This document shows positions 1 to 64,000 of a DNA stretch of 64,000 bases, piece by piece. The first letter of the stretch is position 1; the number at the start of each line of letters is the position of its first letter. The notes under the pieces are model-generated. The model had not been told where the DNA came from. It saw nothing but the letters and a program-made list of their open reading frames with translations, and did not search any database. The stretch is taken from contig CP069394.1 in the NCBI GenBank assembly GCA_016887485.1, forward strand, positions 930,001 through 994,000. The letters run 5' to 3'. The position numbers and the translations under genes were made by a program. The DNA is from Chloroflexota bacterium. Lineage in GTDB: Bacteria > Chloroflexota > Anaerolineae > Anaerolineales > Anaerolineaceae.

Positions 1-2
1 TC

Positions 3-935
3 TTCAAAGAAATCGGTGAACATCTCCGTCAGCGGCGAGACCTGCTGAGCCTTTCTCTCGGTGATGTCGAAACGCACACCCATGTCCGCAAACACTATCT
101 TGAGCTTATCGAAGCAGGTGCCTTCGGGGAACTTCCCTCACCCGTCCAGGCCCGGGGAATGCTGGCAAATTATACCGAATTTCTAAACCTGGATGTTGAT
201 GCGATTTTGCTGTATTACGCTGAAGGACTGCAGAAGCAGCGCCTTGAATCCCAAATTGCGACACCGAAACATGCCCCTGCCCGTTCCCTCAGCCCTAAGG
301 CCCTCCGTCTGAAGAACTTCTTCTCATTGGACCTGTTTGTCATCGCTGGGATTTTCCTGGTTTTTGCCTTCTTTATCATCTGGGGCGTCAACCGGATCAT
401 GTCGGTGAATATCCCGGAGACGGCTGCTACCGACCTCCCCGAAGTGGCCGATGTGCTCCTGGCCACCAGTGCGGCAGAGACGCCCACCCCGGATTTGGCC
501 TTGACGGAAGAAGGCACAGCCGGAGCCGGTGAAGGTGATGAGACTGAGGTTGTGGAACAAACACCCCTCTTCACTTCCGTTGCCAACACCAGCGCCATCA
601 ACCTGGTGATCATCCCCCGGCACAACACCTGGGTCCGGGTCTATGTGGATTATGAACTCGCCTTTGAAGGACGCATGCTAACCGGAAACGCCTATGATTA
701 TTCCGCCAATGCGCTCATTGAAATTAACACCGGAAATGCCGGTTCTCTCCAGATCTATTTCAACGATCAGGACATTGGTCCAATTGGCCTGATCGGACAA
801 GTGGCGGATCTGGTATTTACAGAGAATGGCCTTGTCCAGCCAACGCCAACGGCCACGCCAACCGTCACCGAGACGCCGCAGGCGACACCCTCCTCGACAC
901 CTACCCAAACACCTACTAATGACGAAGCAAACTAA
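3..935 (+). CDS. RodZ-like HTH / single-TM protein, 5' partial
   Basis: The reading frame is open from the left edge (first full codon at position 3), so the start is missing. The upstream codons read as the RodZ-type helix-turn-helix (GEHLRQRR, then LSLGDVE, HVRKHYLEL and LPSPVQARGML). After it come a basic linker, one transmembrane helix (LFVIAGIFLVFAFFIIWG, bases about 330-395), an extracytoplasmic beta domain and a Pro/Thr-rich tail (PTPTATPTVTETP). RodZ links MreB to the wall-elongation machinery; the cytoplasmic HTH binds MreB and the outer DUF4115-like domain faces the wall. The first in-frame ATG at 159 lies inside the HTH and is not the true start. The stop overlaps the rimO start, so the two are probably co-translated. 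The family is clear; orthology to E. coli RodZ is likely but untested. Confidence 0.8.
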   Translation, partial: FKEIGEHLRQRRDLLSLSLGDVETHTHVRKHYLELIEAGAFGELPSPVQARGMLANYTEFLNLDVDAILLYYAEGLQKQRLESQIATPKHAPARSLSPKALRLKNFFSLDLFVIAGIFLVFAFFIIWGVNRIMSVNIPETAATDLPEVADVLLATSAAETPTPDLALTEEGTAGAGEGDETEVVEQTPLFTSVANTSAINLVIIPRHNTWVRVYVDYELAFEGRMLTGNAYDYSANALIEINTGNAGSLQIYFNDQDIGPIGLIGQVADLVFTENGLVQPTPTATPTVTETPQATPSSTPTQTPTNDEAN

Positions 936-2277
936 ACAAACCTATCACTTGATATCATTGGGATGTCCCAAAAATCTGGTTGATTCAGAGTCGATGGCTG
1001 AACTGCTCAACCATGAAGGTATGACCCCCGTAGACACCCCTGAAGCGGCTGAATACCTGATCGTGAACACCTGCGGCTTCTTGCAAGCTGCCCGTGATGA
1101 AGCTATCGGTGTGCTGACAGATTTGGCCAGCGAGAAAATGAATTGGCAGAAACTGATCGCTGCCGGTTGCATGACAGCACGCCATCGCCAGGAAATCATC
1201 GACACCGTTCCCGGCATTGATGGCCTGTTGGGCACCCGCCGCTGGATGGATATCATGGATGTGATCCGCCAGACGGATGAGACCCGCCAAGCCCTCCCCT
1301 ATACCCACTTCCCCAGCGTCCAAACAGTTGGCCAGGATGAAAAAGGCTCCCACCGGGTTGCCATCCAGGGCGGCAGTGCCTATCTAAAAATTGCAGATGG
1401 CTGCCGCAGAGCCTGCGCCTATTGCACCATCCCCCTGATCAAGGGCACCCTCGTCAGTCGTCCGATGGATAAAATCGTCGAAGATGCCAAAGCACTGGCT
1501 GATATGGGCATCCAGGAGATGGCACTGATCGCCCAGGATGTGACCGACTATGGCCATGACCTGCAAATGAAAGACGGTCTGACCACCCTGCTGGAAAGTC
1601 TGGTCAAAGCCGTCCCGGATATCCCCTGGATCCGGCTGATGTATACCTTCCCGGGTTATGTCACCCAACCTTTGATTGATCTAATGGCGTCCGAGCCACA
1701 AATCGTCCCCTATCTGGACATGCCCCTCCAACATGCCGACCCGCGTGTGTTGAAAGCCATGCACCGCCCAAGTCGGATGGATACTGTCCGCGAAACCCTC
1801 TTCGCCATTCGGGAGAAGATGCCGGAAGCTGCTCTCCGGACGACTTTCATCGTCGGTTACCCCGGTGAGGATGAATTGGCTTTTGAAAATCTGGTCAACT
1901 TCACCCAGGAAATCCAATTCGACCACATGGGTGCCTTCACTTATTCCTTTGAAAAAGGTGCGCCGGCTGAGCCGCTGGGAGATCCCATTACTGAAGATCA
2001 GAAAGTCGAACGGCTGGAAACCTTGATGCAGGTTCAGGCCGATATCTCTCTTGCCCGAAATCAGCAGTTCATCGGCAAGGTGCTGGATGTCCTGGTGGAA
2101 GGTGTGGACGAAGAAAACCAGATTTCCATTGGTCGCTCCTATCGTGACGCCCCCGAAGTAGATGGCCTGGTGATCATCGAGGATCTCGCTCCAGTCGGTG
2201 AAATGGTGGAAGTGCAGATCAACAGTGCACTCACGCATGACCTTGTTGGTCAATTATTCCCAAACGAAGAAGAATAA
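919..2277 (+). CDS. rimO: Ribosomal protein uS12 methylthiotransferase RimO
   Basis: Radical-SAM enzyme that adds a methylthio group to an aspartate of ribosomal protein S12. The start chosen is ATG 919, giving MTKQTKQTYHLISLGCPKN. The frame is open further upstream, but that part is only the shadow of the RodZ tail. Visible: an N-terminal UPF0004 domain with three cysteines (SLGCPKN, NTCGF, AAGCM) for the auxiliary cluster, the radical-SAM CxxxCxxC site (CRRACAYC), and a C-terminal TRAM-like beta domain ending the 452-aa protein, the usual RimO length (E. coli about 440). It overlaps the RodZ-like gene by 17 bp and ends just before a strong terminator. The GCPKN form points to RimO rather than MiaB. 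Confidence 0.95.
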   Translation: MTKQTKQTYHLISLGCPKNLVDSESMAELLNHEGMTPVDTPEAAEYLIVNTCGFLQAARDEAIGVLTDLASEKMNWQKLIAAGCMTARHRQEIIDTVPGIDGLLGTRRWMDIMDVIRQTDETRQALPYTHFPSVQTVGQDEKGSHRVAIQGGSAYLKIADGCRRACAYCTIPLIKGTLVSRPMDKIVEDAKALADMGIQEMALIAQDVTDYGHDLQMKDGLTTLLESLVKAVPDIPWIRLMYTFPGYVTQPLIDLMASEPQIVPYLDMPLQHADPRVLKAMHRPSRMDTVRETLFAIREKMPEAALRTTFIVGYPGEDELAFENLVNFTQEIQFDHMGAFTYSFEKGAPAEPLGDPITEDQKVERLETLMQVQADISLARNQQFIGKVLDVLVEGVDEENQISIGRSYRDAPEVDGLVIIEDLAPVGEMVEVQINSALTHDLVGQLFPNEEE

Positions 2278-2310
2278 ACTTAATTTATATTAGACCTGAG
2301 GATAAAAGAA

Positions 2311-2340
2311 CAGCGATCCGAAATCGGATCGCTGTTTTTA
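2311..2340 (+). terminator. Rho-independent terminator after rimO
   Basis: Perfect 10-bp stem (CAGCGATCCG / CGGATCGCTG) with an AAAT loop followed by TTTTT. It lies between convergent genes and could serve both directions, but the T-run favours the rimO strand. Confidence 0.9.
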
Positions 2341-2362
2341 TTATATTTGAATCTTCCTGTCA

Positions 2363-3463
2363 TTAGGGATCAGGTGAAGGTGTCACTTCCTCCGTTGGCA
2401 CCTCTGTGGTTGCGTCACCCGTTGGGGTCGGGGTTGGTGTGGCCGGTGCTTGTGTTGGTGGATGTTGGATCTCCCAACATTTTTCGGCTGCGGTTTTGGC
2501 AAGCTCCTGAAAATCAGGATCGGTCCCAATGGCAGAAGCCTGATCGAAATATTCCTGGGCCTGACACCATTTTTGCTCGTTGGCCAGCAAAGTACCCAGT
2601 TCGTTCGCGGCACGCTGGAACCGGACGGAAGCTGTCATACCGGACCCGTCTCGAAGGTTTGGGAGGGCCAGTCGGACCTGGTCCATAAAGCTGTAAACCT
2701 GGGCCCAATCCACTTCCCAATAGCTGGCACCGGTGAGGTAAAGCCGTGTCCAGGACCGGATACCTTCCGCAGTGGAATCCAGGGGAGCAAACTGTTCAGC
2801 CAGGGAAAGGTCATAAATACCCGGCTCCAGGCTGCCATCAACCAGGATCTTATCCAGGCCACGGTTTCGCAGGGCGATATAGAAAAGACCATCCACTTCG
2901 ACCGCGCGATAGGATAGGTTTTTCTCCCGCAGGGCCTCCAGAGTGGCGATGGCTTCATCCCAGGATTCGGCCTCCATCAGAGCCGTAGCCATATTGAACA
3001 TCTCCTCTTCGCCACGGACATCAGGTGTGGGAGTCACGGTTGGCAGGCTTGAAGTCGGTGTCACCAGTGCGGCAGCGCCGGACACATCGAGCATCAGCAA
3101 CACTTGGGGATAGAGCTCATTCAATGCCGCCATTTCTTCATCATTGAGGTATACACTCATTTCGTCCAGAATCCAATCCAGACGGGTTTTCGCCACCTCA
3201 TAGCGGCCTTCAGCAATGTCTGCCCGGGCCAATTCAAGCTGTGAGTCAATCTTAGGGGCAGCCTGTGTTTCGGCCAAAGCCAGACGATCATTGATGGCAC
3301 GCGGGATGCCTAAGGCCGCACCACCCAAAATGATCAGCAAGCCGATCAGCAGTCCCATCAAATACCAGGATGAACGACGTTGAAAGAATTTCTTCTTGTC
3401 TTTTTTCTTTTTATTTTTCTTTTCGGGGACGGGTTGCGTCACCTCAATGTTGTTGTCAGTCAT
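2363..3463 (-). CDS. Membrane-anchored helical-repeat (TPR-like) protein, function unknown
   Basis: 366 aa. A very basic N-terminus (KKNKKKKDKKKFF, about residues 15-27) precedes one transmembrane helix (about 34-55). The rest should be outside the cell: helical repeats resembling TPRs (for example LARADIAEGRYEVAKTRLDWI and MATALMEAESWDEAIATLEAL), interrupted by a Thr/Pro linker (TPTSSLPTVTPTPD), and ending in a Thr/Pro-rich tail. No catalytic motif is visible. It lies 25 bp downstream of murJ on the same strand, so it is probably co-transcribed and may have an envelope role; that is inference from position only. Proteins of this architecture are common in Anaerolineae and are usually annotated as hypothetical TPR proteins. 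Confidence 0.75.
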   Translation of the reverse strand: MTDNNIEVTQPVPEKKNKKKKDKKKFFQRRSSWYLMGLLIGLLIILGGAALGIPRAINDRLALAETQAAPKIDSQLELARADIAEGRYEVAKTRLDWILDEMSVYLNDEEMAALNELYPQVLLMLDVSGAAALVTPTSSLPTVTPTPDVRGEEEMFNMATALMEAESWDEAIATLEALREKNLSYRAVEVDGLFYIALRNRGLDKILVDGSLEPGIYDLSLAEQFAPLDSTAEGIRSWTRLYLTGASYWEVDWAQVYSFMDQVRLALPNLRDGSGMTASVRFQRAANELGTLLANEQKWCQAQEYFDQASAIGTDPDFQELAKTAAEKCWEIQHPPTQAPATPTPTPTGDATTEVPTEEVTPSPDP

Positions 3464-3488
3464 AGCGGAGATTATACCTTAATCCTTT

Positions 3489-5030
3489 TTAGAGTTGAAC
3501 CAGAAGCTTAAGGTCTTTCCAGATCGGAACAGCAGCAACCAAGGCCCCAATGGCAGCCCCGCCAATCGCCAAAATGACCGCTGGAAGGGATAAGTCCAGC
3601 CCCTGATAGATCAGCCAAGTTACCACCCCGCCCAAAATCGCACCCGCCACGCTCCGCAGAATCGGTTTCCCAAATTGGTAAGGCTCCGGTGCTTTCCGGT
3701 TGAGTAATATCACCAGGATCAGCGCTTGAATACTATACGAAAGTGAATTTGCCAGAGCTATACCCCCCGCCGCCATAGGTTTCATCAAGCCAATCGCCAG
3801 GCCAATATAAACGATCAACCCTGTGAAGGACACCAGCATCGGCACCAGAGCGTTCTGTTTGGCATAAAAGGCCCGAACACCCACTTCAACAACGCTGTGC
3901 CCCAAAAGGCCGATCAGATAGCCCTGCGTGGCCCAAAGGATCATCTGGGCATCGCCCAGGGAGAAACCAAAAGCCACCTGGATCAGTGGCAGGCTCACCA
4001 GAGAGATGATCACCGTAAGCGGCAGCGAAAGGGCAATCATCACCCGCAGAGACCGCTCGATAGTGTCCTTAAAAGCACGCTGCTCATCCGCAGCCGCCAG
4101 GCTGGCCAGCGTGGGCAGCAAGGCGGTTGCGATTGCGGTACCGATCAGCGTCTCAGGCACCTGCTGGATCCACCAGCCATAGCTCAATGCTGTCACCGAA
4201 CCAGTCACCAGCCGTGAAGCAAGGTTATCCCGGGCCAGGAAGATCAACTGGATGAAGACCATACTGATCAGACGGGGCCCCATCAGCCGCAGGACCTCTT
4301 TCATATGTTCATCTTTGAAATTAATCCTCGGCGACCAGCGGAACTTATATTTGATCAATCCCGGTATCTGAATCAACAAGTGCAGTGCAGCACCGATGAT
4401 CACGCCATAAACCAAGCCCTGAATGCCCAGCCCAAAGGCGGGCAACTGTACGCCACCCAACACAAGGCCCTCTTTCGGTGCCAAGATCACAGCGCCGAAA
4501 ATCTGCCCCAAATCGTAGAGCAAGGGTGCAATGGCCGGTAAGAGAAAATGCTGATTGGCTTGCAAGCCGGCCATCACCAGACCACTGATCGAAAAGATCA
4601 GGGTTGAGATCAGGTTCATCCGCATCAACTGGACGGCCAGATCTTGCTGCTCAGGTGTAAATCCCGGCGCAATCCCTAACTGACCGCGGACCAAAGGGCC
4701 TGCCAATAGGGCCACCACAATCGCCAGCACTCCCGTTACGATAAAGGCCAGGTTGGCAACCTGCGAGAACACCCGCCAGGATGCTTCCCGCCCTTCTTTT
4801 GAGAGCGTTGCGCTCAGCACGGGGATAAAGGCAATCGCCAGGGCGCCACCGGAGATCAATGCAAAGAGCAAGTCCGGTAGGTTATTGGCCGCGTTGAAGA
4901 CATCAAGTTCTTCAGAGAGACCAAACTGACGTCCAATGATGATCGTACGCAGAACCCCCAAAAGTTTATCCATCCCGAAAAACACAGCTAACAACAATGA
5001 GATCCGGGTCAATCGACTGGTTTTCTTCAT
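3489..5030 (-). CDS. murJ: Lipid II flippase MurJ (MviN family)
   Basis: 513-aa polytopic membrane protein of the MOP exporter superfamily with the family's long series of hydrophobic helices and standard length. The N-terminus (LLLAVFFGMDKLLGVLRTII then FGLSEELDVFNAANNLPDLL) is the typical MurJ/MviN opening, followed by ALISGGALAIAFIPVLS. MurJ moves lipid-linked peptidoglycan precursor across the cytoplasmic membrane. The start is preceded by AGGAAAGGAAAACG, a good ribosome site. It diverges from the RNA-modification operon and shares the 119-bp intergenic region with it. The downstream TPR-like protein follows after 25 bp. The wall role fits the RodZ-like protein nearby. Confidence 0.93.
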   Translation of the reverse strand: MKKTSRLTRISLLLAVFFGMDKLLGVLRTIIIGRQFGLSEELDVFNAANNLPDLLFALISGGALAIAFIPVLSATLSKEGREASWRVFSQVANLAFIVTGVLAIVVALLAGPLVRGQLGIAPGFTPEQQDLAVQLMRMNLISTLIFSISGLVMAGLQANQHFLLPAIAPLLYDLGQIFGAVILAPKEGLVLGGVQLPAFGLGIQGLVYGVIIGAALHLLIQIPGLIKYKFRWSPRINFKDEHMKEVLRLMGPRLISMVFIQLIFLARDNLASRLVTGSVTALSYGWWIQQVPETLIGTAIATALLPTLASLAAADEQRAFKDTIERSLRVMIALSLPLTVIISLVSLPLIQVAFGFSLGDAQMILWATQGYLIGLLGHSVVEVGVRAFYAKQNALVPMLVSFTGLIVYIGLAIGLMKPMAAGGIALANSLSYSIQALILVILLNRKAPEPYQFGKPILRSVAGAILGGVVTWLIYQGLDLSLPAVILAIGGAAIGALVAAVPIWKDLKLLVQL

Positions 5031-5133
5031 CGTTTTCCTTTCCTGATTTGCAGCTCAGTTGACCTGATTATGCCATAATCACCCCACTCTGACCAGTTGC
5101 GTCCATTATCCCATCCCCACCTCTTTCCGGGAA

Positions 5134-5142
5134 TGTTACAAT
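5134..5142 (+). promoter_or_regulatory. Extended -10 promoter; transcript probably leaderless
   Basis: TGTTACAAT (TGn + TACAAT) ends 7 nt before the ATG at 5150, so the predicted transcript start is at or next to the start codon. No Shine-Dalgarno sequence is visible and no good -35 is seen 17 bp upstream, consistent with an extended -10 promoter. This would drive the whole RNA-modification operon. Confidence 0.55.
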
Positions 5143-5149
5143 TAGGGCA

Positions 5150-5848
5150 ATGAATACTAATACGAAGACCGGAAAATTATATATCGTTGCCACACCAATC
5201 GGCAACCCCAAAGATATCACCCTGCGCGCCCTCGAGATCCTCAAAAAGGTTGATGTTGTGATCTGTGAGGAATACCGCTTGGGCAGTAAGTTATTGCACC
5301 AGTTAGGTATCGAGAACGAGCTGATCACCCTGAACGAGCACAATGAAATGCAGGAAGCTCAAAATATCCTCGTTCGGCTGGCCAAAGGCGAGACCATGGC
5401 GATCATCTCCGATGCGGGCACACCGGTCTTTGCCGACCCCGGCCAGCGTCTCCTGGAGTTACTCTACCAATCCAACATCCCCGTTTCACCTATTCCCGGC
5501 CCAGCCTCATTAATGGCCGCCCTCTCTCTCTGCGATTTCCCGATCACGCGTTTTGTGTTTGCCGGCTTCCCACCGCGCAAGACCGAATTGCGCGAGAAAT
5601 TCCTCTCCGATTATAAAACGAGCTCGGTCCCAGTCATCCTGATGGATACACCCTACCGCCTCACCAAGATGCTGGAAGAGGTGCAGACCGTCTTTGGCAA
5701 GAACCAGCAGATATTGTTGGCTTGTGATATGACCCTGAAGAAAGAAGGTATCTATCGCGGCGCTGTCAGTGATATCCTGCCCAAGGTAGCCGGGCAAAAG
5801 CGGGAATTCATCCTGATCCTCAACCTCAACCGGCGGAGACGCAGATAG
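5150..5848 (+). CDS. RsmI-like tetrapyrrole-methylase-fold methyltransferase (paralog)
   Basis: 232 aa. It has the RsmI landmarks: LYIVATPIGN at the N-terminus, the SAM-site loop SDAGTPVFADPG and GFPPRK. The family 2'-O-methylates C1402 of 16S rRNA. Differences from the canonical copy at 13228-13896: the usual EDTR is EEYR, NLGDIS is NPKDIT, and the C-terminus ends in a basic RRRRR tail. Because a canonical rsmI exists elsewhere in this window, this copy has probably been re-purposed for another site or acts conditionally. It is the first gene of a five-gene RNA-modification operon and its stop (TAG) directly abuts the next ATG. The RsmI fold is certain; the target is not known. Confidence 0.85.
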   Translation: MNTNTKTGKLYIVATPIGNPKDITLRALEILKKVDVVICEEYRLGSKLLHQLGIENELITLNEHNEMQEAQNILVRLAKGETMAIISDAGTPVFADPGQRLLELLYQSNIPVSPIPGPASLMAALSLCDFPITRFVFAGFPPRKTELREKFLSDYKTSSVPVILMDTPYRLTKMLEEVQTVFGKNQQILLACDMTLKKEGIYRGAVSDILPKVAGQKREFILILNLNRRRRR

Positions 5849-6946
5849 ATGACCGAACCCAAGACGCTCTCCATCCGGGATAAGACCATCCCCCTGCCCA
5901 TATTCCTGCCCGACGCAACACTCGGTTATGTGCGGGCTGTGGATTCGCTGGATCTGTTGGGTGTGAACATTCAAGCGCTGGTGATGAACACCTTCCACCT
6001 GATGCAAAAACCCGGTTCCAGCACCATCCAGGCCTTCAACGGGCTGCACAGCTTTGCGGATTGGCCAGGGCTGATCATCACCGACTCGGGCGGCTTTCAG
6101 GCCTATTCTCTGATCCATCAAAACGCTCAATACGGCTCGCTGACCGATAAAGGTATCCTATTCCGCCCGGAAGGCAAAGACCGGAAGTTCATCCTCTCCC
6201 CCGAAAAGAGCATCCAGCTGCAGATCAGCTACGACACCGATGTCGTGATCTGTCTGGATGATTGCACCCATGTGGATGCGCCTCGCGAAGAGCAGGAACT
6301 CTCCGTCCAACGCACCCTTGATTGGGCAATACGCTGTAAGACCGAGTACAACCGCCAGATGGATCAACGCCAGGTGGAAACCGCGAACCAGCCGCTGATT
6401 TTTGGTGTGATCCAGGGCGGTGGCTACCCGGACCTTCGTCGGAAGTGTGCTGAAGGCCTTCTGGAAATCGGATTTGACGGCTTTGGTTACGGCGGTTGGC
6501 CGCTGGATGGCGACGGCAACTTGCTGGAAGACATCGTCGGGCTCACCCGTGAACTCGTTCCTGCCCAATTCCCCATGCACGCTTTAGGCATCGGGCATCC
6601 GCTGAATCTGGTCAAAACCTATGAATTGGGTTATGAGATCTTCGACTGCGCCCTGCCCACCCGTGACGCCCGTCATGGCCGCCTGATGCGCTTCACTACA
6701 GCGCCGGATGAAGCCCTGACTGGCAAGGACTGGCTGGAATTTGTCTATATCTCCGATAAAAAACACATCAAAGACACCCGCCCAATCTCCGAGCACTGTG
6801 ATTGCCCGGTTTGCAGTCATTACTCGCTGGGTTACCTCCACCACCTCTTCAAGACCGGTGACTGGCTCTACCAGCGGCTGGCAACCCTGCATAATTTACG
6901 CTTCATGACCCAACTGACCGAACGGCTGGCAAATCATGCCGGATAA
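5849..6946 (+). CDS. Divergent tRNA-guanine transglycosylase (Tgt) paralog
   Basis: 365 aa with the complete Tgt skeleton: catalytic-pocket aspartate D79 (TDSGGFQ), D137 (LDDCT), Q189 (VIQGG), nucleophile D266 in FDCALPTR, and the zinc site C317-x-C319-x2-C322 with H348 (CDCPVC and TLHNLRF). Tgt swaps guanine for a 7-deazaguanine base in RNA. The pocket is unusual: the loop normally GGLAVGE, which contacts the incoming base, is GGWPLDG (215-221), and the N-terminal family signature is poorly kept. All catalytic residues remain, so it should be active, but the base or the RNA target may differ from preQ1/tRNA. It abuts the RsmI-like gene and overlaps the next gene by 11 bp. A queuosine-precursor transporter lies at 12490. 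Confidence 0.85.
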   Translation: MTEPKTLSIRDKTIPLPIFLPDATLGYVRAVDSLDLLGVNIQALVMNTFHLMQKPGSSTIQAFNGLHSFADWPGLIITDSGGFQAYSLIHQNAQYGSLTDKGILFRPEGKDRKFILSPEKSIQLQISYDTDVVICLDDCTHVDAPREEQELSVQRTLDWAIRCKTEYNRQMDQRQVETANQPLIFGVIQGGGYPDLRRKCAEGLLEIGFDGFGYGGWPLDGDGNLLEDIVGLTRELVPAQFPMHALGIGHPLNLVKTYELGYEIFDCALPTRDARHGRLMRFTTAPDEALTGKDWLEFVYISDKKHIKDTRPISEHCDCPVCSHYSLGYLHHLFKTGDWLYQRLATLHNLRFMTQLTERLANHAG

Positions 6947-7745
6947 GCCCCAGGTGGAAGCCCTGGCGGAAGCCGTGCAATCCAATCGGAAATACGCCAA
7001 CATCACTTCCAGCCTCGTGCAGCGGCTCTGCCAAAGCGCGTTGGAGCGAGGCCTGAGCGGTAAAGCTGCTGTGAAGGATGTCCGCAATAAACTGCATCAA
7101 GTTGGTGGCGCTTACTTCAAACAGAACCCGAATTTCACCAGCGCCACGGATCAGCTGGCATCTCTCCCAAATGACCTCCAGGCAGCGGAAGTGCAGGCCT
7201 TCTGCCAAAAGCAGATGCAGACCCATGCTTCCACTGCGGAACGTGTTTCGATCCTCCCGGAATTCTTCCAAACCTGTCTTGCCCCAATTGCACCGGTGAC
7301 CAACGTCCTTGATCTGGCCTGCGGGCTCAATCCCCTGGCCCTGCCCTGGATGCCGCTGGCGAAGGATGCTTGGTACCAGGCCTGCGATATCTACCTTGAT
7401 ATGATGGCCTTTGTGAACGCCTTTCTGGGCCATTTTCTGACCAACAGCCGGGCTTTTCCCTGTGACCTGGTGGCCGGGCCACCCCAAACCCCGGTGCAGG
7501 TGGCCTTCCTGCTCAAAACCATCCCCTGTCTCGAACAGGTTGATAAACAAATTGGGCTGTCTCTATTGGATCAAATCCTGGCTGAGCACATTCTGGTCAG
7601 CTTTCCGGCCAAAAGCCTGGGCGGCCGCAACAAGGGCATGCCAACCTTCTATCGGGATCACTTCTACGAGCTGATTGAGGGTCAACCCTGGCAGGTGCAG
7701 GAATTCAGCTTTTCCACTGAGATCGCGTTTCTGGTGACCAAATGA
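6936..7745 (+). CDS. 16S rRNA m7G1405 methyltransferase family protein (Arm/Rmt/Fmr-like)
   Basis: 269 aa, the usual size for aminoglycoside-resistance 16S methyltransferases. I recognise the family by its N-terminal helical module, HASTAER (97-103), the SAM-binding motif DLACGLNPLA (126-135), the LLKTIPCLE segment, and VSFPAKSLGGRNKGM (221-235), all near matches to RmtB/ArmA-type enzymes. The family methylates N7 of G1405 in helix 44 and blocks 4,6-disubstituted 2-deoxystreptamine aminoglycosides. The start codon lies 11 bp inside the tgt-like gene, and its stop overlaps the ATG of a paralog (ATGA). All recognisable motifs are intact, so an active enzyme is likely. There is no mobile element nearby and the codon use matches its neighbours, so it appears resident rather than recently acquired. 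Confidence 0.85.
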   Translation: MPDKPQVEALAEAVQSNRKYANITSSLVQRLCQSALERGLSGKAAVKDVRNKLHQVGGAYFKQNPNFTSATDQLASLPNDLQAAEVQAFCQKQMQTHASTAERVSILPEFFQTCLAPIAPVTNVLDLACGLNPLALPWMPLAKDAWYQACDIYLDMMAFVNAFLGHFLTNSRAFPCDLVAGPPQTPVQVAFLLKTIPCLEQVDKQIGLSLLDQILAEHILVSFPAKSLGGRNKGMPTFYRDHFYELIEGQPWQVQEFSFSTEIAFLVTK

Positions 7746-8566
7746 ACCTGACGCCCGAAGATCGTGACGGCCTGCTGGAACGCGTGCTGAAAGCCCATAA
7801 ATATCGGGAGAGCGGGCTCAACACCGAGACCGTTCTGGACCTGATTGACCAGGAAGTCCCCCGCCAGAGCTCGGAAAAAGCGCTCTATAAGGCCATCCGA
7901 GCAAAGCTGCATAATATCGTGGCGCCTTATCTCGGTGATCCGGATTATTCACTGCTGTCTGCAAAGCTGGATGCCCTCGCTGATCCCACCCTCGACTCAC
8001 CGGAACTTCGCACTATTTGCCTGGAAACCCTAAAGTCCCACGCTTCCACGGCTGAACGCATTCCCGAGCAGGAAACAATCTATCAGCGTCTGTTTGCGGC
8101 AACCGGCCAACCAGACACCATTGTGGACCTGGCCTGTGCGCTGCATCCCCTGGCCTTCCCCTGGATGGGGCTGCCTCTCACGACCGCTTACCACGCTTAT
8201 GACATCATCCAGCCTCGAGTGGATTTTATCAACCACTTTTTTGAGGTCATCGGTCTGGCCCCCCTGGCAGAGAATCGCGATATCCTCGTATCCCCACCGG
8301 AAATCCATGCCGACCTGGGACTCTTCTTCAAAGAAGCCCACCGCTTCGAAAAACGTCAACCGGGCTGCAACCGTGATTTTTGGGCAAAACTCAATGTGGA
8401 CACCCTGGCCGTCTCCCTGCCCACCCAGAACCTGGCCGGCACCCACAGCCTGTTGGATCATCACCGTCAACTGGTGGAATCCAATCTCGCGCCGGGAAAA
8501 ATCCGGGAGGAATTGATCTTCGATAAAGAAGTGATCTTCCTGATCGATCACCCAGGGAGGCAATAG
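7742..8566 (+). CDS. Diverged tandem paralog of the m7G1405 methyltransferase
   Basis: 274 aa, clearly homologous to the preceding gene: HASTAER kept at 100-106, same fold order and length, about one helix offset. Key motifs have drifted: the SAM motif is DLACALHPLA (129-138) rather than DLACGLNPLA, LLKTIPCLE is replaced by FFKEAHRFE, and the VSFP(A/T)KSLGGRNKGM signature is VSLPTQNLAGTHSLL with the Arg/Lys residues lost. These changes suggest altered RNA recognition or loss of catalysis; it could be a partner subunit of the first enzyme or act at another base. It overlaps its neighbours by 4 bp (ATGA) and 1 bp (TAGTG), implying translational coupling and roughly equal synthesis. The family call is firm; function is open. 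Confidence 0.78.
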   Translation: MNLTPEDRDGLLERVLKAHKYRESGLNTETVLDLIDQEVPRQSSEKALYKAIRAKLHNIVAPYLGDPDYSLLSAKLDALADPTLDSPELRTICLETLKSHASTAERIPEQETIYQRLFAATGQPDTIVDLACALHPLAFPWMGLPLTTAYHAYDIIQPRVDFINHFFEVIGLAPLAENRDILVSPPEIHADLGLFFKEAHRFEKRQPGCNRDFWAKLNVDTLAVSLPTQNLAGTHSLLDHHRQLVESNLAPGKIREELIFDKEVIFLIDHPGRQ

Positions 8567-10014
8567 TGGCTGAAAACAGCAAACTTCGCCCCAGCCTGGA
8601 GCGCTTCTCCGACATCCTGAGCGAGAAGGACATCGAACAAATCCTCGCCATCCAGGAGCAGCCGCTCCCCATCGGGATCCGGATCAATCCGCTCAAATCC
8701 AACCCCGCCGAAGCGATCGCAGCCCTCTCAGTCCGGTATGGCTGGCAAGTGACTCCCATTCCCTTCTGCGAAAATGGCTGGCTGATCCATTCATCCGAGA
8801 AGTCCCCAGGCACCGCCATTGAACACAAAATGGGCCAGTATTACTTACAGGACGCAGCCTCGATGGTACCCGTCAGCTTGTTTGATATGGACCTGCCGCA
8901 GCCATTGGTATTGGATATGGCGGCCTCACCCGGCGGCAAGACCACCCACCTGATTGATCGCACAGGGGATAAAGGCTTTATCCTGGCCAATGACGGCAGC
9001 AAGGGTCGCATCTCCGCTCTGCGTGCTGTGCTCTCCAACTGGGGTGGCGCTAACATTGCCATCAGCAACTATCCAGGCGAATCCTTCGGGAGCTGGTTTC
9101 CTGAAACCTTCGACCGGGTTTTGCTGGATGCGCCCTGCAGCATGGAAAACCTGCGCCCGACGGAAAACCGTCCCCTGCGGGAGACAACGATGGATGAGCG
9201 CCTCCGGCTACACGATCGCCAGTTGGATTTGCTGATCAGCGGGTTGACCAGCCTCAAGATTGGCGGCCAGATGGTCTACGCCACATGTTCGCTCGCCCCT
9301 GAAGAGGACGAAATGGTGGTCAATGCGGTCCTGGATCAATTCCCCAATACCCTACAAATCGAAGATGTCTCCCAGCGCTTCCAGCTCCACACCCCCGGCA
9401 TCACTTCTTTCGGTTCAGAGCATTTTCACCCCTCATTAGAACATGCCCTGCGGCTCTGGCCCCATTTGACGGGTATGTCCGGCTTTTTCACCGTGCTGAT
9501 CACCAAAACTGACACTATGCCCACCAACAAGCAGGCACCCCCGGCCAGAGACCTGAGCCGAACGGGATTATTGCCGTTAAATACAACAGAAACTCAGGCG
9601 CTTGAAGATGAAATCACAAAATCCTTCGGTCTCTCGCTAAGCGCTGTGTTGGATGACTTCAATCTCCAACTTTTCCAGCGCAGCCAGCAATATTTCCTGA
9701 TCCCCTCGGCCTATTTGGACCGCTTCCAGGAACTACCTTATGAATATATTGGGATGTCTTTAGGGAAATGGGTCAGCGACCGTTTTGAGCCCTCTGCAGA
9801 ATTTATCAGCCGTTTCGGCTGGCATTTCACAAAGGAAATCATCACGATTTCACCCGAAAAAGTCGAACAATGGATTGCCGGACGCGATATTCGCAACCCA
9901 CAGGTGGAAAAACCCGCTCAGGGTCAATATGTACTGGTCAAAGACTCAGATGGACGAAACCTGGGTTTGGGCAAACTCCTACCCAAACGCCTGCGAAACA
10001 TGCTGCCACGTTGA
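8566..10014 (+). CDS. RsmF/NOL1-Sun family RNA m5C methyltransferase
   Basis: 482 aa, starting at GTG 8566 that shares a base with the previous stop (TAGTG). Motifs: MAASPGGKTTH (SAM motif I), DAPCSMEN with the motif IV Pro-Cys, and YATCSLAPEEDE with the catalytic Thr-Cys of motif VI. The C-terminal extension of about 150 aa resembles the PUA-like end of RsmF (for example GLGKLLPKRLRNMLP). RsmF makes m5C1407 in 16S rRNA; Sun/RsmB relatives target C967. The RsmF-like C-terminus and the operon context (RsmI-like and Rmt-like enzymes for C1402 and G1405) favour C1407. The last 36 bp overlap plsC tail to tail. The specific target is inferred. Confidence 0.85.
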   Translation: MAENSKLRPSLERFSDILSEKDIEQILAIQEQPLPIGIRINPLKSNPAEAIAALSVRYGWQVTPIPFCENGWLIHSSEKSPGTAIEHKMGQYYLQDAASMVPVSLFDMDLPQPLVLDMAASPGGKTTHLIDRTGDKGFILANDGSKGRISALRAVLSNWGGANIAISNYPGESFGSWFPETFDRVLLDAPCSMENLRPTENRPLRETTMDERLRLHDRQLDLLISGLTSLKIGGQMVYATCSLAPEEDEMVVNAVLDQFPNTLQIEDVSQRFQLHTPGITSFGSEHFHPSLEHALRLWPHLTGMSGFFTVLITKTDTMPTNKQAPPARDLSRTGLLPLNTTETQALEDEITKSFGLSLSAVLDDFNLQLFQRSQQYFLIPSAYLDRFQELPYEYIGMSLGKWVSDRFEPSAEFISRFGWHFTKEIITISPEKVEQWIAGRDIRNPQVEKPAQGQYVLVKDSDGRNLGLGKLLPKRLRNMLPR

Positions 10015-10686
10015 TCCACTCAGATGCTCAATGAATTCTTGAGCATCATTCACCTTATCCGTATAATACCCCCGATATTTTTCCGGCAGCAGCCTGGCGA
10101 TCTCAATCATCATCTCGTCAGCCACTTCCTGCAGGATACCCTTCTCGCGATCTTGGCCATTTAGGTCAAGCCGGAACGGTTCACCGACCTTAATTGCCAT
10201 CGGTGTGCGTTTCAATTTCTTCAGATTAGCGGAATAATCCTCATGCCCGTAATAAACCACCGGCAGGATTGGTACGCCCGCTTTCATCGCCAGCATCGCC
10301 ACGCCAGGTTTGGCCTGGATCAGATGCCCATCGCGGGTGCGGGTGCCTTCCGGCGCCACAGCCAGGATTTTCCCTTCCTTCAAAGCCTCCTGAGCCGCCC
10401 GAAAAGCGGTGAAATCGGCGATCTCCCGATTGATCGGGATGCCATCCCAGACATTGAACAGAAAACGGTAAAGGGCATTATCCCAGGTCTCCTGTTTCAC
10501 CAGCCCTGTCGTGGGCCGGGGGTACATATGGGAAATGATGACCGGGGCATCCAGTGAGTTGATATGGTTCACCACCACCAATAAAGGCCCCTCAGCCGGC
10601 ACCTTGTGCAATTCAGATTTATCAATCTTGAGAAAGATATTGCACAGGAACCGGACAATATGATTAACCAACCATCTCTTAATCAT
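9979..10686 (-). CDS. plsC: 1-acyl-sn-glycerol-3-phosphate acyltransferase (PlsC family)
   Basis: 235 aa. It contains the acyltransferase box NHINSLD (HX4D), a second block (WDGIPINRE) and EGTRTRDG (EGTR), then a hydrophobic GVPILPVVYYG segment, the standard order for PlsC. It converts lysophosphatidate to phosphatidate at the membrane. It begins 4 bp after the lipid-kinase gene, so the two form a phospholipid operon together with or behind rsmE. The 3' end overlaps the RsmF-like gene on the opposite strand by 36 bp, so no terminator separates the two operons. Chain-length specificity cannot be read from the sequence. Confidence 0.9.
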   Translation of the reverse strand: MIKRWLVNHIVRFLCNIFLKIDKSELHKVPAEGPLLVVVNHINSLDAPVIISHMYPRPTTGLVKQETWDNALYRFLFNVWDGIPINREIADFTAFRAAQEALKEGKILAVAPEGTRTRDGHLIQAKPGVAMLAMKAGVPILPVVYYGHEDYSANLKKLKRTPMAIKVGEPFRLDLNGQDREKGILQEVADEMMIEIARLLPEKYRGYYTDKVNDAQEFIEHLSGSTWQHVSQAFG

Positions 10687-10690
10687 CGGA

Positions 10691-11614
10691 TTATCCGCAA
10701 ATCATCTGAAGCTGCTGTTTGAGGATCGACACTTCCAGTTCAGTACCGGCCTCGCAGATGGTCTCACCATCAGCGTGCACCGGTAGAGAGCCCGAAACTG
10801 CTGTGATTTTCACACGCTGGCTCAGCGGCATTTTTACAGCCTCGTGTTCACTTTGCGTGCCATTCATCACTTTGGGGAAAATTTTCAGGATTTCCCGACG
10901 GCTAACCCCTTCAACAATGCATAAATTCAAGAAGCCATCGTCCTGCTCGGATTCGGGCGCGAACATGAACGAACCACCCATCCGCCGGCCATTCATCAGA
11001 GAGACCAGCAAGCAGGGTTGTTCAATAACCTCATCATCCAGTTCCACACGGAGTAATGGCGCTCGGAAATAAAGGAAAATCGTTTTGACGGCCGCAATTA
11101 AATAAGCGGGAATGCCGCTGATGAACTTAGGCAGTTTTGCAGCCTCAAAACCAACGATGGTATCAAAACCGATCCCAACGCCATTGCCAAAATAACGACC
11201 TTCCGGATAATCCCCACCCTTGACCAGGCCGACATCAATCGGACGGGGTTTGGTCTCAGCCAATGCCTTGCAGGCTTCTTCCAAATCCTGCGGAACACCC
11301 ATCCCATAGGAGAAATCATTGCCCCGGCCAACCGGCAGGACGCCCAGGTTCGCACAAAGGTTCCCAGCGATCGCATCCTGCATCAGGCCGTTGATCACCT
11401 CATTGGCAGTACCATCACCCCCCACCGACACCACCGTCTGATAGCCATTGGCCCCCGCCTCCTTCGCCAGTTCAATGGCATGGCCGGGGTACTCGGTCAG
11501 GATAATGTCATAATCCAGTTCAAGTCCATTAAGGATGGATTCAATTTCAGGAATGGCTTTGAGGGCAGAGCCTCTCCCGGCCAGCGGGTTGACGATCAAG
11601 CAGTATTTATGCAC
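10691..11614 (-). CDS. Diacylglycerol/lipid kinase family protein (DgkB/YegS-like)
   Basis: 307 aa with the DAGK catalytic signature: IVNPLAGRGSA near the N-terminus, SVGGDGTANEVINGL (GGDGT nucleotide site) and LPVGRGNDFSYGMG. The start is GTG at 11614, 7 nt after GGAG; no nearby ATG fits better. The family phosphorylates diacylglycerol or related lipids using ATP and is soluble or membrane-peripheral. It sits 4 bp upstream of plsC, consistent with phosphatidate recycling. The substrate (diacylglycerol, undecaprenol or other lipid alcohols) cannot be decided. Confidence 0.88.
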   Translation of the reverse strand: MHKYCLIVNPLAGRGSALKAIPEIESILNGLELDYDIILTEYPGHAIELAKEAGANGYQTVVSVGGDGTANEVINGLMQDAIAGNLCANLGVLPVGRGNDFSYGMGVPQDLEEACKALAETKPRPIDVGLVKGGDYPEGRYFGNGVGIGFDTIVGFEAAKLPKFISGIPAYLIAAVKTIFLYFRAPLLRVELDDEVIEQPCLLVSLMNGRRMGGSFMFAPESEQDDGFLNLCIVEGVSRREILKIFPKVMNGTQSEHEAVKMPLSQRVKITAVSGSLPVHADGETICEAGTELEVSILKQQLQMICG

Positions 11615-11693
11615 GTGTTTTCTCCAAGGCAGATCTGTATACCTAATCTAACCCATAATAAGTAGTAAAGTTTCAAAAAAGAATAACAGGTTT

Positions 11694-12449
11694 TTACCTA
11701 ACCTGGTTTGTGTTTTCAACCAAATACAGGACCAAGCCCGGGAAGAAGATGGCCGCAGTCTCCATCCTGAGGATCCGCGTCCCTAAAGAAACCACCTGGC
11801 AACCGCATTCAAGCGCAGCTTCCACTTCATCTTCTGAGAAACCGCCTTCCGGGCCGACTAACAAACGGATTCTGACTCCTGAATAACCAATCAGGAGATC
11901 ATTGAGCCCAGATTCCTCCGGGTCCTTTCCCTCCCAGGCTATAAGCGACAGGACATCATCACTTGGTTCACCTTGCAGCAAGTCCGAAAATGGCACTGGG
12001 TCGTTCAGCTCCGGCAGTTTTCCGCGCCCGGATTGCTCCGCAGCTTCCCGGATGATGCGCTCCCAGCGGTCACGCCGTTTCGGCTTCAGCTCGTCGGATT
12101 GCACCAGTGTGCGGGAGGAGATGAATGGCGTAAAGACACTCACACCAATCTCGGTCCCCTTTTGCAAAATCCACTCGAATTTATCCCGATGTGAAAGCCC
12201 CACGCATAGCTCAATTGTGACGATTGGCTCTCCTTTTGTCATTGAAGAGTCCAAAATCTGCCCCTGCACGGTTTTCTCAGCAGAGTCAATATCCAGCGCC
12301 ACGTGATATACCTTGCCGGAATTATCCAGCACCTCCACTGGGTCACCTGCCTTCAAACGGAGGACGTGGACTATCTGATGACTAAGGTCGGGGGGAAACT
12401 GGACGTCCTTCCCTTTAATATATTCCGGCTGGATAAAAAATCGATTCAT
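11694..12449 (-). CDS. rsmE: 16S rRNA m3U1498 methyltransferase RsmE
   Basis: 251 aa SPOUT-class methyltransferase with an N-terminal PUA-like beta domain (HVLRLKAGDPVEVLD), then the SPOUT core: QKGTEIGVSVFTPF, RIIREAAEQSGRG, LLVGPEGGFSEDEV and the trefoil-knot SAM loop SLGTRILRMETAA. RsmE methylates N3 of U1498 at the top of helix 44 in 16S rRNA. It reads divergently from the transporter at 12490 with only 40 bp between them, and 79 bp separate it from the lipid-kinase gene downstream. With the operon at 5150 and the rsmI at 13228, this makes another helix-44 enzyme in the window. Confidence 0.95.
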   Translation of the reverse strand: MNRFFIQPEYIKGKDVQFPPDLSHQIVHVLRLKAGDPVEVLDNSGKVYHVALDIDSAEKTVQGQILDSSMTKGEPIVTIELCVGLSHRDKFEWILQKGTEIGVSVFTPFISSRTLVQSDELKPKRRDRWERIIREAAEQSGRGKLPELNDPVPFSDLLQGEPSDDVLSLIAWEGKDPEESGLNDLLIGYSGVRIRLLVGPEGGFSEDEVEAALECGCQVVSLGTRILRMETAAIFFPGLVLYLVENTNQVR

Positions 12450-12489
12450 AACACGGTATACTTACAACATTCAAATTTGGAGTTAACAA

Positions 12490-13224
12490 ATGGACGCTGA
12501 AAAGAATTCTACACCAACAACACAATTCAAGTATCTCGATATTATCACAATTGTCTTCGTTTTAGTTCTTGTTCTAAGCAATATTGCCTCATCAGCCAAG
12601 ATCATCGACTGGGGCATCAGCCTCGGGCCGATTCAACTCAGCTTTGACGCCGGGACAATCCTCTTCCCGATCAGCTATATCTTCGGTGACGTGCTCACGG
12701 AAGTCTACGGCTATAAACGCTCCCGCCGGATCATCTGGCTCGGTTTCGGCGCACTGATCTTCAGCGCACTCGTCTTCCGTGTGGTTCAGATCCTTCCCGG
12801 TGAAGCTGTTTGGGAATCTGAAGTCGGTCAACAATCCTACAACATGATTCTGGGCAGCATGAGCACCGGTGGGATTGTCGTCGCCAGCCTGGCGGGTTTC
12901 TTCGCCGGCTCCTTCTCCAATGCCATCATCATGGCGCTGATGAAACTGCTGACCAAAGGGAAATATCTCTGGATGCGCACCATCGGCAGCACCATCATTG
13001 GCGAAGGTATGGACACCTTCACCTTCATCCTCGTTGCCTCAGCGCTGGGTGTGTTCCCCTGGGAAATCTTCTGGAGCCTGACCGTCACCAACTACATTTT
13101 CAAAGTCGGGGTGGAAGCCCTGATGACGCCCGTGACGTATTGGGTGGTCAATCACCTAAAGAAATCCGAAGGCGTCGATGTTTTTGATAAAGATACCAAA
13201 TTCTCCCCCTTTATTTTCAAATAG
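12490..13224 (+). CDS. Queuosine precursor transporter (YhhQ/DUF165 family)
   Basis: 244 aa with about six transmembrane helices. The signature DVLTEVYGYKRSRRIIW, the opening LVLSNIASSAKI and the SNAIIMALMK and GSTIIGEGMDT segments are typical of the YhhQ/QPTR family, which imports queuosine precursors (preQ0, preQ1 or queuine). The RBS is GGAG (TTTGGAGTTAACAA before ATG). The gene lies tail to tail with rsmI, 3 bp apart, with no terminator. A salvage transporter fits the Tgt-like enzyme at 5849, although a canonical tgt may lie elsewhere. I saw no preQ1 riboswitch in the 40-bp leader. Confidence 0.9.
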   Translation: MDAEKNSTPTTQFKYLDIITIVFVLVLVLSNIASSAKIIDWGISLGPIQLSFDAGTILFPISYIFGDVLTEVYGYKRSRRIIWLGFGALIFSALVFRVVQILPGEAVWESEVGQQSYNMILGSMSTGGIVVASLAGFFAGSFSNAIIMALMKLLTKGKYLWMRTIGSTIIGEGMDTFTFILVASALGVFPWEIFWSLTVTNYIFKVGVEALMTPVTYWVVNHLKKSEGVDVFDKDTKFSPFIFK

Positions 13225-13227
13225 ACT

Positions 13228-13896
13228 TTAGTCCCTTTTACCTTCAATAACCACGGTGTATTCTCCCCGTGGTTTTTCTTTTTTAACCGCTTCTAGCAGC
13301 TCACTGAGCAGCCCCCGAGAGACTGTTTCAAACTTCTTGGTCAGGTCATTGGCAACTGCAGCCGGACGATCACCCAACACTTCCAGAGCGTCCTCCAAAA
13401 AAGCCTCGATCCGGTAGGTACTTTCATAAAAGACTTGAGTATGCGGTGTCTCGGCATCGGCCGCAAGGAACCGCTTGCGTGCACCGGATTTGCGCGGTGG
13501 AAAGCCCTTGAAAGTGAAACTGTGTGCCGGCAGACCGGAAAGTGATAACGCCATCACTACGGCTGATGCGCCTGGGATAGCTGTCACGGGGATTTCATTT
13601 TCAATGGCAGCCCTGACCAAGGTATACCCCGGATCGGAGATAACCGGCGTCCCAGCATCGGTCACCACGGCAACCGACTGACCTTCCAATAGCATCTCCA
13701 TCAGCTTCGGCACAGCCTTTTCTTCATTGAAAGCATGATAGCTCTTCTGAGGTTTATGAATATCATAATGATTCAGCAGGATGGAGGTCTTGCGGGTATC
13801 TTCCGCGGCGATCAGGTCCACTGAACGCAGTACTTCCAAAGCCCGCAAGCTGATATCACCCAAATTTCCAATCGGTGTCGCCACTAAATACAACAT
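13228..13896 (-). CDS. rsmI: 16S rRNA 2'-O-ribose C1402 methyltransferase RsmI (canonical copy)
   Basis: 222 aa, slightly short for RsmI because the C-terminal extension is missing. All core signatures are canonical: [60 protein letters not shown] and the late GEYTVVIEG. It 2'-O-methylates C1402 in helix 44. The start codon directly follows the HAD gene stop (13897), so both are read as one transcript. This copy, not the one at 5150, is expected to carry the housekeeping function. Confidence 0.93.
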
Positions 13897-14520
13897 TTAG
13901 GCTCCTTCAGCAAGATATGCCCGGATTTCACCAGTGGCTTGCTGGTTATCCTTAAAATGCACCGCGGTAATACCAAGATCGCGGGCTGCTTCAACATTGG
14001 GCAGGTAATCATCCAGGAATAGCGTGGTTTCCGGTGTCGCATTAAGCCGATTCAGCGCAATTTCATAGATGTCCGGGTCAGGCTTGATCACGCCCTCCTC
14101 CGCAGAAATGATGATATCCTCGACGATCTTATCCAACTCAAAGGTGTCAACCATCAAGCTGCGCGATTTATCACCGGCATTGCTCAGGATGCCGGTCTGG
14201 TAATTGTTGTGTAATTCTGACAACAGATCAACCATCGGCTGATTCAACATCTTCTTCGTTGAGGTGTGGCGTCTGATTCGTTTCATAAGGCGGCTGTTGA
14301 TCTGCCATCGTTCAGCCATCAGTTGCCACAATGTCTCCTCGGGGATATGACCCAAACAAATTTCATTCATCAACTCCGATTCGTTGGGATTGGCTAAAAT
14401 AGCTGAGACCTCCGGATCGTCCTTGATTCCAAGCACTTTACGCCAGTGTTTCATCCAGTTGCGATCCGGCGTCAGGAATAGCACGTCACCAAAATCAAAT
14501 ATGATTGTTCTAATTGTCAT
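13897..14520 (-). CDS. HAD-superfamily hydrolase (subfamily IA, YihX/epoxide-hydrolase-like)
   Basis: 207 aa. HAD motif I is DFGDVL (nucleophile Asp8 and general acid Asp11), motif II ILSNAGD, the lysine region GVIKPDPDIYEIAL, and motif IV LFLDDYLPNVEAA. A small helical cap follows motif I. This is the haloacid dehalogenase-like phosphatase group that includes YihX. The substrate is unknown. It is the first gene of a two-gene unit with rsmI and has a candidate promoter 42-70 bp upstream. Confidence 0.85.
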   Translation of the reverse strand: MTIRTIIFDFGDVLFLTPDRNWMKHWRKVLGIKDDPEVSAILANPNESELMNEICLGHIPEETLWQLMAERWQINSRLMKRIRRHTSTKKMLNQPMVDLLSELHNNYQTGILSNAGDKSRSLMVDTFELDKIVEDIIISAEEGVIKPDPDIYEIALNRLNATPETTLFLDDYLPNVEAARDLGITAVHFKDNQQATGEIRAYLAEGA

Positions 14521-14561
14521 AATACTTCTATCTTTTTTGTCCCATGTAATTAAGTAGAGTC

Positions 14562-14589
14562 ATTATATCAGGCTTGTCGAGTCCGCCAA
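14562..14589 (-). promoter_or_regulatory. Candidate sigma-70-type promoter for HAD-rsmI
   Basis: On the minus strand, TTGGCG (14584-14589) is separated by 16 bp from a perfect TATAAT (14562-14567), 41 bp upstream of the HAD start codon. The -10 is strong and the -35 moderate. Confidence 0.5.
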
Positions 14590-14687
14590 AATGTTCCAGG
14601 CAAATTATTTAGGGAATCCATTGTTGGCTGAAAACAGGTAAAATAGTCTCAACGTTAACCCATTTTTGAGGTCAAGAAGGATATATT

Positions 14688-16418
14688 ATGGAGAGAACCG
14701 TTCCCACAAGAGCATCGGATGAGATTGATCTTTATCTGCGGACCATATACTCGTTGCTGAGGTCCACTACCCGGGTGCGCATCCGCACTCTGGAAGAGGT
14801 CCACGCGGGGATGAATTCCTCTCTGCACCCAATGGCAAAATCGGTTGAACCCGACGTCTCTTCGATGATTTATGCTGTCCTTCGGCTCCCGGCTTGCATC
14901 ATTGATGTCAAAGCCGTCCTTCTTGGGCAAAGCGCCACCGTTTTTGAACAATCAGGACTGAAAAATGTCGAATCCTGGCAGGAAGTGACCGCCCGTGCCC
15001 GCCGTCGGCGCTGTTTCTATAACGGCAAAGACCTGCTGGCCTGTTATATCGCCTCCCGCTCCGACATTGACGATGTCGTCCCCTTGCTCACCGCTTTCCA
15101 AATCGAATGGAATAAACTCCATAACTTCCTGCAGGAACTCTCCCTCCGGGAAATCGAATCTCTGTCCGTTGACTCCCCAGAAGATATGGAAACCCTGGCA
15201 GGCATATTACGGATATCCTTTGAATCCCTATACCGTCTCGTAACCATTTGGGGCGACGACTTCATCCCCATGATAGGCCGCATCCATGAAAAGATGATGG
15301 ACCTGGAAGTGCAGCTCTTCAGCGGCTCACTCAACGAATACCGCCGGGCCACTCGGTTCTGGTGGGATAATATTGATCGCCGCTTCCCAGATATCACCAA
15401 GCGCCCTGTCTATTTCATCTCCAGTAACACCCACAGTATCCCCAACCTGCTGTCCGGCTTTGCGCTCACCCAGGAAGAACGTCTGGCCAGTTTCCTTGAT
15501 AATGGCGTGGATGGGGATCTGCTTTCCGAATGGCGGGACATCAATGAACAGGAAGTCCCCTCCCGACCGGAGAATTTCCTCTATTACATCCTAAAGAAAT
15601 ACCAGGCCATTCCCGAAGGCCGAGACTTGGTCAAAGCTCAGGAAGAATATGAGAAGCTCTACGGCATCAATCGTTTCCCCAGCGAGCACGCCTTTGACGT
15701 TGAGGCGCAGATCATTGAACTCTCCAAACTCAACCCGGAAACCATTGATCCCCGCCTCTCACCGGAAGCCTTTGCCGGCCAGCATGCGGATTGGACCTTT
15801 CTGCAAAAAAGCGACGCCCTGGTTCTCAACATCGACTATCCCCTCGGTCTGGCAGCCTACACGCTTCTCGTGAAAATTGCTGAACATGCCAGCCCCTTGC
15901 TGGGCATCTATGTGATGGGCAAAGCAGCCACTCTCAACGGGCGGCGAGGTGACGTGATCATTCCCAACGTCAGCTACGATGAACACTCCGAAAACACCTA
16001 TATGTACAGCAACTGCTTTGTCGCTAACGATGTCAGCCCTTATCTGGTCTATGGCACCGTGATGGACAATCAAAAGTCCGTCACCGTCCTTGGCACTTAT
16101 CTCCAAAATGCCCAGGTCATGGAAGTGGTCTACAGGGAAGGTTACACGGATGTCGAAATGGAAGCGGGTCCATACCTCTCGGCGGTATATGAACTTTATC
16201 GCCCGAGCCGTCACCCCGTGAACGAGATCGTCAATCTCTACAACCTGCCGTTTGACCTCGGGATTTTGCACTACGCATCAGACACGCCCCTGACCAAAGG
16301 TGAGAACCTCGGAGCAGGCACCCTCTCCTACTTTGGTGTGGATTCGACCTATGCCACCTCGCTGGCCATTCTGCGTCGAATCATGAAATTGGAACATGAC
16401 AGGGTGATGAAATTCTAA
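14688..16418 (+). CDS. Uncharacterised 576-aa protein with nucleoside-phosphorylase-like C-terminus
   Basis: I do not recognise a named gene. Residues 1-330 are mainly helical with no clear motif. From about 375 the pattern resembles the PNP/UDP (NP-I) fold: a buried strand DALVLNIDYPLG, then VMGKAATLNGRRGDVIIPN (compare the AMP-nucleosidase block on GKIGTL..KRGD), and TDVEMEAGPYLSAVYE with the NP-I Glu-Met-Glu (E490-M491-E492). That suggests binding or cleavage of a nucleoside or nucleotide. I recall similar proteins annotated DUF6909, but cannot confirm. RBS AAGAAGGA precedes ATG 14688. It is divergent from HAD-rsmI and has no obvious operon partner except the AT-rich gene 53 bp downstream. 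Confidence 0.7.
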   Translation: MERTVPTRASDEIDLYLRTIYSLLRSTTRVRIRTLEEVHAGMNSSLHPMAKSVEPDVSSMIYAVLRLPACIIDVKAVLLGQSATVFEQSGLKNVESWQEVTARARRRRCFYNGKDLLACYIASRSDIDDVVPLLTAFQIEWNKLHNFLQELSLREIESLSVDSPEDMETLAGILRISFESLYRLVTIWGDDFIPMIGRIHEKMMDLEVQLFSGSLNEYRRATRFWWDNIDRRFPDITKRPVYFISSNTHSIPNLLSGFALTQEERLASFLDNGVDGDLLSEWRDINEQEVPSRPENFLYYILKKYQAIPEGRDLVKAQEEYEKLYGINRFPSEHAFDVEAQIIELSKLNPETIDPRLSPEAFAGQHADWTFLQKSDALVLNIDYPLGLAAYTLLVKIAEHASPLLGIYVMGKAATLNGRRGDVIIPNVSYDEHSENTYMYSNCFVANDVSPYLVYGTVMDNQKSVTVLGTYLQNAQVMEVVYREGYTDVEMEAGPYLSAVYELYRPSRHPVNEIVNLYNLPFDLGILHYASDTPLTKGENLGAGTLSYFGVDSTYATSLAILRRIMKLEHDRVMKF

Positions 16419-16471
16419 TATCAATAAGATAATATTTTTGTGTTTTTCAGTTGTTTTTTGGGAGGCGAACA

Positions 16472-17197
16472 ATGGTCAAAAATAATAGCCCATCTGAAAT
16501 TATGGACGCAATTTTAAACTCAGAGGCTTATGAAATTTATCAACGATCTTTGTCTCTTGATCAAAATTTATTCATTTTTGATAGAAATTATCAAGATCTA
16601 AAAATGGCCATAGATAAGTTTTCCCAAGAGGAGCATGTTGACCTTTTATGGGATCAGCATCAATCACAAATTATTCTTTACCATATATCCAGATTTGTTC
16701 ACAATTTTCTAGCAGCAGCAATGACCTTAGTAGATCATACAAGGATTATTATTCGAGAAAATTATGAAGGCACTTCCTTTTATGAGGAATACCAAAGTGA
16801 AATTGGTATACGATTTAAAAAAAATCCTCTCCATCAATTTATTCATGATTTTCGGAATTTTGCATTGCATATTAATTTACCAATTACAGGACATCGGATT
16901 TCGATAATACGTAATCCGGAGACTGGTAACCAGGAAGAAAGGGTCGAATTCTTCATTGATAAAAGCACTCTGACCAAATGGTCTGGGTGGGAGAAAGGAA
17001 AAGAATATCTCCAAGAATTACCAGAGGAAATTTCCATTGAGAACTTTATTGATAAATATTATGATTTAGTATTAGATTTTCATACGTGGCTTCATAAAAA
17101 GTTAGATGAATTACATAAAGAAGATTTCGATTGGCTAATTCAAATGCAAGAAGAGTTGAACGAATTAACTAGGCAATTACGAGATCAAAGTTTATAA
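16472..17197 (+). CDS. Hypothetical protein with a HEPN-like Rx4H motif
   Basis: 241 aa, all-helical in appearance. The start is ATG 16472 because GGAGGCG sits 5 nt upstream; an upstream in-frame TTG at 16451 is less likely. The segment DFRNFALHI (R128-N129-x3-H133) matches the Rx4-6H signature of HEPN domains, in which Arg and His form an RNase site and Asn often follows Arg. No second domain or antitoxin partner is evident. Base composition is clearly more AT-rich than the flanking genes, suggesting later acquisition. It could be a toxin, an abortive-infection protein or an unrelated helical protein; the motif alone is weak support. A terminator follows. Confidence 0.55.
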   Translation: MVKNNSPSEIMDAILNSEAYEIYQRSLSLDQNLFIFDRNYQDLKMAIDKFSQEEHVDLLWDQHQSQIILYHISRFVHNFLAAAMTLVDHTRIIIRENYEGTSFYEEYQSEIGIRFKKNPLHQFIHDFRNFALHINLPITGHRISIIRNPETGNQEERVEFFIDKSTLTKWSGWEKGKEYLQELPEEISIENFIDKYYDLVLDFHTWLHKKLDELHKEDFDWLIQMQEELNELTRQLRDQSL

Positions 17198-17219
17198 ACC
17201 ATATATTGTAAAATTACTA

Positions 17220-17263
17220 AACCCCAACCCACCAATTTCATATGTGGGATGGGGTTATTTTTT
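17220..17263 (+). terminator. Rho-independent terminator
   Basis: Stem AACCCCA-A-CCCA / TGGG-A-TGGGGTT with one A-A mismatch and a 13-nt loop, followed by ATTTTTT. It lies between the hypothetical gene and the convergent valS. Confidence 0.82.
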
Positions 17264-17280
17264 AACAGATTAAGTGCCTG

Positions 17281-19971
17281 TTATCCCAATTGCAATTTCA
17301 ACCGCTCCGCAGTCTCCTGATACTCCGCCAGCTTCGCGCGTTCCTTTTCGACCACGGTTGCGGGGGCCTTTTGGGCAAACGGACTGTTAAGTAACTTTTC
17401 CAGCCGCTCAATCTGCGCTTCAGCTTCCGCCAGTTCTTTCGCCAGGCGTTCCCTTTCGGCTTCCACGTCCACCAGACCAGCCAGTGGGATCGTGATCTCC
17501 ACCGGTGTGATCACCAGTGTAATGCGGTCATCCGAGGGTTCCAGAGCATCCTTCACGATGGACAAGTTCTCCTGATCAAGCCCGGCAAGTGAAACGAAGG
17601 TCTGCTTTTGCGCCTCAATCACAGCCAACTTCTCACCGGCACTTATCGTACACGCAATCTTATGTGCCGGTTGCACTTTATATTCCGCTCGAATATTGCG
17701 GATTGCCCGGATCATTTCCTGGATCAGGCTGAAATCGGCCACAGCGGCCTCTTCCCAGCCCTCCACCGGCTCGATCTCAGGCCATTTCGCCACGATCAGG
17801 GCCTCCTCCCAGCCGCCTTTCGGGGCCAGCAGGTTGGAAGTCTCTTCACAGGCTTCTTTCAGGTGCCCCCAAAGCGCCTCGGTCACGAAGGGCGTGAAGG
17901 GATGCAGGAACCGCAGGCAGGTATCCAACACCCGCACCAGCGTCTGGACGGTATAGAATGCTCGGTCGCCGCCCTCAGCGATCTGGTCCTTGGAAATCTC
18001 CAAATACCAGTCCGCAAACTCACCCCAGAAGAAATCATAGATCTGGCGGCCGGCTTCACCGAATTGATAGGTCTCAAACAAGCGGTTCACGGTTTCGCTG
18101 AGGGTTTTCATCCTCGCCCAAATCCATGAATCTGCCGCTGTCCATTCAGGCCCGCCCTCAGGTTTGGCAGGAATGGCATCCATATTGCGAATAATGAACC
18201 GCCCCGCATTCCAGAGCTTATTAGCAAAGTTACGATTGGCTTCCACCTTCTTGAGCGACAGGTTGGTATCTTTGCCGGGTGACGATCCCACCAGCAAGGT
18301 GAAGCGCAATGCATCGGTCCCTAATTCATCCATCACTTCCAGGGGATCGATCACATTATCCTTGGTCTTGCTCATTTTCTGTCCGTTTTCATCCCGGATC
18401 AGACCATGCAGGTAAACCGTGTGGAATGGTGCTTCGTCAGTGAATTCCAGGCCGTCCATAATCATCCGGGCCACCCAGAAGAACAGGATGTCATACCCGG
18501 TCTCCATCACGGAAGTCGGATAGAAGTAATCAAGGTCCGGGGTCTCATCAGGCCAACCCAAAGTGGAGAAAGGCCACAGCCCTGAAGAAAACCAGGTATC
18601 CAGCACATCCGGGTCCTGGTGGATATTCTTGCTGCCGCAATGGATGCACTCGGTCGGATCTTCACGGGTCACGGTCATCTCTCGGCAGTCATCGCAATAC
18701 CATACCGGAATCCTGTGTCCCCACCAGAGCTGGCGGCTGATGCACCAGTCCTGCAGGTTCTCCATCCAGTTGAAATAGACTTTCTTGAAGCGTTCAGGGA
18801 TGATCTCAATTCGGCCATCCTTCACAGCATCCAACGCGGCCTTGCCCATATGTTCGATATCAATGAACCACTGCGTGGAGACCATCGGTTCAATGATCTC
18901 ACCACCCCGCTGAGAGCGAGGCACCTTCATCATATAGGGCTCCACCTTGATGACCAGCCCAGCCGCTTTCATATCGGCCCAAAGCTTCTTCCGGGCCTCA
19001 AAGCGATCCAGACCCTCATATGCGCCGCCCTCTTCATTGATGGTGGCGTTCTTATTGAGCACATTGATCGAGGCCAGGTTATGCCTTGCACCAATCTCAT
19101 TGTCATGTGGGTCATGCGCCGGGGTGATCTTGAGCGCACCGGTGCCGAACTCGCGGTCCACATAATCATCAGCGATCACGGGGATTTCCCGTCCCACCAT
19201 CGGTACAACCACCTTCTTGCCCACCAGGTGCCCATAGCGCTCATCTTCGGGGTGCACGGCCACAGCCGTATCGCCCAGGATCGTTTCAGGCCGGGTGGTC
19301 GCCACCGGGATGAACTCATCGCTCCCCGCAACCATATATTTGAAGTAAAACAGTTTTCCCGGTTCTTCAGAGTATTCCACTTCCAGGTCCGACACAGCCG
19401 TCATCAAGCCTGGCGACCAGTTGATCATCCGCGGGCCGCGATAGATCCAGCCTTTTTCATACAACCGCACAAAAGCTTCCCGCACGGCCTTCGAGAGCCC
19501 CTCATCGAGGGTGAAGCGTTCTCTGGTCCAGTCACAGCTTGCGCCCAGGCGGCGGATCTGCTTGGTGATGATGCCGCCAAACTTCTCCTTCCAGGCCCAA
19601 ATTTCTTCCAGGAATTTCTCACGGCCCAGTTCTTCGCGGCTGGTTCCCTTGCTCACCAGCATCTTTTCCACCTGCAACTGAGTGGCAATGCCGGCATGGT
19701 CCACACCAGGCACCCACAAAGCCGGATCCCCGAGCATGCGGTGATAGCGGATCATCAGGTCCTCCAGCGAAACGAACATCGCATGCCCCAAGTGCAGGCT
19801 GCCGGTGACGTTGGCGGGAGGAATGGAGATCACGAAGGGTTTAACCTTCGGATCAAAACCAGGCTTGTTGGGGTCGTTGCTGGGTTCAAAATAACCCTGA
19901 TCCCACCACCACTGGTAAAGTTTGCTCTCGGTTTCAGTAAAATCATAAGTTTTAGGCAGTTCTTTAGCCAT
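17281..19971 (-). CDS. valS: Valyl-tRNA synthetase, bacterial type (ValRS1)
   Basis: 896 aa class Ia synthetase that charges tRNA-Val. Motifs: HIGH as HLGH (residues 60-63, PPANVTGSLHLGHAMF), KMSKS as KMSKT (GQKMSKTKDNV), the editing-domain TTRPETILGDTAV, a four-cysteine zinc knuckle (YCDDC and CIHC), and the C-terminal coiled coil typical of bacterial ValRS (ERERLAKELAEAEAQIERLE). The frame continues upstream of ATG 19971, but GGAGG lies 9 nt before this ATG and directly against another ATG at 19980, so 19971 is preferred. The upstream extension is the T-box leader read as protein. Expression is controlled by the valine T-box and promoter directly upstream. The second ValRS gene lies immediately upstream on the same strand. 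Confidence 0.95.
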   Translation of the reverse strand: MAKELPKTYDFTETESKLYQWWWDQGYFEPSNDPNKPGFDPKVKPFVISIPPANVTGSLHLGHAMFVSLEDLMIRYHRMLGDPALWVPGVDHAGIATQLQVEKMLVSKGTSREELGREKFLEEIWAWKEKFGGIITKQIRRLGASCDWTRERFTLDEGLSKAVREAFVRLYEKGWIYRGPRMINWSPGLMTAVSDLEVEYSEEPGKLFYFKYMVAGSDEFIPVATTRPETILGDTAVAVHPEDERYGHLVGKKVVVPMVGREIPVIADDYVDREFGTGALKITPAHDPHDNEIGARHNLASINVLNKNATINEEGGAYEGLDRFEARKKLWADMKAAGLVIKVEPYMMKVPRSQRGGEIIEPMVSTQWFIDIEHMGKAALDAVKDGRIEIIPERFKKVYFNWMENLQDWCISRQLWWGHRIPVWYCDDCREMTVTREDPTECIHCGSKNIHQDPDVLDTWFSSGLWPFSTLGWPDETPDLDYFYPTSVMETGYDILFFWVARMIMDGLEFTDEAPFHTVYLHGLIRDENGQKMSKTKDNVIDPLEVMDELGTDALRFTLLVGSSPGKDTNLSLKKVEANRNFANKLWNAGRFIIRNMDAIPAKPEGGPEWTAADSWIWARMKTLSETVNRLFETYQFGEAGRQIYDFFWGEFADWYLEISKDQIAEGGDRAFYTVQTLVRVLDTCLRFLHPFTPFVTEALWGHLKEACEETSNLLAPKGGWEEALIVAKWPEIEPVEGWEEAAVADFSLIQEMIRAIRNIRAEYKVQPAHKIACTISAGEKLAVIEAQKQTFVSLAGLDQENLSIVKDALEPSDDRITLVITPVEITIPLAGLVDVEAERERLAKELAEAEAQIERLEKLLNSPFAQKAPATVVEKERAKLAEYQETAERLKLQLG

Positions 19972-20000
19972 AAGGTCCATCCTCCAAACACGATAAATTA

Positions 20001-20266
20001 AAATAAAAGCCCTCTCATCCAGAGGACGAAAGGGGAATCTTCCGCGGTACCACCTCAATTCGCTGTAACGCACAGCGCTCTCATTCCGGACAATCATCCG
20101 GTCACGCGCTAACGGGCGCACCCGTGCTGGTCTAATAACCTATTGGCTTTCTTCAGCAGATTAACCAGAGTGACTTCGATCGTTATTACCGGTGGCGGCT
20201 CTCAGCCCTGACCAACCTTCTCTTTCCGGGTGGACAATCTACTATTCTCCGAAAGGTTTTAACACC
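20001..20266 (-). ncRNA. T-box riboswitch (valine) upstream of valS
   Basis: On the minus strand the T-box core TGGTACCGCGG (20042-20052) holds the UGGU that pairs with an uncharged tRNA ACCA end. It is followed by a terminator hairpin (GTCCTCT-GGATG-AGAGGGC, then TTTTATTTT, to about 20001). The 5' half is a Stem I-like region; TCGAAGTCAC contains a GUC valine specifier codon. Uncharged tRNA-Val should stabilise the antiterminator and allow valS transcription. Confidence 0.88.
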
Positions 20267-20272
20267 GCTCTG

Positions 20273-20301
20273 ATTATAATAATAATTAATTCCTAAGTCA
20301 A
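20273..20301 (-). promoter_or_regulatory. Strong sigma-70-type promoter for T-box/valS
   Basis: TTGACT (20296-20301) and TATAAT (20273-20278) separated by exactly 17 bp on the minus strand. It lies in the gap after the upstream valS paralog, so the two synthetase genes have independent transcripts. Confidence 0.85.
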
Positions 20302-20313
20302 TCTACTTTATCT

Positions 20314-22758
20314 TCAGGATTCTCTAATAGCAATTTTGACTGAATCCAGGTCAACATGTATTTCAGTCATTCCATGATAGATTACAGGCACAATTTCTAT
20401 CTCATTCGCACGCGTAATACTTTTCAGATCAGGCAAACCTTCCTTTAGCAATATCAAATCCTTACCCTTGACAACCTCAATTTCTAACTTTGGAATTATT
20501 GTGCCAAGAGAAAGTCCCTTTTCACTCTTATATCTACGGATAGCTGATGCGATTGAAACTATTTGTATCCCCAATTCCAGATATTCAGGGCTGGAAAATT
20601 CTTCATCAACTTCCGGCCAAGTGGAAGTATGAATAGAAGACGGATTTTCAGGATCATCGAATAGGGATTGGTAGATCGCCTCAGTCACATGGGGCATGAA
20701 TGGCGTAAATAACTTAACCAACGAGAACAACACCTTACTCAATGTGAACTTTGCAGGCTCGGTTATATCTTCATCATCAGAGTAAAGTCTTCCTTTAGCC
20801 ATTTCCAAATAGTTGTCGGAGAATCCCCATAAGAATTTCTCAATTTCAGTTTTAGCTAAGGCATAATCATAATGATCCATCGCTAACGTCACTTGATTAA
20901 TCAATTCATTGAGCTTAGCCAAAATCCAACGATCCGCACCGGTCAAATTTTGAGGTTGAGATTCACCCATCGGAGCCAAAATGAACTTTTGACTAAAACG
21001 AGCCAGGTTCCAAAGCTTATTTACCAATTTTTGGCCAACTTTGACCTTTTCCTCGCTGATAATTGCATCCTTCCCCGTGCCCGTACTTGCTGCCCAATAA
21101 CGAACAGCGTCTGCAGAATACTTCTCCAACATTTCCATCGGAGGCATCGGTCCCCCACCTCGACTCTTGCTGATCTTTCCCATTCCCTCTCCGGCGATTC
21201 CCCAACCAGAAATCATCACATCCTTCCAAGGCAATTTCCCAAAGTGGTACCAGGATTTTACAATTGTGTAAAAGGCCCAAGTCCGAATAATCTCATGCGC
21301 CTGTGGACGAAGTGTCATTGGAAATAGACTTTGAAATAGATCATCATCCGAATTCCAATGAGTCGCGATTTGAGGAGATAAGGATGAAGTCGCCCAGGTG
21401 TCAAGCACATCCACTTCTGGGAGATAGCTCATACTCCCGCAGGTAGGACATGGCCCATCCGGTTTATCTATCAATGGGTCAATAGGTAATCTTTCAGGAT
21501 TCGGAAGTAAGACTTCACCACAATCCTTGCAGTACCAAATTGGAAATGGTACTCCATAAAATCTTTGACGGGAAATACACCAGTCCCAGCTCAAATTTTC
21601 AACCCATGAGATATAACGCTTCTTCATGTAATCTGGATGCCATTGAAGTTGTTCACCTAATTCTAGCCACAGTTGTTTTTCATCTAAGAGGCGTACAAAC
21701 CATTGCCAACTCGTATGATACTCAACAGGCACATCATCCCGCTCATGCGCCCTCAGCATCTGGGAGGTCGGTTTTCGATCCAATAACAACCCCTGTTTTT
21801 CGAGGACTGATTTGATATCCTTTCTAGCTTCAATCACAGATCGACCCGCAAAAACGCCAGCTGCTTCTGTCATTTTCCCTTCCCGATCAATTGCCTCGAT
21901 CAAGGGCAGGTCATAAGCGCGCCACCAGTGGATATCCGTTTGATCTCCGAATGTGCAGCACATTACAATTCCAGTTCCAACTTCAGGAATTGCTTGAGGA
22001 TCGGCCAATATCGGTACTTTTTGCCCAAATAGGGGCACAATCACTTTGTTTCCCACAATGTCGCCATATCGGTCCTCAGCTGGATGTATAAAAACTGCGA
22101 CACATGCAGGCAGCAATTCTGGGCGTGTAGTAGCGATTGGGATCGAACCGCCATTTTCCAGGTCAAATCTGAGGGTGACAAATTCACTCTCATTCTCAAT
22201 ATCAACCAGATCTGCCTGTGCGATGGCGGTTTGACATTTAGGGCACCAGATTGAAGGTGCGATTTGCCGATAAACCAGCCCTTTTTCGTATAAGTCCAAG
22301 AATGATTTCTGCGATATCTTCCGAGCATCTTCTCCAATCGTCCGATAAGAGTACCGCCAATCAATGGACAGGCCTAATCGCTGCCATAACTGACGATATA
22401 CAGCCTCTTCCTCATCACTCGTTTCGAGACAGGCGTCAATAAATTCTCTACGCCCCATTTCCCGGGCTGTTTTGCCCAGCTTTCTTTCAACTAGATGCTC
22501 TGTGGGCAAGCCATTATCATCGAAACCCATCGGATAGAAGACCTTATGCCCTCTCATCCTAAAATAACGGGCCATAAAATCTACATGGCTATATGAATAA
22601 ATATGCCCCAGATGCAGCTTACCCGATACAGTTGGCGGCGGTGTATCAATACTATATATCGATTTCACATTGTCTTGATCAAAATGATAAACACCATGAT
22701 CCTCCCAAAACTGCTGCAATTCAGGTTCCATTGTCTTTGGGTCATAATGCTTGTCCAT
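20314..22758 (-). CDS. Second valyl-tRNA synthetase, archaeal-type (ValRS2)
   Basis: 814 aa class Ia synthetase, not a simple copy of its neighbour. HIGH is HLGH (49-52, PPTVSGKLHLGHIYSY), KMSKS is KISKS (about residue 527), and the editing region reads TTRPELLPACVAVFIHP followed by VGTGIVMCCTFGDQTD, which is the archaeal ValRS pattern. A CPTCG zinc-type site is present. The bacterial C-terminal coiled coil is absent, explaining the shorter length. The gene is visibly more AT-rich than valS. The valine T-box directly upstream supports Val specificity. This type could have arrived by transfer, and may give tolerance to an inhibitor of ValRS1 or serve stress conditions. Activity is likely because all signature motifs are present. 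Confidence 0.9.
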   Translation of the reverse strand: MDKHYDPKTMEPELQQFWEDHGVYHFDQDNVKSIYSIDTPPPTVSGKLHLGHIYSYSHVDFMARYFRMRGHKVFYPMGFDDNGLPTEHLVERKLGKTAREMGRREFIDACLETSDEEEAVYRQLWQRLGLSIDWRYSYRTIGEDARKISQKSFLDLYEKGLVYRQIAPSIWCPKCQTAIAQADLVDIENESEFVTLRFDLENGGSIPIATTRPELLPACVAVFIHPAEDRYGDIVGNKVIVPLFGQKVPILADPQAIPEVGTGIVMCCTFGDQTDIHWWRAYDLPLIEAIDREGKMTEAAGVFAGRSVIEARKDIKSVLEKQGLLLDRKPTSQMLRAHERDDVPVEYHTSWQWFVRLLDEKQLWLELGEQLQWHPDYMKKRYISWVENLSWDWCISRQRFYGVPFPIWYCKDCGEVLLPNPERLPIDPLIDKPDGPCPTCGSMSYLPEVDVLDTWATSSLSPQIATHWNSDDDLFQSLFPMTLRPQAHEIIRTWAFYTIVKSWYHFGKLPWKDVMISGWGIAGEGMGKISKSRGGGPMPPMEMLEKYSADAVRYWAASTGTGKDAIISEEKVKVGQKLVNKLWNLARFSQKFILAPMGESQPQNLTGADRWILAKLNELINQVTLAMDHYDYALAKTEIEKFLWGFSDNYLEMAKGRLYSDDEDITEPAKFTLSKVLFSLVKLFTPFMPHVTEAIYQSLFDDPENPSSIHTSTWPEVDEEFSSPEYLELGIQIVSIASAIRRYKSEKGLSLGTIIPKLEIEVVKGKDLILLKEGLPDLKSITRANEIEIVPVIYHGMTEIHVDLDSVKIAIRES

Positions 22759-22780
22759 TGGAGCTACTCCTATCTTTTAA

Positions 22781-23042
22781 AATAAAAATCCTTCCATCCC
22801 AGAGGACGAAAGGGGAATTTTCCGCGGTACCACCTCAATTCGCTGTAACGCACAGCGCTCTCATTCCGGACAATCATCCGGTCACGCGCTAACGGGCGCA
22901 CCCGTGCTGTTCTAATCACCTATTGGTTTTCTTCAGCAGATTGCTGCGGCGACTTCGATTGCCGCCAAATCCCGGGGACGCTTCCAGCCTTGTGGCATCC
23001 TTCTCTGGCGGTTGGTTCGGCACTCTCTTTCCGCAGATTGTT
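22781..23042 (-). ncRNA. T-box riboswitch (valine) upstream of the second ValRS
   Basis: Same architecture as the leader at 20001-20266: T-box core TGGTACCGCGG, and TCGAAGTCGC with a GUC valine specifier in the Stem I region. The 140 nt at 22801-22940 match 20021-20160 with only four differences, while the Stem I distal part and the terminator hairpin differ. The terminator here looks weaker (TCCT/AGGA base, then TTTTTATTTT). Confidence 0.87.
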
Positions 23043-23048
23043 CTAAAT

Positions 23049-23077
23049 ATTATAATCAAGATTGTGTTTATTTACAA
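23049..23077 (-). promoter_or_regulatory. Promoter for T-box/ValRS2
   Basis: TTGTAA (23072-23077) and TATAAT (23049-23054) with a 17-bp spacer on the minus strand, directly upstream of the T-box leader. Confidence 0.72.
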
Positions 23078-23090
23078 ATAATGCAACACG

Positions 23091-23118
23091 AAAAAAGCAC
23101 CGGAAATCCGGTGCTTTT
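23091..23118 (-). terminator. Rho-independent terminator after gmd
   Basis: Minus-strand stem AAAGCACCGG / CCGGTGCTTT with a short ATTT loop, followed by a T-run. It sits 24 bp after the gmd stop and upstream of the ValRS2 promoter. Confidence 0.88.
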
Positions 23119-23141
23119 CATTAATCTAATATTCGATACGT

Positions 23142-24212
23142 TTACCGTCCCATTGAGACGACCTGGTCCTCCCAGCGGTGCCAGCCCGAGAATTTATCCT
23201 CGATGATCTTGCGACCCTCGCCAGGGGCTTCCAGCCCGGCCAGTTCCAGATCGGCATCCACCATGATCCGGACCAGCTCGTGGAACTTGATCTTGGGTTC
23301 CCATTTCAGCAGCTTCTTTGCCTTGCTGATATCCGCTTCAAGGAAATCCACCTCGGTCGGGCGGAAATAACGCGGATCAATCTTGACATAATCATGCCAA
23401 TCCATATCGGCATAGCCAAACGCTTCATCCAGGAAATCTGAAATTTTATGTGCTTCACCTGTGCCAACCACATAATCCTGAGGATTATCCTGCTGGAGCA
23501 TCATCTGCATCATCTCAACGTACTCTGGTGCATAACCCCAGTCCCGGCGGGACTCCAGGTTACCCAGATAGAGATGTTTCTGCTTGCCGGCTTTGATGTT
23601 GGCCAGTGCCATGGTGATCTTGCGGGTCACAAAGGTCTCACCGCGGCGAGGTGATTCATGGTTGAAAAGAATCCCATTGACGGAGTACATGCCATAGCCT
23701 TCGCGGTAATTATTGGTGATCCAATAAGCGTAGAGTTTGGCAGCAGCATAGGGGCTGCGAGGACGGAAAGGCGTTTCCTCACTTTGGGGTGGTTTGGATG
23801 ACCCAAACAACTCGCTGGATGAGGCCTGATAGAAACGGGATTTCATCCCAGCCTTGCGGATGGCTTCCAAAATCCGCACAGTGCCCAAAGCGGTCACGTC
23901 ACCGGTATATTCGGGCATGTCAAAGCTCACGCGAACATGGCTTTGAGCAGCGAGGTGGTAGACCTCATCCGGTTTGACGTTGTAAATCACATCCAATAAA
24001 CTATCCGGTGCGGTCACATCCCCGTAATGCAGGAATAAATTGACCTTATGGCCGTTGCCATGAGGATCTTTATAGATATGATCAATCCGGCGGGTATTGA
24101 ATGTACTTGCCCTTCGAATCAGGCCATGCACTTCATAGCCCTTATGCAGAAGCATTTCAGCCAGATAGGAACCATCTTGCCCTGTAATGCCGGTAATTAA
24201 TGCAGTTTTCAA
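23142..24212 (-). CDS. gmd: GDP-mannose 4,6-dehydratase
   Basis: Extended short-chain dehydrogenase that converts GDP-mannose to GDP-4-keto-6-deoxymannose, the branch point to GDP-fucose, GDP-rhamnose and other deoxysugars. Seen: Rossmann motif [25 protein letters not shown], the catalytic SSSELFG followed by YAAAK (YxxxK), and [16 protein letters not shown], all standard Gmd blocks. I place the start at TTG 24212 (KTALITG...), where GGAGG lies 5 nt upstream; the longer ATG start at 24227 would bury that ribosome site inside the gene. About 356 aa, normal for Gmd. It has its own promoter with a palindrome across the start of transcription. No fucose synthase or glycosyltransferase is adjacent. 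Confidence 0.93.
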
Positions 24213-24226
24213 TTGAACCTCCAACA

Positions 24227-24249
24227 TTTATTTCAAAAGTTGAAATAAA
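24227..24249 (-). promoter_or_regulatory. Perfect inverted repeat at the gmd transcription start (candidate operator)
   Basis: TTTATTTCAA - AAG - TTGAAATAAA, a 10-bp perfect inverted repeat abutting the -10 element of gmd and spanning the predicted +1. It could be a repressor operator or, in RNA, a weak 5' hairpin upstream of the ribosome site. Confidence 0.5.
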
Positions 24250-24278
24250 AGTATATCCCTTACAGTATTGACTGTCAA
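24250..24278 (-). promoter_or_regulatory. Promoter of gmd
   Basis: TTGACA (24273-24278) and TATACT (24250-24255) with a 17-bp spacer on the minus strand: a near-consensus promoter. Confidence 0.82.
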
Positions 24279-24343
24279 ACTTGAAATGTAAACAGAAAAT
24301 TAGGCAAATCTGCCCATTCATGGCAATATTCGCCATCGTTAAG

Positions 24344-24349
24344 TATAAT
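24344..24349 (+). promoter_or_regulatory. -10 element giving a nearly leaderless transcript for the 24361 gene
   Basis: Perfect TATAAT ending 11 nt before the ATG at 24361, with no visible ribosome-binding site and only a weak TGGCAA at -35 (17-bp spacer). The 5' leader would be only a few nucleotides. Confidence 0.55.
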
Positions 24350-24360
24350 GGGTAATCATT

Positions 24361-25845
24361 ATGAAAAGAAAAACTTTTCCCCTGCTTCGCTGGATCGCGA
24401 TTGGTCTCCTGCTAATAACAATGACGTTGGCCACCATTCAATTGGTCAGCTACAGCCGGATTCGTGACAACTTCCCACTCGGGCTGGAGGTCAGTGGCAT
24501 TCCGATTGGTGGTCTCAACTATGAAGAGGCCGCAGAGAGGATCTACACCGTCTTCCGCTCACCCATTGAGCTAAATTATGCCGGCAGTTTGATTCAAATC
24601 CGCCCGGCCGTGCTGGGATTCGAGCCGCAGGTCGAAAACATGCTAGCTGTGGCCGATAATATGCGTGTGTCTGAACCATTCTGGAGCGGTTTCTGGAATT
24701 TCCTCTGGAACCGTAACATCGAAATCATCAATATTCCTCTCAATGCGGATTACGATGAAGCGCGCATTCGGAATTACCTGGAAACAGAGATCGCAGCCCG
24801 TTACGATACGCCCTCCTCTTCCCCAAAACCCATCCCAGGCACAACCGAATTTGAGAGCGGCGTCACTGGCACCAGCCTCAATCTGGACAGGGCTACCCTC
24901 CAGGTCATTGATGCCCTCAATTCACCGGACAAGCGTAGTATCGCCCTCTCCTTAGGGCAATCCGCCATTCCGCGGCCATCGTCCTCTGACCTTGAGACGA
25001 TGCTGAAACAGATCATTGATGTCTCCGGCTTTGATGGGATTGTCGAAGTTTATTTGCAAGACATGGAAAGCGATCAGAATATCCATTTTGCCTATGAGCT
25101 GGGATCAGACCTGACGCCGAATATTGCCTTCTCCGCCTGGAGCACAATCAAAATCCCAGTGATGGTGTCCTCCTTCAAAATCCTGAATGAACCTGCCCCA
25201 AATCAATACCTCGCTTTGATGGAAAGTATGATCGAACAATCCGAGAACACAAGCACGGACGAACTCGCCATGACCGTGATTGACGAGAACCTCGCTCCCA
25301 TCCTTGTGACAGAAGATATGCGGACTCTTGGGCTGGATAATACCTTCTGGGGCGCATATTTTTATCTTGGCGCGCCACCACTGCAGCTCTATACAACCCC
25401 TGCCAATTCCCGTGACGATGTTGACACAGGTCCAGATGCCTTCCTGCAGACCACCACAGCTGATATGGGCATGTTGCTGGAAGATATCTATCAATGTCAG
25501 ACTTACGACGGCGGTGCTTTGATCGCGGCCTTCCCGGGTGAGATAAGCCAGCAGGAGTGCGATCTGATGGTCACCTATCTGGCACGGAATCAAATCGCCG
25601 TCCTGATCCAGGCCGGCGTCCCCTCCGGCACGACCGTGGCGCATAAACATGGCTGGGCGAATGAAACGGATGGCCTGCTTCATACCATTGGCGATGTAGC
25701 CCTGGTCTATACCCCTGGTGGCGATTATGCGCTTTCAATCTTCGTCCACCACCCCGTTCAGGCCATCTTCGATCCGGTCAACGAACTCTTCGCTCAACTG
25801 AGCCAGGCTGTCTATAACTACTTCAACATTGATACTGCAAATTAA
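24361..25845 (+). CDS. Extracytoplasmic serine hydrolase (class A beta-lactamase fold) with peptidoglycan-binding-like domain
   Basis: 494 aa. An N-terminal membrane anchor (about 10-29) is followed by a VanW/YoaR-type region (LEVSGIPIGGLNYEEAAERI, typical of PG_binding_4, about 45-170), then a beta-lactamase-like domain. The active-site triad motifs are recognisable: SxxK as STIK (FSAWSTIKIPVM), SEN (IEQSENTSTDEL) for the SDN loop, and KHG (AHKHGW) for KTG. A conserved Glu of the omega loop is not obvious, so it may be a wall-modifying peptidase or esterase rather than a true beta-lactamase. It is divergent from gmd and ends at a strong terminator. Confidence 0.82.
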   Translation: MKRKTFPLLRWIAIGLLLITMTLATIQLVSYSRIRDNFPLGLEVSGIPIGGLNYEEAAERIYTVFRSPIELNYAGSLIQIRPAVLGFEPQVENMLAVADNMRVSEPFWSGFWNFLWNRNIEIINIPLNADYDEARIRNYLETEIAARYDTPSSSPKPIPGTTEFESGVTGTSLNLDRATLQVIDALNSPDKRSIALSLGQSAIPRPSSSDLETMLKQIIDVSGFDGIVEVYLQDMESDQNIHFAYELGSDLTPNIAFSAWSTIKIPVMVSSFKILNEPAPNQYLALMESMIEQSENTSTDELAMTVIDENLAPILVTEDMRTLGLDNTFWGAYFYLGAPPLQLYTTPANSRDDVDTGPDAFLQTTTADMGMLLEDIYQCQTYDGGALIAAFPGEISQQECDLMVTYLARNQIAVLIQAGVPSGTTVAHKHGWANETDGLLHTIGDVALVYTPGGDYALSIFVHHPVQAIFDPVNELFAQLSQAVYNYFNIDTAN

Positions 25846-25849
25846 AGAA

Positions 25850-25877
25850 AAAGACCCTCAAAACTGAGGGTCTTTTT
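25850..25877 (+). terminator. Bidirectional Rho-independent terminator
   Basis: Perfect 11-bp stem AAAGACCCTCA / TGAGGGTCTTT with an AAAC loop, T-run on the plus strand and A-run on the other, between convergent genes. Confidence 0.9.
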
Positions 25878-25904
25878 CTTCATGCATTTCTATTTCCGTG
25901 TTAC

Positions 25905-26546
25905 TTAGCCGATATAAATTTCAACCTCTTCTCCATCATCATCGTCGTTCACATGTACGTAGAACGGCTCCTCAGGTGAAAGATTTTCTAAAATAGCTGG
26001 AATATCACCGACAACCTTATTGTCTAGGCCGGTAATTTTTTCTCCAAATGCCGTAAAGAACCACTTCGCCAGGTTCAACGGCAGTGGCAAGCTGAGATTG
26101 ATCTGCTCAGGTTTTTCACCCGGCGCTTGTTTCACCTTGAGGTGAAACCACACGCTCTTGCTTGTACGGGCACTGACCGCCACAATGAAGATACCCAGCA
26201 AAAAAGGCACCCAGGCGATCCAAAAGCTGAAGCCAAACCCGGCATCCCGATAACCGGCATACATCCAGATGGCACCCAGGAACAAAATAACCAGTCCAAT
26301 ACTGAATGGTAATAACCACCAGTTCTTGAGCCGATTCATACGGGCGACCTCTTCCAATGAAATATGGGAAGCATAACTGCCGGTTGACCGGTTTGTTTCA
26401 CGAGCGACCCCGCCATTGGCCTCCTGGGCTTCCGGCTGCGGGTCAACAGTCCCTTTACCCATTGCGTTCATCAACCGCAGCCCTTCATCGGCTGTGATCT
26501 GTCCCTGCTCCACCATATCAAGGATCTTGCGTTCAGAATTTTCCAT
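25905..26546 (-). CDS. Membrane protein with SHOCT-like N-terminus
   Basis: 213 aa. The N-terminus (ERKILDMVEQGQITADEGLRLMNAMG) is the short bihelical SHOCT-like element found in YvlB/LiaX-type proteins, followed by a linker, two transmembrane helices (about 74-95 and 105-124) and a C-terminal acidic domain ending DDDDGEEVEIYIG. No enzyme motif. It starts 14 bp after the beta-helix protein and both carry a SHOCT-like element, so they are likely partners in one operon. In Firmicutes such pairs respond to cell-envelope stress; that role here is inference. Confidence 0.7.
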   Translation of the reverse strand: MENSERKILDMVEQGQITADEGLRLMNAMGKGTVDPQPEAQEANGGVARETNRSTGSYASHISLEEVARMNRLKNWWLLPFSIGLVILFLGAIWMYAGYRDAGFGFSFWIAWVPFLLGIFIVAVSARTSKSVWFHLKVKQAPGEKPEQINLSLPLPLNLAKWFFTAFGEKITGLDNKVVGDIPAILENLSPEEPFYVHVNDDDDGEEVEIYIG

Positions 26547-26560
26547 TTCAGCTTCCTTAA

Positions 26561-27781
26561 TTAATTCTCAAGGGCTTTGAACAAGGACTCAGCCTCATCA
26601 ACAGAAATCATCTTATCTTGCAGCATTTTCAGGATCATCAAGCGTTCCTCGTCGGAAGCTCCTTTCTTCCCGGCTTTTCTCGTCACGGGTGGTACAGGGG
26701 TAACCGATTTAACCGCTTTCAGGTCATCCAAATCAATATCTATTTTGATCTTCCGGTTCTTCTCCACATTTTCCCGAATCTGCCCTAAACGGATTTCGGC
26801 AGCTTTAACTTTTGCCTCAGCCCGCCGGGTTGCGGCTTCAATGCGCTCTTGAACCATTTCATTCAAGGTGTTTTCCTCATACGAAAAATATGAGGATAAA
26901 TCGCCAACCTCAATGCCTTTCGCTTCGCTGCCAATTTCCTCGCCGATCAATATTTTTCCACCGGCTGAAATATCGATATTATAAGCCTCATCGCCAAAAG
27001 CATATTCGTACTCTTTAGCCTTGATTTCGATATCGTCATTCTGATGGGTAATCCGGATTCGGTGTCCACCTGACCGCATCACCAACTTCGCTCCCGGAAG
27101 GGTATCAACTAGTGAGAGAATTACATCCCCGCCCGCGCGCAAATCCACATCATCCGATAGATTCAATCGGGCAAGTCGAATATTCCCTCCTGCAACAATA
27201 TCCTCATTAATTGTCAAATCCAAAGCTCTGAAATCAGCACCGACTCTCCCAACATAAGTCAATCCCGCGACCTCCTCGGCTTTGAAATTTCCTCCAACTT
27301 TTTCAACCGATACATCCCCAGTTACATCTTTTATCAGGCAGACCCCGCCGACTTTCTCACAGCGTAGCGAAGCGACCTTATCCACCACCAGGTTACCGCC
27401 CACCTTTTCCAAAAGAATTTCGCCGGAGGAATCTCGGACAGCGCAGTTGCCACCGGTCCGTTCCAAATGTGCAGATCCCACCTGGGTCAGCACCAAATTT
27501 CCCATTACCTTTTCAATCGTAATATCACCGCGAATATTCTTGATGCTAACGGAGCCCATCCCCTTCTCAATTTGAATTGAGGAATCGACAGGTACGGTGA
27601 CACTACAGGATGAATTGGCCGTTAGATATACATGACCATCCTCTTCCATCAGTGTTGCAAGTTGCGGGGCATCAATTTCACATTGCACCTGGTCCTGCTG
27701 GACGCCTTCAATTTTCAGCCCACCATAAGCCTTCAGATGGATAACGGGGTCGGATTGAGAAATTTGCAAGATGTGGCTCAT
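26561..27781 (-). CDS. DUF4097-like beta-helix repeat protein with SHOCT-like C-terminus
   Basis: 406 aa without a signal peptide. Residues about 70-180 consist of regularly spaced copies of E-K-V-G/M-G (IEKVMGN, LEKVGGN, CEKVGGV, VEKVGGN), about 20 residues apart, the look of a right-handed beta-helix or DUF4097-type fold. A helical charged stretch follows (about 305-350, EAATRRAEAKVKAAEIRL), and the last about 30 residues are SHOCT-like (SDEERLMILKMLQDKMISVDEAESLFKAL). Related YvlB/LiaX proteins are envelope-stress effectors. Transcription is probably from TTGACA-16-TAATAT upstream, continuing into the SHOCT membrane protein. Confidence 0.72.
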   Translation of the reverse strand: MSHILQISQSDPVIHLKAYGGLKIEGVQQDQVQCEIDAPQLATLMEEDGHVYLTANSSCSVTVPVDSSIQIEKGMGSVSIKNIRGDITIEKVMGNLVLTQVGSAHLERTGGNCAVRDSSGEILLEKVGGNLVVDKVASLRCEKVGGVCLIKDVTGDVSVEKVGGNFKAEEVAGLTYVGRVGADFRALDLTINEDIVAGGNIRLARLNLSDDVDLRAGGDVILSLVDTLPGAKLVMRSGGHRIRITHQNDDIEIKAKEYEYAFGDEAYNIDISAGGKILIGEEIGSEAKGIEVGDLSSYFSYEENTLNEMVQERIEAATRRAEAKVKAAEIRLGQIRENVEKNRKIKIDIDLDDLKAVKSVTPVPPVTRKAGKKGASDEERLMILKMLQDKMISVDEAESLFKALEN

Positions 27782-27832
27782 AATTGCATCCTTTGATCTT
27801 AAAACAGGATTGAAAAATTGATATTCAAAATA

Positions 27833-27860
27833 ATATTATCATGTAAGTCAATATTGTCAA
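27833..27860 (-). promoter_or_regulatory. Candidate promoter for the SHOCT operon
   Basis: Minus strand TTGACA (27855-27860), 16-bp spacer, TAATAT (27833-27838), 51 bp before the start codon at 27781. Confidence 0.58.
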
Positions 27861-28324
27861 GCGTATCCTAAGATTTCTTTATATTCTAAAGGTATATTAT
27901 TAATTATTCCCAAACTAAATTGAATATTTCCTTTTTTCAACAGTTTTCAGGAGAAAAAATGAACTACTTTTTAACGGTTTGTTAAGAATAGAATAAAATA
28001 GTTGTGATAATATTGAGATATCCGAAATTAGTGTTATCCTCTATCTTTAAATTTATATAGCACATTTCTGCTAAGTACCAGAAAGTTGCCCCTTACATCA
28101 ATACCTTTCACTCTGATCAATTTGGGCGCTCTTATGGTATCCCTCACCACCTCACTTCAAAATTAGCAGCCAGACCCTAATTATTTGGTGTTCCATATTT
28201 TAAGTATTAGGAAACTTTTTATCTTTGATGAGAAGGAGGTGAATCTTATATCAAATTACAATCAATGTTTTTCCACTAACGGACGAAACAAGCATTAGCC
28301 AAATTTTCAAAGGAGAAGTAAAAA
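27861..28324 (+). other. AT-rich intergenic region / long leader of the oligopeptide operon
   Basis: No gene seen in 464 bp. A possible plus-strand promoter is TTGAGA-16-TATCCT near 28014-28041, which would give a leader of about 280 nt. Within it, AGAAGGAGGTGA at 28231-28242 is a near-perfect anti-Shine-Dalgarno match not followed by a usable start codon. The true ribosome site of the binding-protein gene is AAAGGAGAAG at about 28309-28318. Confidence 0.4.
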
Positions 28325-30001
28325 ATGAAATCTAGAAAATTGTTTTTCTTGGTCGCTCTCGTTGTTGTCGCAAGCATGATCCTTTCCGCTTGCCAGACAC
28401 CCACCGAGGAACCTGTCGTCGAGACCGAAGCGCCAGAAGCAACTGAAGCAGTCGTTGAAGAGACCGAGGTTGCCACTGAAGAAGCTGCCCCAGAATTCCT
28501 CTGGACACAGCCCTTGCGCGAAGCTATTGCTGCCGCTATCGACCGCGAAGTCATCGTTGACCGCGTTTTCGAAGGCCGCAACGTTCCTGCTTATCACATG
28601 GTTCCCGATGGCTATCCATACGCCACCCAGCCGTTCTTCGACAAATACGGCACCCGTGACCTGGATATGGCTATCTCCCTGCTTGAGGGTGAAGGCTATA
28701 CCGCAGACAATCCATTTGTCTTCGACCTTTGGTTCCCCCCCGAGCACTACGGCACAACCACAGCTGACGTTATGCAGGTTATCAAAGAACAACTCGAAGA
28801 AACCGGTTTGATCGTGGTCAACCTGAACAGCATGAACTGGGCTGAATATGTCGATGGCTTCGTTGCCGGCGATCTGCCCTTCTTCATCCTCGGTTGGTTC
28901 CCGGATTTTGCCGATCCTGAGAACTGGCTCTCCCCATTCTCCTCCTGCCTGCAGTCACCTGACAATGGTGTGAACTACTGCAATGAGCAAATGGATGCAC
29001 TCCTGCTGGCTGCCGCTTCCTCATCGGATCCCGCGGAACGTACAGACCTTTACCAGCAAATTGGTGAACTCTACGCTGAAGATGTCCCCACCATCCCGTT
29101 ATTCTGGGAACCCGAATTCATCACCTATGCTGACGGTGTTGAAGGCGTCGTTGTTGGCCCACCTTTTGAGTTCAACTATAACGTCCTGAGCTTCACCGAA
29201 GATGCCATACCGGCCTCCGGCAGCATGGACACCATCATCATCGGCACCACCGACGAGGTCAACAGCCTCGACGCTGACGATGCCTATGCAACCCATGACT
29301 GGGAAATCATCAAGAACACTGGCGCTGCCCTGCTGTCCTACGTCCCCGGCACCTCCGAGCTCGTTCCCGGCACAGCCGTCGACTTCCCGGTTGTTAGTGA
29401 AGATGGTCTTTCCTACACCTTCACCCTCCGTGATAACTTGATGTTCGCTGACGGCACCCCTGTGACCGCTGCTGACTACGTCTACTCCTGGGATCGTTTG
29501 AACGCTCTTGAGGGCCAGGTTTCCGGCCTGATCCAGCTCTACGTTGATAGCGTTGAAGCTGTTGATGACCTGACCGTGAAATACAACCTCAAAGCCTCCT
29601 TCGGGTTCTTCCCGGCCTTAGCTGCTACCGCTCCTTTCGTTGCAGTTAATCCCGCTGAATTCACAATGGATGTCATCAATGCTTTCCCAGAGGTTCTGGA
29701 TGGGGTTGGCCCATATAAGATGGTCTCCCACACACCCGGCGAGCAGATGGTTCTCGAAGCTAACGAATACTACTTCGGCGATGATGCTGCCATTATCCCG
29801 AATGTGATCATCCGCTACTTCGCTGATCCGACCACCATGTCCAATGCCATTGAATCAGGCGAGATCGACGTTGCCTGGCGGACCCTCGGTCCCGTTGAGG
29901 CTATCCGCTTGATGGAAGTGGAAGGCGTGACTGTCGTCAAAGTTGACGCTCCTGCTCTCCGCTACATGGTCTTCAACCACACCTACGTATCACCTGAATA
30001 A
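28325..30001 (+). CDS. Circularly permuted oligopeptide-binding lipoprotein (SBP_bac_5 family)
   Basis: 558 aa. Signal peptide with lipobox LSAC (Cys23), then an acidic linker (24-56). Residues 57-290 are the C-terminal half of a family-5 binding protein: LREAIAAAIDREVIVDRVFEG, DMAISLLEGEGY, FFILGWFPDFADPENWL, DPAERTDLYQQIGELYAEDVP. Residues 301-558 are the N-terminal half: DTIIIGTTDEVNSLD, YTFTLRDNLMFADGTPVTAAD, VGPYKMVSHTPGEQMVLEAN, ending RYMVFNHTYVSPE at the stop. In normal members the order is reversed and FNHTYVSPE runs straight into the segment that here starts PEFLWTQPLREAI. The two halves are complementary with almost no overlap, in one open frame, so this is a circular permutation and not a broken gene. 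It captures peptides or sugars outside the membrane for the permease below. Confidence 0.85.
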   Translation: MKSRKLFFLVALVVVASMILSACQTPTEEPVVETEAPEATEAVVEETEVATEEAAPEFLWTQPLREAIAAAIDREVIVDRVFEGRNVPAYHMVPDGYPYATQPFFDKYGTRDLDMAISLLEGEGYTADNPFVFDLWFPPEHYGTTTADVMQVIKEQLEETGLIVVNLNSMNWAEYVDGFVAGDLPFFILGWFPDFADPENWLSPFSSCLQSPDNGVNYCNEQMDALLLAAASSSDPAERTDLYQQIGELYAEDVPTIPLFWEPEFITYADGVEGVVVGPPFEFNYNVLSFTEDAIPASGSMDTIIIGTTDEVNSLDADDAYATHDWEIIKNTGAALLSYVPGTSELVPGTAVDFPVVSEDGLSYTFTLRDNLMFADGTPVTAADYVYSWDRLNALEGQVSGLIQLYVDSVEAVDDLTVKYNLKASFGFFPALAATAPFVAVNPAEFTMDVINAFPEVLDGVGPYKMVSHTPGEQMVLEANEYYFGDDAAIIPNVIIRYFADPTTMSNAIESGEIDVAWRTLGPVEAIRLMEVEGVTVVKVDAPALRYMVFNHTYVSPE

Positions 30002-30117
30002 GGAATACTATTGTTATGTCAGGCTTCAGATTATTCAATGATTTGGCCAGATTAGAAGTTTGTCCGGCTGCCTATCAGGCGGAGCCTGAAAAACTGTAAG
30101 TTGAACGCGTGCAAGAA

Positions 30118-30149
30118 GATTGAGGGCGAGGGAAACCTTGCCCTCAATC
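30118..30149 (+). terminator. Intra-operon hairpin (attenuator or mRNA-stabilising) after the binding-protein gene
   Basis: 14-bp stem (GATTGAGGGC-GAGG / CCTT-GCCCTCAATC, one G-U pair) with a GAAA tetraloop and no T-run. Its place between binding protein and permease fits a partial terminator or 3' stabiliser that keeps the binding protein more abundant. A smaller hairpin CAGGC-GGA-GCCTG lies at 30076-30088. Nothing else is seen in the 182-bp gap. Confidence 0.65.
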
Positions 30150-30183
30150 ATAAATATCAGAACGACTCTTTGGAGTAGCGATT

Positions 30184-31206
30184 ATGTCCAACTCATTACG
30201 ACGGTACCTGATCACCCGTCTCCTCATGACCATCCCGATGGTACTGATCCTCGTAACGATGATCTTCTTCATCATGAGGGTATTGCCTGGTGATCCCATT
30301 CGCTCACAACTCGGGCCACGGGTCAGTGAAGAACAAGCCGATGCACTCAGAGAACGATTAGGTCTAAACCGGCCTATACTGGTCCAGTATTTTGATTTTA
30401 TTGGGGATATGGTTACTTTTAACTTTGGAACAGCCCTTACCCAGGGCGAACGTCCCATCAAGGATGAGCTGGGAGAGCGACTGCCGGCTACCATTGAATT
30501 GACTGTCCCCGCCATGACGGTTACTGCACTAATTGGTATTTTTTCAGGAGCTTATGCCGCCAAAAACCGTAAGAAGCCCATAGATTACATTATTCGGTTA
30601 CTAAGCATCATCATGTCGTCCATCCCAATTTTCTTTATGGGCTTGCTCTTTCAAATTGCCCTATCGGTGAAATTTCCTATCCTTCCCTTATCTGGACGGA
30701 TGGACACCTTGATGCTGACGAATTTCGAATCGCCAACGAACTTTTATGTTATCGATGCAATTATTACTGGTAACTGGCCCGCCTTAGGCTCAGCTCTGTC
30801 CCACCTGATCATGCCTTCCATCACCCTCGGTCTGGCTCTGTCAGGGGTGTTCGTCCGGTTAACCCGTGTCAATATGATCGAAATGCTTCAATCAGATTTC
30901 ATCACGGCCGGCCGGGCAAGGGGCATCGCTGAAAATCGGCTGGTCTATAAACATGCATTGAGAAATACATTCATCCCAATCCTCACCATGCTGGGACTTC
31001 AATTTGCCATTCTCTTGGCAGGTGCTGTGTTGACTGAAACGACCTTCTCATGGCCCGGTGTTGGCCGGTACCTGGTCGACCGTATCCAATTGCGTGATTA
31101 CACAGCCGTCCAGGCAACCATCGCCGTTTTCGCTATGTTCGTAGCGTTTGTCAGTCTATTGATGGATATCCTCTACGCCTTTATCGATCCCCGGATTCGG
31201 TACTAA
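30184..31206 (+). CDS. Oligopeptide ABC transporter permease DppB/OppB
   Basis: 340 aa, about six transmembrane helices. N-terminus (YLITRLLMTIPMVLILV then MRVLPGDPI) is the classic DppB/OppB opening, and the cytoplasmic EAA-like loop reads ARGIAENRLVYKHALRNTFIPIL. Together with the next permease it forms the membrane channel of a peptide-type importer. Length and motifs are normal. Third element of the operon after the binding protein, followed 30 bp later by the DppC-type gene. Confidence 0.9.
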   Translation: MSNSLRRYLITRLLMTIPMVLILVTMIFFIMRVLPGDPIRSQLGPRVSEEQADALRERLGLNRPILVQYFDFIGDMVTFNFGTALTQGERPIKDELGERLPATIELTVPAMTVTALIGIFSGAYAAKNRKKPIDYIIRLLSIIMSSIPIFFMGLLFQIALSVKFPILPLSGRMDTLMLTNFESPTNFYVIDAIITGNWPALGSALSHLIMPSITLGLALSGVFVRLTRVNMIEMLQSDFITAGRARGIAENRLVYKHALRNTFIPILTMLGLQFAILLAGAVLTETTFSWPGVGRYLVDRIQLRDYTAVQATIAVFAMFVAFVSLLMDILYAFIDPRIRY

Positions 31207-31236
31207 ACGTGTGTGGAATGAACTTGAGAGAATACT

Positions 31237-32499
31237 ATGAAAAATGACACAAATCAAAATGTGAAAACAGATTCCAGCACAGAAACACCCGATTGGCTGC
31301 TTGATCTTGATAAAGTTGGCTTTGTTCGCCGCCTTTTCATTGCCAGAAAATGGTACGGTGGTGATTGGTGGTTTGTTGCCATCAGTTCTGTGTTGCTGTT
31401 TTTTATTATCCTGGTCGGTATTTTCCCCCAATGGTTCGCCCCCTACGATCCTTCGGCGGAAGTTGGCCCCTCCTTGTTGGCACCGGGAGAGACACCTTCC
31501 TCCTACGTGTTAGTGGCACCCATTGAAGCCGGGAATATCACTGTGAAGGATATTGGTGAGAAAACCAATAACATCGGATTCATCATCGGTAGCCCTGCCA
31601 GTCAGGCGCTGCGTGAAGCAACTGATGCATTGAACGAGTCCGCTCCGGAAGGCGTCCGCTATCAACCCCGCCAAAACCGGTTCGAAACCCTCGAAGAAGG
31701 GCTTGATGCCCTGGTTTTGGGTGAAATTGATGGCTTCGTAGTCGCCCCGGATGTTCTGAGTGATGTCTTGACCAGCTATCCGACTTTACAAGTCGCCAAC
31801 ACCCTCCGAGAGGAAGATGCGAAGGGTTTCGTGATGGGCACCAACCAAATCGGGCAGGATGTGTTCAGCCGGATCATTTGGGGCACTCGGATCGCCCTGA
31901 TCGTCGGCCTCTCCTCTGCCTTGGTCTCTTTGGTGGTCGGTGTTCCGCTGGGCCTGATCAGTGGTTTCACCGGCGGTCCCTTGGATCGTGTCCTGACAGT
32001 CATCATGGACAGCCTCTACTCGTTCCCGGGCCTGATCCTGGCGATTGCTATTGCCGCCGTTCTGGGTGCTGGTATCGGCAACATCATTGTTTCGATCGCT
32101 GTCCTCTATATCCCAACGTATTTCAGGATTGTTCGCGGCCAAACCCTTAGCGTGAAAAAAGAACTCTACGTGGAAGCCGCCCGAAGCCTGGGTACCAGCT
32201 GGTCGAAGATCCTGACGAAATACATCTTCCCCAATGTTATCCCCTCGGTGGTGATCATCTTCTCCGTGAACGTCGGTGATGCCATCCTGACTGAAGCCGG
32301 TCTGAGCTTCCTCGGATTTGGCTTGCCGCCAAACACCCCCGACTGGGGTATTGACCTCGCTCGCGGCCAGGACTATGTCCGCCGGGCCTGGTGGCTGATT
32401 ACCTATCCCGGTCTGATGGTCACCATGGTGACGCTCTCATTCAGCATGCTGGGAGAGAGCCTTTCTGAAATCCTGAACCCGAAATTAACGGACCAATAA
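31237..32499 (+). CDS. DppC/OppC permease with an inserted extracytoplasmic SBP-like half-domain
   Basis: 420 aa, about 120 longer than typical DppC (290-300 aa). It starts as usual (first helix about 45-65, then FAPYDP) and resumes at MGTNQIGQDVFSRIIWG (200-216), with the EAA loop VEAARSLGTSWSKILTKYIFPN. Between them residues about 85-198 form an extra soluble region: VKDIGEKTNNIGFIIGSPAS, then LEEGLDALVLGEIDGFVVAP and YPTLQVANTL. This resembles the second lobe of a family-3 solute-binding protein (compare ALKSGxVDAVVxD). It would lie outside the membrane, between TM1 and TM2. The permease part is certain; the nature of the insert is a recognition by eye. It is followed 3 bp later by the first ATPase. 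Confidence 0.88.
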   Translation: MKNDTNQNVKTDSSTETPDWLLDLDKVGFVRRLFIARKWYGGDWWFVAISSVLLFFIILVGIFPQWFAPYDPSAEVGPSLLAPGETPSSYVLVAPIEAGNITVKDIGEKTNNIGFIIGSPASQALREATDALNESAPEGVRYQPRQNRFETLEEGLDALVLGEIDGFVVAPDVLSDVLTSYPTLQVANTLREEDAKGFVMGTNQIGQDVFSRIIWGTRIALIVGLSSALVSLVVGVPLGLISGFTGGPLDRVLTVIMDSLYSFPGLILAIAIAAVLGAGIGNIIVSIAVLYIPTYFRIVRGQTLSVKKELYVEAARSLGTSWSKILTKYIFPNVIPSVVIIFSVNVGDAILTEAGLSFLGFGLPPNTPDWGIDLARGQDYVRRAWWLITYPGLMVTMVTLSFSMLGESLSEILNPKLTDQ

Positions 32500-32502
32500 G
32501 CC

Positions 32503-33516
32503 ATGAATGATAAAAAAGTTTTGATGCAAGTTCGTGATCTTTCTGTAAAATATAAAACCCGATTGGGATTGGTCAGCGCAGTTGACCATGTCTCCTTTGA
32601 TATCTATGAGGGAGAAATCCTTGGGCTGGTAGGTGAAAGCGGCTGTGGGAAAAGCACCATGGGCAAGGCCCTGATGCGCATGATCCAACCTCCCGGTAAA
32701 ATCACTGGCGGCGAATTGGTCTTCAATGGCGAAGATATCATGCAGTACGATGAAAAACAGATGCAGGATTTTCGTGGCCGTAATGTGAGTATGATCTTCC
32801 AGGACCCCATGACCTCCTTGAACCCTGTCCAAAGGGTCGATGAGCACCTGGTTGAAGCCATCCAGGTCCATAATCCCGACATCTCCAAAGAAGAAGCCCT
32901 GGAAAGGGCCAGCGTCATGATTGAAGAACTGGGCATCCAGAGTGACCGGATGGGCAGCTATCCCCACCAGCTTTCCGGTGGGATGCGCCAACGGGTGATG
33001 GTTGCCTTGGGGTTGATCCTCAACGCCAACCTCATTATTGCTGATGAAGCGACGACTTCTCTGGATGTCATCGTGGAAGCCAAATTAGCCGACCAATTCC
33101 GTGATATCCGTGAAGAGTTCGGTGTCACGCTATTAGTCATCACTCACAATATCGCTCTGGTGGCTGAACTTTCCGATCGGCTGGCTGTGATGTATGCCGG
33201 TCATGTCGTGGAAATCGGCGATGTGTATAACATCTTCGACAATCCGCTCCACCCCTATACGAAAGGCCTGCTTCATTCGGTTCCGAATATTAAACTGGAT
33301 GAGGAAAATGAGCTTTATAAGATGCCCGGCGAGCCCCCGAACCTGACCCACCCACCCAGCGGCTGCCGGTTCCATCCCCGTTGTCCCAAGGCTTTGGAGA
33401 TATGCTCCAAACTGGAGCCCGACCTGGTCGAGATCGGTTCCGGACGCCATGTCAAATGCTGGCTCTATGAAGACCATCCCGATAAAACCGAACCAACCAT
33501 TGAGGTGGAATTATGA
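32503..33516 (+). CDS. Oligopeptide ABC transporter ATPase DppD/OppD
   Basis: 337 aa. Walker [16 protein letters not shown]-loop [15 protein letters not shown] signature [13 protein letters not shown], Walker [13 protein letters not shown] and H-loop VITHNIA are intact. The C-terminal oligo_HPY region ([18 protein letters not shown]) has the four-cysteine iron-sulfur-type pattern of Dpp/Opp ATPases. It pairs with the next gene as a heterodimer driving uptake. The stop overlaps the following ATG (ATGA). Confidence 0.93.
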
Positions 33517-34541
33517 CAGACATAGAAAAACGCCCTCAATCCAATAACAACGACTATCTGGTGGAAGTCGAACACCTGAAGAAATACTTCCCTGTTCAGA
33601 CCAGTTTCATCGACCAAATCTTTTCCAAAGAACGGGATTATGTTCGCGCCGTGGATGATGTTACTTTCAAAATTCGGCGCGGTGAGGTCCTTGGCCTGGC
33701 AGGAGAAAGCGGCAGTGGCAAGACGACCATCGGACGGGTTACCATCGGTTTGGAAGAAAAGACCGAAGGCGAAGTCAAATTTGATGGCATGGATCTTTCC
33801 ACATTAACTGCTGGAGAACTGCGAAGATTACGCCGCCGCATGCAGGTTATTTTCCAGGACCCCATGGCCTCCTTGAATCCCCGAATGTCGTTGGGGAATG
33901 CCATTCAACAGGGTCTTGAGATCCACTACCCTGAATCCAAAGAACAACATCGTGATATAGTTCTGGAGGTTATGGAAAAAGTCGGCCTGACCCCGGCCCT
34001 GTTCTATTACAACAAATTCCCCCACCAGATCTCAGGCGGCCAACGTCAGCGTGTTGTGATTGCCCGGGCCCTGGTTACTAAACCAGAACTGGTGCTGGCG
34101 GATGAACCGATCGCCATGGCGGATGTCAGTGTGCGCGCCCAGCTGTTGGACCTGATGGTGCAACTGAAGAACGAATTCAATCTGACCTTCCTCTTCATTA
34201 CCCATGACCTGGCGACGGCAAAGTATATCTGCGATCGAATTGGCATCCTCTACCTCGGGAAAATAGTGGAGATCAGTGATCTGCGTGAGGTCTATGCCCA
34301 CCCGATGCACCCCTACACCATTGCCTTGCTGGCAGCGGTGCCTGTGCCTAACCCACACGAACGGCGCCAGGAGCCCATGCCCAGCGGTGAGATCCCCAAC
34401 CCGATCCATCCGCCATCCGGCTGCCGCTTCCACCCTCGCTGCCCCTATGCAAAGGAGATTTGTTCGGAAGAAGAGCCGCAATTGCGTGAGCTTCGCCCCG
34501 GACATCAGGTTGCCTGTCACTTTGCAGAACAATTCAAATAG
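33513..34541 (+). CDS. Oligopeptide ABC transporter ATPase DppF/OppF
   Basis: 342 aa. Walker A GESGSGKTTIGRV, Q-loop VIFQDPMASLNP, signature ISGGQRQRVVIARAL, H-loop FITHDLA, and the oligo_HPY tail [18 protein letters not shown]. The Walker B/D-loop reads LADEPIAMADVS, where many OppF have DEPVSALDVS, so the D-loop is shifted (AMADVS), a variant I have seen in other Chloroflexi and archaeal transporters. ATP hydrolysis residues (DE and His) remain. Last gene of the operon, followed by a hairpin at 34584-34608. Confidence 0.92.
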   Translation: MTDIEKRPQSNNNDYLVEVEHLKKYFPVQTSFIDQIFSKERDYVRAVDDVTFKIRRGEVLGLAGESGSGKTTIGRVTIGLEEKTEGEVKFDGMDLSTLTAGELRRLRRRMQVIFQDPMASLNPRMSLGNAIQQGLEIHYPESKEQHRDIVLEVMEKVGLTPALFYYNKFPHQISGGQRQRVVIARALVTKPELVLADEPIAMADVSVRAQLLDLMVQLKNEFNLTFLFITHDLATAKYICDRIGILYLGKIVEISDLREVYAHPMHPYTIALLAAVPVPNPHERRQEPMPSGEIPNPIHPPSGCRFHPRCPYAKEICSEEEPQLRELRPGHQVACHFAEQFK

Positions 34542-34583
34542 ATTCTTCATTCGTTGAAGAACTCAAAGCCAATAGTATCAAAA

Positions 34584-34608
34584 ACGGCCCTCCATTTGTG
34601 AGGGCCGT
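34584..34608 (+). terminator. Terminator-like hairpin between convergent operons
   Basis: Perfect 9-bp stem ACGGCCCTC / GAGGGCCGT, loop CATTTGT, followed by a short ATTCTTT. It is T-poor on the plus strand; on the minus strand TTTTGATA follows. It separates dppF from the HD gene. Confidence 0.7.
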
Positions 34609-34620
34609 ATTCTTTAGGTT

Positions 34621-35508
34621 CTAAGCGTTCAATTCTGAGATTAAAGCTACATGGCCTTCCAGAGCCAAAATTGTGCAGATCTCATCGTTCAATTGCCACA
34701 GGTAAGGTTCAGTAGAATCAAGAAGGACCTTACTGTGAGGATAACGCTGTTTCAGGGCAGAGAACCTCTCTGGCAGGGTGACAACCCGGTCCCCTTCCAC
34801 CAGCTTGTCACAGAAATTCACCAACTTCATCTCCCATGAAAAAGCCGACAGATCTTGCGTTAGAAAAATCCCCAAAAGGTGGTTACGAACGATTTCCGCC
34901 AACTCGGGATAGCCTCGCTGTGATAGAAACTCAGCACTGACTTGACCATGCTGGCCTGATTGTTGGAGTGTCTGAATTTTATCTAGGTCATGCACAAGTG
35001 CGGCCCGGTGTGTCAGGATCGGATCGATTGCCATACCTGCATGCCGCATCCAGACGGCCAGCTTATAGGCAGCCTCAGCTACCCTGGTCACATGCCGCTG
35101 AACATTCTCCGGCATAGACCATTCTTCCCACCAATTCAAGCACTGGTCCACGCTGGGGCGTGAGACCATTGATGCCAGGTTTGTCAACTTCTCACATCCT
35201 GAGATATCCAGATCGTGCACAGGCATTTCAGCTGGGGCAAGCGAGTCGGTTTCATTCAGCCATAGAACATAATCAAACTGCCCCCGCTTTTCTGGCAAAG
35301 GTTCATAGGCATCATCCATGAAAATAGCTACCTTATGGTCAGATCTTTCCTGAGGCCTCCAGCCGCCTTTCAGAGCATGGTGAAAAGTCATACGTTCTAC
35401 ATGAAGCGAATTCAACTGGCCATTTAGGTCAAAACGATCGTTAAAATATTCCCTCAAACGCTCAAAAAGGGACTCGGATTCCAGATAAATGTGTAAATCA
35501 CCCCGCAT
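34621..35508 (-). CDS. HD-domain protein (putative phosphohydrolase)
   Basis: About 295 aa. The N-terminal about 130 aa contain no recognised domain and include P-loop-free alpha/beta sequence (KVAIFMDDAYEPL, FDYVLWLNE) that looks like a degenerate nucleotide kinase fold. The C-terminus carries HD-domain ligands: H near RHVTRVAEAAYKLA, HD in LTHRAALVHDLDKIQ, HGQVSAEFL and the final Asp in VNFCDKLVEGDRVV. Start ATG 35508 or GTG 35511; the MFS stop directly precedes (TAAGTGATG), so the two are translationally coupled. HD enzymes cleave phosphate esters such as nucleotides; the substrate is unknown. Confidence 0.78.
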   Translation of the reverse strand: MRGDLHIYLESESLFERLREYFNDRFDLNGQLNSLHVERMTFHHALKGGWRPQERSDHKVAIFMDDAYEPLPEKRGQFDYVLWLNETDSLAPAEMPVHDLDISGCEKLTNLASMVSRPSVDQCLNWWEEWSMPENVQRHVTRVAEAAYKLAVWMRHAGMAIDPILTHRAALVHDLDKIQTLQQSGQHGQVSAEFLSQRGYPELAEIVRNHLLGIFLTQDLSAFSWEMKLVNFCDKLVEGDRVVTLPERFSALKQRYPHSKVLLDSTEPYLWQLNDEICTILALEGHVALISELNA

Positions 35509-35511
35509 CAC

Positions 35512-36696
35512 TTACCCAACCTTTTCAGCACTCTTTTTCTGAAATACGACCGGAATCAACGGGAAAGCCAACAGGTTGAATACCGCCAGCAGAGCAAATG
35601 TGAGCGGAAAATCCAATGAATCAACGAGCAAGCCCGTCACCGCCAAGCCAATCCCCGTTCCGATATTGGCAATAGCCATCAGAATTGAGAACATCGAAGC
35701 AGCAATCCGGGGATCTGTGCGCGCCATGGACGCTGCGAAATAAACCGTCTCATAAAAGCCGAACGCGAAACCAAATAGCAGCGCCACAATAAAAGCAATC
35801 CAGGGATTGGGAATGAACAGAAATAACAGAATGGACAGAAAAGAGACTAACATCGCATATTTCACCGAATTGCGGTGACCGAGTTTATCCGTCCAGCGTC
35901 CTCCCATCAAACCACCTACAATAATGCCTACCCCCCACACGCCGGAATAAAGCCCCGCCAGGAAAGTGGAAATCATAAACCGTTTTTCAAAGAAGGGATT
36001 CATAATTTCGGCAACTGAGTTAATAATGAAAGAATATAATGCGCCAATCAGAGCAAGGCTTAATATCTCTTTGCGGGCCAGGCTCTTGAAAGCTGACCAT
36101 TCAAAAGCTGGATGTTCCTTGACCCGGCTCTCCTTAATAAAGAAGGCCAACAGGAATGCCACGGTGCTGATCCCTGCTAATGACCAAAACGCTGCATGCC
36201 AGGAAACGAAATTCGCAAAAGCGCCAAAGAAAACACTGATAATCGCCACGCCCAGTGCCCGACCTCCGACCATCAAGCCCTGGATCGTTCCCTGGTCCTC
36301 TTCTGGCGTCGTATCCAATGCCAGACCATCCGTGGCGGTATCATAAAGCGCCATCCCCATCATCATCAGAAAGCCTAGCAGGGCATAGAGACTAAAATTC
36401 AAACCAGGGTCAATAAATGGGACTATGATCAATGTCACCACTTGGATGGCAACGCCAATTAATATGTAGGGCTTGCGATATCCCATCCCCAGGAGATTAA
36501 CCTTGTCCGACAACATCCCCAGAAAAATCTTGAGAACAAAAGGCAGCATCCCGATCAGGCCAATCAACCCGACGCCCTTCATATCTACGCCAAAAGATAG
36601 AAGATAAATTGCATTGAAGCCGGTGAAATAACTGAGTATCGCCCCCTGGATAAAATAAAGCAGACTGAAAATGATATATCTGAAGGTTTTGCTCAT
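35512..36696 (-). CDS. MFS transporter (AmpG/PAT-like)
   Basis: 394 aa, about twelve transmembrane segments. The opening (FSLLYFIQGAILSYFTGFNAIYL), the loop KIFLGMLSDKVNLLGMGYRKPYI after helix 2-3 and TATDGLALDTTPEEDQGTIQG resemble the AmpG/PAT branch, which includes muropeptide and acetyl-CoA transporters. The cytoplasmic motif WTDKLGHRNSVKY lies between helices 8 and 9. It is the first gene of a two-gene unit with the HD protein and has a near-consensus promoter overlapped by an inverted repeat (36738-36767). The cargo cannot be told. Confidence 0.85.
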   Translation of the reverse strand: MSKTFRYIIFSLLYFIQGAILSYFTGFNAIYLLSFGVDMKGVGLIGLIGMLPFVLKIFLGMLSDKVNLLGMGYRKPYILIGVAIQVVTLIIVPFIDPGLNFSLYALLGFLMMMGMALYDTATDGLALDTTPEEDQGTIQGLMVGGRALGVAIISVFFGAFANFVSWHAAFWSLAGISTVAFLLAFFIKESRVKEHPAFEWSAFKSLARKEILSLALIGALYSFIINSVAEIMNPFFEKRFMISTFLAGLYSGVWGVGIIVGGLMGGRWTDKLGHRNSVKYAMLVSFLSILLFLFIPNPWIAFIVALLFGFAFGFYETVYFAASMARTDPRIAASMFSILMAIANIGTGIGLAVTGLLVDSLDFPLTFALLAVFNLLAFPLIPVVFQKKSAEKVG

Positions 36697-36737
36697 GGCG
36701 GCTCCTCGTTGATCTGCGGGGATAGTTAATTCAATAA

Positions 36738-36767
36738 AGTATAGTTGACAAAGATGACCAGGTCAAC
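36738..36767 (-). promoter_or_regulatory. Promoter with overlapping inverted repeat (candidate operator) for MFS-HD operon
   Basis: Minus strand TTGACC (36761-36766), 17-bp spacer, TATACT (36738-36743), about 40 bp before the start codon. GTTGAC at 36744-36749 and GTCAAC at 36762-36767 form a 6-bp inverted repeat separated by 12 bp that covers the -35 and spacer, a layout expected for a repressor site. Confidence 0.68.
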
Positions 36768-36838
36768 AAAGGAAGAAGGCTATGAAAGCGAAATTCGCCC
36801 ATTAACATGAGGGAAATTACGGTATAATAATCCAGCTA

Positions 36839-36911
36839 GCCCCCGTAGCTCAATGGATAGAGTACCTGACTTCGAATCAGTTGGTTGCGCGTTCGAGTCG
36901 CGCCGGGGGCG
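36839..36911 (+). tRNA. tRNA-Arg (anticodon TCG)
   Basis: 73-nt cloverleaf: acceptor GCCCCCG/CGGGGGC, D-stem GCTC/GAGT, anticodon loop CTTCGAA (anticodon TCG, reads CGA), T-arm GCGCG-TTCGAGT-CGCGC, discriminator G. The first anticodon-stem pair is C-T, a mismatch. CCA is not encoded. A TATAAT lies at 36823-36828. The 296 bp downstream (36912-37207) hold no gene I can see and no copy of the tRNA 3' end. Confidence 0.93.
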
Positions 36912-37207
36912 CTATATGTTCTCGAATTGAGTCTGTTGGACTTTCATTTAGGTTGGGACAACTTATTTAGTCAAGAGATAGACGCGAAAAATCCTATGAA
37001 TTTCTGTTAATTCTTCTCAGGATTCCTCTCGATCACATTCAAATGATAGCTATGATTTTCTATTCATTTCCCAATTCTTAACCAGACCTTCATCTCCCTG
37101 GAAAGTATCCCCTACGAAAGATATAAAGAAAACAGGTCTTCTGGACTATTAAAATAAAACCAATATCTGTTTATACTTACCTAACATTTAAGAATGGGAA
37201 ACTTGTT

Positions 37208-38152
37208 ATGGGAGCAAAGACAAAATTTTCAAAAGAAATTATTGAAGATCTTCTCTTACCGTATAACAAGGGAAGACTTGTAAGTTTCAAAGCAATACCT
37301 CAAGGAACCGTTCAATCGAATTATCTTGTGGTAACATCCGCAGGAAAATTCATTCTTAGATATTACGAGAATCGTTCCTCTTATTCAGTACTGTTTGAAA
37401 GCGAATTGTTATCTTTCCTGGCATCAAACAAATACCCGTGTCCCCACATCATAAAGGATCAAAAAGACAATTATGTTGGCAGTTTTCAAAGCAAACCCTA
37501 TGCCCTCTTTAAATTCATTGAAGGTCACCCTGTCAAAAAATTATCACCAGCCCAAAAGAGCCAAATAATTCATAAAGTAGCTGAATTACAAATCCTAACC
37601 CAGAACTTTCATTCAGTGTATCAAGATTCTCGATGGAATTATAATGTTCCGCTATGCCGAGATCTGGCTACAAGTACTGCCCAAGACATAAATACTATTG
37701 ATGCGTATAACAAATTATCATGGATTGAACAACAATTAGCTTTGCTCGTGTTCCCGGACAATCTTCCTAAAGGGATCTGTCATTGCGATTTCCACTATTC
37801 AAACGCATTGTTCCATGGAGGCCATCTGGTGGGGCTGATTGATTTTGATGACGCTAACCACACCTTCCTATCTTTTGATCTGGCTTGCCTGGTCGACACC
37901 TGGGCATGGCTCTATCCATCGGAAACTTTGGATATTCAAGCAGCTAAAACAATTATCCAGGAATATGAGACTATTCGTCCTCTTAGCTCTATCGAGAAAC
38001 ATCATTTTTTCGACATCTATATTTTAAGCATTCTGTTTGACTCTATCTGGTCCTTTAACCGTGGATCAGTCGGGAGCTTTTACGAACAGAAGAAGATCGA
38101 ATACCTTGCCTCCCTCGGAAGAATTTACCTAGAAAATTTTTTGTTTTCCTAA
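37208..38152 (+). CDS. APH/homoserine-kinase-II-like phosphotransferase
   Basis: 314 aa protein-kinase-like fold. Seen: a nucleotide-binding N-lobe (QGTVQSNYLVVTSAGKFILRYY), the catalytic loop HCDFHYSNALF (HxDxxxxN, brackets D and N) and the metal-binding LIDFDDANHTFLSFDLA. Among the APH family the pattern is nearest to homoserine kinase type II (ThrB2) and choline/aminoglycoside kinases. No threonine-pathway neighbours are present, so homoserine is only a guess; it could be an unlinked small-molecule kinase. AT-richer than the genes to the left; a TATACT box lies at 37172-37177. Confidence 0.75.
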   Translation: MGAKTKFSKEIIEDLLLPYNKGRLVSFKAIPQGTVQSNYLVVTSAGKFILRYYENRSSYSVLFESELLSFLASNKYPCPHIIKDQKDNYVGSFQSKPYALFKFIEGHPVKKLSPAQKSQIIHKVAELQILTQNFHSVYQDSRWNYNVPLCRDLATSTAQDINTIDAYNKLSWIEQQLALLVFPDNLPKGICHCDFHYSNALFHGGHLVGLIDFDDANHTFLSFDLACLVDTWAWLYPSETLDIQAAKTIIQEYETIRPLSSIEKHHFFDIYILSILFDSIWSFNRGSVGSFYEQKKIEYLASLGRIYLENFLFS

Positions 38153-38271
38153 ATAGTGCCAACTTTATGTAGATATTGAACATATCGCAGGTCAGGTTTA
38201 GTGAAAATCATTATCTGTTATACTGAAAATACAACTTTTCCATTTATGCTTCTTTCTTTACATAAACTACT

Positions 38272-39795
38272 ATGACTTTTATTAAACGCATCCAGTATTT
38301 CTTTCATCGGTTGCAGTGGAAGTTGACGTTCAGCTACACCGCTGTCACTATGGTATCGTTGCTTATTCTTGTATTGATCCTGGGATACCTATTATTCTCA
38401 ACTGTGCTAGTTCCGCTGGATATTCTTAATAATGTTCTTTCCCCAAAAGCCTGGATACAAACAGTCAGTCAAAATTATGCTCCCGAATGGCGTTATGTTT
38501 TGTCTCATGAGCCAGTTGATTCTGAGTTATTGTCCCTTCTGTTAAAGGATGATGAACTTCAGATTTCTTTTCTCGACCTGTTCCAGATTGGAGATTTGCA
38601 AGTCCGAGCTAGAACAACCGGTGAAGGAAGCGTATTAATTCTCGATCCGAAAGGAAACCTTCTCGCTTCTTCTGATACCGAATTGGTTTCGGAAAATAAT
38701 ATTGGCAAGCCACTGGATCTTGGAATTTTGCCAGGTTTGGAACAAGTGCTTGATACAGCGCTGGCTGGAAACGTCGATCCAGAACGATTATTTGTCGAAT
38801 TGGAGCCCAATGAAAGTTTTTATTTTGCTGTTCCTTATTTTGACGAAAGCAATCAAGACCTTTTAGGTGTTGGAGTTATCTACTTCGCAAGTATTCCAAC
38901 TGAAAATGACCTCCCACATAATATAATGACCATACTCAGTCAAAGTGTCTTAATACTTTTATTGGCAGCTGGTCTGATCGGAACATTGTTTGGGTTTTGG
39001 ACCGCTAAAGGTATGACGCTACGATTGCAAAAGGTTTCCAATGTGACTGATGCTTGGAGTCAGGGAGATTTCTCTGAGTTTATTTCCGATCCATCGGGTG
39101 ATGAGATCAGCCAGCTTGCTAACAGACTCAACCATATGGCTGAGCAATTGCAAGAATTTCTCCGAAGAAGTAAGGAAATGGCTGTTTCTGAAGAGCGCAA
39201 CCGCCTGGCTCGAGATCTCCACGATAGTGCAAAACAGGAAGCTTTGGCTGCTTCATTTCATCTTGGCACAGCATTGACGCTTTATGAAAGGGATCCGCAA
39301 AATGCAAAAGGCCATCTTATTGAGGCAGATAGATTAATTAATTCCGTTCGAAGTGAATTAATCGACCTTATTCATGAACTTCGACCTCCATCAAGAAATG
39401 ATGACTTTTTCGATGAGAAACTCAATGAATATATCATTGAATGGGCACACCAGGCAGGAATTAATGCCAACCTTGAAATAATAGACACCCCTCAACTTCG
39501 CCTGGGTATCCAACAAGCAGTTTATCGAATTGTACAGGAGGCTCTGGCCAATGTGGCCCGTCATAGTTCGGCCAAACAGGTCAAGGTAACTTTAAAAAAA
39601 GCTGACAAAAGGTTTGAGCTGTCTATTCAAGATGATGGTATTGGTTTTGATACTCAAAAGTTCTATGATGGAATCGGCTTAGAATCAATGAAGGAACGGG
39701 CAGAATCTATAGGCGGGGAGATTAATATAATGAGCGAAATTGGATCGGGTACACGAATTGCGGTTTCCTTTTCAACTAACGAGATTGGTGAGTGA
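38272..39795 (+). CDS. Sensor histidine kinase (NarL-type, HisKA_3)
   Basis: 507 aa. Two transmembrane helices (about 20-43 and 219-245) bracket an extracytoplasmic sensor domain of about 175 aa. A HAMP domain follows (SNVTDAWSQGDFSEFISDPSG...), then the HisKA_3 phospho-acceptor helix VSEERNRLARDLHDSAKQEAL (phospho-His in RDLHDS) and a HATPase domain (EALANVARHSSAKQVKV, DDGIGF, GIGLESMKERAE). This is the LiaS/DesK/NarX class. The response regulator starts 3 bp after it. The stimulus is unknown; the LiaS-like domain order suggests envelope stress but the sensor domain is larger. Confidence 0.92.
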   Translation: MTFIKRIQYFFHRLQWKLTFSYTAVTMVSLLILVLILGYLLFSTVLVPLDILNNVLSPKAWIQTVSQNYAPEWRYVLSHEPVDSELLSLLLKDDELQISFLDLFQIGDLQVRARTTGEGSVLILDPKGNLLASSDTELVSENNIGKPLDLGILPGLEQVLDTALAGNVDPERLFVELEPNESFYFAVPYFDESNQDLLGVGVIYFASIPTENDLPHNIMTILSQSVLILLLAAGLIGTLFGFWTAKGMTLRLQKVSNVTDAWSQGDFSEFISDPSGDEISQLANRLNHMAEQLQEFLRRSKEMAVSEERNRLARDLHDSAKQEALAASFHLGTALTLYERDPQNAKGHLIEADRLINSVRSELIDLIHELRPPSRNDDFFDEKLNEYIIEWAHQAGINANLEIIDTPQLRLGIQQAVYRIVQEALANVARHSSAKQVKVTLKKADKRFELSIQDDGIGFDTQKFYDGIGLESMKERAESIGGEINIMSEIGSGTRIAVSFSTNEIGE

Positions 39796-39798
39796 AAA

Positions 39799-40452
39799 AT
39801 GTCAGAGCCCATTACTGTCATGATTGTAGACGATCACGAAATGGTCCGAAAAGGTGCAATCGGATACTTGCAAGCCCAACCCCAACTGGCCGTGATTGCG
39901 GAAGCTGAGAATGGTCAAGATGCAGTCAGGTTAGCTGGAGAGCACGTTCCAGATGTCGTGCTGATGGATCTAGTCATGCCTGGGATGGATGGCGTTGAGG
40001 CAACCCGGAAAGTAAAAGATGTCAGCCCCAGATCGCAGGTCATCGTTTTGACATCTTTCCATCAAGATGACCATATCTTTCCTGCGTTACAGGCAGGTGC
40101 AATATCTTATTTATTAAAAGATGTTAAAGCGCAAGAACTTGTTGAAGCGATCCGCAGGGCAGCCAGGGGCGAAGCCACTCTGCATCCAAGAATTGCAGCC
40201 CGGGTGATTAGACAATTAAATGGAGGGGAAGCAACAAGTCAAAACCCATTTACCGAATTAACAGATCGGGAATTGGAAGTTCTAAATTTAATCGCCTCGG
40301 GCTATACCAACCAGAAGATTTCCAAAGAGTTGTATATTAGCATTGGCACGGTAAAAGGCCATGTGAGCAATATTCTCAATAAATTACAGCTGGCTGACCG
40401 CACCCAAGCAGCAGTCTTTGCCTGGAAAAAAGGTTTTATGAACGAAGATTAG
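39799..40452 (+). CDS. LuxR/NarL-family response regulator
   Basis: 217 aa. Receiver domain with acidic pocket (MIVDDHEMVRKG), phospho-Asp in DVVLMDLVMPGMDG, Thr in VLTSFHQ and Lys in LLKDVKAQEL; then a LuxR-type helix-turn-helix (ELTDRELEVLNLIASGYTNQKISKELYISIGTVKGHVSNIL). It is the partner of the kinase directly upstream. Its targets cannot be read, but the CPBP protease gene after it is a possible one. Confidence 0.94.
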   Translation: MSEPITVMIVDDHEMVRKGAIGYLQAQPQLAVIAEAENGQDAVRLAGEHVPDVVLMDLVMPGMDGVEATRKVKDVSPRSQVIVLTSFHQDDHIFPALQAGAISYLLKDVKAQELVEAIRRAARGEATLHPRIAARVIRQLNGGEATSQNPFTELTDRELEVLNLIASGYTNQKISKELYISIGTVKGHVSNILNKLQLADRTQAAVFAWKKGFMNED

Positions 40453-40509
40453 TTCTTCGCAATATTACTTGGGTTGTAAGAATCCCAAACTAGGGTCAAC
40501 AATAGCTAT

Positions 40510-40548
40510 AACCTCCGACATGGTTAATAACCTGGCCGGAGGTTTATT
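40510..40548 (+). terminator. Terminator-like hairpin after the two-component genes
   Basis: 8-bp outer stem AACCTCCG / CGGAGGTT enclosing a smaller GGTTAATAACC hairpin, followed by TTATTTG. Probably ends the two-component transcript. Confidence 0.6.
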
Positions 40549-40626
40549 TGATTCAAATCTAGCGCCTGATGCGTTTTCTTAACCAAAATGTTATTCTCCT
40601 TTATATGAATTGCTGAAGGAGAACCA

Positions 40627-41526
40627 ATGGGTCTTAATGGAAGTCAAAGCAAATTAAAAAGACGTTTTTATTTTCACCAACATCATTGGATCAGTCTCGC
40701 CATGTTTTGTGTGGTTTTCATAATCTTGATCGTCCTCGTCGCAGTGGGGGCAAATTGGGTTGGTATACCTGGAGACGCTCATTACCGTGCATTTATCACA
40801 CCTACGCTCGCTCACATCCTAACCCTATTCATTATCGTACCATTTATCATGAAATTGCCGAATGGAAAGACAACTTTCCGTAAATATTTGGACAATATCC
40901 GCCTAACGCATTTCAGACCATTCATCCCCCTGGTTTTATTGGGGGTTTCATGTAGCTTGATTATGCTGCTACTTTTATCTACAAATTCATTCATTTATCG
41001 TTTGATGGAAGGCATGCCCCTTGGCCTCCGTTTTATCCAATCTGCTTTCAAAATAAAAGCAGTCCTTAGGCCAGGGACAAGAGTTTGGATCGATTCGTTT
41101 CCCTCAATTTTTGAAGAAGTCTTCTGGCGCGGCGTTTTCCTGGTTTTATTTATGCGAAAGTACACAGCAAAGAAATCAATTTTTATCACTTCTCTCGGTT
41201 TTGGACTACTTCATTTGATTAATCTTCTTTTTGGTGCTGAACCTACTTTTGTCCTGAAGCAAGTCTTAATGGGCTGCATTATGGGTATTTTCTATGGGTA
41301 CATTGTTCTTAAATCTAATAGTTTGATACCTGCAATGATTTTTCACTATTTAGTAAATGTCTTCATCTACTCATTCACCTATTATTTTTCTACACATGCA
41401 CCTACAGGCACCTATTTTCTATATATGTTGGTCTGCCTACCAGTGACTACGACTCTTCTTATCCTCTGGGTCGAGTACTTTTGCACCCGTTGGATCTCTG
41501 GATCACAAAATATCAAGATATGTTAG
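40627..41526 (+). CDS. CPBP-family intramembrane metalloprotease
   Basis: 299 aa, about seven to eight transmembrane helices. The three CPBP (Abi/CAAX) motifs are present: EEVFWRG (EExxxR), FGLLHLINLLFG (FxxxH) and the third block AMIFHYLVNVFIY (HxxxN). The metal-binding Glu pair and His residues are therefore kept, and an active enzyme is likely. Family members process prenylated proteins, bacteriocins or membrane regulators. RBS is GAAGGAG before ATG. It is the first gene of an AT-rich cluster of membrane and methyl-transfer proteins. Confidence 0.85.
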   Translation: MGLNGSQSKLKRRFYFHQHHWISLAMFCVVFIILIVLVAVGANWVGIPGDAHYRAFITPTLAHILTLFIIVPFIMKLPNGKTTFRKYLDNIRLTHFRPFIPLVLLGVSCSLIMLLLLSTNSFIYRLMEGMPLGLRFIQSAFKIKAVLRPGTRVWIDSFPSIFEEVFWRGVFLVLFMRKYTAKKSIFITSLGFGLLHLINLLFGAEPTFVLKQVLMGCIMGIFYGYIVLKSNSLIPAMIFHYLVNVFIYSFTYYFSTHAPTGTYFLYMLVCLPVTTTLLILWVEYFCTRWISGSQNIKIC

Positions 41527-41541
41527 GCCTGGAGAATTCAC

Positions 41542-41658
41542 ATGGAGAATCAGAAATTCCGCTTTTTTCACCATTTTATACTAATCGGATCATTTGTGAG
41601 TATTGGATACTTGAACCTTTCAATATTTGAAACAAACAAGGTTGGAGAAAAAGAATGA
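41542..41658 (+). CDS. Small membrane ORF, 38 aa
   Basis: A 38-codon ORF (begins MENQKFRFFHH) with a hydrophobic stretch FILIGSFVSIGYLNLSIF long enough for one membrane span. GGAG lies 9 nt before its ATG and its TGA overlaps the ATG of the next gene (ATGA), suggesting translational coupling. It is too short to judge by homology; it could be a genuine small protein or a leader ORF. Confidence 0.45.
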   Translation: MENQKFRFFHHFILIGSFVSIGYLNLSIFETNKVGEKE

Positions 41659-42290
41659 AAACAAATAAACAAAATCTATATCCTTGGCTCTTCCTTTTTG
41701 CAAGCATAATATTTATCGTTGGGATAATCGCTTCCATTGTCATCTTTAAAAGTCCAGGCCTTAAGATGTATCCATCCATGATATCAAACACATATCGTGA
41801 ACAACAACATCATCTATCTCTACCCGGTAAAACAGAGGTGTTTCTTACCCGGACCGGAGCTTACGGGATTTATTATGAATACAGCCTGGTTGCAGCGTCT
41901 GCAGAGGATTACACCAACCTTCCCCCAGATATTCAATGTTCCTTGACATCTCATGCAACAGACTCAATCATTCAAGCTGTACCGGACTATGTTGAATCCA
42001 ATCGGTATTGGTCAAAAGAAGCAGGTGGAATAGGCGTGTTGGTCATGAGTATCTCAGTAGATGAACCCGGGAAGTACGCATTTGAGTGCTCATATAAAGA
42101 TGGCCAAACTGAACCAGAAATCAGAATCTTATTGGGGCCCAACTACTACTGGGAATTTCTTCGAGTAATCGGAACGATTTTTGTTCCTTTTGTATTCGGC
42201 ATCAACACTATTTTTGTCTCGATAACTATTCCATTTTTTCTTGTTATTATCGGGGTTATATTGAAAAAGGCAAAGCATAATTATCAATAA
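41655..42290 (+). CDS. Membrane protein of unknown function
   Basis: 211 aa with two transmembrane helices (about 10-32 and 172-202) bracketing an extracytoplasmic beta-rich domain of about 135 aa (SLPGKTEVFLTRTGAYGIYY, DEPGKYAFECSYKDG). It looks like a small extracellular-facing domain protein rather than an enzyme. Overlaps the 38-aa ORF by 4 bp. I do not recognise the family. Confidence 0.7.
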   Translation: MKTNKQNLYPWLFLFASIIFIVGIIASIVIFKSPGLKMYPSMISNTYREQQHHLSLPGKTEVFLTRTGAYGIYYEYSLVAASAEDYTNLPPDIQCSLTSHATDSIIQAVPDYVESNRYWSKEAGGIGVLVMSISVDEPGKYAFECSYKDGQTEPEIRILLGPNYYWEFLRVIGTIFVPFVFGINTIFVSITIPFFLVIIGVILKKAKHNYQ

Positions 42291-42330
42291 ATCCTCAAAT
42301 CAAACCACTTATCTAGAAAAGGATTAACCA

Positions 42331-42855
42331 ATGAAATCGAATAAAAGCCCCAACCATATTGAAAACAATAAAAACATTGCCCCACCAAAGATCTTTGCAT
42401 GGCTAGCCTCGCTTACTTTGATCTCCATAATTGCTGCTGCAATGCTCTTACCACACGGACAGTATCTCCCATTAAAAATTGCAGGGGTTTCAATCCTTGT
42501 GATCGCGGCGGTTTTTATTTTCACTCCATTCTTCCTCCTACAAAAATCTGGAAATGCTAGTAGTAAAAAAAGTTACATGGAAACAACCCAGGTTGTAGAT
42601 AAAGGGTTGTATGCCATCACAAGGCACCCCCAATATCTGGGCTATATGCTGATGTCCATTGGCTTTGCTTGCATCACTCAATATTGGGTGATTTATCTGC
42701 TTGCGACCATTTGTATCATCTTCTTCGTTCTCCAATCTATACAGGAAGAACATTTCTGTGCATCCCAGTATGGAGAATCTTATGTCGACTATCTCAATCG
42801 CGTCCCCCGTTTTAATATTTTCTTGGGCTTATGGCGAAAAATCCGGGAAAAATGA
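42331..42855 (+). CDS. Isoprenylcysteine carboxyl methyltransferase-like (ICMT/PEMT) membrane protein
   Basis: 174 aa, about four transmembrane helices. The C-terminal pattern GLYAITRHPQYLGYM (RHPxY), followed by EEHFCASQYGESYVDYLNRVPRF (E-E...YG..Y..Y...V.R), is the SAM-binding signature of the ICMT/PEMT family. Bacterial members methylate lipids or small molecules; the substrate is unknown. The start has no strong RBS except AGGATT. The next gene begins 1 bp after its stop. Confidence 0.82.
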   Translation: MKSNKSPNHIENNKNIAPPKIFAWLASLTLISIIAAAMLLPHGQYLPLKIAGVSILVIAAVFIFTPFFLLQKSGNASSKKSYMETTQVVDKGLYAITRHPQYLGYMLMSIGFACITQYWVIYLLATICIIFFVLQSIQEEHFCASQYGESYVDYLNRVPRFNIFLGLWRKIREK

Positions 42856-42856
42856 A

Positions 42857-43330
42857 ATGATCATAATCGCAAAAGCACGCCCTGAAGATGTGGAAAAGCT
42901 CACCGAGACCCAGATCCGTGCATTTATTGATGATAACAAAAACAAACCGCCAAACTGCAGTCTCGAAGGCCCTCCTGGCTACAACTCATTGAAATGGAAC
43001 TTGCATTGGATTCAGCATACACACTACTACAAAATATTATTTGATGGACAGCTAGTTGGCGGCTTGATTTTGTTCGATCTTGGCGAGAGCCATTTTGAAG
43101 TAGGCCGTATTTGGATTGATCCAAAATATCAAAATAAAGGTATCGGTCAAGATGCAATGTGTAAGATGTTCAAATTGCATTCAGATGTCACGAGATGGAC
43201 CTTAGGAACTCCCTCATGGGCAATCAGAAACCAGCACTTCTATGAAGCGCTTGGGTTTGTGAAAATCCGTGAAACTGAAGTTGATCCTGACCTAGGTTGG
43301 TCAGGGATTGAATATGAGAGGAAGCTATAA
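42857..43330 (+). CDS. GNAT-family N-acetyltransferase
   Basis: 157 aa, start ATG 42857 (MIIIAKARPEDVEKL), chosen because the upstream in-frame ATGs lie inside the preceding gene. The acetyl-CoA site motif A is QNKGIGQDAMCKMF (Q/RxxGxG/A), preceded by EVGRIWIDPKYQ and followed by FYEALGFVKIRETE. Small-molecule or protein acetylation; substrate unknown. A methyltransferase, a GNAT enzyme and the amidohydrolase follow each other within 7 bp. Confidence 0.85.
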   Translation: MIIIAKARPEDVEKLTETQIRAFIDDNKNKPPNCSLEGPPGYNSLKWNLHWIQHTHYYKILFDGQLVGGLILFDLGESHFEVGRIWIDPKYQNKGIGQDAMCKMFKLHSDVTRWTLGTPSWAIRNQHFYEALGFVKIRETEVDPDLGWSGIEYERKL

Positions 43331-43336
43331 ATCAAG

Positions 43337-44782
43337 ATGAAGAAAATAATTCTTTCAGGCAAATTCTCATTCATAGCTGTATTGATGATCTTGTTAAGCT
43401 CACTGATAGGTTGCGAAACCATCGACCAGAATATCACAGCCTTTGTCCATGTGAACTTGGTACCTATGACAGGGAAGCAGGTAATCCCTGATCAGACGGT
43501 TCTAATCTCAGGTTCTGAAATCGTTTCTTTCGGAGACTTCGAAAAAATCAAAATCCCAAAGAATGCGGAAATCATCAAAGGAGATGGTGCCTATCTCTTT
43601 CCAGGATTGGCAGACATGCACATGCACACCCGGGCAGATTGGGATGATCGTGACATATGGCCAACCCACCCTTTATCGTTATATTTAGCAAATGGCGTTA
43701 CAACGGTTCGGGATTTTGCACCGGAAGGCTCTCCTCTTACCTATGCCCTAGAATGGCAAAATGAGATTAAAGCGGGTTTCCGGATAGGACCCACGATCTA
43801 TGCTTCAGGGAAACTACTTTATGCCAGTCCATTGGATGACCCAAAGGGTATCGTGCAAGAAAACTACTCGGCTGGTTTTGATTTTCTTAAGTTCTATTCC
43901 TACCTGTCCCCCGATGATTTTTATCAAGCAATGAAAAAAGCAGAAGAACTTGGTATGTATACAACCGGGCATATCCCATACTCTGTTGGATTGGATGGTG
44001 TGATTGCTGAAAACATGGATGAGATAGCACATATCGAAGAACTCCTCTATGAATTTATAAATTTCGACAGAGATCAATCCTTGTCACCCTCGGAATGGGG
44101 ACAATATGTCGCCGGATCAGCAATTATACAATTTGATATTGCTACAGATAGTTTCTTCTTGGATTTTCAAAATCAGAATCAAATGAAGCTTGAAGTAATT
44201 GCAGAAAATCTGCGGGATAATGGAATTCCGGTTTGTACAACAATGGTCATCGATGATGTCATTCAATTGAAGTTGTTTGATTCAGAATCATTCCTGGCTC
44301 GTTCAGAAAGTATTTATTTTGAGAAAGGTTATCTTAATAGTTACTTTCTGGGTGAGGAGAAACACCTGGTCCAATGTAAAAATGTGGAAGAGTTCTGCGC
44401 AATCAAATATGAAATTGATCGCTGGATATTAAATGGCCTCCACGAAGGAGGGGTTCTGCTCCTACTGGGAACAGACTCGGGCACTGGCGGCATGGGAATC
44501 GTGCCAGGATATTCCATCCATGATGAATTGGATATTCTTGTGAATAATGGGTTTACCCCCTACGAAGCACTGGTTACAGGAACAGTAAATGCAGGAATTA
44601 TCATTGAAAACATGGGCGGTGAAGGGAATATTGGAACAATTGAAGTCGGCAATCAGGCGGATTTGATTCTTACCGCCGGCAATCCCCTGGAAGATGTCTC
44701 AACCCTTAGGTCACCACTCGGTGTGATGTCAGACGGTCGCTGGTACTCTGCAGATTATTTATCTGAATTGATTCAACCTTGA
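43337..44782 (+). CDS. Amidohydrolase-family lipoprotein (imidazolonepropionase-like)
   Basis: 481 aa. Signal peptide with lipobox LIGC (Cys about 26). Metal ligands of subtype amidohydrolase: ADMHMHT (HxH), TTGHIPY and IAHIEEL (two His), and LLGTDSGTGG (Asp). A late Gly-rich C-terminal block (EVGNQADLILTAGNPLE) is typical of the family. The enzyme is exported and anchored at the membrane. Relatives include prolidase-, imidazolonepropionase- and peptidase-like enzymes; the substrate is not predictable. A perfect 15-bp hairpin follows. Confidence 0.82.
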   Translation: MKKIILSGKFSFIAVLMILLSSLIGCETIDQNITAFVHVNLVPMTGKQVIPDQTVLISGSEIVSFGDFEKIKIPKNAEIIKGDGAYLFPGLADMHMHTRADWDDRDIWPTHPLSLYLANGVTTVRDFAPEGSPLTYALEWQNEIKAGFRIGPTIYASGKLLYASPLDDPKGIVQENYSAGFDFLKFYSYLSPDDFYQAMKKAEELGMYTTGHIPYSVGLDGVIAENMDEIAHIEELLYEFINFDRDQSLSPSEWGQYVAGSAIIQFDIATDSFFLDFQNQNQMKLEVIAENLRDNGIPVCTTMVIDDVIQLKLFDSESFLARSESIYFEKGYLNSYFLGEEKHLVQCKNVEEFCAIKYEIDRWILNGLHEGGVLLLLGTDSGTGGMGIVPGYSIHDELDILVNNGFTPYEALVTGTVNAGIIIENMGGEGNIGTIEVGNQADLILTAGNPLEDVSTLRSPLGVMSDGRWYSADYLSELIQP

Positions 44783-44852
44783 ACGCTTGCTTCCCAAAAG
44801 ACAACCTCGTACATCATATGAGGTTAAGTAAAAGATGATTATGTTGGTTAAC

Positions 44853-44891
44853 AATACTATCTCTCCTCAAAAATCCAGGAGAGATAGTATT
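44853..44891 (+). terminator. Perfect 15-bp hairpin between convergent genes
   Basis: AATACTATCTCTCCT / AGGAGAGATAGTATT with a 9-nt loop. No T-run on either side, so termination is not assured; it may be a bidirectional stop or a 3'-end stabiliser for both transcripts. Confidence 0.6.
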
Positions 44892-44910
44892 AATAGAGAA
44901 GACGCGATTT

Positions 44911-46407
44911 CTATGGAATATTGATAGATGTCAGGATGGCCGGAAATACTGTCTGGGCATCATCCCAGTAACCGCCATCAATCCCGCCATACCAAACAAT
45001 CTCAAGCATTTTCCCATCATGAGGCACCATCGTAACACCACATTTTATGGCTGTCCCCATGGAATTCATACCATCACAAACTTTTGTAGGGTATTCAACA
45101 CCCATAATTGTGATCGGATCGCCATCTGAGACTGTGAGGGTTGGGAAAATTTCCTGAGTAACTTCCCAATCTGCCAGCATTTGAGCAGAATCTGTTCCTT
45201 CCTCAACCCAGATGACAACCGCAGACATCCAGTCTGCTGAATTCAGAAAAATACCCTGACCAACCCATGGTTCCATCGGTTCTTGCCAGGTTGAAGGAAA
45301 AGATACAGTCAAGTTATAGGTCTCGCTGGAAAGGGTGGAAACACCCTTTATCGATTCCAAGATTCCGGTAAAGATCGTCTGTCCATTAGTCCAATAATCT
45401 CCATCCGTTCCGGCATACCATAAGATTTCCAAGAGTTTGCCATTATATGGAACAAAGGTTACACCACAATTGATCGCCGATCCCATCGAATTGAAGCCAT
45501 CACCGGATTTCGTTGGATACTCTGCGCCTAATACCGAGACCGGATCGCCATCAGTAACCGTTAGGGTTGGGAAAATGTCCTGGGTGGATTCCCAATCAGC
45601 CAAAGCCTGATTCGCATCAGTGCCCTCAATGACCCAAACAATCACAGAAGTCATCCAATCTTCTGAATTCAACCACAGACCTTCGCCTACCCACGGAGCG
45701 ATCGGTTCTTGCCATTCAGGAGGATAAGATACATACAGTCCATATTCAGCGCTGTTGAAAGAGAGCCATTCTGCGGTTGCGACTGGCGGAATATAAGCAA
45801 AATCATCAGCCGGGGCTATAAGAGAATTTGTAATCGCGAGTAAGGTTGGTTTCGCCTGCTCCCAAGTTTCTGAGGGGGCGTAAACACTAATATGAACCAT
45901 ATTCATACCATACGGAACTATTGCATCAATACCAGAGTAATTTGCACTGGCCATGGTATTGAAGCCTGTCCACGAGAAAGCATCAAATTCGGTGTCAAAT
46001 ACAGTGAGCTTTTCGGAGCTTATAATAGCAGCGTCCGTGAAACCAGCAGAACCTGCAACCAGAGCTTCTTCAATTGCAGTCAATTCCTCTTCCAGAGATT
46101 GTTGGTCTTCATAAAGAAGATTAAAAGCCGCGATGTTCATCCAATCCGAACTCATGGCAGTGATACCAATACTGCCTGAGTTTGAAATTGGCATCCACCC
46201 CTCAGGATATTGGATTGTCATCCCGGAAACTGGATCTTCGAAAGTCAAAGTCAATTCTTCGGCTACCGGTGTTTCAAGAACCTCAGTTTCTTCTACAATT
46301 TCCGATTCTGTAGGCATTACCGTTTCCGTTACCTCAGTTCCAGGAGTACAACCGGAAACAAAAGCAATACAGATCAGCAAACAAACTAACTTGTACAAAT
46401 TTTTCAT
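44911..46407 (-). CDS. Lipoprotein with three homologous extracytoplasmic domains, function unknown
   Basis: 498 aa. Signal peptide and lipobox VSGC (Cys20), then an acidic Glu/Thr linker. Three related domains follow, each starting with a beta strand and Tyr-Pro: MTIQYPEGWMP (about 62), YGLYVSYPPEWQEP (about 220) and YNLTVSFPSTWQEP (about 365). The second and third are about two-thirds identical by eye across about 130 residues (both have PWVG.G..LNS.DWM, EGTD, DIFPTLTV.DGDP, EYPTK), so they come from a recent duplication. The fold resembles PsbP/DUF1795-type domains. It is read from a promoter flanked by two LacI-type operators and probably belongs to the carbohydrate regulon; glycan binding is a guess. 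Confidence 0.75.
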   Translation of the reverse strand: MKNLYKLVCLLICIAFVSGCTPGTEVTETVMPTESEIVEETEVLETPVAEELTLTFEDPVSGMTIQYPEGWMPISNSGSIGITAMSSDWMNIAAFNLLYEDQQSLEEELTAIEEALVAGSAGFTDAAIISSEKLTVFDTEFDAFSWTGFNTMASANYSGIDAIVPYGMNMVHISVYAPSETWEQAKPTLLAITNSLIAPADDFAYIPPVATAEWLSFNSAEYGLYVSYPPEWQEPIAPWVGEGLWLNSEDWMTSVIVWVIEGTDANQALADWESTQDIFPTLTVTDGDPVSVLGAEYPTKSGDGFNSMGSAINCGVTFVPYNGKLLEILWYAGTDGDYWTNGQTIFTGILESIKGVSTLSSETYNLTVSFPSTWQEPMEPWVGQGIFLNSADWMSAVVIWVEEGTDSAQMLADWEVTQEIFPTLTVSDGDPITIMGVEYPTKVCDGMNSMGTAIKCGVTMVPHDGKMLEIVWYGGIDGGYWDDAQTVFPAILTSINIP

Positions 46408-46483
46408 GCGTGGCTCCAGTTCCGAATATAGGTCCCTGACTAATCAGGGGAAAGAAGTTAGGTGAGATAAAGTGGTCATTCAA

Positions 46484-46497
46484 GTTAAGCGCTTAAC
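46484..46497. promoter_or_regulatory. LacI-family operator O1
   Basis: Perfect palindrome GTTAAGCGCTTAAC. It lies just after the divergent promoter of the lipoprotein gene (minus strand), where binding would block transcription. Confidence 0.88.
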
Positions 46498-46509
46498 TTT
46501 CACATGGAT

Positions 46510-46538
46510 AGATTATCACAATCTTTTCTGCTTGTCAA
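46510..46538 (-). promoter_or_regulatory. Promoter of the repeat lipoprotein gene
   Basis: Minus strand TTGACA (46533-46538), 17-bp spacer, TAATCT (46510-46515); a closer GATAAT is also present at 15 bp. Flanked by operators O1 (downstream) and O2 (upstream). Confidence 0.68.
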
Positions 46539-46545
46539 CAAATTG

Positions 46546-46559
46546 GTTAAGCGCTTAAA
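46546..46559. promoter_or_regulatory. LacI-family operator O2
   Basis: GTTAAGCGCTTAAA: 13 of 14 bases match the O1/O3 palindrome. Its centre is 62 bp from O1 and 64 bp from O3, between the two divergent promoters. Confidence 0.85.
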
Positions 46560-46577
46560 GGTTCCGGGTTACACTCC

Positions 46578-46606
46578 TTGACATTCAGAAACCCGTGTGA
46601 TATGCT
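46578..46606 (+). promoter_or_regulatory. Promoter of the LacI regulator (and possibly the sugar operon)
   Basis: TTGACA (46578-46583), 17-bp spacer, TATGCT (46601-46606). The operator O3 begins 4 bp after the -10 and covers +1, the classic autorepression layout. Confidence 0.83.
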
Positions 46607-46609
46607 CAA

Positions 46610-46623
46610 GTTAAGCGCTTAAC
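46610..46623. promoter_or_regulatory. LacI-family operator O3
   Basis: Perfect palindrome GTTAAGCGCTTAAC overlapping the predicted transcription start of the regulator gene; RBS AAAGGAGCC follows before the ATG at 46645. Confidence 0.9.
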
Positions 46624-46644
46624 CAAAGCAAAAGGAGCCGATAC

Positions 46645-47655
46645 ATGTCCACAATTTATGATGTCGCCAAGGAGGCCGGTGTTTCCATAGGCACAGTCTC
46701 ATATGTGATCAATAAATCCAAAAAGGTCCGCCAGGAGACTGTTGAACGCGTCGAAGAGGCCATGCGGAAGCTGAACTATCAACCTTCTGCTTCTGCAAAA
46801 GCTCTGGCATTAGGCCGATCAGATATCATTTCTCTCACTTACCCCAGCAACCTGATTGATTTCCAAATGGTTCTAAACTCTTTTGCAATTGCTATTGGAA
46901 ACGTACTCGAGGAAACCGATTTCCGACTGACAATCCTGCCCCTCCCCAATGCAACAGAGTTACAAACCCTTGAAGCCAGTGTCCAGGCCCGGATGATGGA
47001 TGGTGTAATCCTACTCAACACCCTCCTCCATGATAAGCGAGTGGATTATCTCAAATCCGCAGACCTGCCCTTTGTGATGATTGGACGCTGCCTGGATAAC
47101 ACCGGACTTTATTACGTTGATGCAGACATTAAAGCTGCTGCTCGGTTACAGGTCGAACATCTCGTCAAATTGGGACACCGAAAGATTTCTTATATTGGCT
47201 ACCAGGCAATGGATGAGAACCTCAGCAGTGTCGGATACCACCTCCAAAATGCGTTCCGTGAAGCTCTACAGGATTTCGGGTTGCCGGTCGATGATTGCTT
47301 TTTCATCAAATCTTGCCAACCAGAAGAAATTGCATATGAACTCGAGCTCCTTCTCAAATCTCCAAACGCCCCAACCGCAGTATCCGGTGCATATGAGGCA
47401 GCCGTGATGGGTGTTTTGAAAACAACAGCAAAACTTGGTATGAGCGTTCCAGACGACCTGGCAATCATCGGTTATGCGGATAGTCCACTTTACCCAATGC
47501 TTACACCGCCTATTACTGTCGTTTTCGACCAGATCATGAGCCTGGGACGTATGGCCGCCGATATGTTGCTGACACTAATTGACGGTAAAGAACCAAAAGA
47601 ACCACAAATCCTTCTCAAGCCCTGTCTAGTTCCTCGTGCATCAACAGGAGAATAA
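46645..47655 (+). CDS. LacI-family transcriptional repressor of the glycan locus
   Basis: 336 aa. N-terminal LacI headpiece: STIYDVAKEAGVSIGTVSYVINKSKKVRQETVERVEEAM with the hinge LNYQPSASAKALA; then a periplasmic-binding-protein-like effector domain (for example DGVILLNTLLHD, LVKLGHRKISYIG, DLAIIGYADSPLYPMLTPPITV). Autoregulation is expected through O3, and O1/O2 link it to the lipoprotein gene. The sugar-uptake and glycosidase genes follow on the same strand from 47731, 75 bp downstream, without a terminator between, so the operon may be read from the regulator promoter. The effector is unknown, probably a mono- or disaccharide from the glycan. Confidence 0.92.
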   Translation: MSTIYDVAKEAGVSIGTVSYVINKSKKVRQETVERVEEAMRKLNYQPSASAKALALGRSDIISLTYPSNLIDFQMVLNSFAIAIGNVLEETDFRLTILPLPNATELQTLEASVQARMMDGVILLNTLLHDKRVDYLKSADLPFVMIGRCLDNTGLYYVDADIKAAARLQVEHLVKLGHRKISYIGYQAMDENLSSVGYHLQNAFREALQDFGLPVDDCFFIKSCQPEEIAYELELLLKSPNAPTAVSGAYEAAVMGVLKTTAKLGMSVPDDLAIIGYADSPLYPMLTPPITVVFDQIMSLGRMAADMLLTLIDGKEPKEPQILLKPCLVPRASTGE

Positions 47656-47730
47656 TCAACTAGCTAAAACGCTTTCCAGTTACGCTCAGGCGAAATAACC
47701 TTGCAGTCAAGCAGTCTTTAGGAGAGACAT

Positions 47731-48969
47731 ATGAAAGTAAAAATCTTGTTATTAAGAGTTTTCATGATTGTAGGTGTTTTATTGGTAGCCTTTTCTCTAC
47801 CGGCATGCAGGCCCCAGGAGTCTGAGAATATTATTCTCTGGACCTATCTATCCACCCAACAGGAAATGGAAACCTTGCAGAATGTTGTGGACACCTGGGC
47901 AGCTGAAACCGGCAATACCGTAGAGGTGATTCAATACCCGTATTTTGAAATGTTAGGTAAGGTCGAAACAACCTTCCCAGCTGGAGAGGGTCCTGACCTG
48001 TTTGAGTATCCCCACACCAACGTCGGGATTTGGTCTGAGGCAGGATTGATCGCTCCTTTGCCGGATAATGCCTTGAGCGAAGAGGAACTCGCAAATTACC
48101 AGATCAGTGGCTTGAACGCATTTACCACCGCCAATACTTTGTATGGAATCCCTCAAATCGCCGACACAGTGATCATGTTGTACAACAAAGCACTGGTCTC
48201 AGATCCTCCAGAGACCATGGAAGAACTGGTCATTATGGCCCATCAGTTAACCACCGATGATATTTACGGATTTTTACTTCTCGACGATAATGTTTGGTTC
48301 AGCTGGGGATTCATTAGTGGTTATGGCGGGTATATCTTTGGCGAGCAAGAAGGCTCTTATAACCCAAACGATATCGGTGTTTTTAGCAAAAATACTGCGG
48401 ATGGCATGGATTATTTAATGACCCTTCGCAATGAGGAAGGTCTGATCCCAACGGATCTCGATTGGAATGTGATCACTGGCAAATTTACTGAGGGTAAAGT
48501 GGCCATGATGTTCATGAATGCCAACCAGGCAAGTATCTATGAAGAAGCGGGCATTGACGTTGGAATTGCGGTCCTGCCCCAATTACCCAACGGTGAAATG
48601 CCTCATCCAATGATCAATTTTCACGGTTGGGGTGTAAATCCCTATAGCCAGAAGCAGGAAGCAGCCGCTCAGCTAGCGGTCTATCTCGGTGCGAACCTGC
48701 CTGTCTCGCTATTTGAAGCCTCAAACGGGAATATCCCTGTCCGGAGTGATGTTTTGACTGATCCTCTGATTGCCAATAACCCCGACGCAATCGCGGCTGT
48801 TCAGCAGGTCGGATACGGTCAACCGGTTCCCAATATCTCCGAAATGAGCCTGGCGTGGACACCATTGGACAATGCCTTCAAGCTAGTTGCCCGTGGCGAG
48901 GAAAGTACAGTTCAGGCACTCATGGAAGCATCCGAAGCCATTAGGCAAGCAATTGAAAACCAGGAATAA
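47731..48969 (+). CDS. Sugar ABC transporter substrate-binding lipoprotein (MalE-like, SBP_bac_1)
   Basis: 412 aa. Signal peptide with lipobox LPAC (Cys about 26). Family-1 features: IILWTYLSTQQEMETLQNVV, FPAGEGPDLFEYPHTNVG, NTLYGIPQIADTVIMLYNKAL, FTEGKVAMMFMNANQ and MINFHGWGVNPYSQKQEAA. This group binds malto-, cello- or galacto-oligosaccharides. RBS AGGAGAG precedes ATG. It is the first structural gene of the operon, followed by two MalF/MalG permeases; a weak AAAACGCTTT half-site-like palindrome lies upstream at about 47665. Confidence 0.9.
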   Translation: MKVKILLLRVFMIVGVLLVAFSLPACRPQESENIILWTYLSTQQEMETLQNVVDTWAAETGNTVEVIQYPYFEMLGKVETTFPAGEGPDLFEYPHTNVGIWSEAGLIAPLPDNALSEEELANYQISGLNAFTTANTLYGIPQIADTVIMLYNKALVSDPPETMEELVIMAHQLTTDDIYGFLLLDDNVWFSWGFISGYGGYIFGEQEGSYNPNDIGVFSKNTADGMDYLMTLRNEEGLIPTDLDWNVITGKFTEGKVAMMFMNANQASIYEEAGIDVGIAVLPQLPNGEMPHPMINFHGWGVNPYSQKQEAAAQLAVYLGANLPVSLFEASNGNIPVRSDVLTDPLIANNPDAIAAVQQVGYGQPVPNISEMSLAWTPLDNAFKLVARGEESTVQALMEASEAIRQAIENQE

Positions 48970-48974
48970 AAACC

Positions 48975-49889
48975 GTGAAACGCCGAATTACGCCATACAT
49001 GTTTATGCTGCCTGGCCTCGTGGCCATCGGAGCCGTGACTTTAATCCCCGTATTGACCAGCATATACTTTGCGTTCACTAATTACTCTACCAAACACCTA
49101 TTTGATTATGAGTTTGTATGGTTCAACAACTTCAAACGCATCCTTTTCGGGATTGACCAAAGCAACTTCCTGACTGTTTTGTCATGGACGCTCGTTTGGA
49201 CAGTGATTACCACCCTTCTGGATTTCGTGGTTGGATTAGTTCTGGCCATCCTCCTCAACAACCCAACATTGAAAGAGCGAAACCTTTATCGCACAATTCT
49301 GATCTACCCCTGGGCGTTACCAGCCACACTGACAGTGATGGTTTGGGCGGGTCTATTAAACAGTAGTTTCGGACCGGTGAACCAGCTCCTCGCAGCTTTC
49401 AACATATCTACAATCCCCTGGCTGACCGATCCCTTCTGGGCGCGCCTTTCTTGTATCATAGTCAACTTGTGGCTGGCTTACCCATACCAGATGTCAGTTT
49501 GCCTTGGTGCGCTGCAGAGCATAGATCCAACTCTGAATGAGGCCGCCGCTATCGACGGGGCTACTAAATGGCAAATCTTTCACCGAATCACAATGCCCCT
49601 CCTTCGATCAGCTACACTGCCTTTACTGGTTATCTCATTCGCCGCGAATTTTTCCGGTTTTGGTGTAATTTACTTGCTTACAGGTGGTGGACCGATTACA
49701 AGCATTGATCCCCGAGCTCCCGGAGCGACAGATTTACTTTCCACATGGATGTATAAACTGGTGATGGGTGACGTTTCCAAGTTGTATGGCGTCGCCTCAG
49801 CAATTGGGATTATTATCTTCATCTTCGTCGGGGGCTTGACCCTGATTAATTCATTCATGACAGGCGCTTTCAGGCAGGTGAAAGAATGA
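48975..49889 (+). CDS. Sugar ABC transporter permease (MalF/UgpA-like)
   Basis: 304 aa with six transmembrane helices (YMFMLPGLVAIGAVTLIPV opening) and the EAA loop NEAAAIDGATKWQIFHRITMPLL. First of the two channel subunits, 5 bp after the binding-protein gene. Its stop overlaps the next ATG (ATGA). Family assignment is firm; the cargo follows from the binding protein and is an oligosaccharide. Confidence 0.92.
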   Translation: MKRRITPYMFMLPGLVAIGAVTLIPVLTSIYFAFTNYSTKHLFDYEFVWFNNFKRILFGIDQSNFLTVLSWTLVWTVITTLLDFVVGLVLAILLNNPTLKERNLYRTILIYPWALPATLTVMVWAGLLNSSFGPVNQLLAAFNISTIPWLTDPFWARLSCIIVNLWLAYPYQMSVCLGALQSIDPTLNEAAAIDGATKWQIFHRITMPLLRSATLPLLVISFAANFSGFGVIYLLTGGGPITSIDPRAPGATDLLSTWMYKLVMGDVSKLYGVASAIGIIIFIFVGGLTLINSFMTGAFRQVKE

Positions 49890-50779
49890 AGACAACAACT
49901 CTTTCAATATTAACAAATAAAGAACAACCAAAAAAGGTCCGCTCAAGAAGACGATGGGACCAGGCCATAAAATTAAACTTTACCCGGCTGATTCTGGTGA
50001 TCGCATGTTTATTGGTACTATTTCCAGCAATCTGGCTGGTGATGGCCTCATTTTCTGCTGGAACCAGTCTATACAGCAGCAGTTTGATTCCGCAGAAAAT
50101 CACTCTCGACAATTATTTAAACCTGTTCAGTGGTATTGATTTTCTGATGTGGATGAAAAATTCACTGATCATTTGTACCTGTTCCAGCACCTTGACACTG
50201 TTCTTTACGACAACAATGGCTTTCGCTTTCTCCCGGTTTCGTTTTCTCGGTCGTCGTGTGGGTTTGTTATTTTTAATCCTGATTCAGATGTTCCCTGCTG
50301 TTATGAGCATTGTCGCGATTTTCCGTCTCCTTCAAGTTCTGCACCTTCTAGACTCACAATTAGGATTGATCCTTATTTATGGCGGTACAGGAATTGCCTT
50401 CAGCACCTATCTCCTTAAAGGCTTTATTGACTCCCTTCCAAAGGAAATTGATGAATCCGCTTACATTGATGGGGCTTCACACTGGCAGGTGTTTACCCGA
50501 ATAATCCTGCCCTTGGCCTCTCCCATGCTGGCTGTTGTTTTCTTATTCAGCTTTATTGGTTTCTACCAGGAATATTTAATTGCCAGTGTTGTACTTTCCA
50601 GCCCGAATCTACGTCCGATCGCCCTGGGTCTGCGATTCTTCATTAACGGTAATTACGCTCAAAATTGGACAGGCTTTGCGGCTGCCTCCATAGTCGCTTC
50701 ACTGCCAGTCATGATTATTTTCTTTGTCTTGCAACGTTATCTGATAACAGGATTAACTCGCGGGGCTTTAAAAGGCTAA
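49886..50779 (+). CDS. Sugar ABC transporter permease (MalG-like)
   Basis: 297 aa, about six transmembrane helices, starting after a basic N-terminus (NKEQPKKVRSRRRWDQ). The EAA loop is DESAYIDGASHWQVFTRIILPLA, and the end LQRYLITGLTRGALKG is the standard MalG tail. It pairs with the MalF-like gene. No MalK/MsmX ATPase gene follows within the operon, so the ATPase must be shared and encoded elsewhere, as is common for this transporter class. Confidence 0.92.
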   Translation: MKTTTLSILTNKEQPKKVRSRRRWDQAIKLNFTRLILVIACLLVLFPAIWLVMASFSAGTSLYSSSLIPQKITLDNYLNLFSGIDFLMWMKNSLIICTCSSTLTLFFTTTMAFAFSRFRFLGRRVGLLFLILIQMFPAVMSIVAIFRLLQVLHLLDSQLGLILIYGGTGIAFSTYLLKGFIDSLPKEIDESAYIDGASHWQVFTRIILPLASPMLAVVFLFSFIGFYQEYLIASVVLSSPNLRPIALGLRFFINGNYAQNWTGFAAASIVASLPVMIIFFVLQRYLITGLTRGALKG

Positions 50780-50837
50780 CTGATAAATCATGATCAAATC
50801 TTTTATATTGTTGATTACCAGCCATTAAGGAGATTGC

Positions 50838-51917
50838 ATGTTCAACGAAATCCATTATTACAAACCAAATCTGGAGGAAGTGATCCAACGATATATGGAT
50901 CTTTATGCCGCCACAGGGCCCGGCCATGCAATTATTTACACCATCCCCACAATGCAACAGGGAGAACCGGTTCCCCCGTTAAATACGATTGATTTTGACA
51001 ATGACATGGAAGACTATCTTGATCTTTGTCTGAGAAATTTTCGCAGTTGGCTGGAAGTAACTCGCGAGTTACCTGATGATCTGATCCCATCCTTTGGCCC
51101 AAACTTCGGGATAGGTGATTATAGCGGTTTTATCGCTGGAGATGTGGTTTTTACAAAAGATACTTCATGGGCGGCACCTATACTTGAATCCCTGGATGAT
51201 ATCGACAATCTGCACTTGAGTGAAGACAATTATTGGGTGCAGATGATGGATCGTGCCATGACTCATCTGATGACCAAGACTGCCTCCTCCCCCATTCCCC
51301 TTGTCCGAGGTTACTATTCGCCTTTGGATATGGCTCATGCTCTTCGAGGAGAAAAACTCTTTACGGATTTCATGGACGAACCGGAAAAGGTCCATCGTTT
51401 GATGGCATTCTGCGCGCAAGCAATCATTTGGCAAGCCAGCCGTATCCGTGCGATCCATGGTCTATATTGGGGTGGGAATATTGCAGGAGCCTGGCTCAAC
51501 CCGGGAACCATCTGCATGTCAGAAGATATCGCCTGCATGATCTCACCGCGGTTATATGCTCAATTTGCCCGTCCGTATACCCAGCAGGTGATCGACGCTT
51601 TCGGTTATGGCCAAATTCACACGCATTCACTGGGAGTCCAGGTGATCCCGGAAATAAGCCAACTACGAAATCTGCTTGGCATCCAGATTGCCGAAGATCC
51701 AAACACCCCTCGCACCGTTACACGACTTGACTGGTTGCTTCCCCGTTCTCACAACATTCCCTTAAATGTTCACTTCACGCATGAAGAAGTAAGAGAGTTG
51801 TACGATGAGATCACCAGTGAGTACAACATCATCTTTGCAGTGATGGATGTAGAAATTGCTGAAGGTCAGGATCTGATTAAATGGGTTCGTTCCCATAATA
51901 AACCACAGCGTGGATAA
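50838..51917 (+). CDS. URO-D-superfamily protein, putative substrate-specific methyltransferase (copy A)
   Basis: 359 aa. It has the (beta/alpha)8 URO-D-fold pattern also used by MtaA, CmuA and O-demethylase methyltransferases: YYSPLDMAHALRGEKLFTDF, EPEKVHRLMAFCAQAI, CMSEDIACMISPRLYAQFARPYTQQVIDAFG and IHTHSLGVQ. The catalytic zinc HxC...C of MtaA is absent here (IHTHS instead), and heme-synthesis HemE residues are not obvious, so it is not a uroporphyrinogen decarboxylase. Similar to the next gene across its length (about 30% by eye). It starts 58 bp after the MalG-like gene. I infer a methyl-donor-specific methyltransferase or a sugar-related enzyme; this is not proven. Confidence 0.75.
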   Translation: MFNEIHYYKPNLEEVIQRYMDLYAATGPGHAIIYTIPTMQQGEPVPPLNTIDFDNDMEDYLDLCLRNFRSWLEVTRELPDDLIPSFGPNFGIGDYSGFIAGDVVFTKDTSWAAPILESLDDIDNLHLSEDNYWVQMMDRAMTHLMTKTASSPIPLVRGYYSPLDMAHALRGEKLFTDFMDEPEKVHRLMAFCAQAIIWQASRIRAIHGLYWGGNIAGAWLNPGTICMSEDIACMISPRLYAQFARPYTQQVIDAFGYGQIHTHSLGVQVIPEISQLRNLLGIQIAEDPNTPRTVTRLDWLLPRSHNIPLNVHFTHEEVRELYDEITSEYNIIFAVMDVEIAEGQDLIKWVRSHNKPQRG

Positions 51918-51920
51918 GAA

Positions 51921-52994
51921 ATGAAATACCGTCCCGATCTGGATGTAGTTGTAGATCGCTACCAACAACTTTATCAAGCCAAGGAGCCCGGTTCTATCCT
52001 TGTGCATGTTTTTGTTCCTCCCGCGGGGAGCGTTCCATATGACTTGCGTGATTATCAATTCCCTGATCTCGCTGAGAACGCCCGTTATCTGCAAGCCTAT
52101 ATCAATAATCGCATCTGCTTTCTAAAAGGTAGGCTTGGCGTGTTGGATGATTATGTGCCGGATATTTATATCCATCACGGTATCGCTGCACAGAGTGCAT
52201 ATATCGCCGGCAGGCCAATAATGGGAGAAGATACGAGTTGGTCCGAACCGGTCATCCGTGATTGGAAAGACATCGAATCGTTGTCAGTGTCCTCAGAGAA
52301 CCCCTGGTTCCGCCTCCTTCGCCATACAGCGGAGGTCTTCGCCGAGGACCTGGGTGGGCAGGTCGGCTTACCCACTTTCTATCATTATTCTCCGTTGGAC
52401 ATGGCGAATGCCTTACGCGGCAATCAACTATTCTTTGATTTTTCCGACGCTCCGGAACAGGTTGAACGTTTATTGGATTTCTGTACACACGCGGTCATCT
52501 GGCTTGAAGATCAACTCTGGCCAATTTGTGGAGACCTCCTGGGAGGCGCTCCCCTATGGGGTAGCTGGGTTCCGGGCCATGCCCTGATGATGTCAGAAGA
52601 TATCGCAGATCTGTGCAGGGCAGAGTATTACCCAAATTGGGCTGCCCCCTGGACCCAGCAAGTGATTGATCACTTTGACGGTGCTCTGATCCACAACCAT
52701 TCAAAAGGGCTACACCTCCAAAAGCAGATTGGAAGCCTGCAAAATCTTCGAATTTTACAAGTTTCTGAAGACCCGAATCAGCCCCGTCCTTTCGATCATC
52801 TTGAAGGACTGCTAAGGGAAGCTGGCGATGCCGCCCTGCAAATATATTGCCGTCCCGAAGAAGTTGGAAGAGCTGTCGCAATTTCCCAATCCGTGCCGGG
52901 AAAGTTGATTTTACAGACGAGCGCTCCTGATGTTACAACAGCGAATGACATCGTACATTATGTACGTGAACACTCAAGGATTAAGGCAGATTAA
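51921..52994 (+). CDS. URO-D-superfamily protein, putative substrate-specific methyltransferase (copy B)
   Basis: 357 aa, paralog of the preceding gene: shared DTSW(S/A)EP, YSPLDMA(N/H)ALRG, SEDIADLCRAEYYPNWAAPWTQQVIDHF, and ALIHNHSKGLHL. Again the MtaA-type HxC zinc site is missing. It starts 3 bp after copy A, so the two could form a heteromer or handle different substrates. Two such genes directly downstream of a sugar importer and beside glycosidases suggest that the substrate is sugar-derived. Function remains inferred. Confidence 0.73.
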   Translation: MKYRPDLDVVVDRYQQLYQAKEPGSILVHVFVPPAGSVPYDLRDYQFPDLAENARYLQAYINNRICFLKGRLGVLDDYVPDIYIHHGIAAQSAYIAGRPIMGEDTSWSEPVIRDWKDIESLSVSSENPWFRLLRHTAEVFAEDLGGQVGLPTFYHYSPLDMANALRGNQLFFDFSDAPEQVERLLDFCTHAVIWLEDQLWPICGDLLGGAPLWGSWVPGHALMMSEDIADLCRAEYYPNWAAPWTQQVIDHFDGALIHNHSKGLHLQKQIGSLQNLRILQVSEDPNQPRPFDHLEGLLREAGDAALQIYCRPEEVGRAVAISQSVPGKLILQTSAPDVTTANDIVHYVREHSRIKAD

Positions 52995-52997
52995 GTT

Positions 52998-54770
52998 ATG
53001 AACGATGATTTTGTTTTCGGGAATACAGCCACGCAAAACGCCACGCCAGGGGCACAAGTAACTAGTAACGGCATCATCCACCGCTCTGCGCGAATGCCGC
53101 TTGCCCCAAAACCTGGCGAACCGGTTCAGTTAACCTTGAAAGTAAATGCGGATCAACATTACGATGCGGCCTGGGTCTATTACACCACAGATGGTAGTGA
53201 TCCTTCGGGACAAACCGGAAAGCCGGCACAGGGAACAGCTCTCACAATGCTTTCTGAAAACACAGCCTGGAATCCTGAGACAAAACACCAAGAGCGATTA
53301 TTTCAGGTTGTCATACCCGGCCAAGAAGCCGGCACGGTTGTTCGATATCGGATTAGCACATACTCCGAGAAACATGGAGAAGTCTTTGCGGATAATGGTT
53401 TGATGTATGGCTACCTTACATCAGATCACACTCCCCCATCCTGGACCCAGGAAGCCATCATTTACCACATTTTTATTGATCGATTTGCCTCAGTGGATGG
53501 TTTCGCAATCGATCCGGATGGCCCACTGGATGGATTTATGGGCGGCTCGTTAAAAGGGATTACAAACCAGTTGGATTACCTTGTGGCCCTTGGCGTCAAT
53601 GTTCTTTACCTCAGCCCCATCTTCACCAGTCCATCCTATCATGGCTATGATGCTGTAAACTATTACGAAATTGAAAACAGGTTGGGAAGCCTTAAAGAGT
53701 TTAAAGAGCTTTTGGACCAGGCACATGCCCGCAACCTGCGAGTGATTTTGGATTTTGTCCCAAACCATTGTTCTGACCACCACCCAAGTTTCCAATCAGC
53801 GATTAGTGACTCATATAGTCCCTACAGAGACTGGTTCACTTTCAACACATATCCTAATGACTTTAAAACCTTTTTTGGTGTACGGTCAATGCCCTGTTTC
53901 AACCTCAGGAATAAGGATACTCGAGATTATATTCTGAACGCTATTCTTTACTGGCTGGATTTTGGTGTGGATGGCTATCGCCTTGACTACGCCATTGGTC
54001 CGTCACCGGACTTTTGGGCTGAACTGAGTCAAGTAGTTCAGAATCGCCATCCGGATGCCTGGGTGTTTGGAGAAGTGGTCGACTCTTTGGATGTGCAGTT
54101 ATCTTTTAATGGGTTGTTGGATGGTGTCCTGGATTTTAAATTGATGGAGGCGCTGAGACAGACATTCGCTTATTGCAATTGGAAGGCCAACGATTTCACA
54201 ACATTCCTGACTCATCATCAAGCCTTTTTCCCTGACCCTTTTAGCCGGCCTTCATTCCTTGATAACCACGATATGGATCGATTTCTGTGGGCTGCTGGCG
54301 GAGAGAAACGGAAGTTAAAACTGGCTGCTCTCTGTCAATTTACATTGAGCGGTGCCCCAATCATATATTACGGAACAGAAATCGGATTATCACAGCGAAA
54401 AAGTGTTACCCAGGAAGACACACGCTTTGGTGTCCTTGAAGAAGCCCGTTTACCCATGCCGGACGCAAAGGATATTGACCTATTAGAATTTTATACGGGG
54501 TTAATTCAATTCCGAAAAGCCAATTTGGCGTGCATTTCCGGAACCTGGACTCTACTGGAGAACAATCCCGAGATCATAGCTTACCGTTGCATCAATGAAA
54601 ACCAGAAAATTGTTGTAGCTTTGAACATAACTCCGCGCGAGCAGACTCTGGTATTAGCAAACAATTGGAATAAACAAGTATTCACTACCAGCCCTGGGAC
54701 AGCATTAATCCAACATGCTGAAACCACGGAAATCCATCTTCCCCCTTTGACAGGGGCAGTACTAAGTTAA
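52998..54770 (+). CDS. GH13 alpha-glucan-acting enzyme (neopullulanase/maltogenic-type)
   Basis: 590 aa, no signal peptide, so cytoplasmic. An N-terminal beta domain (about 20-130) precedes the alpha-amylase barrel. Conserved regions: VILDFVPNH (region I), GYRLDYAI with nucleophile D330 (region II), FGEVVDS with acid/base E359 (III) and LDNHDM with D425 (IV). Domain order and length match cytoplasmic GH13 enzymes such as neopullulanase and alpha-glucosidase. It would split imported malto-oligosaccharide-like glycans. It is preceded directly (3 bp) by the URO-D-type genes. Confidence 0.88.
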   Translation: MNDDFVFGNTATQNATPGAQVTSNGIIHRSARMPLAPKPGEPVQLTLKVNADQHYDAAWVYYTTDGSDPSGQTGKPAQGTALTMLSENTAWNPETKHQERLFQVVIPGQEAGTVVRYRISTYSEKHGEVFADNGLMYGYLTSDHTPPSWTQEAIIYHIFIDRFASVDGFAIDPDGPLDGFMGGSLKGITNQLDYLVALGVNVLYLSPIFTSPSYHGYDAVNYYEIENRLGSLKEFKELLDQAHARNLRVILDFVPNHCSDHHPSFQSAISDSYSPYRDWFTFNTYPNDFKTFFGVRSMPCFNLRNKDTRDYILNAILYWLDFGVDGYRLDYAIGPSPDFWAELSQVVQNRHPDAWVFGEVVDSLDVQLSFNGLLDGVLDFKLMEALRQTFAYCNWKANDFTTFLTHHQAFFPDPFSRPSFLDNHDMDRFLWAAGGEKRKLKLAALCQFTLSGAPIIYYGTEIGLSQRKSVTQEDTRFGVLEEARLPMPDAKDIDLLEFYTGLIQFRKANLACISGTWTLLENNPEIIAYRCINENQKIVVALNITPREQTLVLANNWNKQVFTTSPGTALIQHAETTEIHLPPLTGAVLS

Positions 54771-54822
54771 CAGACATAGGTACAACAAAATAAACTTCTA
54801 TACTTTACGATACAGGAGAACC

Positions 54823-55458
54823 ATGGCACACACACTTGAAATTATTTTTAACGCCATATTAGAAGGAGATCGGGGTGGTGTCACCTCAGGCATCGAAGCT
54901 GCTTTTAAAGATGGCATTGACCCAGCCGTAATATTAAATGAAGGTATGGTTAAAGCCATGTCTGAAGTGGGGCATCGTTTTGAAATTGGTGACTATTTCG
55001 TTCCGGAAATGCTAATCTCAGCCAGGGCCATGCAGGCTGGCTTGAGCCTGTTGCGGCCGAAGTTAAAACAAAACGGGGTTAAATCCCGGGGGAAAGTTGT
55101 GATTGGCACAGTCAAAGGCGACTTGCACGATATCGGTAAAAATCTGGTTTCTATGATGCTTGAAGGAGCCGGTTATGAAATAACAGACCTGGGCGCAGAC
55201 GTTGCGCCTGAGGTTTTTGTTAATGCAGTTCGTTCTGAAGGCCCAGAAATCCTCGCCCTTTCAGCCTTACTCACCACAACCATGCCTTCAATGGAGTCAA
55301 CGATCAAGGCAATCCAGGATGCCGGGCTGCGAGACCATGTAAAGATTATTGTGGGAGGAGCCCCTCTGACCGAGGCTTATGCTCGTGAAATCGGGGCTGA
55401 TGGTTATTCTCCCGACGCCAGCCGAGCAGTGGCCCTTGCGAACTCGCTTTTAGCCTAA
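54823..55458 (+). CDS. Corrinoid (B12-binding) methyl-transfer protein, MtaC/MtbC-like
   Basis: 211 aa: N-terminal helical cap (B12-binding 2 type, about 1-85) followed by the Rossmann-like cobalamin domain with DLHDIG (D100-x-H102-x2-G105; His102 is the lower axial cobalt ligand), then SALLTTTM and GGAPLTEAYA, the other conserved blocks. This is the size and layout of the corrinoid proteins of methanol, methylamine and aryl-ether methyltransferase systems. It accepts a methyl group from a substrate methyltransferase and passes it on. It starts 52 bp after the GH13 gene and is followed by a MtaA-type gene. Confidence 0.93.
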   Translation: MAHTLEIIFNAILEGDRGGVTSGIEAAFKDGIDPAVILNEGMVKAMSEVGHRFEIGDYFVPEMLISARAMQAGLSLLRPKLKQNGVKSRGKVVIGTVKGDLHDIGKNLVSMMLEGAGYEITDLGADVAPEVFVNAVRSEGPEILALSALLTTTMPSMESTIKAIQDAGLRDHVKIIVGGAPLTEAYAREIGADGYSPDASRAVALANSLLA

Positions 55459-55477
55459 TTAATCGAAGGAATTGATA

Positions 55478-56455
55478 ATGAAAATATCCGAAATGTTCCG
55501 TGGCTCATCCAGACGCCTCGTCGCTCCGTTAATGGGATATCCCGGCGCGATTCTGACCAATTCATCGCTTCGACAAAATGGCTTTAATGCAGAGTTGCAC
55601 TATCGATCCATCAGTGCCTTGGTCAACAAATTCCATCCGGATATCATTTTTTCAATGATGGATCTGTCCGTCGAAGCTGGAGCGTTGGGGCTTCAGATTC
55701 GTTACCCACATAACGAATCTCCCTCGATCGAATTTCATCCGGTGCGACAAATAAGTGATTTGGAACATTATCGCGTTCTCGACCCTCTTTGGGACGCCAG
55801 ACTACGATCGTATATTAAGACGATGAGTATGATGTCCCAAAATATTACCTCCTGTGTAAGGGGCGGTTATGTAACGGGACCTTTCACCTTGGCTGGTTTA
55901 TTAATTGGGGCATCCGAAATTGCCATTGCCACCATTGAAAATCCTGAATTGGTTTACGCTACGCTGGAACTAGCCGAAGAAGTTATTACACGCTACGCGC
56001 TTGAACTCGTCCAGGCTGGTGCAGAAGTGATTGCCATATTGGAACCGACCGCCACTTTCCTTTCTCCGTCAAGCTTCAAAGACTTCTCCGGAGTCTTTAT
56101 CGACCGGATAGCTAAGCAGCTTGATAGGGACACTATCCTCCATATATGTGGGAATACAACCCGCCTGATCCCAGCTATGTGTGAAACCGAAGTCCAGGGC
56201 CTTAGTTTGGACACACCGGTCAATATGCTACAGGCAATTAAGCAAATGCCAACTGACATGGCTCTTATTGGTAATATCGACCCGGTCAGGGTTATGGTAA
56301 ACGGTAATCCTGAAGATGTTAAGAAGGCAGTCTGTGATTTGTGCACAGAGTTGGCAGATTATCCCAATTTCATTCTTAGCACAGGCTGTGACATACCCTT
56401 GGAGACCCCTTTAGAAAATATTGCTGCCTTCATGGAGGCAGGACGGGCAAGTTGA
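55478..56455 (+). CDS. MtaA/CmuA-type corrinoid-linked methyltransferase (Zn-binding URO-D fold), copy C
   Basis: 325 aa. Start at ATG 55478, 7 nt after GAAGGA; an upstream in-frame TTG is less likely. The zinc/thiol site HxC (H222, C224 in LHICGNT) and C304 (STGCDIPLET) are those of MtaA/MtbA and CmuA, supporting methyl transfer to or from the corrinoid protein encoded 20 bp upstream. In methanogens this group transfers methyl to coenzyme M; in bacteria to tetrahydrofolate or from a substrate. It overlaps the next gene by 4 bp. Confidence 0.85.
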   Translation: MKISEMFRGSSRRLVAPLMGYPGAILTNSSLRQNGFNAELHYRSISALVNKFHPDIIFSMMDLSVEAGALGLQIRYPHNESPSIEFHPVRQISDLEHYRVLDPLWDARLRSYIKTMSMMSQNITSCVRGGYVTGPFTLAGLLIGASEIAIATIENPELVYATLELAEEVITRYALELVQAGAEVIAILEPTATFLSPSSFKDFSGVFIDRIAKQLDRDTILHICGNTTRLIPAMCETEVQGLSLDTPVNMLQAIKQMPTDMALIGNIDPVRVMVNGNPEDVKKAVCDLCTELADYPNFILSTGCDIPLETPLENIAAFMEAGRAS

Positions 56456-58455
56456 AAAAATTGCAGGTAAAAGAGATGACTCATAAACGGCAACACTACC
56501 ACTCATTATCACCCAATTGTTTCCAGCCAAAAGGCTGGATAGAAGAATTCTGTCGCCGAGACGCAGATGGGATTACAGGAAACCTCAACCTATTATGCGA
56601 GGAATGCTCGAGCGAGATCTTTTTTACGAAAAAGGTTCCAAACGAACATGATGGCTCTTGGGCTTCATGGTGGAATGGTGAATCCGAAGGAAACTGGGCT
56701 GAGGCTTTTATCCGCTTAAGTTACCTTCTTACTGATAAAAAGTTAATGGCTAAAGCGAAAGCTTACCTTGACCATATGGCCGCCTCCCAAGAAGCGGATG
56801 GATACCTTGGCATTTACCAACCTGAGCATCGTTTCAGTTTTGCATGCTCGCGAACTGGAGAATTTTGGACTCAGTCAAGAGTATTGCTGATTCTTCTAGC
56901 CGGATACAAAGCGACAGGGGAAAATAGATACCTCGAAGTTGCCGATTCCCTGGCAAACCGAATTTTATCTGCCTCAAAATTGAGTGGTTCACCCATTTCA
57001 TTCTATGATGTGCCCGAAAAAGACGGCAGCAAATCTCACGGGTTAATGATCATCGAACCTCTCTTGATGCTACATGATCTCACTGGTCGACAGGATGTGA
57101 TCGAGTTCTGTGAAGATCTTTACATAGCTTATTCAACACATGAATCAGACTTCCCAGGAGAAGATTGTCGCTTACCTAATTTACTGGACCCCGCGGTACC
57201 CTTCGTTGGACACGGTCCCCATACATGCGAGCAGTTGCGGATTCCACTCCTGTTGTATAATGCCACCGGGAAAGAGATCTATTCCCAAGCATTTCAAAAC
57301 GGAATCCGAAAACTTCGGGATAATCTAACTTTGTCCGGTTCTTGCAAGTCGGACGAATTTATTGGAGTCCATCCTCTTGATATTTCAATGGATGAGGTTT
57401 CTTTTGAAAATCTCTCCGCTTCTTTGCCACTGCCAACCGCAGGTTATGAATACTGCGCCACTACTGAGTTAGCGAATACATTTTTAGCTGCTCTTGCCAT
57501 AACAGGTGATCCTCAATATGCCGATATGCAGGAATGGTTAGTCTTCAATGCGGCTATGGCTGCAAGGAATCCCGATGGAAAATCCATTCAATACTTAACC
57601 GCAGACAATCTTTTTGCAGCGACCCTAAAAGTGGGCGAAAGATGGGATTATTCTCCAACTCACACTGATGCCGCTGTTTGTTGTGCGCCAAATTCCGGCA
57701 AAGTGATACCAACCCACCTTCTCCATTCTTGGATGCGGGACACAGAAGACAATGCCCTGGTGGCAATGCTTTATGGCCCCTGTGAGTTACGAATCGTAGA
57801 GGGTAATCAGCCAATTACGATCACTGAGTCCACAAATTATCCTTTTGAGAATATCGTTCGCTTTAAGATCAGTGTAATTGACTCGATTCGACTAACAATA
57901 AAATTCAGGGTGCCGCGTTGGGCATCACAAAGTAAATTGATCATAAACAACGAAGAATATCAGACTGAGATTGAGACGGTAAACGAGAGTGGATTTTTGG
58001 TGGTGGATCGACAATGGCAAAATGGCGATGAAATCACCCTTTATATGGAATGGCAGCCTGAAATCCAATTCGCTGTGGACCATTCCGCAGCCATAAGCTA
58101 TGGTCCACTACTATATTGCTTACGCATTCCAGAACAATCCAGCCACACGTTCACCTATCCCCTCAACGGTTTTTACGACACCGATTATACGCCTGCTATG
58201 AATTTTAATTGGGACTATACCTTGCAGCTTGAGAAGGATGGATCGCCCGGGAAAAACATTTCTCTTTTCAAACGACCAATTCATGAAGGAGAATATGTGT
58301 GGGAATATCCACCTGTATGCCTTAGAGCCACGATGTTAACTCAGGCGGCCCAACCCGAAATTGTGTCTCTTGTGCCTATTGGCAGCACAATCCTTCGACG
58401 GACTACTTTCCCCTGGGTTTATCTCCCAGGTAGAGAAAGGGAGAAAACTCAGTGA
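56452..58455 (+). CDS. GH127-type glycosidase (beta-L-arabinofuranosidase-like, DUF1680)
   Basis: 667 aa, no signal peptide; start TTG 56452 overlapping the upstream stop (GGACGG nearby), with ATG 56476 as alternative. It has the GH127 zinc-thiolate site: E333 and C335 (GYEYCATTE) and the pair C410-C411 (AVCCAPNSG), spaced as in the reference enzyme HypBA1 (Glu338, Cys340, Cys417, Cys418). Alpha/alpha barrel repeats (GYLGIYQPEHRFSF, DRQDVIEF) precede, and beta domains follow. GH127/GH146 enzymes release L-arabinofuranose. It sits between two MtaA-like genes in the operon, tying methyl transfer to sugar release. Confidence 0.83.
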   Translation: MKKLQVKEMTHKRQHYHSLSPNCFQPKGWIEEFCRRDADGITGNLNLLCEECSSEIFFTKKVPNEHDGSWASWWNGESEGNWAEAFIRLSYLLTDKKLMAKAKAYLDHMAASQEADGYLGIYQPEHRFSFACSRTGEFWTQSRVLLILLAGYKATGENRYLEVADSLANRILSASKLSGSPISFYDVPEKDGSKSHGLMIIEPLLMLHDLTGRQDVIEFCEDLYIAYSTHESDFPGEDCRLPNLLDPAVPFVGHGPHTCEQLRIPLLLYNATGKEIYSQAFQNGIRKLRDNLTLSGSCKSDEFIGVHPLDISMDEVSFENLSASLPLPTAGYEYCATTELANTFLAALAITGDPQYADMQEWLVFNAAMAARNPDGKSIQYLTADNLFAATLKVGERWDYSPTHTDAAVCCAPNSGKVIPTHLLHSWMRDTEDNALVAMLYGPCELRIVEGNQPITITESTNYPFENIVRFKISVIDSIRLTIKFRVPRWASQSKLIINNEEYQTEIETVNESGFLVVDRQWQNGDEITLYMEWQPEIQFAVDHSAAISYGPLLYCLRIPEQSSHTFTYPLNGFYDTDYTPAMNFNWDYTLQLEKDGSPGKNISLFKRPIHEGEYVWEYPPVCLRATMLTQAAQPEIVSLVPIGSTILRRTTFPWVYLPGREREKTQ

Positions 58456-59447
58456 ATTCCTATGAACGTGTATTTGCCCGTCTTGCTGGGCGTCCAGTGG
58501 ATCGGGTTCCCAACCTGTGTATCTTGATGACCTTTGCGGCTAAATACATCGGCGTCACCTATGACCGATATGTCAGTGATTACCGTTTATTAGTAGATGG
58601 AAACCTGCGCTGTTGTGAAGATTTCAAAATCGACATGTTGAGTGCAATCTCAGATCCTATGCGTGAAGCTCATGGATTTGGCGCGAATGTAATCTTCCCC
58701 TATGATGGTGTTCCTTACGCAAGCGAAGCTTTTATTCAATCAAGGAGCGATCTGAAAAAACTCAAGGTCAAATCACCCGAATCGAGCAAACGGATGGCCG
58801 ACCGTCTTGAAGCAATCCGACTTTTCCATAAAAAAGCCGATGGGCAAATCCCAATCTTGGGTTGGGTTGAAGGTGGATTCGCGGAAGTTTGCGATTTACA
58901 TGACATGTCAGCGGTTATGACCGACCTGATCCAGGAACCTGAGTTAATCAATGACATGCTGGAAATATGTACGGAGCAGGCTATCTTATTTGCTCAGGCA
59001 CAGGTGGCAGCAGGAGCGGATTTCATTGGTATCGGCGACGCAGCTGCCTCTTTGATCGGCCCACGTTTATACAAACAATTCGCATTGCCTTACGAGCAAA
59101 GGATCATTTCAGCGATTCACGAGGCTGGTGCGAAAGCTAAATTGCATATATGCGGTAACATCACATCCATTCTTGATCTCACTATCCAAACAGGAACGGA
59201 TATTCTGGATGTGGATTGGATGGTCGACTTCTCAAAAGCTGTAGCAACCTGCGGAGCCAAGTGTGCTGTTTGTGGAAATTTCGATCCAGTTGCGGTTTTA
59301 TTACAGAGTACTCCTGAAAAAATTAACTCAGCCGTTCAGGATTGCCTGGCCGTGTCCAATCCAAATACAATGATCGCCGCAGGTTGTGAAGTGCCACGCG
59401 ACACTCCAATGGAAAACCTTCAGGCTGTTGCTCTGGCGTTAAAATGA
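58452..59447 (+). CDS. MtaA-type corrinoid-linked methyltransferase (Zn-binding URO-D fold), copy D
   Basis: 331 aa, GTG start at 58452 sharing bases with the previous stop; GGGAGA lies 9 nt upstream. Zinc ligands H232, C234 (LHICGNI) and C312 (AAGCEVPRDTP) are kept. The N-terminus (MNSYERVFARLAGRPVDRVP) is the standard MtaA/HemE-like opening, but the substrate-side residues are those of methyltransferases. A second copy besides 55478 suggests separate jobs: one loading, one unloading methyl groups. Overlaps the next gene (ATGA). Confidence 0.85.
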   Translation: MNSYERVFARLAGRPVDRVPNLCILMTFAAKYIGVTYDRYVSDYRLLVDGNLRCCEDFKIDMLSAISDPMREAHGFGANVIFPYDGVPYASEAFIQSRSDLKKLKVKSPESSKRMADRLEAIRLFHKKADGQIPILGWVEGGFAEVCDLHDMSAVMTDLIQEPELINDMLEICTEQAILFAQAQVAAGADFIGIGDAAASLIGPRLYKQFALPYEQRIISAIHEAGAKAKLHICGNITSILDLTIQTGTDILDVDWMVDFSKAVATCGAKCAVCGNFDPVAVLLQSTPEKINSAVQDCLAVSNPNTMIAAGCEVPRDTPMENLQAVALALK

Positions 59448-60280
59448 AACTCACGCGAACCCTACCTTATTCCACTCAGGGTGATATTCTCGGAACACTT
59501 TATAGATATGAGAATTTCCCTTCCCAACACATTTCTCCACGAAATGTAGATGTTTGGTTTCCAAACGGCTATGCAAATTCCAAGGACGGTTTGCCCGTAA
59601 TTTATATGCATGATGGTCAAAACCTCTTTGATCCATCACTTGCTTTTGGTGGGGTTGATTGGAGCGTAGACGAAGTCATCTCCTCCTTGATCGATGCCAA
59701 TCGCATTCCCCCTGTAATTGTGGTTGGGATATGGAACACTGCGGATCGCTGGGAAGAATATATGCCCCAGAAACCAATGGAACAATCATCAATCATTCGC
59801 ACTCACTTTCGAGAATATTCGAGTGGAGATCCCATTTCTGATCATTACTTAAATTTCCTGGTTGATGAACTTAAACCATTCATTGATAGTACCTATCCCT
59901 CACTGAATGATCGACAGCATACATTTATTATGGGATCGAGCATGGGTGCGCTGGTTTCTCTTTACGCTTTAGAAACCTACCCACTCGTTTTTGGCGGCGC
60001 TGCGTGCATCTCCACCCACTGGTTGGCTGGAATGAGCCCTCTGGTTGATTCTCTTGGGGAAAACTTACCTACACCAGGCAAGCACAGATTCTATTTTGAT
60101 TACGGTACGCTCACACTCGATGAGGGTTACGAACCCTATCAACAGCGGATGGATGAACACCTTGAAAATGCAGGTTATTCAAGAGGAAAAGATTGGTTGA
60201 CTTACAAATTTGAAGGTGCAGCGCATGATGAATATTCTTGGAAGAAGCGTTTATACATTCCACTGGAATTTTTATTATAA
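59444..60280 (+). CDS. Putative carbohydrate esterase (esterase D / Fes family, alpha/beta hydrolase)
   Basis: 278 aa. Alpha/beta hydrolase: nucleophile elbow GSSMGA (IMGSSMGAL; GxSxG), PVIYMHDGQNLFD, VVGIWNT and a late His in EGAAHDEYSW. No signal peptide, so cytoplasmic. The family includes acetylxylan/feruloyl-type and glucuronoyl-like esterases; de-acylation of imported glycans fits the operon. Catalytic Asp cannot be placed with certainty. Last plus-strand gene of the operon; no terminator seen before the convergent cupin gene. Confidence 0.8.
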   Translation: MKLTRTLPYSTQGDILGTLYRYENFPSQHISPRNVDVWFPNGYANSKDGLPVIYMHDGQNLFDPSLAFGGVDWSVDEVISSLIDANRIPPVIVVGIWNTADRWEEYMPQKPMEQSSIIRTHFREYSSGDPISDHYLNFLVDELKPFIDSTYPSLNDRQHTFIMGSSMGALVSLYALETYPLVFGGAACISTHWLAGMSPLVDSLGENLPTPGKHRFYFDYGTLTLDEGYEPYQQRMDEHLENAGYSRGKDWLTYKFEGAAHDEYSWKKRLYIPLEFLL

Positions 60281-60343
60281 AAATTGATGTGTCAAACCCG
60301 TGTCTATCTTATTCCGATCAATAGTTTTGAGCTTTTGTTTCCG

Positions 60344-60754
60344 TTATCCAGAGATAAGTGTTTTTGAATTTTCAACAATGTACTTCTTAGTCGAAACATC
60401 GATATCGATATACTCCGTGTTAGCCAGACCAGTATCCTGATTTTCGACCAAAAGTATTGTTGCATCTAAATCCAAAACACAGGTATGCCAAGTGGCTTTC
60501 TCGACCACATATACCTTATGTGGTTCCATTTTCAAACAAGAAACTCGCCCCAACAGATTTTCACCCTCACCAATAAATAAGACAGCCTCACCATTTAGCA
60601 AGACGAATACTTCATCAGTCTCAAGATGCTTTTCCATTTGTGTGATATTTTCAGGAATCAACTCATCAATAAATCTCAAATAGGCCACCCGCCAATTTCC
60701 AAAATCAACCAGTGGGCGGTATCCCTCACCTTCATAAGTCTCAATTCTCAACAT
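60344..60754 (-). CDS. Cupin-fold protein
   Basis: About 136 aa. Start ATG 60754 chosen because GGAGAG stands 6 nt upstream; an in-frame ATG at 60766 overlaps that site. Single cupin barrel: ETDEVFVLLNGEAVLFIGEG (cupin motif 1, but metal His residues mostly missing) and EKATWHTCVLDLDATILLV (motif 2 with one His). Likely binds a small molecule or sugar rather than iron. Last gene of the GH94-GH3-cupin operon, 17 bp after GH3. Confidence 0.75.
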   Translation of the reverse strand: MLRIETYEGEGYRPLVDFGNWRVAYLRFIDELIPENITQMEKHLETDEVFVLLNGEAVLFIGEGENLLGRVSCLKMEPHKVYVVEKATWHTCVLDLDATILLVENQDTGLANTEYIDIDVSTKKYIVENSKTLISG

Positions 60755-60771
60755 AGTGCTCTCCATTAAAC

Positions 60772-63210
60772 CTAGACTGAAAATAAGTCGTCGGAAATCG
60801 TGATTTTATTGACAAGTCTCTCATCAACGCTTGAAGTGCCGATAATTATCGCATACGTACCCGAATCTACGGTCCAGCCTTCCGCATTGACATCGTAATG
60901 CCAGAATGCTTCAGCATCCAATTTAAATTCGAGCGGAACAGTTTCCTGAGGCGCAACTAAAACCTTACGAAAAGCACGCAATTGTTTCATGGATGACATG
61001 CTATCTTGAGAGAGTTCCCGAACATAAAGTTGAACGACTTCTTTTCCGGGATATTCTCCCGAATTTTTCACCTTCACACTGACGGACAACTCTCCTCGTC
61101 CAATTTGCGGATACTCAATTTTCAAATCAAACAAATCAAAACTGGTATAACTTAGCCCATAGCCAAAGTGAAACAAAGGAGTAATTCCCATTGATCCGTA
61201 ATACCTATAACCCACCTCAAGCCCTTCTTGATAAATGACTTTACCATTCTTACCTGGGAAATTGCCAAAGCTGGGGTTATCCTCACATTTACTAGGAAAT
61301 GTGATTGGCAGCTTGCCAGAAGGTGATACATCCCCAAAGAGAATATCCGCTAAAGCATTTCCCTGCTCCTGACCGTCGTACCACATCTGCAACACACCAG
61401 CCACATGATCCAACCAAGGCATCTCAACTGGAGAACCGCAATTTAGAACAACAACCGTCCGCGGATTCACACTCGCAATTTTATCAATCAGGTCATCCTG
61501 GTCACCAGGTAATCTCATATTTGGCCGGTCAAACCCTTCAGCTTCCCATTCATTCGTCAGCCCGGCAACCACAATTGCCAGATCAGCCTTGGCCGCAATC
61601 TCAATAGCCTCACCCAATAAATCGTTCGAATGAGGCGGCAAATGGCCAAAAGATAACATGCGCCACTTGGTATCCCCCTGCCACTTGTATTCAATCTTTA
61701 TGGGGTATTTTTCGCCAGCCTGTAGATCAACTTCCTTCGTCCATTCGCCCTCAGGACTAGATAGATCCCAGGTATTAATTATTTCCTTGTGAGCAATTTC
61801 CAGCCTCCCCCAACCCACCAAATTTAGCCCAAAAATGTGCTTCCCACTCACCTTCGGCACAAAATAACCGGATAATCGGACCGAAAATCTATCCTGACTA
61901 ACTTTTGGAACCGAACGATCAAACCAGCCAAAGTGAACCCTTTTGGTGGTTAATTGATAGGCAGGCGTTCCAGCCAATTCAGCGTTATCGAAAAACGCCA
62001 TAGACAACCCTTCGGCACCTTCTCTTGTTATTAGGGTATCAATTGCAGGGTTCGGGAGGCTCTTATGAATAAAACATCCAGGGGCATAGTCTACCTGGGT
62101 TTGTTCACCAACTCTAATACGAATTCCCTCTAATGGAGAAACTATATAATGTGGCGCGACAGAAGAACTCCCACCGCCAAGAATTTGAGGATAATATGCG
62201 TTTTCACCAATCACCGCAATTGAATGGATTCTATTCAGATCAATGGGGAGAACAGAATCATTTTTCAGCAGCACGATCGCTTCCTGTCCTGCCTGCCGGA
62301 TTATTTTCCGATGATCCAAGCTATCCACACTTCTCTCAGCATGAACATCTGAATGCGCCAATATTCCTGAACGTTGAGCCAAGCTCAAAATCCTCTTAAC
62401 TTTAGAATTGATATGTTCAATATCGATTCGTCCAGCTTCAATTGCAGCTTGAACCTGTTCCGTTTGCATCCAACGTGACGGGCCGGGCATTTCCAAATCA
62501 AGCTCGCCATCTATGATCCTCCCAGAATATGTGCCAAACCAATCTGATAGAATCAAACCATCATAACCCCATTCCGTTCTCAAAACTGAATTCAACAGGT
62601 AATGGTTTTCAGATGCATGTACACCATTCACCCTGTTATAGGCGGTCATCACTGCCCATGGCGATGCCGCTTTTATCGCCTTACGAAATGGCTCTAAATA
62701 GATCTCATGAAGGGTTCGCCGATCAATATTGACGCTGACATTAAACCGATCTGTTTCCTGATCATTACAAACGAAATGTTTAATACAAGCGCCAACGCCC
62801 ACACTTTGAATCCCAGTGATATATGCCGCCGCCATCTCGCCACTCAGGAAGGGATCCTCGGAATAACATTCAAAATTACGGCCGGCCAAAGGGGATCTGT
62901 GGATATTCACAGTTGGCCCCAGCACAAGCTGGACGTCCTTAGTCTTGGCTTCTTCTCCAAGCAACATACCAATATCACGAGCAAGGTCTGGATTCCATGT
63001 CGCACCAAGAGCAATGCCTACGGGAGTACAGGCAGATGTAGATTCAATATTCCCAAAAGCCCCCCGCACGCCGTTTGGCCCATCTGATACCCGAATAGAC
63101 GATATCGCCAATTGATCTAGGCCAACTGTATGCCATAAATCCTGACCAGCCAAAAAGCTAATTTTCTCTTCAAAACTTAATTGCTCAATAAGTTGTCCAA
63201 TATCCAGCAT
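60772..63210 (-). CDS. GH3 beta-glucosidase with PA14 domain
   Basis: 812 aa, no signal peptide. GH3 N-terminal barrel: VRVSDGPNGVRG, NVNRRSPLAGRNFE-like (NIHRSPLAGRNFECYSEDP), KHFVCNDQE and nucleophile Asp in GLILSDWFGTY. A PA14 domain is inserted into the second domain (about residues 400-545, YFVPKVSGKHIFGL, LVGWGRLEIA), as in typical beta-glucosidases that bind polysaccharide ends, and the fibronectin-III-like end follows (GYGLSYTSFDL). It releases glucose from beta-glucans. Its ATG overlaps the GH94 stop by 1 bp, so the two are coupled. Confidence 0.93.
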   Translation of the reverse strand: MLDIGQLIEQLSFEEKISFLAGQDLWHTVGLDQLAISSIRVSDGPNGVRGAFGNIESTSACTPVGIALGATWNPDLARDIGMLLGEEAKTKDVQLVLGPTVNIHRSPLAGRNFECYSEDPFLSGEMAAAYITGIQSVGVGACIKHFVCNDQETDRFNVSVNIDRRTLHEIYLEPFRKAIKAASPWAVMTAYNRVNGVHASENHYLLNSVLRTEWGYDGLILSDWFGTYSGRIIDGELDLEMPGPSRWMQTEQVQAAIEAGRIDIEHINSKVKRILSLAQRSGILAHSDVHAERSVDSLDHRKIIRQAGQEAIVLLKNDSVLPIDLNRIHSIAVIGENAYYPQILGGGSSSVAPHYIVSPLEGIRIRVGEQTQVDYAPGCFIHKSLPNPAIDTLITREGAEGLSMAFFDNAELAGTPAYQLTTKRVHFGWFDRSVPKVSQDRFSVRLSGYFVPKVSGKHIFGLNLVGWGRLEIAHKEIINTWDLSSPEGEWTKEVDLQAGEKYPIKIEYKWQGDTKWRMLSFGHLPPHSNDLLGEAIEIAAKADLAIVVAGLTNEWEAEGFDRPNMRLPGDQDDLIDKIASVNPRTVVVLNCGSPVEMPWLDHVAGVLQMWYDGQEQGNALADILFGDVSPSGKLPITFPSKCEDNPSFGNFPGKNGKVIYQEGLEVGYRYYGSMGITPLFHFGYGLSYTSFDLFDLKIEYPQIGRGELSVSVKVKNSGEYPGKEVVQLYVRELSQDSMSSMKQLRAFRKVLVAPQETVPLEFKLDAEAFWHYDVNAEGWTVDSGTYAIIIGTSSVDERLVNKITISDDLFSV

Positions 63211-64000
63211 TAGTGTTTTTCTGTCAAATAGATTGTAATGTTACTGTGGTCTGATAAATTGTCCAGGTAGTCTCTTTTGAAATGAAAAGCGTTTTCTTCG
63301 CAATTATCACAGAAAGTCTCTCCATTCACATCCACTCTATCCAAGGTATATTGCCCGTATGAAAGACGCTTTGGATTTATATATGTGATTTTGAGTGCCT
63401 TCCCGGCAAAGGATGTTTGAACGCTTACGATCCCAGCCTGATTAAATTGCTCCGCCATTAACTTAGGCTCGATGAGTAAATCGCCAAGAACACCTCTGAC
63501 GCCGTAGCTTTCTGTTAATAAAGTCAACAATAACCAACTTGCTGAACCTGTCAGGTAAGGATACATTCCTCGCCCTCTTGGATTAATATACTCTGGAACC
63601 CCCGGATAGATTTTCGACTTCGAGAAGTCATTACAATAATCATAGACATTCTTCAGGACTTTCCAACCCTCTTCTGCCAAGCCCCGCTTGTAAAGTCCAT
63701 AAGCATACATCATAGCCATATGGCTGAACATGGAACCATTTTCTTTGTGCCCAAATGCAAAACCAGAGACCCGGCCAAACTCCTCAATATTATCAAGAAA
63801 ATCTGTATTCAAGCGATATCCACCAATGGATTCATCAAATAAATATTTATCTGCTGATTGAACGATTTTCTTCATCTGCTCGTTAGTGGCAATACCGCAC
63901 ATTATCATAAACACTTGACCGGTCAACATCATTCGGACTTGACCACCATGCACTCCGTCAAGTCGAATGCCGCTATTGTTATAATAGCTATTAAACCAAC
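63210..64000 (-). CDS. GH94 cellobiose/cellodextrin phosphorylase family, 5' partial
   Basis: 262 codons, open to the right edge; the start is beyond the window. Visible C-terminal part: NSGIRLDGVHGGQVRMMLTG, FAFGHKENGSMFSHMAMMYA, KIYPGVPEYINPRGRGMYPY and LTGSASWLLLTL, the conserved C-terminal GH94 blocks. The pattern (GRGMYPYLTGSASW) contacts phosphate and substrate in this family. GH94 enzymes phosphorolyse beta-1,4- or beta-1,2-linked glucans or make glucose-1-phosphate, saving ATP. Together with the GH3 enzyme downstream it suggests beta-glucan or cello-oligosaccharide use on the minus strand. Confidence 0.87.
   Translation of the reverse strand, partial: WFNSYYNNSGIRLDGVHGGQVRMMLTGQVFMIMCGIATNEQMKKIVQSADKYLFDESIGGYRLNTDFLDNIEEFGRVSGFAFGHKENGSMFSHMAMMYAYGLYKRGLAEEGWKVLKNVYDYCNDFSKSKIYPGVPEYINPRGRGMYPYLTGSASWLLLTLLTESYGVRGVLGDLLIEPKLMAEQFNQAGIVSVQTSFAGKALKITYINPKRLSYGQYTLDRVDVNGETFCDNCEENAFHFKRDYLDNLSDHSNITIYLTEKH

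Follow-up and report, generated by a model that had tools for sequence, protein, structure and literature searches.

Possible oxygen-free removal of methyl groups from sugars, suggested by an operon that interleaves sugar uptake and corrinoid methyltransferase-like genes and by comparable gene pairings in unrelated gut bacteria

RESULTS

In the window, which is the whole 64,000-nucleotide stretch of Chloroflexota DNA that was analysed, corrinoid and sugar genes are interleaved in one operon on a single strand. Judged from sequence, this arrangement and the pairings found in unrelated gut bacteria suggest that methyl groups may be removed from sugars without oxygen. Our best reading, which we consider slightly favoured, is that the operon imports and hydrolyses O-methylated oligosaccharides and demethylates them through a corrinoid protein, with the methyl group passed on to a thiol. 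Import, hydrolysis and corrinoid-dependent demethylation had been proposed in the initial annotation and are strengthened by the comparisons described here; the further proposal that the methyl group feeds C1 metabolism is not supported.

The operon (47731-60280, + strand) is a row of 11 genes, separated by gaps of 3 to 58 bp or overlapping by 4 bp, that encodes an SBP-MalF-MalG importer, a GH13 and a GH127 enzyme, an esterase, one corrinoid protein and four URO-D-type proteins (UD1 to UD4). The gene inventory and tight spacing noted earlier were thus confirmed by coordinates and family matches. A LacI-family regulator gene (46645..47655; PF00356 and PF13377) lies 75 bp upstream on the same strand and probably controls the operon. 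The row starts with a MalE-type solute-binding protein (SBP_bac_1; 47731..48969, PF01547 120.7 bits), followed after 5 bp by a MalF-type permease (48975..49889) and, with a 4-bp overlap, by a MalG-type permease (49886..50779), both matching PF00528 (BPD_transp_1). UD1 (50838..51917) comes after 58 bp, UD2 (51921..52994) and GH13 (52998..54770) each after 3 bp, the stand-alone corrinoid protein (54823..55458) after 52 bp and UD3 (55472..56455) after 13 bp, and the genes for GH127 (56452..58455), UD4 (58452..59447) and the esterase (59444..60280) each overlap the preceding gene by 4 bp. Since four of the nine URO-D-type genes found in the 2.9-Mb genome (seven by search, plus UD1 and UD2) and one of its two corrinoid proteins of 210-230 residues sit in the operon, chance clustering is no serious explanation. 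Control by an RNA element was considered and rejected, since positions 40000-64000 gave no Rfam match at the gathering score. Cupin-like, GH3 and GH94 genes on the minus strand (60344-64000) were considered and left out of the operon; they run into a separate locus (L125) with GH94, two GH16, MalG/MalF/SBP-like and LacI-like genes, of which GH94 and both GH16 were called by Pfam and the remainder by eye.

Among the sugar genes, GH13 passes the cut-off of PF00128 (214 bits) and looks like a cyclomaltodextrinase-like alpha-glucoside hydrolase, scoring 240 bits against the cyclomaltodextrinase model NF041090, below its curated cut-off of 540. GH127 exceeds the cut-offs for both its catalytic domain (PF07944, 66.5 against 24.9 bits) and its middle domain (PF20736, 57.8 against 24.2 bits); as an aceric acid hydrolase (NF049879) it falls far under the cut-off (100.7 against 950 bits). 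The esterase is an alpha/beta-hydrolase with a GSSMG motif (PF00756, 78.9 bits) and is proposed to remove acyl groups. By eye, none of these three enzymes has an obvious signal peptide. We favour an alpha-glucan-like methylated backbone, because GH13 stands with UD1 in two phyla.

UD3 and UD4 are clearly related to methyl transfer. They match URO-D (PF01208) at 200.6 and 227.3 bits (cut-off 23.9) and the solved MtaA structure 4ay7 at 1.8e-24 and 4.6e-26, and both can be aligned with 4ay7 at LHICGN and at the C-terminal GC, which bears out the claim that two of the proteins carry the MtaA zinc site. In an alignment of 69 URO-D-type proteins, the His-Cys-Cys ligands were found in UD4 and in 6 of the 6 UD3-type proteins. 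Against TIGR01463 the two zinc-site proteins score 152 and 162 bits, below the curated cut-off of 235. As UD3 and UD4 carry the His-Cys-Cys of thiol methyltransferases, a thiol is the likelier methyl acceptor, and we propose that both are MtaA-like methyl-corrinoid:thiol methyltransferases.

UD1 and UD2 are connected to methyl transfer through fold and remote similarity, so that the earlier assignment of all four URO-D genes to methyl transfer is clear for UD3 and UD4 and only indirect for these two. UD1 is a weak pass for PF01208 (29.8 bits against the curated cut-off of 23.9). UD2 has no Pfam match and thus does not reach this cut-off; it is called URO-D-type only by its 33% identity to UD1 and their common clade. 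The predicted UD1 structure (pLDDT 78.8, pTM 0.84) indicates a URO-D fold: 16 of the 16 Foldseek matches at E<=0.001 are URO-D or MtaA, and the VIA Z scores are 21.1-18.3 for URO-D and MtaA and 14.8 for the next family, methionine synthase. The structure library ended in April 2026, so that the absence of CdmB (9rui) among these fold matches carries no weight. Compared by sequence with solved structures, UD1 or UD2 alone finds no URO-D relative, and PHROGs gave nothing for either. When a UD1-centred profile with four remote rows was used, the best solved match was CdmB, a corrinoid methyltransferase (1e-4). Both proteins have an H-x-H site without the third Cys; in the 69-row alignment H-x-H is present in 22 of the 22 UD1-type proteins and the third Cys is missing in 21 of these. 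Kountz and Balskus (PMC10418091) describe His-Cys-Cys for S-methyltransferases and the loss of one or both Cys for O-methyltransferases. To go by its residues, the UD1/UD2 site is what might be expected of O-demethylases. In a tree of 68 rows (L060 17986-19008, which has gaps at the site, was omitted), the UD1-type proteins form one separate clade (99/97), in which UD2 groups with L157, L160 and L161 (95/89) and UD1 is sister (99/93) to proteins of loci in three Clostridia.

These three loci (L162-L164) have the gene order LacI-UD1-SBP/MalF-MalG-GH13; being near relatives, they count as one lineage. A Subdoligranulum plasmid has the order SBP-MalF-MalG-UD1-URO-D-GH38-URO-D and a second group with GH2, URO-D genes, ROK, GH78 and UD1; RACo and a UD3-type gene lie within 9 kb, and no PF02607 match was found on the plasmid. 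UD1-type genes in the Clostridia stretches also stand alongside importers and two-component sensors. Of the 18 Clostridia stretches that hold UD1 (3-20 kb long, including L147 and L152 of 3.0 and 5.2 kb), 10 had an importer or a reference GH. For the corrinoid stretches, which stand for the 80 best of 168 relatives, the figure was 8 of 80 (p=7e-5). When 15 corrinoid/RACo stretches of the same genomes (14 of the 15 that carry UD1), with sugar loci among them, served as control, the difference was not significant (10/18 against 5/15, p=0.30). A gene was taken as 'reference GH' when its best hit in BLAST was one of seven glycosidases, and because of this requirement the GH counts are too low. In a profile search at 1e-15 of 42 genomes or records, behind 42 of the best 80 (of 168) corrinoid loci (two of them from one genome) plus the plasmid, 14 matched at 19 places; except on the plasmid and at one Lentisphaerae place (2.8e-46), these matches were weak (5e-16 to 2e-26) and not counted as UD1-type. 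The other searches for relatives used limits of 1e-20, 1e-50 and 1e-30, and the source genome was included among the 400.

The search for the same operon elsewhere thus found UD1-type genes again with sugar genes, but a corrinoid or RACo gene in 0 of the 18 Clostridia stretches. The link in cis to methyl transfer therefore comes from the operon and from the plasmid, where it consists of RACo and a UD3-type gene only. This would fit an alternative that we consider unlikely: UD1 and UD2 may not be methyltransferases but URO-D-fold proteins acting in a corrinoid-independent sugar step, and the corrinoid protein, UD3 and UD4 may form a module of their own that came to lie within the operon. Their altered zinc site, their failure to match a solved methyltransferase by sequence when used alone, and UD1-bearing genomes without a corrinoid-domain match (G535) or without a RACo match (G442 and G607) all agree with this. 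However, 14 of the 15 UD1-bearing Clostridia have a corrinoid protein of 211-228 residues and 13 have RACo, and G535 itself has two RACo matches; among nine hand-picked genomes lacking UD1, corrinoid and RACo genes were about as common (7/9 each). The match of the UD1-centred profile to CdmB and the position of UD2, 1.8 kb from the corrinoid gene in the same gene row, also argue for methyl transfer.

The corrinoid protein matches PF02310 (B12-binding) and PF02607 (B12-binding_2), its nearest solved chain is 1y80 (8.7e-60), and it scores 222 bits against the glycine-betaine MtgC model NF047996, below the curated cut-off of 370. It contains GDLHDIG (DxHxxG), which we take to have its usual meaning in a corrinoid protein. 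Some relatives of the corrinoid protein lie near sugar genes: rhamnose-isomerase-like and rhamnulokinase-like genes, together with three that are URO-D-like (L219), a xylulokinase gene (L209), GPI (L013), and ROK and PfkB kinases (L053). Neighbours without a Pfam or NCBIfam call were named by BLAST or by eye. Two Dictyoglomus loci have UD3 relatives in the order Corr-RACo-UD3-HcyBio. The reductive activator that the initial annotation had proposed to look for was found far from the operon: the operon has no Ram/RACE-type gene, and the only RACo match in the genome, an intact 611-residue frame (G000:C1:297758), lies ~680 kb away on the contig.

Transfer of the methyl group to tetrahydrofolate, followed by its use or oxidation in the C1 metabolism first suggested, is distinctly improbable. 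This is the usual route in bacterial corrinoid demethylation (PMC10418091), and elements of it occur elsewhere. In L211 (G477) a corrinoid relative adjoins a methyltetrahydrofolate:corrinoid methyltransferase (NF005719, 374 against 259 bits) and RACo, and in G563 (L148) a protein with homocysteine S-methyltransferase and pterin-binding domains is encoded on the same strand as the UD1/GH78 cluster. In the source genome (95.5% complete), however, no tetrahydrofolate MT II of the MtrH/AcsE type was found, and Pterin_bind matched only MetH and a 300-residue frame whose match makes it DHPS-like. The tetrahydrofolate partner is thus missing from the genome, no CdhC-type acetyl-CoA synthase match speaks for Wood-Ljungdahl use, and the site of UD3 and UD4 is of the thiol type.

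Very unlikely, in our view, is a methyl-sulfur or methyl-selenium cluster like type 1 mlp, carried along in a sugar operon. The His-Cys-Cys of UD3 and UD4 and the operon's lack of a tetrahydrofolate methyltransferase are as in type 1 mlp, but UD1 and UD2 do not have this motif, a Ram/RACE protein is part of the type 1 clusters themselves (PMC10418091), and 'sugar', 'glyco' and 'carbohydrate' are absent from the main text of that paper. The presence of an esterase as last gene could point to a methanol or methyl-ester route, with methanol released for the corrinoid system, which we consider close to negligible, as the genome has 0 matches to MtaB (PF12176) and the MtaABC route was rejected.

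DISCUSSION

In the pathway that we propose, the importer, recognised by homology, would take up oligosaccharides carrying O-methyl ethers, which GH13, GH127 and the esterase would cleave in the cytoplasm, as suggested by homology and the lack of obvious signal peptides. UD1, and UD2 as a second enzyme, would then act as sugar methyl ether:corrinoid methyltransferases (MT I), taking the methyl group off a sugar hydroxyl, loading it onto the Co(I) corrinoid protein and releasing the ordinary sugar. We infer this step from the fold, the H-x-H site, the clade and the sugar-gene neighbourhoods. RACo, whose gene lies elsewhere, would reactivate the corrinoid protein, and UD3 and UD4 could hand the methyl group to a thiol, perhaps homocysteine; substrate and acceptor are both putative. 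The gain would be that a group blocking isomerases and kinases is removed without O2. More tentatively, and with less than even confidence, UD1-type proteins may be corrinoid-dependent sugar O-demethylases of a family that has gone unrecognised and that gut Clostridia have in common with a Chloroflexota-like bacterium. This would be the first oxygen-independent route for O-methylated glycans, with the methyl group leaving as a thioether, such as methionine, and not as methyl-tetrahydrofolate.

Glycans of plants, algae and microbes contain O-methyl sugars. Examples are 2-O-methyl fucose in rhamnogalacturonan II and 6-O-methyl galactose in porphyran (PMC10033563). If our proposal is true, a B12-dependent route that works anaerobically would account for the opening of such glycans by gut and sediment bacteria, URO-D-family genes beside glycosidases would have a function, and B12 and thiol metabolism would be tied to glycan use. 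Every part except the activator lies within 12.5 kb, which makes the idea directly testable.

A literature search found no pathway combining an importer, glycosidases and corrinoid sugar demethylation. The enzymatic sugar demethylation that we found is a P450 reaction: a P450 of porphyran-degrading marine bacteria demethylates 6-O-methyl-D-galactose with release of formaldehyde (PMC10033563). That system likewise removes a sugar methyl ether, with glycoside hydrolases and an esterase in its genomic context; in contrast to the operon, it uses a monooxygenase, and the word 'corrinoid' is absent from the text of the paper. With the methylcobamide:coenzyme M methyltransferases MtaA and MtbA, UD3 and UD4 have the fold and zinc ligands in common, but they score below the curated cut-offs. 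Type 1 mlp clusters, as described by Kountz and Balskus (PMC10418091), resemble the operon in having one corrinoid protein, several URO-D proteins and no tetrahydrofolate methyltransferase. The operon differs in having no RACE gene, in having two of four URO-D-type proteins (UD1 and UD2) without His-Cys-Cys, and in having sugar genes in place of sulfur or selenium genes. The aromatic O-demethylases (MtvB/OdmB/VdmB and CdmB) combine a URO-D MT I with a corrinoid protein and an MT II. The operon likewise has URO-D-type MT I candidates, with the fold modelled for UD1, beside an MtbC/MtgC-like corrinoid protein, with RACo in the genome, and CdmB (PMC13222342) is the best solved match of the UD1-centred profile. 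Compared to these systems, UD1 and UD2 are only remotely similar, and the operon has four URO-D-type proteins, no tetrahydrofolate MT II, and a sugar importer and glycosidases joined to it.

Results

The operon occupies 47731-60280 on the + strand (window G000:C1:930001-994000, in a genome of 2.9 Mb) and comprises eleven genes, in the order SBP, MalF, MalG, UD1, UD2, GH13, corrinoid protein, UD3, GH127, UD4 and esterase, which are separated by gaps of 3 to 58 bp or overlap by 4 bp; a LacI gene lies 5' of it. The initial annotation described the corrinoid and URO-D genes as interleaved with glycan genes, and this description holds, as both kinds alternate along a single row and the arrangement is therefore not an adjacent operon that was wrongly merged. 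Positions 44911-46407 encode a 498-residue lipoprotein-like protein with internal repeated segments and no Pfam match. The convergent minus-strand cupin-like, GH3 and GH94 genes at 60344-64000, together with two GH16 and importer-like genes outside the window (locus L125), are a separate beta-glucan-type locus.

UD3 and UD4 are clear relatives of MtaA (4ay7 at 1.8e-24 and 4.6e-26, respectively). UD1 and UD2 are paralogues with 33% identity, of which UD1 passes the Pfam cut-off weakly and UD2 has no match, and as single queries neither matched a solved URO-D protein by sequence. A UD1 model built from six sequences (pLDDT 78.8, pTM 0.84) gave 16 structure matches at E<=0.001, all of them URO-D or MtaA entries, with Z scores of 21.1 to 18.3 versus 14.8 for the next family, and a profile from the same six sequences matched the corrinoid chloromethane methyltransferase CdmB at 1e-4. 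According to the results section of Kountz and Balskus (PMC10418091), S-methyltransferases of this superfamily hold zinc by His-Cys-Cys, and O-methyltransferases lack one or both cysteines; H-x-H itself is not discussed there. Some relatives, such as CdmB, are described as not needing zinc (PMC13222342). When 69 URO-D-type proteins from the genome itself and the fetched loci were aligned, H-C-C was present in UD4 and in all six members of the UD3 type, in line with the earlier assignment of the MtaA zinc site to two of the four proteins. The 37 rows that belong neither to the UD1 type nor to the ten-member UD3/UD4-like group contain no H-C-C. All 22 UD1-type proteins carry H-x-H, and only one (L160) has the third cysteine. 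In the tree, the UD1-type proteins form a single clade (99/97), and so do those of the UD3 type (99/92). Taken with the published site rule, the alignment indicates that the operon encodes two proteins with an O-type site (UD1, UD2) and two with an S-type site (UD3, UD4).

In the phylum, a search of 400 genomes for UD1-type genes at 1e-20 matched only the genome itself and one other, weakly (5e-22), and three genomes of the same genus gave no match. Among 391 genomes of Clostridia (the class of an Emergencia MAG), 18 such genes were found in 15 genomes at 1e-30. UD1 is sister (99/93) to the proteins of three closely related Clostridia loci, L162-L164, which have the same gene set as the window in the order LacI-UD1-SBP/MalF fusion-MalG-GH13 (the L164 stretch starts too near UD1 to include the LacI position). 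The GH13 proteins are only 27-31% identical to that of the window, so that a common origin of the full set is not established. None of the 18 Clostridia UD1 stretches contains a corrinoid or RACo gene. UD2 clusters (95/89) with proteins of L157 (beside GH94, GH2, GH78-like, sulfatase and GH43 genes), L160 (importer, GH31) and L161, where no sugar gene was recognised in 5.6 kb. In ten of the other Clostridia loci UD1 adjoins sensor-kinase and usually response-regulator genes, and several of these loci also encode MalF/MalG or MFS-like transporters. A Subdoligranulum variabile plasmid carries two loci, one reading SBP-MalF-MalG-UD1-URO-D-GH38-URO-D and the other containing GH2, three URO-D genes, ROK, GH78 and UD1, accompanied by RACo and a UD3-type gene within 9 kb. 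Two UD1/GH78 loci also encode related proteins of 543 to 553 residues without a Pfam match (L148:10207-11868 and L096:6624-8255; a third relative is in L150), possibly a glycan enzyme.

In the operon corrinoid protein both B12 domains are present, as is the GDLHDIG motif, and its closest solved chain is 1y80. Among the best 80 of 168 relatives, the nearest come mostly from Anaerolineales and other Chloroflexota MAGs. Some corrinoid relatives stand among sugar genes. L219 (G507) has L-rhamnose isomerase-like and rhamnulokinase-like proteins, both below cut-off (TIGR02635, 489 versus 531 bits; TIGR02627, 424 versus 528), and three URO-D-like genes; L209 (G563) has an importer, a xylulokinase (499 bits, cut-off 380), a URO-D-like gene, CobW and the corrinoid protein inside 9 kb on both strands. 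An Anaerolineales MAG (L013) combines a corrinoid relative with GPI, a BadF/ROK-type kinase and two URO-D-like genes, and Peptococcaceae CEB3 (L053) with ROK, PfkB, SIS, importer and URO-D-like genes. In a Chloroflexi MAG (L018), MalF/MalG-like permeases, corrinoid protein and URO-D-like gene are consecutive; the presumed SBP there matches no SBP family of Pfam. In 72 of the best 80 corrinoid stretches, a sugar importer and a reference glycosidase are both absent. A URO-D-type protein with F-C-C replacing H-C-C adjoins a CobW-type GTPase near a corrinoid protein in L038:6144-8593 and L209:8911-11201, and these two proteins, from two phyla, form one clade. The genome also encodes a second corrinoid protein of similar size, 58% identical (L118:9134-9763, C1 at about 1.745 Mb), beside a 388-residue protein with a ferredoxin-like end; none of its neighbours was recognised as a methyltransferase.

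Either an importer or a best BLAST match to any of seven reference glycosidases (a measure that undercounts) is present in 10/18 Clostridia UD1 stretches versus 8/80 corrinoid stretches (best 80 of 168; p=7e-5). The same-genome control gave 10/18 versus 5/15 corrinoid or RACo stretches (p=0.30), and sugar enrichment is thus unproven against the local background, although L209 and other sugar loci are among these control stretches. Of the 15 UD1-bearing Clostridia, 14 encode a corrinoid protein of 211-228 residues and 13 encode RACo; among nine hand-picked genomes without UD1, each occurs in 7/9. Co-occurrence with UD1 is compatible with a joint function and does not discriminate.

Discussion

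In the proposed pathway, O-methylated glycans would be imported by the operon importer and hydrolysed inside the cytoplasm; both steps are assigned by homology. UD1 and UD2 would then cleave the ether, giving methyl-corrinoid and free sugar, RACo would reactivate the corrinoid protein, and UD3 and UD4 would methylate a thiol. The two MT I candidates, which come from two subclades, may each act on a different position or a different sugar.

Of the two partners that the initial annotation proposed to look for, a reductive activator and a C1 pathway, the first is present: the genome search returned one RACo, and neither a tetrahydrofolate MT II nor CdhC, nor MtaB. In Dictyoglomus (L019:3143-6987, L023:1896-7033), a corrinoid protein, RACo, a UD3 relative and a homocysteine biosynthesis enzyme are consecutive, and the L023 row additionally has an NIL-ferredoxin protein. 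The biosynthesis enzyme matches PF01837 with 518 bits in L023 and 149 bits in L019, which is cut. Such rows may encode a route to methionine, with no obvious methyl donor. A further UD3 relative (L207 of G136, 49%) has no neighbour of the homocysteine biosynthesis or NIL-ferredoxin type. In vitro, thiols are reported to be able to capture the methyl groups of corrinoid demethylases (PMC10946705). Together, the missing MT II, CdhC and MtaB, the Dictyoglomus neighbours and thiol trapping favour a thiol, perhaps homocysteine, as the methyl acceptor of the operon. A folate partner is possible in other genomes, as in L211 a methyltetrahydrofolate methyltransferase lies beside a corrinoid relative. 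In G563, a UD1/GH78/apiosidase-like cluster shares its strand with the gene for a 559-residue protein (L148:3793-5472) that combines a homocysteine S-methyltransferase domain with a pterin-binding one, lacks a B12 domain, and is a candidate acceptor-side enzyme there.

The initial annotation knew of no pathway of this kind, and top-ranked open-access full-text matches, with subscription journals largely outside, agree: corrinoid demethylation of O-methyl sugars was not found among them. The sugar demethylation that we did find described is a P450 route for 6-O-methyl galactose (PMC10033563). The corrinoid chemistry is already known; its proposed place in glycan use would be new.
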